A stretch of 35,615 nt of DNA, from positions 1-35,615 of the forward strand of contig CAJWHN010000007.1 of NCBI GenBank assembly GCA_913041085.1. Direction: 5' to 3'. Below, one piece after another: positions 1 through 35,615 of this stretch; the first letter of the stretch is position 1; each line of letters starts with the position of its first letter. The position numbers and the translations under genes were made by a program. The stretch is from an uncultured Flavobacteriales bacterium (lineage in GTDB: Bacteria > Bacteroidota > Bacteroidia > Flavobacteriales > UBA7312). The notes under the pieces were generated by a model. It saw only the letters and a list, made by a program, of their open reading frames with translations. It did no database searches and was not told the origin of the DNA.

Positions 1-28
1 CCGGTCTTAGTGCCGGTTTTTTTTGTTT
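1..28 (+). terminator. Probable intrinsic terminator of an upstream gene (partly cut by the window edge)
   Basis: CCGG, an 8-nt loop, a second CCGG and then eight T residues form a short GC stem followed by a T tract. The 5' side of the stem may extend beyond the window. It would end transcription of a gene lying to the left and separates it from maeB. Confidence 0.5.
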
Positions 29-57
29 AATTTTACGAGCTTATTCTAAGAAAACGT

Positions 58-2328
58 ATGTCTAATAGAAGAAGAAAACAAGAGTCGCTTGATTACCATA
101 AATCAGGTCGGCCAGGAAAGATAGAGGTTATTCCTACCAAAAAGCACAGCTCTCAGCGTGATTTGTCTTTAGCCTACTCTCCTGGAGTTGCTGAGCCTTG
201 TATTAAAATCAGTGAAAATAAAGATGATGTTTACGAATACACTGCAAAAAGCAATTTAGTAGCAGTAATAACTAACGGAACTGCCGTTCTAGGATTAGGA
301 GATATCGGCCCTGAGGCGTCTAAGCCTGTAATGGAAGGAAAAGGATTGTTATTTAAGATTTTTGCTGATATAGACGTTTTCGATATCGAAGTTGATGCTT
401 CAGAAGTAGATAAATTTGTTGAGGTTGTAAAGTCTATTGCGCCAACCTTTGGAGGTATCAATTTAGAGGATATTAAAGCCCCTGAATGTTTTGAAATAGA
501 AAAACGTCTTAAAGAAGAATTAGATATTCCTGTAATGCATGACGATCAGCACGGAACAGCAATTATTTCCGCCGCTGCACTTTTGAATGCCCTTGAACTT
601 GCTGACAAAAAAATAGATGCTATTCAGATTGTCATCAATGGTGCTGGTGCTGGTGCAATGTCGTGCGCCAAATTATACCTTTCGCTAGGGGCTAAGAAGT
701 CGAATATTATAATGCTCGATAGTAAAGGCGTGATAAGAAAAGACAGAGATAATTTAACTAAAGAAAAAGCATTCTTTGCATCAGATAGAAATTTAAATAC
801 ACTTGATGAAGCAATGAATGGAGCAGATGTTTTTCTAGGATTGTCATCTGGAAACATCGTCTCCAAAGAGATGATTAAGTCCATGGCTTTAACACCAATT
901 GTATTTGCTTTAGCAAACCCTGACCCTGAAATATCCTACAATGACGCTATATCTGTTAGAGAAGATATCATAATGGCTACTGGACGTTCTGACCACCCTA
1001 ATCAGGTCAATAATGTCTTGGGATTTCCATACATATTCAGAGGGGCACTAGATGTCAGAGCAACAAGCATTAATGAAGAGATGAAATTGGCGGCAGTTCG
1101 TAGTATCGCAGAATTGACTAAAGAAGTAGTTCCTGATAAAGTTAATTTAGCCTACGGAGAAAAAGTTATCACTTTTGGTCCAGAATATATTATTCCAAAA
1201 CCTCTTGATAGTCGATTGATATCTGTAGTAGCTCCAGCAGTAGCAAAAGCAGCCTTAGAGTCTGGAGTGGCTCAAAAGAATATTTCGAATTTTGAAGAAT
1301 ATGCCCAAGAATTGAATAAACGATTGGGTTTAGACAATAAACTAGTCAGAAGAATTACTACTAAGGCTAAAAGAAACCCCAAGCGTATTGTCTTTGCAGA
1401 AGCCGAGCATTATAAAATTTTGAAAGCTGCTCAAGAAGTTAAAGATGAAGGTATTGCTATTCCAATTTTATTAGGTAGGGAAGGTAGAATAAGACAGCTT
1501 ATTGAGGACAATGTTTTGGATTTAGATGATGTTCAAATATTAGACCCAAAGAGTGATGAGCAAAGGGAAAAGAGAAATCAATTTGGACAGATTCTTTTTG
1601 AAAAACGCAAACGCAAAGGAATGACGCTACCAGAAGCGCAAAAGCTGATGCGAGAGAGAAATTATTTTGGCTCAATGATGGTCGATCAAGGTATGGCTGA
1701 CGCTTTTATTTCAGGAATAAGTAGAAATTATCCTAGTACATTACGCCCAGCCTTACAAATTATAGGAACTGAAGAAGGAGTGGATAAGGTCGCTGGTATG
1801 TTTATTCTTAACACTAAAAAAGGAACTCTATTTTTGGCAGACACTACCATAAATATTAACCCTACGGCAGAGGGGTTAGCTAATATTGCGATGCTTACCG
1901 CCAAGACAGTACGCCGATTTAATGTAGTGCCAAGAATAGCATTATTATCATATTCCAATTTTGGCTCATCAATGAACTCAAAGGTTGCCAAAATAACGGA
2001 AGCCTTAAATATAATAAACGAGGCAGAGCCAAATTTATCGGTAGATGGTGAAATACAGGCAGATTTTGCTTTGAATAAAGAAAAGAGAGAGCAAATTTTC
2101 CCTTTTTCTGATTTAAAAGAGAATGCTAATACGCTTATCTTCCCTAACTTAGAATCAGGAAATATAGCCTATAAGTTAATGCAAGAATTTGACGATGTAG
2201 AAGCGATAGGGCCTATTTTGATTGGTATGAGAAAGCCTGTACATATTTTACAACTTGGTTGCTCGGTACGTGAAATTGTAAATATGGTAACTATTGCCGT
2301 TATTGATGCTCAAACAAAAAGAAAATGA
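58..2328 (+). CDS. maeB: NADP-dependent malic enzyme with C-terminal phosphotransacetylase-like domain
   Basis: Converts malate to pyruvate and CO2 with reduction of NADP in the cytoplasm. The 756 residues match the long MaeB type. The malic N-terminal domain has YSPGVAEPC (about residues 40-48), GLGDIGPEASKPVMEGK (about 79-95), KAPECFEIE (about 140-148) and HDDQHGT (about 161-167). A Rossmann fold with GAGAGAMSCA (about 195-204) binds the nucleotide. From about residue 430 the protein resembles phosphate acetyl/butyryltransferase (RIVFAEAE onward); in this family that domain is thought to be regulatory rather than catalytic. The ATG at 58 is the first plausible start after the terminator. 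It overlaps ruvA by 4 bp (ATGA), so the two are probably translationally coupled. The fold and family are clear; the cofactor preference is inferred from the domain architecture. Confidence 0.95.
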   Translation: MSNRRRKQESLDYHKSGRPGKIEVIPTKKHSSQRDLSLAYSPGVAEPCIKISENKDDVYEYTAKSNLVAVITNGTAVLGLGDIGPEASKPVMEGKGLLFKIFADIDVFDIEVDASEVDKFVEVVKSIAPTFGGINLEDIKAPECFEIEKRLKEELDIPVMHDDQHGTAIISAAALLNALELADKKIDAIQIVINGAGAGAMSCAKLYLSLGAKKSNIIMLDSKGVIRKDRDNLTKEKAFFASDRNLNTLDEAMNGADVFLGLSSGNIVSKEMIKSMALTPIVFALANPDPEISYNDAISVREDIIMATGRSDHPNQVNNVLGFPYIFRGALDVRATSINEEMKLAAVRSIAELTKEVVPDKVNLAYGEKVITFGPEYIIPKPLDSRLISVVAPAVAKAALESGVAQKNISNFEEYAQELNKRLGLDNKLVRRITTKAKRNPKRIVFAEAEHYKILKAAQEVKDEGIAIPILLGREGRIRQLIEDNVLDLDDVQILDPKSDEQREKRNQFGQILFEKRKRKGMTLPEAQKLMRERNYFGSMMVDQGMADAFISGISRNYPSTLRPALQIIGTEEGVDKVAGMFILNTKKGTLFLADTTININPTAEGLANIAMLTAKTVRRFNVVPRIALLSYSNFGSSMNSKVAKITEALNIINEAEPNLSVDGEIQADFALNKEKREQIFPFSDLKENANTLIFPNLESGNIAYKLMQEFDDVEAIGPILIGMRKPVHILQLGCSVREIVNMVTIAVIDAQTKRK

Positions 2329-2906
2329 TTACACACATCCAAGGAAAATTAGTAGAGAAAAACCCTTCATTTGTCATTATTGATTGTAATGGGATAGGTT
2401 ATTTCTTGAGAATATCATTGCAAACCTTTTCCAAGTTGTCTAATGATGAGCATTGTATGCTTTTTACTCATTTGTCGATTAAAGAAGATGCCCATACCCT
2501 TTATGGTTTTTTCGATAAAGACGAGCGTGAGTTATTTCGTCTACTTATTTCTGTTTCTGGAGTAGGCCCTAACACAGCACAGATGATATTGTCTTCATTA
2601 ACCCCACACGAGATACAACAAGCGATACTTACAGAAAACGTCAGTGTTTTACAAGGAGTAAAGGGAATTGGTGGCAAAACAGCACAGCGTATCATTCTAG
2701 ATTTGAAAGACAAAATTGCTAAAATTGGAATAAGTGCAAATTCTTCCTCAACTTTATACAATACTACTCGAGAAGAAGCGTTATCGGCATTAACCATGCT
2801 TGGGTTTTCTAAAAATAGTATTGAAAAATACATTGATAAAGAACTGCAACAAGATGGAAGTGTAGAGGTCGAAGAATTGGTTAAACGAGTACTTAAAAAA
2901 ATGTAG
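2325..2906 (+). CDS. ruvA: Holliday junction branch migration protein RuvA
   Basis: RuvA tetramers bind Holliday junctions and load the RuvB helicase during recombination and repair. The 193-residue length is typical. The sequence starts with the family's MITHIQGKLVEK OB-fold opening, followed by two helix-hairpin-helix motifs, GVGPNTAQMIL (about residues 79-89) and VKGIGGKTAQRIILDLK (about 112-128). The C-terminal region (EEALSALTMLGFS) is the domain III that contacts RuvB. The start overlaps the maeB stop in an ATGA junction. A small 6-bp inverted repeat (TAGAGA/TCTCTA) overlaps the stop codon before sprA but has no T tract. ruvB and ruvC are not in the window. Confidence 0.96.
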   Translation: MITHIQGKLVEKNPSFVIIDCNGIGYFLRISLQTFSKLSNDEHCMLFTHLSIKEDAHTLYGFFDKDERELFRLLISVSGVGPNTAQMILSSLTPHEIQQAILTENVSVLQGVKGIGGKTAQRIILDLKDKIAKIGISANSSSTLYNTTREEALSALTMLGFSKNSIEKYIDKELQQDGSVEVEELVKRVLKKM

Positions 2907-2935
2907 AGATCATTCTCTAATTTAATGGATTTATA

Positions 2936-5900
2936 GTGTTTCAAAATAAGGCAATACATAAACAAGCACTTTGGTGCTTTTTCTTGTTTTTAGTGCTGAG
3001 TAAATTTTCATTTTCTCAGTCCACTAATGATAGCCTAATCTTTAAGATGCCAGAAACTAATCCATGGGATAATCCACTAGATAATGAGAATAGTGGTTTT
3101 TACCTAAATCCTCCCGCTAACCTACAGCCTCAATTGGAGTACGACCCAGAGTCAAAGCTGTATAGTGTAGAGCAAAAAATAAATGGTTTTAGACTTTCAA
3201 ATCCTACATTTCTGAGTGCCGAAGAATACGATAATTACAATTCTAGACAATCTATATCAGACTATTGGAAAGAAAAAACTTCAAACCCTTCACTTAGTGG
3301 AGATAACACTAATAAAGGTCCTTTGAGTATAGACATAGGAGGAGAGATTTTTGATAAAATATTTGGAAATAGTACGGTAGATATTAGGCCTCAGGGCTCA
3401 GCAGAACTGATATTTTCTATTAAGCACAACAAGACCGAAAATAATGCTCTGCCAATAGATAAGCAAAGTAACACAAGCTTTGACTTCAAGCAAAAAATAC
3501 AAATGAATGTCATCGGTAAAATTGGCGACAAACTCCAACTCAACACCAATTACAATACTGAAGCAATTTTTGATTTTGACAACAAGATTAAGCTGGAATA
3601 TGAAGGCGAAGAAGATGAAATAATAAAGAAAATCGAAATAGGAAATGTAGGCTTACCTCTCAATGGTACTTTAATTTCTGGAAGTCAAAGTTTATTGGGT
3701 TTAAAAACACAACTGCAATTTGGTCGAGCAACAGTAACTACTATTTTTTCTCAACAAAAAAGTAATTCTAAAGTAATTGATGTTGAAGGGGGTGCGCAAA
3801 CCACAGAGTTTGATATCTATGCTGATCAATACGAAACTAATAAACACTTTTTTCTATCCCATTACTTTAAGTCAAGGTATAACGAGGCTATGTCACAGCT
3901 GCCTTTTATCAATTCGCCAGTAAATATTACAAAAATTGAGGTTTGGGTAACTAACAAAACAGGAACTGTTGAAGACACCAGAAATATTTTAGCCTTTTTA
4001 GATTTAGGAGAGTCTCAGGCAGATATTTATAACACTGTTTTGTTTTCTGAAAATGCTGACTTTTCGTATCCCGATAATGATAATAATAATCTTTATCAAC
4101 AGATGCTTGCTGAAGGTGAGCCTTTAAGAAATATAAATCAAGTGAATAGCATTTTTGGGACTGCTACTTATCCAAACTTTTTAGGCTCTCAAGATTATGA
4201 AAAGTTAGAAAGAGCAAGATTGTTGTCGCCGACTGAATATACCTTTCACCCCCAATTAGGTTATATATCATTAAACAACATCATTGGGCCTGATGAAGTG
4301 TTAGCCGTAGCTTTTCAATATACCATAGGAAATGAGCTTTATCAAGTGGGTGAGTTTAGCTCAAATGGGCCGTCAGCACCAAGCTCATTATTTGTTAAAC
4401 TATTGAAAAATTTGAGTTTTTCTCCACAACTGCCTAACTGGGACTTGATGATGAAAAACATCTATTCTTTAGGTGCATACAACGTTAGCCCTACAGAGTT
4501 TTATTTAGATGTTGTTTTTGAAAATACTAGGGATAATGGTACAATTACGAACTATATTCCTGAAGAAAATCTAACAGAAAAACCTATAATAAATCTTTTA
4601 CGATTGGATCAATTAAATGCACAGCAAGAGCGCAAGGCAGATGGTATTTTTGACTTCTTGCCTGGCATTACAATAATTACCTCAAATGGTAAAATCATTT
4701 TTCCAGTAAGAGAACCTTTTGGTGAGGATTTAAGAGATAAATTTAGCAACAATGACATTGCAAACAATTACGTTTATGATGTCCTTTACGATTCTACTTT
4801 AACCATAGCCCAACAATTTCCAGAATACAACAAATTCAGAATAAAGGGAAGTTATCAATCTGAGTCGGGAGCTGAAATTTATTTGGGAGTTTTTTCAATA
4901 GAACAAGGCTCAGTAGTAGTAACGGCTGGAGGTTTGCGACTTGAAGAAGGACAAGACTTTACCGTTAATTACTCTATGGGTAAAGTTAATATCATCAATG
5001 ACGGTATATTGATGTCAGGTACTCCTATTCGAATATCTGTCGAAAGCAATACTTTTGGCTTACAACAAAAAACACTGGTGGGTACTCATGTAGACTATCG
5101 TATTTCTGATGACTTTATGCTTGGGGGTACTATTCTAAACCTGACCGAAAAACCCTATACCAAAAAAGTGAACTCTGGCGATGAGCCTATCTCAAATACC
5201 ATATGGGGTTTAGATGGTACCTACAGACGAGAATCTAACTTATTGACTAAAATTGTAGACTTTTTACCTCTATTAGAAACTAAAGAAAAGTCAATGCTTA
5301 CTGCTCAAGGTGAGTTTGCTCATCTCATACCTGGTCATCAAAGAGCGATTGGTGAAAATGGAACAGCCTATATTGATGACTTTGAAGCTAGTAGCACAGG
5401 AATAGATATAAAAAACCCTGGGGCTTGGTTTTTAGCTAGTTTACCAAACGACCCTGATTTATTCCCTGAGTCTGCTCTAGGTAATCAAAGTCCTAGACTT
5501 GGAAATTTGAACTCCGGAGCAAATAGAGCATTATTATCTTGGTATAATATTGACCCAGTATTTTACAGAAATACTAATAATACACCAAGACATATAGCTG
5601 ACGATGAAGTACAACTTTCAAACCACAATGTAAGAGAAGTGCTTGAAAAGGAAGTATTCCCTAATCGTGACCCCCAATATGCTACGCAAGTGTCTAATTT
5701 ACCAGTCTTCAACCTTTCCTATAACCCATCTAAAAGAGGGCCTTATAATTTTGACACTGAAAATATTACCACCTCAGGGTTATTACTAAACCCCGAAAAT
5801 AGATGGGCTGGAATCATGCGTAAGTTAGAAACAACAGACTTCGAATTGCAAAACATTGAGTTTGTAGAGTTTTGGATAATGGACCCTTTTAATGACGATT

Positions 5901-8900
5901 CGGAAAATCAAAGCGGTGGTAACTTGATAATGAATTTAGGTAATGTTTCAGAAGACGTTTTGAAAGATGGTTTTAAGAGTTTTGAAAATGGATTGCCTTC
6001 TTCAGATGTTGTAGAAAATGTTGACAATGAAAGCAGTGTATGGGGTCGTATGCCTACTACTTTTGCTTTAACAAATTCCTTTGATGTAGATGCAGAGTCA
6101 CGCCAATATCAAGATGTGGGGCTTGATGGTCTAAGGGATGTTGATGAGCTTACATTTTTTGATACGGCTTATGTTCAAAAAATAGAATCCATTTATGGGG
6201 TCAATAGTAATGCTTACTCCTTAGCATCGACAGACCCTTCTTCTGATAACTACACTTATTTCTTAGGTGATGACTTGGACAGTGAAAGTGCTTCCATTTT
6301 AAAGCGTTACGAGTATTTTTCTGGAATAGATGGCAACTCAGCAATACCTGACCCTACGCCAACTATGGCTACTACTATTCCAAACACAGAGGATATAAAT
6401 TTTGACAATACTCTCAACGAATCGGAAAGTTATTACCACTACAATATCCCCTTATTTCCAGGTATGCAAATTGGAGATAGTTACATTACCGACATACAAG
6501 AAACGGAGGCCAAGACACCAACAGGGGATAAAACGATAAAGTGGTATCAATTTAAAATCCCAGTCCAACAGCCTGACAAAACAGTAGGTTCTATTCGTGA
6601 CTTTAAATCCATACGATTTATTCGTATGCTACTCAAAGATTTTGACCAACCTATCGTAATGCGTTTTGCAACATTAGAGCTCGTTCGTGGTGAATGGCGA
6701 CGTTATAATTTTAGTCTAAAAACTGAAGGAGAATATGTCCCAAATGACAATGCTAGTAATACTTCTTTTGATGTTTCTGTAGTAAACATAGAAGAGAATG
6801 CTGAAAAAATCCCTGTGCCTTATGTCTTACCCCCTGGTATAGAGCAAGAAGTTGATAACACCACGACCTATGTTAGAAGGCAAAATGAACAATCTTTAGT
6901 GCTTAAAGTTTGTGATTTGGAAGATGGAGATTCCAGAGCTGCATATAAAACCTTCAACAACGACTTTAGAACCTATAAGCGACTAAAAATGTATGTGCAT
7001 GCAGAAGCATCTGGCGAAATAGAGTCAGCTCTACAAGATGGTGACTTATCACTATTTATTCGATTAGGCACCGATTTTAACGACAATTATTACGAGTATG
7101 AAATTCCACTAAAGGTTACTCCATGGGGTATTTCTAGACTTGATGACCAACTTATATGGCCATTAGAGAATGAGTTAAATATTACTTTCGAACAACTGCT
7201 CGATGCCAAACAAGAAAGAAACAAAGCAATTAGGGACGGAATACACAGCAGTAGCACCGACCCTTTTTCAGGCACAGACAAGCAAATTACCGTTGTTGGT
7301 AACCCTAATATTAGTATGGTGAAAACCATTATGTTGGGAGTAAGAAATCCAAGAAAAGGGGGTTTTAATTCTACTATCAATGATGATGGAACTTCCAAGT
7401 GTGGAGAGATTTGGTTAAACGAATTACGTCTAACGGACTTTGACGAACGAGGTGGATATGCCGCCAATGGTCGTATTAACGCTAGGTTGGCTGATTTTGC
7501 TAATGTTAATCTTACGGGAAGTATGAGCACTATCGGCTTTGGTTCCATTGACCAAAGTCTTACAGCCAGACAAAAGTACGATGCCTACCAATACGATTTT
7601 TCATCAACTTTTGCCTTAGGAAATTTCTTTGGTGAAAAAGCAGCCATAAAAATACCTATGTATGTTGGTGTTTCTGAGGCTATTCAAAATCCACAATACA
7701 ACCCTCTAGATCCAGATATCACTTTAAAAGTATCTTTAGATGAATTACAATCCAATGAGGAGAAAGAAGAGCTAAAAGAGATAGCGCAAGACTTAACAAA
7801 AAGAAAGTCCATTAACTTTACTAATGTAAGAAAAAACAAATCCTCTTCTTCAGGTAATAAAGCTAAGATTTATGATGTAGAAAACCTATCAGCAACCTAT
7901 TCAAGAAACGAAACTTTTTCTAGAAATGTTAATCTTAAAGAAAGAACAACGGTTAGTACAAAAGCCTCTCTTAATTATACCTATTCTTCAAAACCCAAAA
8001 ACATAAAGCCATTTAAAAAAGTAAAGCTATTTAAGAACAAGTATTTTGCATTATTGAAAGATTTTAACTTTTACACCTTCCCCAAATCAATATCATTTCA
8101 AACAGACTTGGATAGGTATTACAATAAAACACAATTTAGAAACATCAATAACCCTGATTTCACTTTGCCGCCATACTACAACAAGGCATTTGTTTGGAAC
8201 AGAAACTATAGCATTAAATATGATTTAACACGTACACTAAAAACAGAATTTAAGGTGCGTAATTCGGCTAGTATTGACGAGCCAGATGGTGAGTTAGTAA
8301 AATCAGATCCATATTATCAAGAAAAGAAAGACTCTGTATGGAATAATATTCTAAATTTTGGAAGACCCACTTTGTATCATCATTCATTAAATGCGAGTTA
8401 TAATATTCCTTTGAATAAATTCCCCCTCACATCTTGGATAAATCTGAATACTAAATATGTAGCCAATTACGATTGGTTAGCAGCACCATTAAGTTTACAA
8501 AGTTTGGGTAATACCATTCAAAATAGCAATAACAAACAAATTAACTCAACATTTAATTTTGGTCAGCTATACAATAAAGTCCCTTTCCTTAAAAAGTTAA
8601 ATCGAACTGGTCCTAGTGTAGGCGTAAGAGGTAGAGGTTCAAGCAGAGAAACGATTCGATTACCAAATGAAGCCCCCGATACCGTAAAAGTTTCATTTAA
8701 AGAGATTGCAAATACCCTTTTAAGAACAACTTTATTAGTCAAAAACTTATCGATTTCTTACCGACAAAATCAGGGTGTGGTATTGCCAGGGTTTAATAAA
8801 AAGCCTCATTTCTTCGGTCAAGATTGGGATGCTATGGCACCCGGAATACCTTTTGCTTTAGGAAGTCAAAATATTGACATCAGAGAGCTAAGTTCACAAG

Positions 8901-10081
8901 GAGGTTGGCTAACTTCCAATACTAATTTGAATCAATTTTTTAAACTGACCAATAGCGAAACTCTCAACCTTAGAGGAACTATTGAACCTTTTAAAGGATT
9001 TAGAGTAGAGTTAACTGCTAATAGAACAAAAACGAATAATGTTCAAGAAATCTATAGATTTGATTCGGACTTAGGCGACTACGATTCATTTAATAGTATC
9101 GAAAATGGTAGTCACAGCATCTCATTTATTAGTTGGAACTCTGCTTTTATTAAAGACGATGACAACTATTCAAATGCTACCTTTCAGCAGTTTAGACAAA
9201 ATAGAGAAATAATTGCTAATAGACTTGCTGACTCAAATCCATACGACAACAGTATTGTTGATAGTACTGGATATCCATTAGGTTATCAAAGCACCTCTCA
9301 AGAGGTGTTAATACCAGCCTTTTTAGCAGCTTATTCAGGAAAAAACGCTTCTTCGGTAGGCCTCAATAATTTCCCAAATATCCCTTTGCCAAACTGGCGA
9401 ATTAATTTTGATGGTTTGCGTAATCTTAAGTGGATAAAAAAACGAATGAACAACATAGTATTAAGTCACTCCTATCAATCTACCTATAGTGTAGGTAACT
9501 ATGTGACTAGTCTAGACTATGAGGCCGGTTTTGATGAATGGCCAAATGCGATTAATGAGGCTACCTTAAACTATTACGATAAGTACGAAATTAATCAAGT
9601 AACATTACGAGAAAGTCTAAACCCCCTGTTTAAGATAGATATGACTTTCAAAAATAGTATGACCGCTCGTCTAGAAATAAAAAAAGAAAGAACTTTAAGT
9701 TTAGGCTTGAGTAATAATCAACTCACGGACCGTTCTTCTGATGAATGGATAATAGGAACAGGATACAGAATTAAAGAGTTAGCCTTTAACGTAAGAGCAG
9801 CAGGCAGACAAAGAAAAATAAGCTCAGATTTAGACTTAAAATTAGATTTTTCATTAAGAAGTAATAAGGTTGTAATTAGAAAAATAGAAGAAAACCAAGA
9901 GGAAATAACTGGCGGTAATAGTGTAATTACGTTGAAGTTTACGGCCGACTATGTTGTTAGTAGCCGATTTAATCTACGTTTATTCTATGATAAGGTAATG
10001 ACAAACCCTTATGTTTCCAATACCTTCCCTTCAGCTATTACAAATGGTGGATTTAGTGTTAGATTCACCTTAGCACAATAG
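2936..10081 (+). CDS. sprA: SprA/Sov, outer-membrane translocon of the type IX secretion system
   Basis: SprA (Sov in Porphyromonas) is a giant beta-barrel that carries type IX secretion substrates across the outer membrane and is required for flavobacterial gliding. The 2381-residue length fits the family. It begins with a signal peptide (hydrophobic core WCFFLFLVLSKFSFS, predicted cleavage near SFSQ) and is rich in aromatic/Asn beta-strand repeats. Recognisable SprA segments include GTAYIDDFEASSTGIDI, KRGPYNF and the C-terminal strand ending in RFTLAQ. The start is GTG at 2936; the next in-frame Met lies after the signal peptide, so GTG is needed to keep it. It follows ruvA by 29 bp. The order maeB-ruvA-sprA-gcvH is, to my knowledge, recurrent in Flavobacteriia. 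Other T9SS core genes (gldKLMN, porV) are not in the window. Confidence 0.96.
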   Translation: MFQNKAIHKQALWCFFLFLVLSKFSFSQSTNDSLIFKMPETNPWDNPLDNENSGFYLNPPANLQPQLEYDPESKLYSVEQKINGFRLSNPTFLSAEEYDNYNSRQSISDYWKEKTSNPSLSGDNTNKGPLSIDIGGEIFDKIFGNSTVDIRPQGSAELIFSIKHNKTENNALPIDKQSNTSFDFKQKIQMNVIGKIGDKLQLNTNYNTEAIFDFDNKIKLEYEGEEDEIIKKIEIGNVGLPLNGTLISGSQSLLGLKTQLQFGRATVTTIFSQQKSNSKVIDVEGGAQTTEFDIYADQYETNKHFFLSHYFKSRYNEAMSQLPFINSPVNITKIEVWVTNKTGTVEDTRNILAFLDLGESQADIYNTVLFSENADFSYPDNDNNNLYQQMLAEGEPLRNINQVNSIFGTATYPNFLGSQDYEKLERARLLSPTEYTFHPQLGYISLNNIIGPDEVLAVAFQYTIGNELYQVGEFSSNGPSAPSSLFVKLLKNLSFSPQLPNWDLMMKNIYSLGAYNVSPTEFYLDVVFENTRDNGTITNYIPEENLTEKPIINLLRLDQLNAQQERKADGIFDFLPGITIITSNGKIIFPVREPFGEDLRDKFSNNDIANNYVYDVLYDSTLTIAQQFPEYNKFRIKGSYQSESGAEIYLGVFSIEQGSVVVTAGGLRLEEGQDFTVNYSMGKVNIINDGILMSGTPIRISVESNTFGLQQKTLVGTHVDYRISDDFMLGGTILNLTEKPYTKKVNSGDEPISNTIWGLDGTYRRESNLLTKIVDFLPLLETKEKSMLTAQGEFAHLIPGHQRAIGENGTAYIDDFEASSTGIDIKNPGAWFLASLPNDPDLFPESALGNQSPRLGNLNSGANRALLSWYNIDPVFYRNTNNTPRHIADDEVQLSNHNVREVLEKEVFPNRDPQYATQVSNLPVFNLSYNPSKRGPYNFDTENITTSGLLLNPENRWAGIMRKLETTDFELQNIEFVEFWIMDPFNDDSENQSGGNLIMNLGNVSEDVLKDGFKSFENGLPSSDVVENVDNESSVWGRMPTTFALTNSFDVDAESRQYQDVGLDGLRDVDELTFFDTAYVQKIESIYGVNSNAYSLASTDPSSDNYTYFLGDDLDSESASILKRYEYFSGIDGNSAIPDPTPTMATTIPNTEDINFDNTLNESESYYHYNIPLFPGMQIGDSYITDIQETEAKTPTGDKTIKWYQFKIPVQQPDKTVGSIRDFKSIRFIRMLLKDFDQPIVMRFATLELVRGEWRRYNFSLKTEGEYVPNDNASNTSFDVSVVNIEENAEKIPVPYVLPPGIEQEVDNTTTYVRRQNEQSLVLKVCDLEDGDSRAAYKTFNNDFRTYKRLKMYVHAEASGEIESALQDGDLSLFIRLGTDFNDNYYEYEIPLKVTPWGISRLDDQLIWPLENELNITFEQLLDAKQERNKAIRDGIHSSSTDPFSGTDKQITVVGNPNISMVKTIMLGVRNPRKGGFNSTINDDGTSKCGEIWLNELRLTDFDERGGYAANGRINARLADFANVNLTGSMSTIGFGSIDQSLTARQKYDAYQYDFSSTFALGNFFGEKAAIKIPMYVGVSEAIQNPQYNPLDPDITLKVSLDELQSNEEKEELKEIAQDLTKRKSINFTNVRKNKSSSSGNKAKIYDVENLSATYSRNETFSRNVNLKERTTVSTKASLNYTYSSKPKNIKPFKKVKLFKNKYFALLKDFNFYTFPKSISFQTDLDRYYNKTQFRNINNPDFTLPPYYNKAFVWNRNYSIKYDLTRTLKTEFKVRNSASIDEPDGELVKSDPYYQEKKDSVWNNILNFGRPTLYHHSLNASYNIPLNKFPLTSWINLNTKYVANYDWLAAPLSLQSLGNTIQNSNNKQINSTFNFGQLYNKVPFLKKLNRTGPSVGVRGRGSSRETIRLPNEAPDTVKVSFKEIANTLLRTTLLVKNLSISYRQNQGVVLPGFNKKPHFFGQDWDAMAPGIPFALGSQNIDIRELSSQGGWLTSNTNLNQFFKLTNSETLNLRGTIEPFKGFRVELTANRTKTNNVQEIYRFDSDLGDYDSFNSIENGSHSISFISWNSAFIKDDDNYSNATFQQFRQNREIIANRLADSNPYDNSIVDSTGYPLGYQSTSQEVLIPAFLAAYSGKNASSVGLNNFPNIPLPNWRINFDGLRNLKWIKKRMNNIVLSHSYQSTYSVGNYVTSLDYEAGFDEWPNAINEATLNYYDKYEINQVTLRESLNPLFKIDMTFKNSMTARLEIKKERTLSLGLSNNQLTDRSSDEWIIGTGYRIKELAFNVRAAGRQRKISSDLDLKLDFSLRSNKVVIRKIEENQEEITGGNSVITLKFTADYVVSSRFNLRLFYDKVMTNPYVSNTFPSAITNGGFSVRFTLAQ

Positions 10082-10103
10082 CCTAATTTTAAACTATAAA
10101 TTG

Positions 10104-10111
10104 TACTTTTG
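10104..10111 (+). promoter_or_regulatory. Candidate Bacteroidetes -7 box upstream of gcvH
   Basis: TACTTTTG matches the Bacteroidetes -7 consensus TAnnTTTG and sits 24 nt before the gcvH ATG, in the only gap between sprA and gcvH. I do not see a clear -33 TTG at the expected distance, so the assignment rests on the -7 match and position. Confidence 0.5.
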
Positions 10112-10135
10112 TAGCAATAAAAAAATATAACTCAT

Positions 10136-10513
10136 ATGAATATTCCAGCAGAATTAAAATACACGAAAGATCACGAATGGGTAAGAATTGAAGGTGATGA
10201 AGCAGTTATTGGGATTACTGATTTTGCTCAAAGTGAATTAGGAGATATTGTCTTTGTTGAGGTAGAAACAGAAGGTGAAAGCATTCAGAGCGAAGAAATA
10301 TTCGGTTCTGTTGAAGCAGTCAAAACAGTTTCAGATCTTTTTATGCCTTTGAGCGGAGAAGTCATTTCTTTTAATTCTGAATTAGAAGACGCTCCTGAAG
10401 TTGTTAATTCTGACCCATATGGAGAAGGTTGGATGATTCGTGTTAAAATATCTGATGCCTCAGAAGTTGATGCCCTTTTATCAGCTGAACAATACAAGGA
10501 TTTGATCAGCTAA
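10136..10513 (+). CDS. gcvH: Glycine cleavage system H protein
   Basis: GcvH carries the aminomethyl intermediate on a lipoyl arm among the P, T and L proteins of glycine cleavage. The 125-residue length is typical. It starts with [16 protein letters not shown], and the lipoylation site is K63 within [12 protein letters not shown], followed by the conserved PLSGEV and the [10 protein letters not shown] segment near the C-terminus. The ATG is preceded by an A/T-rich leader and a -7 box. The stop codon abuts the ATG of the VanZ-like gene, so the two are likely cotranscribed. The other glycine cleavage genes are not nearby, which is common in this phylum. Confidence 0.97.
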
Positions 10514-10891
10514 ATGCGCTATACTATTGCAATAGTGTGGGTTGTTGTTATAGCAATTTTACATGCTATTCCTGGCTCTGATTTTCCAGAATTTTCTTTT
10601 TCTGACTTTTTTCAATTAGATAAATTGATACATGCCGTCATATTTATGATTGGGGTTTATTTGTTTGCTGTAGCATTGAAGGAACAACAAAAAATTCAAT
10701 TTTTACGTTACATTGTTATATCATTTATTGCTTACGGTTTATTGTTAGAAGTACTTCAAGGTCTTGTTTTTGTTGAAAGGAGTGCTGACATCTTAGATTG
10801 GTTAGCAGACACTATAGGCGTATTTTTAGGTGTTTGGATTTTTAAGAAATTTCCCTTTCCCGTATCAATGAATTCAGCTAAAAAAGATTAA
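10514..10891 (+). CDS. VanZ-like family membrane protein
   Basis: A 125-residue integral membrane protein with about four hydrophobic segments. The family features are the N-terminal AILHAIPGSDFPEF region, the DKLIHAVIFMIGVYLF segment (lysine/histidine at a helix start) and the C-terminal RSADILDWLADTIGVFLG motif, typical of VanZ/YoaI-like proteins. VanZ itself gives low-level teicoplanin resistance, but most homologues in environmental bacteria have no established role, so I do not infer drug resistance. It begins at the nucleotide after the gcvH stop. A VanZ-like gene directly after gcvH is a familiar arrangement in Flavobacteriia. Confidence 0.85.
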   Translation: MRYTIAIVWVVVIAILHAIPGSDFPEFSFSDFFQLDKLIHAVIFMIGVYLFAVALKEQQKIQFLRYIVISFIAYGLLLEVLQGLVFVERSADILDWLADTIGVFLGVWIFKKFPFPVSMNSAKKD

Positions 10892-10896
10892 ATTTG
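10889..10896 (+). promoter_or_regulatory. Candidate -7 box upstream of tonB
   Basis: TAAATTTG fits TAnnTTTG, overlaps the end of the VanZ-like gene and lies 18 nt before the tonB ATG. No good -33 element is visible, so tonB may equally be read from the gcvH promoter. Confidence 0.35.
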
Positions 10897-10914
10897 CTCA
10901 AGTAACCCAATTTT

Positions 10915-11586
10915 ATGGAACCAAAAAAGAACCCCAAAGTAGATTTAGAGAAAAAAAGAGGTTTGTTTATGCAAATCGGCTTAGCAGTATCTCTATTGAT
11001 TGTTTTAGGCGCTTTTGAATACAGAACGTATGAAAAAGTTGTTGCTTCATTAGGTGATTTAGTATTAGATGCAGAGTTTGAGGAAGAGATTGAGAATACT
11101 TTTAGAGAGCAAAAGCCACCTCCACCTCCTCCTCCGCCACCAGATGAAATCGTTATTGTTGAAGACGATGAGGAAATAGAAGAGGTAGAAATAGAAGACA
11201 CAGAATCTGATGAAGACCTCGAGGTAATAGAAGAGGAAGAAGAGACAACAGATGAAATATTCATGGTTGTTGAAGATATGCCTCGCTTTGAAGGGTGTAC
11301 TGATGAAACCTGTACCCAAACGAAGATAATGCAGTTTATCGCTAGAAAAACAAAATATCCGCCAATTGCGAAAGAAAATAATATTACGGGTAGAGTTTTT
11401 GTAAGTTTTGTAGTAGATAAATCAGGAAAAGTTACCAACGTCAAAATTTTACGTGGCGTAGATAAATATTTAGATGCCGAAGCGGTTCGAGTAGTTTCTA
11501 GTTTACCCAAATTCAAGCCTGGCAAACAAAGAGGCAAGCCTGTAAAGGTGCAATACAACGTGCCAATAAGCTTTAAATTGAATTAA
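10915..11586 (+). CDS. tonB: Energy transducer TonB
   Basis: TonB couples the ExbB-ExbD proton channel to TonB-dependent outer-membrane receptors. The 223-residue protein has a short cytoplasmic N-terminus, one membrane helix (about residues 18-36), a run of nine prolines (about 68-76) and a strongly acidic linker (EDDEEIEEVEIED onward). The C-terminal TonB domain starts near MPRFEGC and includes YPPIAKENNITGRVFVSFVVDKSGKVTNVKILRG and the family ending PVKVQYNVPISFKLN. The acidic linker, rather than a Pro-Lys/Pro-Glu rod, is common in Bacteroidetes TonB proteins. The gene is followed by a strong terminator. exbB and exbD are not in the window. The antisense poly-Gly ORF on the other strand is a shadow. 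Confidence 0.93.
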   Translation: MEPKKNPKVDLEKKRGLFMQIGLAVSLLIVLGAFEYRTYEKVVASLGDLVLDAEFEEEIENTFREQKPPPPPPPPPDEIVIVEDDEEIEEVEIEDTESDEDLEVIEEEEETTDEIFMVVEDMPRFEGCTDETCTQTKIMQFIARKTKYPPIAKENNITGRVFVSFVVDKSGKVTNVKILRGVDKYLDAEAVRVVSSLPKFKPGKQRGKPVKVQYNVPISFKLN

Positions 11587-11604
11587 TATATTTTACTATT
11601 TATT

Positions 11605-11635
11605 AAAAAGGCTCTTCGTTTGGAGAGCCTTTTTT
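11605..11635 (+). terminator. Intrinsic terminator after tonB
   Basis: GGCTCTTC, a GTTT loop and GGAGAGCC form an 8-bp stem with one G-T wobble, flanked by an A run upstream and a T run downstream. This is a textbook Rho-independent terminator and could act in both directions. It closes the gcvH-vanZ-tonB unit. Confidence 0.9.
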
Positions 11636-11692
11636 AGTAGTGGATTTTCTAGTTTAAAATCGTTATTTTTACTAGCCCAAACAAGACTCAAT

Positions 11693-12442
11693 ATGATCTT
11701 TAATATCACTAGTTTTTTTGATTCCACATATCTTAAAACAAAAGAACAATCAGGTCTCAGTGACCAAGAAGAAAAACAAGTTGTTAAATCTTTTGTCCTA
11801 GAGGCTGTTGATCATCGTTTCAAATTGGTTATGATTCGTTCAAGCCATATTGCTTTTGCAAAAGAAATAATAGCCAATAGCGGTAGTAATGTTTTGGTTG
11901 GAACTGTTATTGATTTTCCTAATGGAAATTCATTAACAGAAAGCAAATTAGATGAGATTAGTAAAGCTATCAATTTAGGTGCTGACGACATTGATGTTGT
12001 TATTAACTATGAGCTTTTCAAAAAAGGAGAATACGATTATATTGTCAATCAAGTTAAAGAATGTACTGCTTTGTGTTTGTCCAATAATAAGACTATAAAA
12101 TGGATAATAGAATCAGCGGCATTAAGTGATAATGAAATAATTGATATATGTCAGCTTATTAGAGATGTTGTCATAGATAATTTTGGTCAAAATAATGCTC
12201 ATAATGTATTTGTAAAATCATCGACAGGTTTTTATGTTAGCCCTGAATCAGCACCAAACGGAGCAACAGTGTCAGCTATAAAACTAATGTTAGATAATTC
12301 GTCACCTTTGCTAGTAAAAGCATCTGGAGGAATCCGTAATATTGAAGACTTTAAGACAATGGTAGATTTGGGTGTAAAACGCATTGGAACATCGTCTGCA
12401 CTTTCTATTTTACAAGCAAAACAATCCGATTCAAACTATTAG
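11693..12442 (+). CDS. deoC: Deoxyribose-phosphate aldolase
   Basis: Class I aldolase that splits 2-deoxyribose-5-phosphate into acetaldehyde and glyceraldehyde-3-phosphate in deoxynucleoside catabolism. The 249-residue protein has the TIM-barrel signatures: D101 in DDIDVVINY, the Schiff-base lysine K175 in FVKSSTGF, and K209 in VKASGGIR. The start ATG follows the tonB terminator by about 60 bp; a -7-like TATTTTTA with one mismatch lies between. Only 5 bp separate its stop from the TTG start of the flippase, so it may head the same transcript as the glycan genes, although its job is unrelated to polysaccharide synthesis. Confidence 0.95.
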   Translation: MIFNITSFFDSTYLKTKEQSGLSDQEEKQVVKSFVLEAVDHRFKLVMIRSSHIAFAKEIIANSGSNVLVGTVIDFPNGNSLTESKLDEISKAINLGADDIDVVINYELFKKGEYDYIVNQVKECTALCLSNNKTIKWIIESAALSDNEIIDICQLIRDVVIDNFGQNNAHNVFVKSSTGFYVSPESAPNGATVSAIKLMLDNSSPLLVKASGGIRNIEDFKTMVDLGVKRIGTSSALSILQAKQSDSNY

Positions 12443-12447
12443 AATTT

Positions 12448-13782
12448 TTGAATAAAATAAAATCATATCTATCAAAGTACTCAGGAGATGTTCATTTTAT
12501 TGAGCTTATCAAGGGGGCGTCTAGCACTTTTATCTTGAAAATTGTAGGCTTACTAGTTGGGTATATTCTTGCTATTTTCATTACTAACAAATTTGGAGCT
12601 TTTGTATTTGGTCAGTATGTAACGGCCTTATTAATAGTTGAAATTTTAAGTATCATTTCAAGGTTAGGCATAGACACCGCTTTAGTTCGATTCATCTCTA
12701 GATATGTGCACAATGGAGCCTCTCAATTAATCAATAAACTTTTTTTTAAATCAATAGCTATTGTCACTTTAGCTGCTATTATTTTCACCTTACTATTATT
12801 GTTTTTTTCTGCCTATATCGCTGATTTTATGAATTTTGACGAGGAGTATCTATTAATCGTATCCTTTTCCTTCATTCCATTAGTATTGTTTCATATGAAT
12901 GTTCAAGCCATTCGAGGGTTGAAGAAAATGCTTTCTTTTTCTTTTTTGAATAATGTTGCGATAACCCTATTCACTTTCATTATTATGGTGGTATTGGTGT
13001 CGTATACTTCTTCTGAAAAACTTCCTATTTACGCCTATGTACTGAGTGTTTTTATAATGACATTTTCTTCTTATTTTTTATGGTTCTATCATAAAACAAG
13101 GCTTGAAAACTCCAAGGTCATCAATAGTGAGGCAGAACTCACTACAAAAGCATTGTTTAAGGTGTCTATCCCATTGTTGTTGGGACAATCAATGATGCTT
13201 ATAATGGGAAAAGTAGATTTGTTTATGTTAGCAAATATGACCTCTTCAGACCAAGTAGGAATTTATAATATAGCCTTAAAGTTATCTATGTTAGCATATA
13301 TGGGACTTATGGCTGTTAATAGTATTGCTGCACCCAAATTTTCAGAAATTCATTCTTCAGGAGATATTGATGCTCTTAAAAAAATAGTTCAACAATCAAC
13401 TAAAACCATATTTTGGGTTACTGTTCCAGTAATAATATTATTTTTATGTTTTCCTAAATCTATTTTAAGTGTATTTGGTGAAGAATTTAAGTTAGCAGCT
13501 ATGGCGTTAATTATCTTATCAATAAGTAAAATGTTCAGTGCGATTTCCGGCTCTGTAGGTACATTTTTACAAATGGTTGGCAAACAAAATTTATTTCAGA
13601 ATATACTTATCCTTACAGCCATAATCAATATCGGTTTAAACTATATTTTAATTCCAAAACATGGTGTAGATGGAGCAGCTTTTGCTAGTGCTATTAGTGG
13701 AGTGATATGGAATGTTCTTATGATAATTTACATCAAGAAAAACTTTGGGTTTTATTCAATTTATTTCCCAGGTATTAGATAA
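12448..13782 (+). CDS. Polysaccharide flippase (Wzx/MATE-like, oligosaccharide flippase family)
   Basis: A 444-residue protein with about 12-14 hydrophobic helices and the layout of the polysaccharide transporter (RfbX/Wzx) family. Recognisable parts are GFAFVFGQY-like GAFVFGQYVTALLIVEILSIISRLGIDTALVRF near the N-terminus, SIPLLLGQSMMLIMGKVDLFMLANMTSSDQVGIYNIALKLS in the middle, and the C-terminal HGVDGAAFASAISGVIWN. It would move lipid-linked glycan units from the inner to the outer leaflet of the inner membrane. The start is TTG at 12448; the next in-frame Met is more than 120 residues in and would delete the first helices, so TTG is the best choice. Its stop overlaps the ATG of the next sulfotransferase by one base (TAATG). 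Confidence 0.88.
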   Translation: MNKIKSYLSKYSGDVHFIELIKGASSTFILKIVGLLVGYILAIFITNKFGAFVFGQYVTALLIVEILSIISRLGIDTALVRFISRYVHNGASQLINKLFFKSIAIVTLAAIIFTLLLLFFSAYIADFMNFDEEYLLIVSFSFIPLVLFHMNVQAIRGLKKMLSFSFLNNVAITLFTFIIMVVLVSYTSSEKLPIYAYVLSVFIMTFSSYFLWFYHKTRLENSKVINSEAELTTKALFKVSIPLLLGQSMMLIMGKVDLFMLANMTSSDQVGIYNIALKLSMLAYMGLMAVNSIAAPKFSEIHSSGDIDALKKIVQQSTKTIFWVTVPVIILFLCFPKSILSVFGEEFKLAAMALIILSISKMFSAISGSVGTFLQMVGKQNLFQNILILTAIINIGLNYILIPKHGVDGAAFASAISGVIWNVLMIIYIKKNFGFYSIYFPGIR

Positions 13783-14708
13783 TGAATTATCCTAACTTAT
13801 ATATCGTAGGAGCGCCAAAGGCAGGTACGACTTCTTTGTACCATTATCTTAGTCAACACCCAGATATTACGATACCTGATAAAGAGCCACGATTTTTTAT
13901 AAAGGATAGTATTCATAACATTTCTGAGGTAGACCCAATCAAACCCTATTTATTGAGAAGTTCAGTGCTTGATGAACTTGCTTACACCAATCTTTATGCC
14001 AATAAAAGTGAAAAAATAAAGTGTGACGCTAGCACACAATATTTATACCATCATTCTGAAGTAATCCCTAAAATAAAACAACTGAAAGATGGTAAGTCAA
14101 CAAAAATTTTAATTCTTTTAAGAAATCCTATTGATAGAGCATTTTCAAACTATTCTCATAATTATTCAACTTTTGAAAACTTGGATTTTAAACATGCACT
14201 TGAGCAAGAGTCAGAGCGAATTTCAAAAGGGTTTAATTCCTTTTGGCACTATAAAGGCTTAAGCACATATGCTGATTCGGTAAAAGCATATAAAGACGCT
14301 TTTAAGGAAGTAAAAGTTGTTTTTTTTGAAGATTTTGTAAAAGATATTGATAAGTCATTAGTCGATATTTTTAATTTTTTAGAAGTTGACAATAGCTTTA
14401 AAGTGTCACATTTTATGATAAATAAAAAAAGTACGGGTGCGCCAAAGAGTAAAAAATTAAATACAATTCTTCAATCATCTTCTAAGTTTAGTCTTATTAA
14501 AAAGATACTTCACAACACTATTGGAGAGGAAAAAACAAAGTTGATTAGAGAGTTGATTATGCGTAAAAATTTATCTAAGTCAAAAATTTCTTTAGATGAA
14601 TCTTTGAAATCCAATTTAGAATCCTATTTTGTAGAAGATATTGCGCAGCTCAAAAAAATCTTGCCTGAGCATAATATAGGCTGGTTGAATAATGGAAAAA
14701 ATTCATAA
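13782..14708 (+). CDS. PAPS-dependent sulfotransferase (first of two)
   Basis: A 308-residue cytoplasmic sulfotransferase of the carbohydrate/heparan type. It has the 5'-phosphosulfate binding loop GAPKAGTTSLYHYL (from residue 10) and the 3'-phosphate binding stretch ILLRNPIDRAFSNYSHNY (R114, S122). It would transfer sulfate from PAPS to a sugar hydroxyl. Its place between a flippase and an acyltransferase suggests the acceptor is the surface glycan made by this locus, probably at the lipid-linked stage; the exact acceptor cannot be read from sequence. It shares the same N-terminal layout as the gene at 18531 and is probably a diverged paralogue. It overlaps the acyltransferase gene by 17 bp. 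Confidence 0.88.
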   Translation: MNYPNLYIVGAPKAGTTSLYHYLSQHPDITIPDKEPRFFIKDSIHNISEVDPIKPYLLRSSVLDELAYTNLYANKSEKIKCDASTQYLYHHSEVIPKIKQLKDGKSTKILILLRNPIDRAFSNYSHNYSTFENLDFKHALEQESERISKGFNSFWHYKGLSTYADSVKAYKDAFKEVKVVFFEDFVKDIDKSLVDIFNFLEVDNSFKVSHFMINKKSTGAPKSKKLNTILQSSSKFSLIKKILHNTIGEEKTKLIRELIMRKNLSKSKISLDESLKSNLESYFVEDIAQLKKILPEHNIGWLNNGKNS

Positions 14709-15285
14709 TACATATCGCAGAGTAAGAGATAAGATTTTCACTTTTCTTTACCGCTTTTCATTCAAGGAATTGGCATATAAATCCACACTATCTATGCCCT
14801 TTTCTGTTGAAGGGGCAAGATATATTGCTATCAAAAAAGAAGTTTTTATTAAACCTAATGCTTGGTTTTTGACATTAAACCCTTCCGATTCAACTTCTAA
14901 AGACACTAAACTTTCTATAGATGAAGGTACTTATATTGGAAGGAATGCTCATATCGTGTCTTTGAAAAGTATACGAATTAGCAAGAATGTATTGATTGGT
15001 GATAACGTATATATCGCTGATAATTTTCATCGTTTTGATAGAGTTGATGTGCCCTATAAAGAGCAAGGAGTAGGCTTTAAGGCCGAGGTAGAAATTGGTG
15101 ATGGCACATGGCTTGGAGAAAACGTTTGTGTTATTTCATCTAAGATAGGTAAACAATGCATTGTAGGAGCAAATTCTTTGGTTATTCATGATGTGCCTGA
15201 CTATTGTATGGTAGCGGGTTCTCCTGCTCGAATTATCAAGACCTACAACCACATTAAACAAAGTTGGGAAAGGACCAAAGATTAA
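14692..15285 (+). CDS. Hexapeptide-repeat acyltransferase (LbetaH, WcaF/Maa-like)
   Basis: A 197-residue protein with left-handed beta-helix repeats: GTYIGRNAHIVSLKSIRISKNVLIGDNVYIADN, then VEIGDGTWLGENVCVISSKIGKQCIVGANSLVIHDVPDYCMVAGSPARIIK. The last part is the usual ending of O-acetyltransferases in polysaccharide loci. It likely adds an acetyl or other acyl group from acyl-CoA to a sugar of the glycan. The start at 14692 lies within the end of the sulfotransferase; the stop is 2 bp before the ATG of the polymerase-like gene. Donor and acceptor are inferred. Confidence 0.85.
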   Translation: MEKIHNTYRRVRDKIFTFLYRFSFKELAYKSTLSMPFSVEGARYIAIKKEVFIKPNAWFLTLNPSDSTSKDTKLSIDEGTYIGRNAHIVSLKSIRISKNVLIGDNVYIADNFHRFDRVDVPYKEQGVGFKAEVEIGDGTWLGENVCVISSKIGKQCIVGANSLVIHDVPDYCMVAGSPARIIKTYNHIKQSWERTKD

Positions 15286-15287
15286 AC

Positions 15288-16511
15288 ATGAAAATAGTAT
15301 TAAAACATCTCAAATTTTCTTGGTTGCCCATGCTTTTTTTGGTACTGACTGCGGGTAGTATGCTCTTCATATTTTTTAGAAAAGAGATGCTTTATTTTGT
15401 GTTTTTTCTATTCTCATCACTATTTGTCATTAAGAATCTTTACAAAAGAGAACTTCTAATTTTTGTACAGCTTTTAGTATTGTTTTTATCCTTACTTATT
15501 ATCAACTACTTATTTTCATTATCACCTCAATCAACACAAAAGTTATTGGCCAATATTGTCATTTTCACTACTTCTATTTTTTCAGCAATGTATTATTGTA
15601 GAGAAGAAAATAAAAAACTATTTATTCCTAATCTTTATTTGGTTTTAAAAATAATTTTAATTCACGCCCTTATTAACTTCTTTATTTTTCCTTTTGTAAA
15701 ACCTTTTTTAATTGAGATTAGTAATAGTCGTTATGACTGCGTTACTTTTCTAAACGTTTTCTTTTATCTTAAGTATACGCACTCATTTTCTGTATTGGGT
15801 ATTGAGCTCGTTAGAAATCAAGGTATTTTTTGGGAACCTGGTGTCCTTCAGATTTTTCTAAACCTATTGCTCTTTATCCTCTCTTTTGTAAAAAAGAAAA
15901 GGGGTTTAATATTTTGGTTGACTATCCTAGCTATTTTTACAACTTTTTCAACTACTGGATTAGTTGTAATGTTTGTCCAACTTCTATTGTCATTTAGTTC
16001 CGAGATAAGAAAAAATATTTTGTTTTTACCCATAGCAGCATTTATGACTTTATTGGTGTATTACATTACAGCTATTAATATTTCTGACAAGCTTAATGGT
16101 GAGGGACAATATTCTTTTCAAGCTCGATTTTTTGATTTAGTTCAGCCCCTATATATGGTTGCTGAAAACCCCATGACTGGCGTTGGTTTGGACGATGAAC
16201 AATTTATTAAAACTCGCCAAAAAACTAATTTTTCATTAAACTTAGAAGCTATTGATTTTTCAAATGTAAATGACAAGGGCTCGACTAACTCTATTATGTT
16301 TTTCTTGGCTGCTGCAGGGATACCATTTACCTTGATTCTTTTAGTGATGTTATATTATCAGGATTTTGTTCCTGAAAAGCGCAAATGGTTTTTCATTTTC
16401 GTTATAATTTCATTAATGACAGAGCCAATTATGCTCAGGCCTTTTTTCCTTACTTTTGTAATGTCAGGTGGTATTTATATAATCAACAAGTTTAGATGGA
16501 AAATATATTAA
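15288..16511 (+). CDS. Wzy-like O-antigen polymerase/ligase family membrane protein
   Basis: About 407 residues, with some ten or more hydrophobic helices and a larger extracytoplasmic loop near the C-terminal third. The conserved-looking GIFWEPGVLQIFLNLLLF and ENPMTGVGLDDEQFI segments resemble O-antigen polymerases and ligases (the F-WEPG and G-G stretches are often kept in exopolysaccharide Wzy proteins). In a Wzx/Wzy pathway it would join repeat units in the periplasm. The ORF track starts at a TTG at 15264 inside the acyltransferase; I prefer the ATG at 15288, just after the acyltransferase stop, which gives the short basic N-terminus MKIVLKHLKF before the first helix. It overlaps the epimerase gene by 16 bp. 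Polymerase or ligase cannot be decided here. Confidence 0.72.
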   Translation: MKIVLKHLKFSWLPMLFLVLTAGSMLFIFFRKEMLYFVFFLFSSLFVIKNLYKRELLIFVQLLVLFLSLLIINYLFSLSPQSTQKLLANIVIFTTSIFSAMYYCREENKKLFIPNLYLVLKIILIHALINFFIFPFVKPFLIEISNSRYDCVTFLNVFFYLKYTHSFSVLGIELVRNQGIFWEPGVLQIFLNLLLFILSFVKKKRGLIFWLTILAIFTTFSTTGLVVMFVQLLLSFSSEIRKNILFLPIAAFMTLLVYYITAINISDKLNGEGQYSFQARFFDLVQPLYMVAENPMTGVGLDDEQFIKTRQKTNFSLNLEAIDFSNVNDKGSTNSIMFFLAAAGIPFTLILLVMLYYQDFVPEKRKWFFIFVIISLMTEPIMLRPFFLTFVMSGGIYIINKFRWKIY

Positions 16512-17629
16512 TTTCTGGAGGAGCAGGATTTATTGGCTCTAATTTAGCATTGAAGCTTGTTAGTCTTGGACACAATGTAAGGGTTTTAGACAACCTTTCG
16601 CCCCAAATACATACCAATTCCAAAGAAAATTCTCAGTTATATCAGTCCATCAAAGGAAAAGTTACTTTTATAAACGGAGATGTAAGAAATAGAAAAGATT
16701 GGCAAAAGGCTATTGCCAATAGTACTGTTATTGTACACTTGGCTGCAGAAACTGGTACAGGTCAGTCCATGTATCAAATTGAAAAATATGTGCAAGTGAA
16801 TTGTGGAGGGACAGCCATAATGTTAGATGTATTAGCCAATGAGAAATATACTGTTAAAAAAGTAGTTGTTGCCTCATCTCGTGCAATATATGGTGAAGGG
16901 AAGTACCATTGTGAATCGCATGGCGAGGTATATCCTGATGAAAGAGAAGATACTCAAATGTCAAACGGGCAATTTGAGCCATTATGCAGTATTTGCAAAC
17001 AACCTTTGGGTATGTTAGCAACTGATGAAGATTCAAAGATTCATCCGTCTTCTATTTATGGAATTACTAAAAGTGACCAAGAGCAAATGATTCTTGTGGC
17101 TTGTAAGAGTTTAGGCATTTCCGCTATTGCTTTGAGGTATCAAAATGTCTATGGGCCAGGGCAGTCATTAATTAATCCTTACACTGGAATTTTATCTATT
17201 TTTTCTACTCGCATATTAAATAATAATCCCATAAATATTTTTGAAGATGGCAAGGAAAGTCGTGACTTCGTATTTATCGATGATGTTGTCAATGCGACTG
17301 TTTTAGCTATACAAGACAATAAACTTAAGTCGTGTTCATTGAATGTAGGTTCAGGAGTTTCGACTACGGTTCAGACGGTTGCAGATAGTCTAAAAAAACT
17401 ATATCAATCTGATGTGGACATTAAGGTTTCGGGAAATTATAGGCTTGGCGATATTCGACACAATAAAGCTGACATTAGCAAAATAAAAAAACTCTTAGGT
17501 TTCAGTCCAAAAGTGTCATTTGATGATGGGCTAAAACAATTTGTAGATTGGGTTAAAAATCAAGAAGTCAATTCTGATAATTATGAGCAGTCTATAAATG
17601 AAATGAAAGATAAAGGGCTAATGAAATGA
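16496..17629 (+). CDS. NAD-dependent epimerase/dehydratase (extended SDR) with CxxC insert, dTDP-rhamnose 4-epimerase-like
   Basis: A 377-residue nucleotide-sugar epimerase. The NAD-binding motif is GGAGFIGSNLALKL (residues 8-21), the catalytic Tyr-Lys pair is Y188/K192 in SSIYGITK, and RYQNVYGPGQS follows. Before the Tyr-Lys pair there is an insertion, FEPLCSICKQPL, with C164 and C167. I recall a similar Cys pair in SDR proteins annotated as dTDP-L-rhamnose 4-epimerases, so that activity (making dTDP-6-deoxy-L-talose) is possible, but UDP-sugar 4-epimerase activity is not excluded. It would supply a donor for the neighbouring glycosyltransferases. It overlaps the next gene in an ATGA junction. 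Confidence 0.82.
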   Translation: MENILISGGAGFIGSNLALKLVSLGHNVRVLDNLSPQIHTNSKENSQLYQSIKGKVTFINGDVRNRKDWQKAIANSTVIVHLAAETGTGQSMYQIEKYVQVNCGGTAIMLDVLANEKYTVKKVVVASSRAIYGEGKYHCESHGEVYPDEREDTQMSNGQFEPLCSICKQPLGMLATDEDSKIHPSSIYGITKSDQEQMILVACKSLGISAIALRYQNVYGPGQSLINPYTGILSIFSTRILNNNPINIFEDGKESRDFVFIDDVVNATVLAIQDNKLKSCSLNVGSGVSTTVQTVADSLKKLYQSDVDIKVSGNYRLGDIRHNKADISKIKKLLGFSPKVSFDDGLKQFVDWVKNQEVNSDNYEQSINEMKDKGLMK

Positions 17630-18528
17630 AAATAGGTATTGTAACAGTCACTTTTAATAGTTCTTCTGTATTAGACGATTTCTTCATTTCTATTGAACAA
17701 CAAGACTATTCAGATTTTAATCTTTATATCATCGATAACAACTCTGTTGACGATACACTTTCAAAAGTAGACAGTTGGGCCTTTAAATCAAAAGTGCTTT
17801 TAAAAAACACCAATAACTTAGGTGTTGCAGCAGGCAATAATCAAGGGATTAAGTTGGCACTTAAAGACGGTTGCGATTTCGTATTGTTATTAAACAACGA
17901 TACTATTTTTGAAGATAAGTTGTTGTCAAAACTAGTCGAGACCTACAACACGTATGGCTCATCAATTGTAGTTCCAAAGATGAATTATTTTTCTCCTTCC
18001 AATATGATTTGGTATGCTGGAGGCTTTTATAACAGAAAAAAAGCATTTTTAAATTTTCATCGTGGGCAAGGAGAGATTGATAACAACCAATACAATGTTG
18101 ACGATAAGATAGAGTATGCCCCAACATGTTGTGCCTTAATACATCAATCTGTTTTTGAAGATATTGGTTTGATGGACGAGAAGTACTTTGTGTATTTTGA
18201 TGACACCGACTTTTTCTTTCGAGTTTTAAAAGATGGAAAACACGAAGCTAGGTACAGACACGACATTCATTTTTTACACAAAATAGGTAGTCTTACTAAT
18301 TCTAGAAATAAAGATAAACCAATAAAATATGGAGAATTCTTTATAAAGCAGAATAGTAAAAATCACGTCTATTTTTTAAGAAAACAAAAAACACTAATTG
18401 CATATATCAATTTAATTTATTTGTGGTTTTATTTGACAAGTCGTTTTTTTATAAGTCGTAGGTTTGAAAAAAAATGGAGTATCTTTTACCTCATACAAAC
18501 GTCCTATTTTCAAGGATTTAAAATGTAA
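17626..18528 (+). CDS. Family 2 glycosyltransferase (rhamnosyltransferase-like)
   Basis: A 300-residue GT-A fold enzyme. It opens with IGIVTVTFNSSSVLDDFFISIEQQDY and YIIDNNSVDDT, then has GVAAGNNQGI, and an FVLLLNNDT metal/nucleotide site (about residues 85-93, NND in place of the usual DxD). GLMDEKYFVYFDDTDFFFRV matches the C-terminal acceptor/base region of WbbL/RgpF-like GT2 enzymes. The C-terminus has a hydrophobic and basic stretch (AYINLIYLWFYLTSRFF) likely to touch the membrane. It probably adds one sugar, perhaps a deoxyhexose given the adjacent epimerase, to a lipid-linked precursor in the cytoplasm. The start overlaps the epimerase stop by 4 bp, and 2 bp separate it from the next sulfotransferase. 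Confidence 0.87.
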   Translation: MKIGIVTVTFNSSSVLDDFFISIEQQDYSDFNLYIIDNNSVDDTLSKVDSWAFKSKVLLKNTNNLGVAAGNNQGIKLALKDGCDFVLLLNNDTIFEDKLLSKLVETYNTYGSSIVVPKMNYFSPSNMIWYAGGFYNRKKAFLNFHRGQGEIDNNQYNVDDKIEYAPTCCALIHQSVFEDIGLMDEKYFVYFDDTDFFFRVLKDGKHEARYRHDIHFLHKIGSLTNSRNKDKPIKYGEFFIKQNSKNHVYFLRKQKTLIAYINLIYLWFYLTSRFFISRRFEKKWSIFYLIQTSYFQGFKM

Positions 18529-18530
18529 TA

Positions 18531-19379
18531 ATGAAAGTAAATACATTCATTGTAGGCGCACCAAAAGCAGGAACCACTTCCTTGCACCATTATCTCAATC
18601 AGCATACTGATGTGAGTATGAGTAGTGTGAAAGAGCCTAACTTTTTTTCCTCAAAAGAAGTAGAGTCTTTGTTCTATAATTCCAAATGTATTGACGATAG
18701 CAATGACTATCACAAATTATTTTCCAAAGAAAAAAGACAAATTAGAGGAGAAGCTAGCGTATCTTATTTGTTTTATGAAAATGTGCCTAAGCGTATTTAT
18801 GATTATAACTCTGAAGCTAAATTTATCATAATGCTTAGAGAGCCTATTGAACGTGCATTTTCTCATTATTTGATGGATTGTCGTTTGGGTTTTTGCTCAG
18901 AAAAATTAGAAGACATCATAGCTAATCCACAAAGCTATCCGCAATATTTTCAACAATACTTAGAGTTAGGCAATTATTATTCGCAAATAAAAAGGTATCA
19001 AGATATCTTTGAAAAAGAACAGCTATTGGTTATTTTTTATGAAGACTTCAAGACTAATACCGAAAAAGTGATGAATCGTGTTTTTAGCTTTTTAGAAATA
19101 GAACAACAGGAGATAGATTTGAGTATTAAAAATCCTTTTTTATCACCTTCTAACACATTAATTTATAAGTTGTATAAATTCAACATTATAAGAAAAGGAG
19201 TAAAGACTATTATGCCTGAACGTCTTTTATCATTAATTAGGTCCAAGTATTTTTCAGCTAAGTCCAAGCCGATGCTTTCCAAGGCTACAGAGCAACAGTT
19301 GAAAGTATTTTACAAGTCCGATGTTTTTCAGCTTGAAAAACTCTTAAATACAGATTTAGCTAGATGGAACATAAAATAG
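18531..19379 (+). CDS. PAPS-dependent sulfotransferase (second of two)
   Basis: A 282-residue sulfotransferase with FIVGAPKAGTTSLHHYLNQH (5'-phosphosulfate loop from residue 9), KEPNFFS, and IIMLREPIERAFSHYLMD (3'-phosphate site, R103). The N-terminal 35 residues closely resemble those of the sulfotransferase at 13782 (APKAGTTSL then HYL-QH), while the C-terminal halves differ, which would fit different acceptor sugars or positions. It sits between a GT2 and a GT4 gene and overlaps the latter by 16 bp, so it is part of the same glycan operon. PAPS synthesis genes (cysD/N/C) are not in the window. Confidence 0.88.
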   Translation: MKVNTFIVGAPKAGTTSLHHYLNQHTDVSMSSVKEPNFFSSKEVESLFYNSKCIDDSNDYHKLFSKEKRQIRGEASVSYLFYENVPKRIYDYNSEAKFIIMLREPIERAFSHYLMDCRLGFCSEKLEDIIANPQSYPQYFQQYLELGNYYSQIKRYQDIFEKEQLLVIFYEDFKTNTEKVMNRVFSFLEIEQQEIDLSIKNPFLSPSNTLIYKLYKFNIIRKGVKTIMPERLLSLIRSKYFSAKSKPMLSKATEQQLKVFYKSDVFQLEKLLNTDLARWNIK

Positions 19380-20485
19380 CTATTATTGACCCCGTAGGAA
19401 TAAAGAGTGGAATGAATCATTACGATACATTTCTGTGTACTTCATTGGATAAATTAGGGATTGATACTTATATCTACTCTAATTTTAATGTGAAATCCGA
19501 AACTGTCGTTTCTCAGCCAGTTTTCGGAACTGTTTTTAAAAATAAACTTTCCCAAACGTTCAATTTTATTAAGGGAATGTTCAAGTCTGTTATGGATTGT
19601 AGAAGAAACAAAATCAAAACAGTTATTATTCACGTTTTTTCTACACACAATATGGCAATAATGACTTACGCTATTAGCAAATTGTTTGGGCTAAAAACGA
19701 TAACCATTTCTCATGATGTTTTTTCATTTACTGATCAAGATAGCAAATGTTATCATCACTTAATTTACAACCGTTGGTCAGATAGAATAGTGGTTCATAA
19801 TAGTTACTCTTTAGATCATTTGCTACCTCAAATAGAATCCAAGATGCATTCTAAAGTAAGTGTGTTAAAACATGGCTCATTCGTTGGTTTGCCAGATAAT
19901 TCAATAAGCAGAAAGTCGGCTAGAAAGGCATTGAATTTGGACGAGCAAAGGAAATATATTTTGTTTTTTGGACGCATAAAACCCAATAAACGTTTAGACC
20001 TTATCCTTAGAGCGATGCCTAATATTGATTCCTCAATACACCTTATTATTGCTGGTCATTTAGGAAAAGATGACTTTAACAAGTACCAATCTATCATCGA
20101 TGAATTGGATTTGTCAAGTAGATTAGTTTTAGAAATTAACTACATCAGCGAAGAAAAAAGAGAATTGTATTTCAAGGCAACCGATTGTTTAGCCTTGCCC
20201 TATGAGCTCATTTTTCAAAGTGGTGTTTTATTGATGTCAATGTCCTATGGTTTGCCAGTGGTAGCTTCACAAATACCTTCTTTTGAAGAAGTTATTGAAG
20301 ATGGAAAAAACGGTTTGCTTTTTGAAAAAGGTAATGTAGACGATTTGGCAAAGCAGTTGAATGCTTTGATGAATAATAAGGATTTAATGAATGAAATACC
20401 ACAAAATGCAATTAGCAATATGAAAGAAAACTATTGTTGGGACTCTATTGCTAAGGGCTATGTTGAGATAATAAAAACTCTCTAA
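19364..20485 (+). CDS. Family 4 (GT-B) glycosyltransferase
   Basis: A 373-residue GT-B enzyme. The C-terminal nucleotide-sugar domain shows ILFFGRIKPNKRLDLILRAM, IIAGHLGKDDF, the PYELIFQSGVLLMSMSYGLPVVAS stretch and FEEVIEDGKNGLLFEKGNVDDLAKQLNAL, which contains the E-x7-E type region of GT4 enzymes. The N-terminal domain has HDVFSFTDQDSKCYHHLIYNRWSDRIVVHN, resembling GT4 enzymes of exopolysaccharide loci. It would extend the lipid-linked glycan in the cytoplasm. It is the last gene of the overlapping run; the next gene has its own promoter. Confidence 0.88.
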   Translation: MEHKIAIIDPVGIKSGMNHYDTFLCTSLDKLGIDTYIYSNFNVKSETVVSQPVFGTVFKNKLSQTFNFIKGMFKSVMDCRRNKIKTVIIHVFSTHNMAIMTYAISKLFGLKTITISHDVFSFTDQDSKCYHHLIYNRWSDRIVVHNSYSLDHLLPQIESKMHSKVSVLKHGSFVGLPDNSISRKSARKALNLDEQRKYILFFGRIKPNKRLDLILRAMPNIDSSIHLIIAGHLGKDDFNKYQSIIDELDLSSRLVLEINYISEEKRELYFKATDCLALPYELIFQSGVLLMSMSYGLPVVASQIPSFEEVIEDGKNGLLFEKGNVDDLAKQLNALMNNKDLMNEIPQNAISNMKENYCWDSIAKGYVEIIKTL

Positions 20486-20502
20486 GGTTTGTTTTGTTTA
20501 CT

Positions 20503-20533
20503 TTTGTTTTGACTTTTAGAGAAACTATTTTTG
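20503..20533 (+). promoter_or_regulatory. Full Bacteroidetes promoter (-33 TTTG, -7 TATTTTTG) before the Wzi/RemB-like gene
   Basis: TTTG at 20503-20506, a 19-nt spacer and TATTTTTG at 20526-20533 match the sigma-ABfr consensus in both elements and in spacing. Transcription would start about 10 nt before the ATG at 20550. A second -7-like TACTTTTG lies at 20499-20506. This is the best promoter in the window. Confidence 0.65.
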
Positions 20534-20549
20534 AATAAATAATTTACAT

Positions 20550-22130
20550 ATGAAGAAATACGTATTATTTTTTGTGTTATCAAAGTTCTCACTATTAATG
20601 ATAGGGCAAACCAATGCACCTCTAAGTCATTCTTATTATTCTTATTTAGAAAAGGATATGCATGACATAGGCGTTTCAAAACACACCTCATTTAAGCCTT
20701 TTTTATATTCTACTGATGACATCATATTTTACAATTCTTTTAAGCCAATTGTTTCAAAAAAGTCACTCATTCATAATTTTCTTAACTCCAATTTACTCAG
20801 TATTGAGCATGCAGATTATAGTTTTGTACTTAACCCTCTTTTTCATTTTGAGATAGCTGAAGATAATGATAGAAGATATGTCAATACAAGAGGGATTGAG
20901 GTGAAAGGTAGGGTTGGTGAAAAGTTATCTTTTTATTCATCTTTCTATGAAAATCAAATGGTACTTCCAAACTATTTAGAAGGCTATGTGAGAAAGAATG
21001 AGAATGTTTTGCCTGGTCAGGGCATTGTAAAGTATTACCCCTTTCTTAATGAGGGCATTATGGATTTTTATTACGCTACTGGCTACATAAATTATGATAT
21101 TAATCGCTTTTTTGATGTACAGTTAGGTCATGGCAAACATTTTATTGGCGATGGTTATCGTTCTATGATGCTTTCCGATAATTCATTTAATTATCCTTAT
21201 TTGAAAATAACTACGGATGTATGGAAATTTAAGTACGTCAATCTATTTTCTTATTTTCAAGATATCAATTTCGACATAGATGCGCCAGATATAAGTAAGT
21301 CAAAATTTAGTGCCATTCATTACTTAAGCACTAATATAGGTGAACGTTTGAATATTGGTATTTTCGAATCCATAATGTTGGGCGAAGATAGTTTAGGCAA
21401 TGTGTTTGATATCAACTACATGAACCCTATAATCTTTTACAGACCTGTAGAATACTCCATTGGCTATTCAAGACAAGGTAACGCATTGCTAGGTTTGTCA
21501 TTAAAGTATAAGATAACATCTACTTCTCATTTGTATGGTCAAGTAGTACTTGATGAGATTGCAATAAGTGATTTTAGAGCTCAAAATGGGGCGTGGCGTA
21601 ATAAATATGGAGGACAAGTAGGTATGAAATATTTCGAAGCCTTTGGGCTTGAAAACCTAACTCTACAATCTGAACTTAACTTTGCTCGACCATTCACGTA
21701 TTCTCACTTCAATCCCATACAAAATTACGCTCATTATGCTCAGCCTTTGGCACACCCTTTAGGAGCAAGTTTTTTAGAAAATGTAAGTTTTATTCGTTAT
21801 AGAAAAGATAGATGGACGGCGGATTTAAAATTGATACACGCTAAATATGGCGGAGAAATTGCTGGAGATACTACAAATTATGGTAGTGATATTTTTTTGC
21901 CCTATGACGAGAATTATAAAGAGTTTGGCAATGATATTGCCCAGGGAAACACTTCTAATTTACAAATCATAGACTTGAGAGTCGGCTATATTATCAATCC
22001 AAAAACAAATATGAAGATAGAGTTAGGTCTTACTAATAGGTCGTTAAGTGATAGAAATAGCACCGCTGACAATCAGTACCTTTTCTTCTCCTTCAAAACC
22101 GATTTACAGAATTTTTATTACGATTTTTAG
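20550..22130 (+). CDS. Outer-membrane beta-barrel protein, Wzi capsule-assembly / RemB-like
   Basis: A 526-residue secreted protein: signal peptide MKKYVLFFVLSKFSLLMIGQ, then a short helical-looking segment and many alternating aromatic beta strands to the end (C-terminal LFFSFKTDLQNFYYDF with a terminal aromatic residue). The region HTSFKPFLYSTDDI, the GHGKHFIGDGYRSMMLSDNSFNYPYLKI motif and FYRPVEYS resemble Bacteroidetes Wzi-type (capsule assembly) barrels and proteins annotated as gliding motility protein RemB. In Gram-negative capsules, Wzi is a lectin barrel that anchors polysaccharide at the surface. Its place right after a glycan synthesis operon, with its own promoter, supports a surface attachment role. 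The family call is from memory of motifs and is uncertain in detail. Confidence 0.6.
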   Translation: MKKYVLFFVLSKFSLLMIGQTNAPLSHSYYSYLEKDMHDIGVSKHTSFKPFLYSTDDIIFYNSFKPIVSKKSLIHNFLNSNLLSIEHADYSFVLNPLFHFEIAEDNDRRYVNTRGIEVKGRVGEKLSFYSSFYENQMVLPNYLEGYVRKNENVLPGQGIVKYYPFLNEGIMDFYYATGYINYDINRFFDVQLGHGKHFIGDGYRSMMLSDNSFNYPYLKITTDVWKFKYVNLFSYFQDINFDIDAPDISKSKFSAIHYLSTNIGERLNIGIFESIMLGEDSLGNVFDINYMNPIIFYRPVEYSIGYSRQGNALLGLSLKYKITSTSHLYGQVVLDEIAISDFRAQNGAWRNKYGGQVGMKYFEAFGLENLTLQSELNFARPFTYSHFNPIQNYAHYAQPLAHPLGASFLENVSFIRYRKDRWTADLKLIHAKYGGEIAGDTTNYGSDIFLPYDENYKEFGNDIAQGNTSNLQIIDLRVGYIINPKTNMKIELGLTNRSLSDRNSTADNQYLFFSFKTDLQNFYYDF

Positions 22131-22150
22131 ATTAATTCTAAATTGAAAAT

Positions 22151-22170
22151 TTTGCTAAATATTTAGCAAA
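22151..22170 (+). promoter_or_regulatory. Perfect 20-bp palindrome upstream of ctaB
   Basis: TTTGCTAAAT is followed directly by its exact reverse complement ATTTAGCAAA. It lies 54 bp before the ctaB ATG and 21 bp after the stop of the barrel gene. There is no following T tract, so an operator for a dimeric regulator is more likely than a terminator, though a weak hairpin ending the upstream transcript is possible. Confidence 0.5.
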
Positions 22171-22223
22171 TAAAGCCTATGAAAATATAAAAAGTGGTAA
22201 ATTTATCCCCTAGATAAAAATTG

Positions 22224-23120
22224 ATGGTTTTTGTCTTAAAATATTCTAAATCAAACACTTACAAATTGTCTATAAACGACGTTTTACAGCTTTCAAAAAT
22301 CAGATTGACTACGAGTGTGGTATTTTCTGCCATTGCGGGCTATTTTATTGCTGGAGGAATATTCCAGTCCTTTGATTTGATAGCTCTTATTTTGGGTGGT
22401 TTTTTAGTCGTTGCATCATCGAACGGTTTCAATCAAGTTATAGAAAAAGACTTGGATAAACTGATGAAACGAACTGAAGACAGGCCCTTACCAAAACAAA
22501 GAATGACCACCAATCAAGCACTAATTTTGTCATTAGCGATGGGTCTTTTAGGCGTTTTTTTCTTATTTTCAATTAATTTTTACTCTGGTTTTTTTGGTTC
22601 GCTATCAGTCTTCTTGTATGTGTTAGCTTACACCCCCTTGAAACGGATTTCATCTTTTTCAGTTTTTGTAGGAGCTTTTCCTGGTGCTATTCCTTTTATG
22701 TTAGGTTGGGTAGCAGTAACCAACGATTTTGCTATTGAAGCAGGTATCCTATTTGCTATACAATTTATCTGGCAGTTTCCTCATTTTTGGGCTATTGCTT
22801 GGGTTTCTGACGAAGACTATAACAAAGCAGGTTTCAAAATGCTTCCCGGTGCGAAAGGAAAAGCTACTGCTTTCAAAACATTGATTTACACCTTATTTTT
22901 AATTCCCCTATCTATATTACCCATATTTGGATTTGCAGGTGAGTTAAAACTTTCATTATTAGCCTGTTTATTGGTAGTGATTTTGGGCTTATGGTTTTTT
23001 ACAAAGTCCGTAATGTTATTCAAAACACTCTCCGATGAAGATGCTAAGAAGCTCATGTTTGCTTCCTTCATATACCTTCCTTTATTACAATTAATTTACG
23101 TTACAGATAAACTATTATGA
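22224..23120 (+). CDS. ctaB: Protoheme IX farnesyltransferase (heme O synthase)
   Basis: Attaches a farnesyl group to heme B to give heme O, needed for heme-copper oxidases. About 298 residues with roughly nine membrane helices. The prenyltransferase Asp-rich motifs are visible: NGFNQVIEKDLDKLMKRTEDRPLP (N-x3-E-x-DxxxD-x2-M-x-RT-xRPLP) and the second one around VSDEDYNKAGFKMLP; YTPLKR is also present. The ORF track begins at TTG 22221, but the ATG at 22224 is the natural start. It overlaps the next COX3-type gene by 4 bp (ATGA), the usual order of flavobacterial oxidase clusters. Also called cyoE. Confidence 0.95.
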   Translation: MVFVLKYSKSNTYKLSINDVLQLSKIRLTTSVVFSAIAGYFIAGGIFQSFDLIALILGGFLVVASSNGFNQVIEKDLDKLMKRTEDRPLPKQRMTTNQALILSLAMGLLGVFFLFSINFYSGFFGSLSVFLYVLAYTPLKRISSFSVFVGAFPGAIPFMLGWVAVTNDFAIEAGILFAIQFIWQFPHFWAIAWVSDEDYNKAGFKMLPGAKGKATAFKTLIYTLFLIPLSILPIFGFAGELKLSLLACLLVVILGLWFFTKSVMLFKTLSDEDAKKLMFASFIYLPLLQLIYVTDKLL

Positions 23121-23683
23121 CAACATTTGAAGAACAAAAAAAGAAGTCAGCCAAGCCACTATTATGGATTTCTATGATTAGTATGTCCATGGTTTTTGCT
23201 GGTTTAACAAGTGCCTTAGTGGTCAGAAAAGCTGAAGGAAATTGGTTAGTGTTTGATTATCCGATTTGGTTTTATATCAGTACAGCGCTCATCATACTTT
23301 CTAGCTTTACGATAAATTGGGCGAAAAATAACGTCAAGAAAGATAATCTTGATATGGCTAACAAAGGCTTTCTATGGACTTTAGTATTAGGCTTAGGTTT
23401 TGCCCTTTCGCAGTACCTTACTTGGGGAGCTTTGTATAATGAAGGCGTTTATTTTACAGGGCCTGGCAGTAATGCTTCGGGCTCTTTTCTTTATGTCCTA
23501 ACCTTATTGCACTTGTTGCACTTGGCAGGAGGAATAATAGCCTTGTTAATTACGACTTACAAAGCTAAAACTGGAGCTTACTCTAGTCAAAATTCTTTAG
23601 GGGTAGAGCTGTGTGCTATTTTTTGGCACTTTTTAGATTTTTTATGGCTTTATTTATTCCTATTTTTACTATATATTAACTAA
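23117..23683 (+). CDS. Cytochrome c oxidase subunit III-family protein (short form)
   Basis: A 188-residue membrane protein with five hydrophobic helices, the length of CyoC-type subunit III. The helices carry LLHLLHLAGGIIALLITTY and end in CAIFWHFLDFLWLYLFLFLLYIN, the family's WHFxDxxW signature. It lies between ctaB and a longer subunit III gene, so the locus encodes two COX3-type proteins in tandem. Whether both enter one oxidase complex or the short one belongs to another complex cannot be seen. Confidence 0.88.
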   Translation: MTTFEEQKKKSAKPLLWISMISMSMVFAGLTSALVVRKAEGNWLVFDYPIWFYISTALIILSSFTINWAKNNVKKDNLDMANKGFLWTLVLGLGFALSQYLTWGALYNEGVYFTGPGSNASGSFLYVLTLLHLLHLAGGIIALLITTYKAKTGAYSSQNSLGVELCAIFWHFLDFLWLYLFLFLLYIN

Positions 23684-23712
23684 TATTGTAAAACTTTTCA
23701 AACCTAGAAAAA

Positions 23713-24609
23713 ATGGCTGACATTACAACAAATGAAAACAAAGCTTGGATAGGAGGGGATATTCCTTTCAAGGCAAGTTATGGCAAACTGATGATGTGGT
23801 TCTTCTTAGTCTCAGATGCACTTACCTTCTCTGGATTCTTATGTGCTTACGGATTTATGCGTTTCAAATACGCTCACGTATGGCCTGTAGCTGATGAAGT
23901 CTTTACTCATTTTCCATTTTTAAAAGGAGAGTATCCTATGTTGTTTGTTGCATTAATGACATTTATTCTAATTATGAGTTCTGTAACAATGGTACTTGCA
24001 GTTAATGAAGGTCATAAAAACAACAAGAATAAAGTGATTTTATGGCTTGGATTAACCATTGTTGGAGGTTTTATCTTCCTAGGTTCTCAAGCGTGGGAGT
24101 GGGGACACTTCATTCATGGAGATAAAGGTGGTATAGAATTAGCAAACCACGATATAGTACATGTTGTTAATTCCGATTCTCATTTTTATTCTATTTATGA
24201 CTTGGTTGGCGTAGACTCATATGCCGATGATGTTAATATTACTATCGATGATGTCAAAGGAGCATTGATGGCAGATAGTCAATACGGCATACGATTAGCC
24301 GATAAGTCTGTCGTTAGTGGAGAAGCAGCAATGGCTTATTTGAATAATGCCGAAGTTGTACTGGGGGCTAACCTTGTAAGAAATGAGTACGGACACCAAT
24401 TATTCGCTAATTTCTTTTACTTCATTACAGGTTTTCACGGATTTCACGTATTCAGTGGTGTAGTGATACTCATTGTAATTTTTATCAATGTAATTAAAGG
24501 TACATACGAGAGGAGAGGGCACTATGAAATGGTTGAGAAAGTAGGTCTATATTGGCACTTTGTCGATTTGGTATGGGTATTCGTATTTACCTTCTTCTAT
24601 TTAGTATAA
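23713..24609 (+). CDS. ctaE: Cytochrome c oxidase subunit III (long form with periplasmic/loop insert)
   Basis: A 298-residue COX3 protein. The membrane helices show the subunit III hallmarks SDALTFSGFLCAYGF, SQAWEWGHFIHG, FFYFITGFHGFHVFSGVVILI and the C-terminal GLYWHFVDLVWVFVFTFFYLV. Between the EWGHFIHG helix and the FHGFHVF helix there is an insert of about 80 residues (from roughly residue 137 to 220), rich in Asp and Val, that is not in classical COX3. I recall comparable inserts in other Bacteroidetes subunit III proteins, so it is likely a lineage trait. It is followed at 24 bp by subunit IV. Confidence 0.92.
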   Translation: MADITTNENKAWIGGDIPFKASYGKLMMWFFLVSDALTFSGFLCAYGFMRFKYAHVWPVADEVFTHFPFLKGEYPMLFVALMTFILIMSSVTMVLAVNEGHKNNKNKVILWLGLTIVGGFIFLGSQAWEWGHFIHGDKGGIELANHDIVHVVNSDSHFYSIYDLVGVDSYADDVNITIDDVKGALMADSQYGIRLADKSVVSGEAAMAYLNNAEVVLGANLVRNEYGHQLFANFFYFITGFHGFHVFSGVVILIVIFINVIKGTYERRGHYEMVEKVGLYWHFVDLVWVFVFTFFYLV

Positions 24610-24633
24610 ACAAACAATTTAAACAGATATATT

Positions 24634-24951
24634 ATGTCAGAGCAAACAGGAACTTGGTGGATTTGGAGAGTATTTTGGATTCTATTAATCGTTACTGCCG
24701 TTGAGGTTATTTTAGGTATCATCAAACCAGCAGTACTTATCGATAATTCCTTTTTAGGAACAACACTGTTGAATCTTATTTTTATTATTCTTACTATCAT
24801 AAAGGCAGCTTACATTGTAATGGAGTTCATGCACTTAGGACAAGAAGTAAAGGGTTTAAAACTTTCTATTCTTTTACCAGCAGTAGTGTTAATTCCTTAT
24901 CTTATGTTTATTCTTTTGACAGAGGGTCATTATATTTTTGGAACACTATAG
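24634..24951 (+). CDS. Cytochrome c oxidase subunit IV (CyoD/CtaF-like, COX4_pro)
   Basis: A 105-residue protein with three membrane helices. The sequence GTWWIWRVFWILLIVTAVEVILGII, then IIKAAYIVMEFMHLGQEVKG, and the last helix LPAVVLIPYLMFILL match the prokaryotic subunit IV family; KAxYxxxxFMHLxxE is the most characteristic part. It assists assembly or stability of the oxidase. It sits 24 bp after the long subunit III gene and 3 bp before the SCO gene. Confidence 0.9.
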   Translation: MSEQTGTWWIWRVFWILLIVTAVEVILGIIKPAVLIDNSFLGTTLLNLIFIILTIIKAAYIVMEFMHLGQEVKGLKLSILLPAVVLIPYLMFILLTEGHYIFGTL

Positions 24952-24954
24952 CCA

Positions 24955-25641
24955 ATGAAGAAGTATAAAGGTTTATTAGCAATATTAATTTTGATTTTAC
25001 CTACTGCCATTTATGTTTTTTTGACCTATGGCAAACATAACTTCACGCATTTGCCTTACGTAGGTCCTCAGACCGATTCTACTTATCACAGTATTCCAGA
25101 CTTTGCCTTTGTCAATCAGTCTAACGACACCATTAGTCAGTCCGATTACGAAGGGAATATCTACTTAGCGAATTTTGTTTTTACAACTTGCCCAACCATA
25201 TGCCCAGTAATGACATACAATATGCGTAGAGTACAACAAAAGATGGAGCAATATCCTAATTTTATGATACTGTCACATACTATTTTTCCAGAATACGATA
25301 CGCCAGAGGTACTCTTAGAATACGCCAACAAGATGGAAGCAGATTTGTCTAATTGGAATTTTGTAACAGGAAATAGAGAAGATATTTATTCCATTGCCAA
25401 ATCTTATTTTGTTAATGTGATGGAAGACAGCACAGCCCAAGGAGGTTTTCTGCATTCTGAATACTTTGTATTATTAGATAAAGAAGGGCGTATTCGAGCT
25501 AGAAACGACGATAATGGTAACAATATTGGTGTTTACGATGGCACTGATGATTACGAAGTTGGACTATTGATAGATGACATTAAGGTTTTGATGGCAGAAT
25601 ATAATTTAGCAAAGAAAGATAAGAATGAATCAAAACGATAA
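24955..25641 (+). CDS. SCO1/SenC family copper chaperone for cytochrome c oxidase
   Basis: A membrane-anchored thioredoxin-fold protein that helps deliver copper to the CuA site of subunit II. It has 228 residues with an N-terminal anchor (GLLAILILILPTAIYVFLTYG), the copper-binding pair C79 and C83 in TTCPTICPVM, and the third ligand H167 in GGFLHSEYFVLLD. ANFVFTTCPTICP and the later GTDDYEVGLLIDDIK fit the family. The gene is in the oxidase cluster and overlaps the DUF420 gene by 17 bp, so coupled translation is likely. Confidence 0.94.
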   Translation: MKKYKGLLAILILILPTAIYVFLTYGKHNFTHLPYVGPQTDSTYHSIPDFAFVNQSNDTISQSDYEGNIYLANFVFTTCPTICPVMTYNMRRVQQKMEQYPNFMILSHTIFPEYDTPEVLLEYANKMEADLSNWNFVTGNREDIYSIAKSYFVNVMEDSTAQGGFLHSEYFVLLDKEGRIRARNDDNGNNIGVYDGTDDYEVGLLIDDIKVLMAEYNLAKKDKNESKR

Positions 25642-26161
25642 ATTCTATATCCCATTGATAGTAGCCTTATCGGTTATTATTCCTTTGGCAGTAGCAGGAT
25701 TAATGTTCTTGCCTGTCGATTTACGTCTTTCTTTCGGCGGTGCTGATTTACGTTCCTTACCATTTTTTCATGCTGTGCTCAATGGCTCAACTGCTGTTTT
25801 GTTGGTGGTAGGTTTTGTTTGGATTAAGAATAAAAAGATTGCCTTACACCGTATTGCTATGATGAGTGCATTTATCTTATCGGCAGTATTTTTGGTGTCT
25901 TATGTGATTTCAAAGTTATCCAATGCACCAACGCCTTATGGTGGTGAAGGTTGGTTAAGACCGACTTATTTCTTTATACTTGTTTCGCACATTATACTTT
26001 CAATTCCTGTTCTTCCTTTAGCGTTATTAGCGATTTATAGAGGTGTTACTGGCGAATTCCAAAAGCATGTAAAAATCGTAAAATGGACATTTCCTATTTG
26101 GATGTATGTGGCTATTACTGGAGTATTAGTATATATTTTTATGATGCCATATTATGCTTAA
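25625..26161 (+). CDS. DUF420 family membrane protein
   Basis: A 178-residue protein with about five membrane helices. The sequence features are LPFFHAVLNGSTAVLLVVGFVWIKNKKIALHRIAMMSAFILSAVFLVSYV, YGGEGWLRPTYFFILVSHIILSIPVLPLALLAIYRGVTGEF and a final helix after KHVKIVKWTFPIWMYVAITGVLVY. These conserved His/Trp positions are those of DUF420 (PF04238), often found next to cytochrome oxidase assembly genes. Its exact role is unknown, although the context suggests oxidase biogenesis. Its 3' end overlaps an upstream ATG (26154) of the following ORF, but the real start of that gene is probably at 26172. Confidence 0.9.
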   Translation: MNQNDKFYIPLIVALSVIIPLAVAGLMFLPVDLRLSFGGADLRSLPFFHAVLNGSTAVLLVVGFVWIKNKKIALHRIAMMSAFILSAVFLVSYVISKLSNAPTPYGGEGWLRPTYFFILVSHIILSIPVLPLALLAIYRGVTGEFQKHVKIVKWTFPIWMYVAITGVLVYIFMMPYYA

Positions 26162-26166
26162 ATTTG
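26159..26166 (+). promoter_or_regulatory. TAnnTTTG box 5 nt before the CAMC protein start
   Basis: TAAATTTG overlaps the DUF420 stop codon and ends 5 nt before the ATG at 26172. It has the -7 consensus but no visible -33 element. If used, the transcript would be leaderless or nearly so. It may also be chance, because the gene can be read from the ctaB operon. Confidence 0.25.
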
Positions 26167-26171
26167 TACCT

Positions 26172-26396
26172 ATGAAACACCTCACTCTTATCTTATTATT
26201 TTTAGCAACTCTGATGAATCAATCTTATGCTCAGTGTGCTATGTGTAAGTCGGTTGTAGAAAGCAACATCGATGGAGGTAGTGCCATAGGCTCAGGCCTG
26301 AACGATGGCATATTGTATCTTATGGCGATGCCTTATTTGTCTTTGGCGATAGTCGCTTTTGCTTGGATGCGATACAATAAACGCCTCAAAGCATAG
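26172..26396 (+). CDS. Small secreted/membrane protein with CAMC motif, linked to the oxidase cluster
   Basis: A 74-residue protein with a signal peptide (MKHLTLILLFLATLMNQSYA) followed at once by QCAMCKSVVESN, then GSGLNDGILYLMAMPYLSLAIVAFAWMRYNKRLKA with one membrane helix and a basic cytoplasmic tail. The ORF track starts at 26154; the ATG at 26172 gives the clean signal peptide. I recall similar CAMCK...GLNDGIxYLMxxPY proteins downstream of DUF420 in other Flavobacteriia. The two cysteines just after the cleavage site could bind a metal or undergo redox, but no function is established. Confidence 0.75.
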   Translation: MKHLTLILLFLATLMNQSYAQCAMCKSVVESNIDGGSAIGSGLNDGILYLMAMPYLSLAIVAFAWMRYNKRLKA

Positions 26397-26411
26397 TTAA
26401 CCAAATAACTA

Positions 26412-26419
26412 TATCTTTG
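26412..26419 (+). promoter_or_regulatory. TAnnTTTG box 5 nt before the tolC-like start
   Basis: TATCTTTG matches the -7 consensus and ends 5 nt before the ATG at 26425. It overlaps an inverted repeat (ATAGTTA at 26393-26399 and TAACTAT at 26406-26412). No clear -33 TTG is seen. Use of this box would give a leaderless mRNA. Confidence 0.35.
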
Positions 26420-26424
26420 ATGGT

Positions 26425-27780
26425 ATGAAAAGAATCCTTTTTCTTATTTGTTTTGTTTTTGGTACGGCTAGTATTTATGCCCAAAAGCAATGGAATTTAG
26501 AAGATTGTTTGCGTCATGCTCAAGACAATAACATTACGATTAAAAAGGCCTTTCTCAATACCGAAATTTCTAAACAAAATCATTTTCAATCTAAAATGGC
26601 TTTATTGCCTAACTTGAATGCTAGTCTTTCTGATAACACCAATTTTGGACGCAATATAGATCCTGTAACTAATCAAATTACTATTGATAGAGTACGCAAT
26701 AATAATTTTAGTTTGAGTTCATCAATAACACTTTTCAATGGTTTTCAGAGCATCAACAACATTAGAAAAAATAATTTTGATTATTTGTCATCGAAATACG
26801 ATGCTGAAAAAATAGCCAACGATATATCGGTCAATATTGTAACAGCCTATTTGCAATTGCTATACAATTCGGACTTGGTAGAAGTGAGTCAGCAGAAGGT
26901 TGATGTTTCAGAATTGCAAGTAGAACGTATTTCTAAGATGGTAGAAGTAGGGAGTTTACCTAAAGGCGATTTGCTCAATACTGAATCCCAAAAAGCCCAA
27001 GAAGAATTGCAACTCATCAATGCTCAAAATCAAAGGGATATCGCTAAGTTGAATTTAATGCAGTTATTGGATTTGTCGGTTTCCGAATCCTTTGATGTAG
27101 TTCAGTTGGAAGTTGAGGTCGATGAAAATTACAGCACAGTTGGCAATCAAGCTGTTTATGCTCTAGCTTTAGAAAATTTGCCAGATGTAAAAACTGCCGA
27201 GACTAAGCTCAAAAGCTCTGAACGTTCCTTAGCCATATCTCAAGGAGCTAGGAGCCCACGTTTGAGCCTATCAGCTAGTGTAGGAACTTTGTATTCTGAT
27301 GCTAATAGACGCTTATTTTACGATTCTTTAGGAGCGATACCAACTTATCAAGACTATCCTTTTGAAGATCAATTTAACGACAACGTTAGTCAAGCTATTA
27401 GTTTGAGTTTGAGCATTCCCATTTTTAATAATTGGCAAGCCAATGCATCTATTAGCCGAGCAAAGATAGGAGTCTTACAAGCCCAATACAGTGTGCAAGA
27501 GGCTAAAAACAATTTGAGAAAAACTATAGAACAAGCCCAGAATGATGCTCGTTCGGCACAAAAGAAATATATAGCGAGTAAAAAGGCCGTTGCATATCAA
27601 GAAGAATCTTTCCAATATACGCAGAACAAGTACGACTTGCAGTTGGTCAATTCTTACGATTATAACAACGCTAAAAACACACTTTTTAAGGCTGAAACCG
27701 ATTTGTTGCAGTCTAAATACGATTACCTATTTAAAACCAAGATGTTGGACTTTTATATGGGCAAACCCCTTACATTTTAA
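26425..27780 (+). CDS. TolC family outer-membrane efflux protein
   Basis: A 451-residue outer-membrane factor forming the exit duct of a tripartite exporter. It has a signal peptide (MKRILFLICFVFGTASIYA), then QKQWNLEDCLRHAQDNNITIKKA, the repeated long coiled-coil regions (SQQKVDVSELQVERISKMVEVGSLPKGDLLNTESQKAQEELQLINAQ and, in the second repeat, QNKYDLQLVNSYDYNNAKNTLFKAETDLLQSKYDYLFK), and LSLSIPIFNNWQ at a barrel strand. Four bp separate it from the adaptor gene. The transported substrate is unknown, and no inner-membrane permease is adjacent. Confidence 0.93.
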   Translation: MKRILFLICFVFGTASIYAQKQWNLEDCLRHAQDNNITIKKAFLNTEISKQNHFQSKMALLPNLNASLSDNTNFGRNIDPVTNQITIDRVRNNNFSLSSSITLFNGFQSINNIRKNNFDYLSSKYDAEKIANDISVNIVTAYLQLLYNSDLVEVSQQKVDVSELQVERISKMVEVGSLPKGDLLNTESQKAQEELQLINAQNQRDIAKLNLMQLLDLSVSESFDVVQLEVEVDENYSTVGNQAVYALALENLPDVKTAETKLKSSERSLAISQGARSPRLSLSASVGTLYSDANRRLFYDSLGAIPTYQDYPFEDQFNDNVSQAISLSLSIPIFNNWQANASISRAKIGVLQAQYSVQEAKNNLRKTIEQAQNDARSAQKKYIASKKAVAYQEESFQYTQNKYDLQLVNSYDYNNAKNTLFKAETDLLQSKYDYLFKTKMLDFYMGKPLTF

Positions 27781-27783
27781 CTT

Positions 27784-29073
27784 ATGACAGTATTTATTAT
27801 TTTCATTTTAGTTGGCATCGCTTTGTTCTATTTCGGTAGAAAAAAAGAAAATCGTCTGATGCGAATTTTTGGGATCTCTTTATTTGCTTTGGGATTCCTA
27901 CTTCTTATTGCTAAATGGGCAGGTTGGATATCTTCTGAAGACGGTATTAATGTGCAAACTACTAAGGTGCAAAAGAGAACTATAGTACAAACGGTTTCGG
28001 CAAGTGGTAAGATTCAGCCAGAGGTAGAAGTTAAGATATCGCCTGATGTTTCTGGTGAGATTGTACAGCTTTACATTATGGAAGGCGACCAAGTAGAAAA
28101 GGGCGATTTGTTGTTGAAGATAAAGCCTGACACCTACCAATCTATGTTGGAAAGAAGTCAAGCCGCTTTGAACACTTCTAAGTCAGCACTTGCCAAAGCC
28201 AAAGCCCAATTGATAGAAAGTGAGGCCAACTTTAACAGAAACAAATCACTCTACGATAACGGTACTATTTCTAAATCTGAATTTGAAAAAATACAAGCCT
28301 CCTATACGGTAGCTCAGCTCAATGTAGAAGATGGAGAATATGCAGTTAGTAGCGCTCAAGCCTCTTTAAGAGAAGCTCAAGAAAATTTGAATAAGACTAA
28401 TATCTACGCTCCTATTGGTGGTACTATTTCACACCTCAATGTAGAGTTGGGTGAGCGAGTGGTAGGAACAGCTCAAATGGCAGGAACGGAGTTGTTGCGT
28501 CTAGCTAATTTGAACCTTATGGAAGTAGCTGTTGAGGTCAATGAGAACGATATCAATAGCGTAAGTTTGGGCGATACAGCCCTTATTGAAGTAGATGCTT
28601 TTCTAGGAGAGAAATACAAAGGCTTAGTTTCTGAAATTGCCAATTCGGCTAATATAACAGGCTCTAGTGCTGACCAAGTGACTAACTTTGAAGTCAAAGT
28701 AAGGATTATTGATTCTGTCAGTTTCAGACCCGGTATGACAGCTACTGTGGATATACAATCTGAACATGTCAAAGACGTATTGTCTTTGCCCATACAAGCC
28801 GTAACAACTCGTAAAGATACAGCTGGGGGAGACGATAAGCTAGAATGTGTCTTTGAAGTGCAAGGCGCTACCGTTAAGATGGTAGTAGTTAAAACGGGGA
28901 TTCAAGACGATGAATACATACAGATACTTTCGGGTGTTAGCGATAGTATGTCTGTTGTCAAAGGTCCGTATAGTGCAGTTTCACGATTACTCAATGACGG
29001 TTCATTTATCGTCAACGATGAGTCATCATCTTCCAAAGGCTCAGGCATTTCATTTTCAGTAAGCAGTAACTAA
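27784..29073 (+). CDS. Periplasmic adaptor (HlyD/MacA-like membrane fusion protein)
   Basis: A 429-residue adaptor linking an inner-membrane transporter to TolC. The order is an N-terminal hydrophobic part, a first lipoyl half (VSASGKIQPEVEVKISPDVSGEIVQLYIMEGDQVEKGDLLLKI), a coiled-coil hairpin (SQAALNTSKSALAKAKAQLIESEANFNRNKSLYDNGTISKSEFEKIQASYTVAQ), a second lipoyl half (NIYAPIGGTISHLNVELGERV), and barrel and membrane-proximal domains (SFRPGMTATVDIQ). This is closest to MacA of macrolide/ABC systems. The annotated start gives two hydrophobic segments (about residues 3-17 and 28-44). An in-frame Met at codon 26 (position 27859) would leave one, the usual topology, so the true start is uncertain. 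Confidence 0.9.
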   Translation: MTVFIIFILVGIALFYFGRKKENRLMRIFGISLFALGFLLLIAKWAGWISSEDGINVQTTKVQKRTIVQTVSASGKIQPEVEVKISPDVSGEIVQLYIMEGDQVEKGDLLLKIKPDTYQSMLERSQAALNTSKSALAKAKAQLIESEANFNRNKSLYDNGTISKSEFEKIQASYTVAQLNVEDGEYAVSSAQASLREAQENLNKTNIYAPIGGTISHLNVELGERVVGTAQMAGTELLRLANLNLMEVAVEVNENDINSVSLGDTALIEVDAFLGEKYKGLVSEIANSANITGSSADQVTNFEVKVRIIDSVSFRPGMTATVDIQSEHVKDVLSLPIQAVTTRKDTAGGDDKLECVFEVQGATVKMVVVKTGIQDDEYIQILSGVSDSMSVVKGPYSAVSRLLNDGSFIVNDESSSSKGSGISFSVSSN

Positions 29074-29074
29074 T

Positions 29075-29743
29075 ATGACTTGGATACTAGCCATAGAAAC
29101 GGCTACTAAAAGCTGTTCGGTAGCTTTAGCTAGGGACGGTCATTTAGTGGCTGTCAAAGAAGAAGTTTCAGAACAGTATTCTCATTCCGAACAACTCACC
29201 ATATTCATAGAACAACTTTTACAACAAGAGGGGTTCAAGGTATCTGACTTGGACGCCATTGCCGTAAGTTCAGGACCGGGTTCTTATACTGGACTCCGAA
29301 TAGGCGTATCTACTGCCAAGGGTTTGTGTTATGCTAGTGATGTGCCTTTGATAGCCGTATCTACTTTGGGTGCTATGGCACAAGCTATGAAAGACAAGTA
29401 TCCTGAGGTACAATTGTGCCCTATGCTCGATGCTAGACGTATGGAAGTCTATTGTGCGCTTTATACTAAATCACAAGCAAGTCCAGTAGTGGCAAAAATC
29501 ATAGACGAGGATTCTTTTGCGGAGGAATTGGCACAAGGACCCCTATTATTTTTTGGCGATGGTGCAGACAAATGTCAAGATGTGCTCACCCATACTAATG
29601 CCCATTTTGAATTGGGCGTTTATCCTTCGGCAACAAATATGATTCCTTTAGCACAGGACAAATTTCAAAACCAAGACTTTGTAGATGTAGCCTATTTTGA
29701 GCCTTTTTACCTCAAGGATTTTGTGGCGGGTGTGAAGAAGTAA
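29075..29743 (+). CDS. tsaB: tRNA threonylcarbamoyladenosine biosynthesis protein TsaB
   Basis: TsaB partners TsaD and TsaE in adding threonylcarbamoyl to A37 of tRNAs reading ANN codons. The 222-residue protein starts with ILAIETATKSCSVAL and has the ASKHA-fold motif SSGPGSYTGLRIGVSTAKGLCYA, then CPMLDARRMEVYCALY, all typical. It starts one base after the adaptor gene's stop and is probably cotranscribed; the efflux/TsaB pairing appears to be positional and not functional. tsaD is not in the window. Confidence 0.95.
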   Translation: MTWILAIETATKSCSVALARDGHLVAVKEEVSEQYSHSEQLTIFIEQLLQQEGFKVSDLDAIAVSSGPGSYTGLRIGVSTAKGLCYASDVPLIAVSTLGAMAQAMKDKYPEVQLCPMLDARRMEVYCALYTKSQASPVVAKIIDEDSFAEELAQGPLLFFGDGADKCQDVLTHTNAHFELGVYPSATNMIPLAQDKFQNQDFVDVAYFEPFYLKDFVAGVKK

Positions 29744-29902
29744 CAACTTAACCTAAGCTTAACGTCAGTCGTAATTTAGTAAATAATTTTCTTATTCTCC
29801 TATTAAATTATGAATCAAACCTATCAATGAAAAAACTCATCTTTTTATTGCTTTTCAGCTATTAGTTTTGTGGGCAGTATTAGATTCATTATATTGATAA
29901 AA

Positions 29903-29992
29903 ATGAAAAATAAATTAAAAAAAATCTTGTGGAATAATATAACGGCTTTGATAGTATGTATTTTATTCTACCTATGGGTGAAATATTGCTAG
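29903..29992 (+). CDS. Possible small membrane peptide (29 aa)
   Basis: The ORF reads MKNKLKKILWNNITALIVCILFYLWVKYC: a basic N-terminus, one hydrophobic helix of about 16 residues and a short tail. It is too short for the ORF track. A TAGTTTTG box lies 32 nt before the ATG. Small single-helix proteins of this shape exist, but nothing here proves translation. I do not recognise the family. Confidence 0.3.
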   Translation: MKNKLKKILWNNITALIVCILFYLWVKYC

Positions 29993-30048
29993 TTTAAAAC
30001 GAGTACAATTAAAGCCTTTCTCTGAGGTGTGTTTACATCGCTTTTGTC

Positions 30049-30056
30049 TAATTTTG
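30049..30056 (+). promoter_or_regulatory. TAnnTTTG box 6 nt before the DCC gene start
   Basis: TAATTTTG fits the -7 consensus and ends 6 nt before the ATG at 30063. No -33 TTG at the right distance. This favours the ATG at 30063 over the GTG at 30027, which would lie upstream of the box. Confidence 0.4.
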
Positions 30057-30062
30057 TACTTC

Positions 30063-30428
30063 ATGAGTTCATTCATTATCTATATCGATTCTTGGTGTCC
30101 GATGTGTGTACGTTTTGGGTCTTTGCTCAATCGTTTCGATATCTTCAATAGTATCCGTCAAGCCGATATACGAACTTATGAAGGCTCAGCTATTTCCAAA
30201 GAAAAAGGTTTAGAACAACTAGCATCTATCAATAGACATTCTCGTGTCTTTTACGGTTACAATAGCATCTGGCAAATACTAGTCAGACTGCCTCTCTTGT
30301 GGGTGTTTGTTCCTGTCTTTTATATTTTAAAAGTGAGTCGGTTTGGGCATTGGGCTTATAAGGAATTGGCTATTAAGCGTCAGATTATTCCTTTGCATTG
30401 TAAAGAAGAAGACTGCCGCCCTAACTAG
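30063..30428 (+). CDS. DCC family protein (DUF393, predicted thiol-disulfide oxidoreductase)
   Basis: A 121-residue thioredoxin-like protein of the DUF393/DCC family. The N-terminus SSFIIYIDSWCPMCVRFGSLLNRFD has the family pattern of a strand followed by D-x-x-C-x-x-C, with C12 and C15. LPLLWVFVPVFYILKVSRFGHWAYKELAIKR follows the family's later hydrophobic region and RxxYxxxAxxR pattern. The ORF track uses a GTG at 30027, but the ATG at 30063 gives the usual start. Its 3' end overlaps the convergent minus-strand gene by 8 bp. The predicted oxidoreductase role is by family similarity only. Confidence 0.82.
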   Translation: MSSFIIYIDSWCPMCVRFGSLLNRFDIFNSIRQADIRTYEGSAISKEKGLEQLASINRHSRVFYGYNSIWQILVRLPLLWVFVPVFYILKVSRFGHWAYKELAIKRQIIPLHCKEEDCRPN

Positions 30429-30918
30429 CGTTTTGGGCTTTCTTCATAGCCTTTGCTAGGGCTTGGTGCTCTTGACTGCCAAACAATACCTTGCTACCGT
30501 TAGTCAATTCTATTTGCAAACCTTTATCGCCACTAACGTTGTAGGCCTTGCTCTCAAAACCAAAGCGTATGCCCCAACCCCCAAACTCCTTTATGGGCGA
30601 GTAGGTACGGGCTTTATAGCTTTTGATATCTTCAAAGGGAATCAGTCGTTCTTTGATGTGTATGGGAAAAAACTGATAGTGCAATCCTTCAGAACTAACT
30701 CTTAGCTTGAGCTTCATGAACCAAAACAATACCGGCAAACCTAAACCAACCAGTAAGGAAAAGGTAATTATACCCTCATCGCTGAGGGGTTTATCGCCAA
30801 TGACATTGCCCATCATAACTTGTTGGTAGATGCCGTACAAGGAAAATGCTGGAAAAAAAAGGATAACTAACCAAAGTAGTTTTTGTCTAAAATGCTGATC
30901 TTCTTTGAAGTAGGTCAT
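30421..30918 (-). CDS. Two-helix membrane protein with PH-like domain (hypothetical)
   Basis: A 165-residue protein with two membrane helices (about residues 14-29 and 49-66), then a C-terminal domain (LKLRVSSEGLHYQFFPIHIKERLIPFEDIKSYKARTYSPIKEFGGWGIRFGFESKAYNVSGDKGLQIELTNGSKVLFGSQEHQALAKAM). The pattern PFEDI, then GGWGIR, KAYNVSGDKG and a final strand plus helix resembles bacterial PH (YdbT/bPH) domains found after two helices. No function is known. It is convergent with the DCC gene (8-bp 3' overlap). A TAnnTTTG box (30923-30930, minus) lies 4 nt before the ATG. Confidence 0.7.
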   Translation of the reverse strand: MTYFKEDQHFRQKLLWLVILFFPAFSLYGIYQQVMMGNVIGDKPLSDEGIITFSLLVGLGLPVLFWFMKLKLRVSSEGLHYQFFPIHIKERLIPFEDIKSYKARTYSPIKEFGGWGIRFGFESKAYNVSGDKGLQIELTNGSKVLFGSQEHQALAKAMKKAQNAS

Positions 30919-30922
30919 ACTC

Positions 30923-30930
30923 CAAAAATA
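30923..30930 (-). promoter_or_regulatory. TAnnTTTG box 4 nt before the minus-strand PH-like gene
   Basis: On the minus strand TATTTTTG ends 4 nt before the ATG at 30918. There is no visible -33 element and the gene may instead be read from upstream minus-strand genes. It is listed because the same spacing recurs at other starts in the window. Confidence 0.25.
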
Positions 30931-30940
30931 AGATATAATA

Positions 30941-31290
30941 TCATTTTAAAGAGTAAGTTTTTAGAAATTTATTTTCAATTTCTTCTCTGCTGACTTCTCC
31001 ATAATAAATTTGTATTTCTCTTTTCCCACAACCCACCAATTTATCTTCAGCTACCCAAGTAGCTGAGATGACACTTACTGTGTATCCTTCTTCATTGAAT
31101 TTTAGTGTTTTGGTTGCTTGTCCAAAAAAGATGCCCTTATCGATTTGTTTATCAACCTGGTCAATCATATCATTGATTTCTTCTGTTTCTTGTTCTTCTA
31201 AACCTTTGGCTTGTTTTTGACAATCGGAATGTGTACGGCTAGAGAGACCTATGCAGAAAGGGCATAGAATACTAGTGGTAAATGTTTCAT
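30941..31290 (-). pseudogene. Small secreted protein of about 116 aa, apparently frameshifted
   Basis: The ORF track gives only 75 residues from an internal ATG (31168). That frame stays open upstream and reads CPFCIGLSSRTHSDCQKQAKGLEEQETEEIND before MIDQVDKQ. A second ORF begins at ATG 31290 with a signal-peptide start (MKHLPLVFYALSA) and stops at 31251-31249. Adding one T in the CCCTTTCTGC stretch (about 31254-31262) joins the frames into MKHLPLVFYALF-CIGLSSRTHSDCQK and so on, a natural signal peptide with a possible lipoprotein-type cysteine. The rest includes FGQATKTLKFNEEGYTVSVISATWVAEDKLVGCGKREIQIYYG. I do not recognise the family. A real mutation, a sequencing or assembly slip, or use of the shorter 75-residue form are all possible. 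Confidence 0.55.
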
Positions 31291-31331
31291 AGTTTTAAGT
31301 TTAATTCGTTAATGCTAAGTTAAAGTATTTA

Positions 31332-33350
31332 CTATATTAAGTCAAGGACTGCTGGTAGCTCTGTAGTTGGTAACTGACAACTTTTGTTTTGGCAAAGGTA
31401 GAAGGTCGTTTGCCCTTCCAGCATTTTATTTTGCAACAAAGGTAATGGGCTATCGGTCGTGCTGCCTAATAGCAAGGTGTTGGGGGCATAGTGTTGTTTA
31501 AAGTCTAGGGCTTTTTGTACGGCTTGAGTTCCAACAATAGCCACTTCATAAAAAGGGGCTATATAGTTTAGCATCAAGATAGCCCAATTGGAATAGCCTG
31601 AACCGTAAGAGGGCATATCGTTTTTGATGTTGTTCAATTGCAGTTGTGCTATATTCAAATAGTCGCTATTGTCTAAAAGTTGTCCTAAAGCAAATAGGTT
31701 ATTCGCCATAACGGAAGACGATGCCGGCATGACGTTGTCGTTAATTTCCATTTTACGAGCTACAAGGGGGGCGTCTAAGTCTGAGGTAAAGAAAAACATA
31801 CCGCTCTGACTATCGTAAAAATGAGCGTGGCAATAGTCTGTTAAGTCCTTAGCCTTGTTGAGCCATTGCTCGTCAAAGGTCGCTTCATACAAACGTATGA
31901 ATGCAGAAATGGTCAAGGCATAATCTTCTAAAAAACCATTGATAGAAGACTGTCCGTCTTTGTAGCTGTGCCACAAACTATGGTCACTTTGACATTGTTT
32001 GTCTATAATAAAACGGGCGTTTTTTATGGCAGTGTGCAAATAGTATTTGTTGCCAAAAGCTAAGTAGGCATCGTTATAGGCTTGGCACATAAGGGCGTTC
32101 CAAGAGGTTAAGGATTTATCGTCTAAAGCTGGGCGTGTGCGTTGTTCTCTTTCTTCTAACAATTTGCTTTGCCAGTGTTTGACTTTTTGCTGAAAGACGT
32201 CTAGCTCTAGATTTTCTTTTTTACAAAAGTCGGCATCGCTTTGGTCTTTGACTAAGATGTAATTGCCTTCTTCCCAAAAGCCTTTGTGGTTGATGTTGTA
32301 GTATTTAGTAAATAGGGGATAGTCTTGCCCCAAAAGGCTTTTGAGTTCTTCTTTTTTCCAGACGTAAAACTTACCTTCAAGCCCTTCACTATCGGCATCT
32401 AGAGCTGAATAGAAAGCACCATTGTCGTGGGTCAACTCCCTTTCAACAAAGGCTAAAGTTTGTTCTACAATGTCCTTATACATTTCTTTGCCATAGCAGG
32501 TGTAGGCTTCGCTATACAAACTCACCAACTGGGCGTTGTCGTACAGCATTTTTTCAAAGTGGGGCAATTTCCATAGCTTATCTGTAGAATAACGGGCAAA
32601 GCCACCGCCCACTTGGTCGTATATGCCGCCCCAAGCCATTTTATCTAAAGTTAGCTGAACGTACTCACTCAGTTTGTTGTCTTGTTTGAGGTGTGCATAA
32701 CGCATCAAAAAAAGGTAGTTGTTGGGAATGGGGAATTTAGGTGCTCGCTTAGGACCTCCCTCTTTGTAGTCGAATTGTTTACTCCAAGGCTCCAGGGTAT
32801 TTTCCAAATCCTGCCAACTGAAGTTGGGCTTTTCTTTGTTGTAACTGACTAGCTCTGACTGTTGTATACCTTTGGCTAACTTTTGGGCATAGTCTAGCAT
32901 ATCTTGTGGGCGTTGCTCGTAAAAATTGGCAACTTGATTAATCTGTTCTATCCATTGTTTCTTAGGGAAATAGGTGCCTCCCCAAACGGGGCTGCCATCG
33001 GGCAAGGCTATGCAATTGAGTGGCCAGCCTCCACGCTGTTGCATGAGTTGAACGGCATTCATATAAACTTGGTCAATGTCTGGTCGTTCTTCTCTATCTA
33101 CTTTGATATTTATGAAACGCTCATTCATGACTTGTGCCACTTGTTCATCTTCAAAACTTTCGTGCTCCATAACGTGACACCAATGACAGGCCGAATAACC
33201 AATGCTAATGATAAGTAACTTGCCCTCTTTTTGAGCTTTAGCTAGGGTTTCTTCATTCCAAGGATACCAATCCACAGGATTGTTAGCGTGCTGTAATAAA
33301 TATGGACTCGTCTCATTGACTAGGGCGTTGGTATGTTGGGCTTCTTTCAT
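31332..33350 (-). CDS. DUF255 thioredoxin-domain protein (YyaL/spermatogenesis-associated protein 20-like)
   Basis: A 672-residue protein with an N-terminal thioredoxin-like domain: NETSPYLLQHANNPVDWYPWNEE, the CxxC-type motif GYSACHWCHVMEHESFED (C55, C58), NIKVDREERPDIDQVYM and GGWPLNCIALPDGSPVWGGTYFP. After about residue 190 comes a long alpha-helical (six-hairpin/glycosidase-like) part, with GGPKRAPKFP, GGIYDQVGGGFARYSTDKLWKLPHFEKMLYDNAQL, ALDADSEGLEGKFYVW and TSWNALM. This architecture is that of the widespread YyaL/SPATA20 family. The biochemical role is not established. The ATG at 33350 gives the family N-terminus. The gene is 85 bp after the M20 gene. Confidence 0.93.
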   Translation of the reverse strand: MKEAQHTNALVNETSPYLLQHANNPVDWYPWNEETLAKAQKEGKLLIISIGYSACHWCHVMEHESFEDEQVAQVMNERFINIKVDREERPDIDQVYMNAVQLMQQRGGWPLNCIALPDGSPVWGGTYFPKKQWIEQINQVANFYEQRPQDMLDYAQKLAKGIQQSELVSYNKEKPNFSWQDLENTLEPWSKQFDYKEGGPKRAPKFPIPNNYLFLMRYAHLKQDNKLSEYVQLTLDKMAWGGIYDQVGGGFARYSTDKLWKLPHFEKMLYDNAQLVSLYSEAYTCYGKEMYKDIVEQTLAFVERELTHDNGAFYSALDADSEGLEGKFYVWKKEELKSLLGQDYPLFTKYYNINHKGFWEEGNYILVKDQSDADFCKKENLELDVFQQKVKHWQSKLLEEREQRTRPALDDKSLTSWNALMCQAYNDAYLAFGNKYYLHTAIKNARFIIDKQCQSDHSLWHSYKDGQSSINGFLEDYALTISAFIRLYEATFDEQWLNKAKDLTDYCHAHFYDSQSGMFFFTSDLDAPLVARKMEINDNVMPASSSVMANNLFALGQLLDNSDYLNIAQLQLNNIKNDMPSYGSGYSNWAILMLNYIAPFYEVAIVGTQAVQKALDFKQHYAPNTLLLGSTTDSPLPLLQNKMLEGQTTFYLCQNKSCQLPTTELPAVLDLI

Positions 33351-33435
33351 TTCAGTCGTTCCTTAAATGCAAGACTATTTGAAGATAGTCAAGAGCGATG
33401 ATCTTATGGTGTTGCTGCTAATACGAATTGGAGAA

Positions 33436-34824
33436 TTATTGATTTAACTCTCTAAACTTAGCAAAAAAGTGTGGAATAGTTTCTATGCCCTTGAAATAGT
33501 TAAATAAACCGTAGTGCTCATTAGGAGAATGGATAGCGTCGCTATCCAAGCCAAAGCCCATAAGAATAGACTTTACGCCGAGTTCTTTTTCAAATAGAGC
33601 TACAATAGGAATACTACCTCCACTTCTTACGGGTACGGGCTTTTTGCCATAGGTAGCCTCCATAGCAGTACTCGCTGATAAGTAAGCTGGACTATCTGTA
33701 GGTGCTACATAAGGTTCTCCTCCATGATGAGGACGCACTTCTACTTTTACACTTTTTGGTGCAATAGCTTTGAAATGGTCTTCAAATAGCTTAGTAATTT
33801 CTTCATCGTTTTGATTAGGAACTAAACGCATAGAAATTTTAGCAAATGCTTTGGAGGCAATGACTGTTTTTGCACCTTCTCCAGTATATCCGCCCCATAT
33901 ACCATTAACGTCAAGGGTAGGGCGTATGCCTGTTCGTTCCATAGTCGTATAACCTTCTTCGCCATGAACATCGCTAAGGTCTAAGGCCTTTTTATAGTGT
34001 TCTAAAGAAAAGGGAGCTCTTGCCATATCGGCTCTCTCTTGGGAAGATAAATCGACCACTTTATCATAAAACCCAGGTATGCTGATGTGGTTATTCTCAT
34101 CTTTCATAGATGCTATCATCTCACATAAAATATTGATGGGGTTGGCAACAGCACCACCATATAAGCCAGAGTGTAAATCTCGATTTGGCCCCGTAACTTC
34201 TACTTCTACATAGCTCAACCCTTTAAGACCCGTAGTGATGGATGGCGTGTCGTTAGCAATGATTCCTGTATCTGAAATGAGAATAGCATCGCACTTAAGA
34301 CGTGTTTTGTTGGCCTTAACAAAATCACCCAAATTATCAGAACCAACTTCTTCTTCACCTTCAATCATAAACTTGACATTACAGGCTAAAGAGTTGGTTT
34401 GCATCATCAACTCAAATGCTTTGACGTGCATAAACATTTGTCCTTTATCATCGCATGCTCCACGAGCAAAAATAGCACCGTCTGGGTGTATATCTGTAGT
34501 CTTAATAACGGGTTCGAAAGGGCCGCTTTCCCAAAGCTCTAAGGGGTCGGCAGGTTGAACATCGTAATGACCATAGACTAAAACAGTAGGGAGCTGAGGG
34601 TCAATGATTTTTTCACCATACACAATTGGGTATCCTTTAGTTGGGCATATTTCTACCTTGTCGGCACCAGCTTTGACTAAATGGTCTTTGACGGATTCGG
34701 CACAAGCGTTCACATCTTGGCTGTAAGCTGGGTCTGCACTAATGGAAGGAATTCTAAGTAAATCCATTAATTCCTCTACGAATCGGTCTTTGTGTTCTTG
34801 AATGTATGTTTTAATGTGTTCCAT
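33436..34824 (-). CDS. M20 family dipeptidase (CNDP/PepV-like metallopeptidase)
   Basis: A 462-residue cytoplasmic zinc dipeptidase. The metal site and catalytic residues are visible: VLVYGHYDVQPADP (H86, D88), RGACDDKGQ (D125), MIEGEEEVGS (catalytic Glu-Glu near 157-158), LISDTG, HSGLYGG and, near the end, GFGLDSDAIHSPNEHYGLFNYFKGI (metal-binding His). The middle part is the dimerisation domain of the M20 family. It would release amino acids from di- or small peptides. The gene starts 2 bp after the gpmI stop on the same strand, so they form an operon, although the functions are not obviously connected. Confidence 0.95.
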   Translation of the reverse strand: MEHIKTYIQEHKDRFVEELMDLLRIPSISADPAYSQDVNACAESVKDHLVKAGADKVEICPTKGYPIVYGEKIIDPQLPTVLVYGHYDVQPADPLELWESGPFEPVIKTTDIHPDGAIFARGACDDKGQMFMHVKAFELMMQTNSLACNVKFMIEGEEEVGSDNLGDFVKANKTRLKCDAILISDTGIIANDTPSITTGLKGLSYVEVEVTGPNRDLHSGLYGGAVANPINILCEMIASMKDENNHISIPGFYDKVVDLSSQERADMARAPFSLEHYKKALDLSDVHGEEGYTTMERTGIRPTLDVNGIWGGYTGEGAKTVIASKAFAKISMRLVPNQNDEEITKLFEDHFKAIAPKSVKVEVRPHHGGEPYVAPTDSPAYLSASTAMEATYGKKPVPVRSGGSIPIVALFEKELGVKSILMGFGLDSDAIHSPNEHYGLFNYFKGIETIPHFFAKFRELNQ

Positions 34825-34826
34825 AA

Positions 34827-35615
34827 TTATACGAGACTATTTCCTGTCATTTCTTGGGGGATGTCTACTCCCATAATGGTTAGTATAGTTGGGGCAATAT
34901 CGCCCAGTTTTCCGTTGTTTAAATGCCTGTACTCGCTGTTCAATAAAATGCTTGGCACTAGGTTAGTGGTATGTGCTGTGTTAGGACTACCGTCAGCATT
35001 AATAGCAAAGTCGGCATTGCCATGGTCGGCAATAATGATAAAGGCATAATCGCTTTTTAGACCTGCTTCAACAACTTCTTTAGTACATTGATCTACTGTT
35101 TCTACAGCTTTGATGATGGCGTTATAATCACCAGTATGTCCTACCATATCAGGGTTGGCAAAATTAAGACATATAAAGTCGGCCCTAGCATGTTCTAGCT
35201 CAGGGACTATTTTAGCTACGACTTCATGAGCACTCATCTCTGGTTGTAAGTCATAAGTAGCGACTTTTGGAGAGTTTGCCATCAGTCGTTTTTCTCCTTC
35301 AAATTCGGCTTCTCTACCCCCAGAGAAAAAGAAAGTAACGTGCGGGTATTTTTCTGTTTCGGCAATACGTATTTGCTTCAATCCATTTTCGGCAATGACT
35401 TGTCCGAGTGTATTGTTGAGGTTGTCTTTTTCAAATATGACGTTTACGTTTTTGAAATTTTTATCGTACATCGTCATAGTGGTATAATGTAAGTCTAAAG
35501 TATGCATTTCAAACTCAGACTTATCTTCTTGAGTCAGTACATTAGTGATTTCTCTACATCTATCCGTTCTGAAATTAAAACAGATGACAGCATCACCGTT
35601 TTTGATTGTTGCTAC
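34827..35615 (-). CDS. gpmI: 2,3-bisphosphoglycerate-independent phosphoglycerate mutase (partial, 5' end outside window)
   Basis: Interconverts 3- and 2-phosphoglycerate in glycolysis using two Mn ions. Only the C-terminal 262 residues are in the window. The ORF track begins at an internal Met (35507), but the frame is open to the edge and reads GDAVICFNFRTDRCREIT upstream, which is the GpmI GD-x-V-x-x-FNFRxDR motif. Other family motifs are KYPHVTFFFSGGRE, LNFANPDMVGHTGDYNAIIKAVETVDQ, the metal-binding ADHGNAD, TAHTTNLVP and the C-terminal KLGDIAPTILTIMGVDIPQEMTGNSLV. The start and the catalytic serine lie to the right of the window. Confidence 0.96.
   Translation of the reverse strand, partial: VATIKNGDAVICFNFRTDRCREITNVLTQEDKSEFEMHTLDLHYTTMTMYDKNFKNVNVIFEKDNLNNTLGQVIAENGLKQIRIAETEKYPHVTFFFSGGREAEFEGEKRLMANSPKVATYDLQPEMSAHEVVAKIVPELEHARADFICLNFANPDMVGHTGDYNAIIKAVETVDQCTKEVVEAGLKSDYAFIIIADHGNADFAINADGSPNTAHTTNLVPSILLNSEYRHLNNGKLGDIAPTILTIMGVDIPQEMTGNSLV

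Follow-up and report, generated by a model that had tools for sequence, protein, structure and literature searches.

The window, i.e. the whole stretch of 35,615 nt that was analysed, comes from an uncultured member of the Flavobacteriales that is known only from assemblies. It contains eight glycan genes at positions 12448-20485, followed by a gene for an outer-membrane barrel. All nine open reading frames were confirmed where the initial annotation had placed them, and these and the flanking genes lie on the + strand. The left flank is formed by sprA (2936..10081), assigned as the T9SS/gliding translocon gene by its size and by the order sprA-gcvH-vanZ-deoC-remB, and by deoC (11693..12442), whose predicted deoxyribose-phosphate aldolase matches TIGR00126 above the cut-off (1.8e-44). 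A Wzx-type flippase gene (12448..13782; PF01943, Polysacc_synt, 8.4e-21) opens the run. The next gene encodes ST1, a PAPS-dependent sulfotransferase with a glycan-sulfotransferase fold in its structure model (13782..14708; PF00685/PF13469; PDB 3rnl, 1.8e-39). It is followed by genes for a putative left-handed beta-helix O-acetyltransferase of the hexapeptide type (14692..15285; Hexapep; WbbJ-like, NF007240 at 2.3e-27, below the cut-off), a Wzy-like polymerase (15264..16511; Wzy_C domain, PF04932, 2.8e-8, over the cut-off), an NDP-sugar epimerase/dehydratase with a Cys-containing insert (16496..17629; PF01370, 2.7e-47; PDB 4zrm, 1.3e-40) and a GT2 glycosyltransferase (17626..18528; PF00535, 1.4e-20; TIGR01556 rhamnosyltransferase at 3.6e-17, below the cut-off). 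The second PAPS-dependent sulfotransferase, ST2 (18531..19379; PF00685, 2.6e-21; 3rnl, 2.3e-36; tree and motifs), precedes a GT4 glycosyltransferase (19364..20485; PF00534, 5.2e-28). The 526 aa barrel (20550..22130) has a predicted Wzi/AlgE-like architecture and is designated RemB by position and fold matches. Behind it, ctaB, coding for haem o synthase (22221..23120; sequence and order), forms the right flank of the site in the families f1, f3 and f14.

The genes are tightly packed: From wzx to the barrel gene, the intergenic distances are -1, -17, -22, -16, -4, +2, -16 and +64 nt. Since deoC stops 5 nt short of wzx, the run starts upstream of 12448. All four congeners and G006 share the order deoC-wzx-ST1-act-wzy-epi-GT2-ST2-GT4-barrel-ctaB; in G009, whose contig begins at ST1, it can be compared from there onward. 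The gene overlaps are conserved, too. Every gene of the run is under strong purifying selection (dN/dS 0.05-0.17). As order and constraint are kept throughout, the run is not a product of chance. The initial annotation had described a compact row of eight overlapping or nearly overlapping genes plus barrel, and reading frames, gaps, Pfam matches and the synteny found in every congener examined all agree with it. A variable capsule cassette swapped within the genus was ruled out by the fixed order in all congeners. Scans for promoters and terminators yielded no excess over shuffled sequence.

Both sulfotransferases match Sulfotransfer_1 in Pfam (ST1 6e-14, 52.6 bits; ST2 3e-21, 76.6 bits) and pass the cut-off of 22 bits. 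They carry the 5'-phosphosulfate loop with its Lys and the Arg/Ser of the 3'-phosphate site (R-x-P-x-x-R-A-x-S): GAPKAGTT at residue 10, KEPRFF at 34 and RNPIDRAFS at 114 in ST1, GAPKAGTT at residue 9, KEPNFF at 34 and REPIERAFS at 103 in ST2. Across the 40 aligned sulfotransferases, the Lys and the Arg (K13 and R114 in ST1) are invariant, the Glu of KEPxFF is found in 39 and the Ser of RAxS in 38. The folds were compared by structure model for ST1 and by sequence for ST2. The nearest fold to the ST1 model (pLDDT 86.8) is 3rnl, followed by the heparan-sulfate 3-O- and N-sulfotransferases HS 3-OST and NST1. With TMt values of 0.57-0.71 against HS 3-OST/NST and about 0.35-0.52 against SULT/TPST, the modelled fold is nearer to glycan sulfotransferases than to SULT/TPST. 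Pfam family, PAPS motifs and this predicted fold are consistent with the earlier assignment of glycan-type sulfotransferases. By contrast, the proposal that the two proteins differ in their C-terminal halves was overstated and is rejected: ST1 and ST2 are ~31-35% identical in an alignment that spans nearly their whole length, and each aligns with 3rnl end to end. ST2 is orthologous, by tree clade (100/99) and position, to the downstream sulfotransferase of the clusters in family f11. ST1 and ST2 have dN/dS values of 0.08-0.16. The presence of two enzymes suggests that sulfate may be added at two positions or to two sugars. In addition, two solitary sulfotransferase-like genes are located elsewhere in the same genome.

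The barrel has a wider distribution than the glycan genes. Homologues occur in 60 of the 109 genera of the order, and in G011 and G147 the arrangement is sprA-gcvH-vanZ-deoC-barrel-ctaB, the barrel gene standing alone between deoC and ctaB. This order fits Flavobacterium johnsoniae, where sprA is Fjoh_1653 and remB is Fjoh_1657, four loci downstream (PMC4572689). In the window, the sprA-gcvH-vanZ-deoC-remB order is interrupted twice, by a TonB-like gene ahead of deoC and by the glycan genes ahead of remB. Judged by position, the barrel is the syntenic counterpart of F. johnsoniae RemB, which is listed there as adhesin-like for gliding whereas here it closes a glycan operon; in the f3 genomes examined, remB, unlike in the window, has no adjoining glycan genes. 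In predicted architecture, the barrel resembles P. aeruginosa AlgE, OprD and E. coli Wzi (2ynk; TMq 0.47 at an rmsd of 9.9, from a modest model with pLDDT 67.6). At the sequence level, a PDB search with the barrel gave no match, and the Wzi family PF14052 did not match the window barrel and matched one of 20 homologues (1.6e-6). The proposed RemB/Wzi-type barrel is supported by its place between sprA and ctaB; the Wzi likeness of its modelled fold is tentative. The notion of a minimal locus coupling sulfation to surface anchoring is not: The barrel is an older, widespread resident of the site and, because other families have it without glycan genes, no dedicated part of the locus. A locus-specific barrel was ruled out on the same distribution. 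RemB may nevertheless hold the polymer at the outer surface.

No genes for PAPS synthesis occur in the window. In this genus, PAPS genes are absent from the glycan locus itself, and genome searches found no cysC, cysD, cysN or cysQ in the window's own assembly (G000), nor cysC, cysD or cysN in G004. APS kinase is present in G001-G003. The own contig C85, 92.5% collinear with G003:C2, stops in the gene preceding DUF2061-cysC, ~1.2 kb before the cysC position of the sister genome. Both G000 and G004 break within or just past ugd, directly before the cysC site of G001-G003 and G006. Because the collinear contig ends just short of this position, a gap in the assembly is a more likely cause than loss of cysCDN, and mapping of the contig ends led to true loss being judged unlikely. 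A CysH-like PAPS_reduct protein has been retained. At the same site, other genera and a second family carry cysN-cysD-cysC and deoC-cysQ directly upstream of wzx-ST, along with two to five sulfotransferase genes. The set is contiguous in G007 and G008, spread over two contigs in G005, and found at the same site in family f11 (G019, G031, G042 and G105; others in part); deoC adjoins cysQ-wzx in f11 as well as in the g2/g4 relatives. CysQ, CysC, CysD and CysN score over curated cut-offs. Within this genus, the PAPS genes (CysDNC, CysQ) appear to have been relocated to a second glycan locus. The check for cysD/N/C at first looked negative in the own assembly, where the absence coincides with a contig end; the genes are present in congeners and located inside the cluster in other genera. 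Across 398 Flavobacteriales genomes, sulfotransferases and APS kinase co-occur (108/145 against 36/253; Fisher p = 7.5e-34, in a test that ignores phylogeny). APS kinase lies within 15 kb of a sulfotransferase gene in 33 genomes, usually at a distance of ~3.0 kb, and both occur together with the barrel in 20.

This run very probably builds a sulfate-decorated surface sugar polymer of a small-genome ocean bacterium. The initial annotation had proposed a sulfated surface glycan, and the sulfotransferases conserved among Wzx/Wzy and glycosyltransferase genes in window and relatives, together with the PAPS linkage in the latter, argue for it. More specifically, the locus is likely to be of the Wzx/Wzy type and to make and export a sulfated, probably acetylated, heteropolysaccharide. 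Wzx and the Wzy_C protein are encoded in the locus, which contains neither an initiating transferase nor Wza/Wzc (PCP/OPX). A WecA-like protein is encoded on C85 and an adjacent Wza/Wzc pair on G000:C51, so that the capsule/EPS set (Wzx, Wzy, initiating transferase, PCP, OPX) is complete genome-wide only. In the order of steps and the linkage that we infer, the WecA-type transferase would start a lipid-linked repeat unit, which GT2 and GT4 would extend, using the NDP-sugar that the epimerase determines. ST1 and ST2 would each move sulfate from PAPS to their own acceptor in the growing unit while it faces the cytoplasm, and the hexapeptide enzyme would acetylate it; PAPS would come from CysDNC and PAP would be cleared by CysQ. 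Wzx would then flip the unit, the Wzy-like protein polymerise it and the unlinked Wza/Wzc pair export the chain, which RemB, already at the site, might retain on the outer surface.

Three other explanations have to be weighed against this. Instead of a capsule or EPS, the product could be a sulfated O-antigen or A-LPS-type lipid-linked glycan. The Wzy_C protein would then polymerise the chain or ligate it to lipid A-core, a possible anchor point of T9SS cargo. Wzy_C is common to Wzy and WaaL, so the domain would not distinguish the 15264..16511 protein as polymerase from a WaaL-type ligase; the locus is without Wza/Wzc, and it adjoins the T9SS translocon gene sprA at a site conserved over families. 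However, G011 and G147 have the same sprA site without glycan genes, which makes the T9SS link one of neighbourhood only, an OPX/PCP pair is encoded elsewhere in the genome, and Wzx and Wzy co-occur with a Wzi/AlgE-like barrel. A lipid-linked glycan is unlikely, if the most serious of the competing readings.

It is considerably less probable that the acceptor of the sulfotransferases is a protein, a lipid or a secreted small molecule and that their genes are simply passengers of the operon. The Sulfotransfer_1 family spans many acceptor types, and the solitary genes elsewhere in the genome would fit such a role, but two to five sulfotransferases recur amid wzx, wzy and glycosyltransferase genes in two families, the predicted ST1 fold is closest to glycan sulfotransferases, and the gene overlaps are kept. 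Least probable of all is an unsulfated glycan in this species, with PAPS genes truly lost in G000 and G004 and sulfotransferases left as relics. Such a loss would account for the missing cysC, cysD and cysN, yet both assemblies break right before the cysC place, ST1 and ST2 are constrained and the CysH-like protein is retained.

The preferred reading of a sulfated Wzx/Wzy-type polysaccharide has parallels. The synechan (xss) cluster of Synechocystis 6803 likewise contains two sulfotransferase genes and encodes a Wzx/Wzy-type exopolysaccharide system, and its sulfated product has been shown (PMC8205485). It is plasmid-borne and cyanobacterial, with eight glycosyltransferases and its own regulators XssQRS, and the available text mentions no PAPS genes in it, whereas the cluster studied here is chromosomal, syntenic across two families, located beside RemB and accompanied by cysNDC/cysQ in relatives. 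The sulfated-capsule locus of Vibrio sp. KMM 8419 combines sulfotransferases with cysN/D/C, a hallmark of sulfated polysaccharide synthesis according to the authors, who found no similar loci in public genomes; it comprises 80 genes, is strain-specific and uses ABC-transporter export (PMC11641403). This hallmark is found in the flavobacterial cluster type, but not in the version of this genus. In the gammaproteobacterium Cobetia marina KMM 1449, cysN/C, cysD, cysQ and sulfotransferases share a sulfated-capsule locus as well, there with an ABC-transporter and Kdo-primed lipid route (PMC11766843). Where the synechan report knew of no sulfated polysaccharide from other bacteria (PMC8205485), these gammaproteobacterial capsules have since been described (PMC11641403, PMC11766843). 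A Shark Bay survey counted zero sulfotransferases in its Bacteroidetes MAGs. Our literature search for sulfated capsules or sulfotransferases in Flavobacteriales or Bacteroidota found no paper describing such a cluster. Thus, the kind of cluster is already known, and its Bacteroidota version is apparently unreported in the literature searched.

Algae and animals are generally regarded as the source of sulfated polysaccharides in the sea, with cyanobacteria as almost the only bacterial producers; Bacteroidota are usually viewed as consumers of sulfated glycans. Two families of ocean bacteria that are not known as makers of such polymers carry versions of the cluster, with sulfate-donor genes alongside, at one and the same chromosomal site. 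With a conserved cluster that brings its own PAPS supply, some members of the two Flavobacteriales families would have to be counted as producers. The cluster would also supply defined sulfotransferases for assays and open the role of RemB-type barrels to testing. A bolder view, plausible but on balance doubtful, sees the sulfated polysaccharide as an ancient core trait that small-genome oceanic Flavobacteriales have inherited vertically. One cluster (cysNDC-deoC-cysQ-wzx-STs-wzy-GTs-wecA) would encode it, flanked by the T9SS gene sprA on one side and the gliding/adhesion barrel gene remB on the other, and RemB would act as its surface receptor. If true, open-ocean Flavobacteriales would be an unrecognised source of sulfated glycans.

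The nine plus-strand genes attributed to a surface-glycan locus do occupy 12448-22130, in the order flippase (wzx), sulfotransferase ST1 (13782..14708), hexapeptide acetyltransferase, Wzy-like, epimerase, GT2, sulfotransferase ST2 (18531..19379), GT4 and outer-membrane barrel (20550..22130). From wzx to GT4, adjacent genes overlap by 1-22 nt or are spaced by 2 nt; 64 nt separate GT4 from the barrel gene. As deoC ends only 5 nt 5' of wzx, the gene run starts at deoC. The window is contig C7 of a 1.46 Mb assembly that is 95% complete. Two Flavobacteriales MAGs, CAJWWC01 (L017) and PAYK01 (L018), are among its near relatives; their sources are taken to be marine from the isolate names. The order deoC-wzx-ST1-act-wzy-epi-GT2-ST2-GT4-barrel-ctaB is shared by all four congeners and G006, and by G009 from ST1 on, where the contig begins. 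The expected conservation of synteny thus holds. All genes of the run have pairwise dN/dS values of 0.05-0.17. Rates are uneven among neighbouring genes (64.5% identity for ST2 and 87% for GT2 between the window and G001), and in the faster-changing ones acceptors may be shifting. A long minus-strand ORF at 10878-11558, antisense to a tonB-like gene, is also found in relatives; most likely, it arises from conservation of the coding strand and is not a gene.

ST1 and ST2 both score above the Pfam cut-off. Their alignments with 3rnl, an uncharacterised sulfotransferase, run from end to end; heparan-sulfate 3-O- and N-sulfotransferases come next. In an alignment of 40 cluster sulfotransferases used to check motifs, all have the PAPS-loop Lys and the 3'-phosphate Arg, 39 have the KEPxFF Glu (the remaining one reads X) and 38 the RAxS Ser. 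The predicted ST1 model (pLDDT 86.8) is closest to 3rnl (TMt 0.89). It is nearer to glycan sulfotransferases (HS 3-OSTs and NST1, 0.57-0.71) than to SULT and TPST (about 0.35-0.52). On this evidence, the two proteins are not of a non-carbohydrate type. ST1 and ST2 are homologous over their full length (31-35%) and not, as the initial annotation had it, alike at the N-terminus only. In the sulfotransferase tree, the ST2 clade includes the downstream sulfotransferase of the clusters of a second family, f11 (support 100/99); therefore, at least that part reflects shared ancestry at one site. Phylum-wide, few genomes (19/346) have ST2 relatives at E <= 1e-20. The window's genome has two more sulfotransferase-like genes (255 and 313 aa; G000:C3:32631-33005 in L003 and G000:C17:10294-10704 in L004), beside which no glycan genes were recognised in the stretches read. 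An extra f11 copy outside the cluster carries one in-frame TAA in many genomes (G042:C1:78337-79221, G084:C57:3839-4723, G195:C45:28882-29769 and others), possibly because the alignment overruns the stop or because these copies are decaying.

Of the 109 genera of the order, 60 have the barrel. The arrangement at the site in G011 and G147 is sprA-gcvH-vanZ-deoC-barrel-ctaB, without any glycan gene. Hence, either the glycan genes entered between deoC and remB, or the other families have lost them; the site resident is the barrel, which is not, as had been proposed, a dedicated part of the glycan locus. A published table places sprA of F. johnsoniae at Fjoh_1653 and remB at Fjoh_1657 (PMC4572689). 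This spacing fits the site order and an identification of the barrel as RemB, which is based on synteny and not on direct sequence comparison. The predicted fold, a model of modest confidence, is similar to those of AlgE, OprD and Wzi; the window barrel has no PF14052 match.

APS kinase, CysD and CysN were not found in the window's assembly or in G004; a CysH-like protein is present in the former. G001-G003 and G006 carry the PAPS genes in a second glycan locus, wecA/upxY/regulator/ugd/(epimerase)/DUF2061/cysC/cysD/cysN, which cysQ adjoins in G001 and G002. The presumed supply by cysD/N/C is thus borne out in these four relatives but not in the window's assembly, whose contig ends early: Its second locus lies on a 3,330-base contig (C85), 92.5% collinear with G003, that stops 41 codons into the epimerase gene. 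Contigs likewise end inside ugd in G004, cysD in G003 and cysN in G006. Since this region breaks assemblies, an assembly gap is the simpler reading of the missing genes. Contig ends at the UpxY-ugd-cysCDN locus in four assemblies (G000:C85, G004:C45, G003:C2, G006:C21) are the pattern expected of a strain-variable island, where gene-absence calls are unreliable. The DUF2061 membrane protein directly 5' of cysC in the f1 second locus also adjoins cysC in G355 (L094:5892-6284, L095:7835-8227, L096:1040-1447, L097:2406-2804, L110:14818-15273); a PAPS- or sulfate-linked role is possible.

At the deoC site itself, G007 and G008 have divergent cysN-cysD-cysC followed by deoC-cysQ-wzx-ST; in G005 this order is divided over two contigs. 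It is found again in the second family, f11, downstream of sprA-gcvH-tonB. The f11 clusters contain three or four ST1/ST2-type sulfotransferases, usually one Sulfotransfer_3 protein, and gmhA/gmhB-like and wecA genes ahead of the barrel. In 33 genomes, an APS kinase gene lies <=15 kb from a sulfotransferase gene (typically 3.0 kb), and 20 combine both with the barrel. Among 398 Flavobacteriales genomes, sulfotransferase and APS kinase co-occur (108/145 vs 36/253; Fisher p 7.5e-34, uncorrected for relatedness). A conserved protein of ~450 aa, u454, is encoded between the epimerase and Sulfotransfer_3 genes in f11 and G008 (L103:12768-14108, L101:14503-15828, L091:14639-16003); neither a Pfam search with the G008 copy nor an NCBIfam search with the G031 copy gave a match.

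PAPS is the cytoplasmic sulfate donor. As the sulfotransferases depend on it and inspection by eye revealed no signal peptides in ST1 and ST2, the lipid-linked unit would be sulfated on the cytoplasmic side. The polymer is most likely made by the Wzx/Wzy route, would be exported via an unlinked Wza/Wzc pair and could possibly be retained by RemB.

Among sulfated polysaccharides of bacteria, loci have been described for synechan (PMC8205485) and for two capsules, from Vibrio KMM 8419 (PMC11641403) and Cobetia (PMC11766843). The Vibrio study regards PAPS genes and sulfotransferases within one cluster as the hallmark (PMC11641403), which the relatives' clusters display, whereas the window's version does not. 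No report of such a cluster in Flavobacteriales was found among the open-access papers searched. The sulfated surface-glycan interpretation is largely right in kind, apart from its views of the barrel and of sulfotransferase likeness; the PAPS cassette and the conservation across families are a strong addition to it. In another family, f8, Wzx/Wzy loci of a different kind hold several sulfotransferase-like genes adjoining a Wzc-like gene (L107 and L108, from G294 and G325). Therefore, sulfated glycan loci may have more than one origin in Flavobacteriales.
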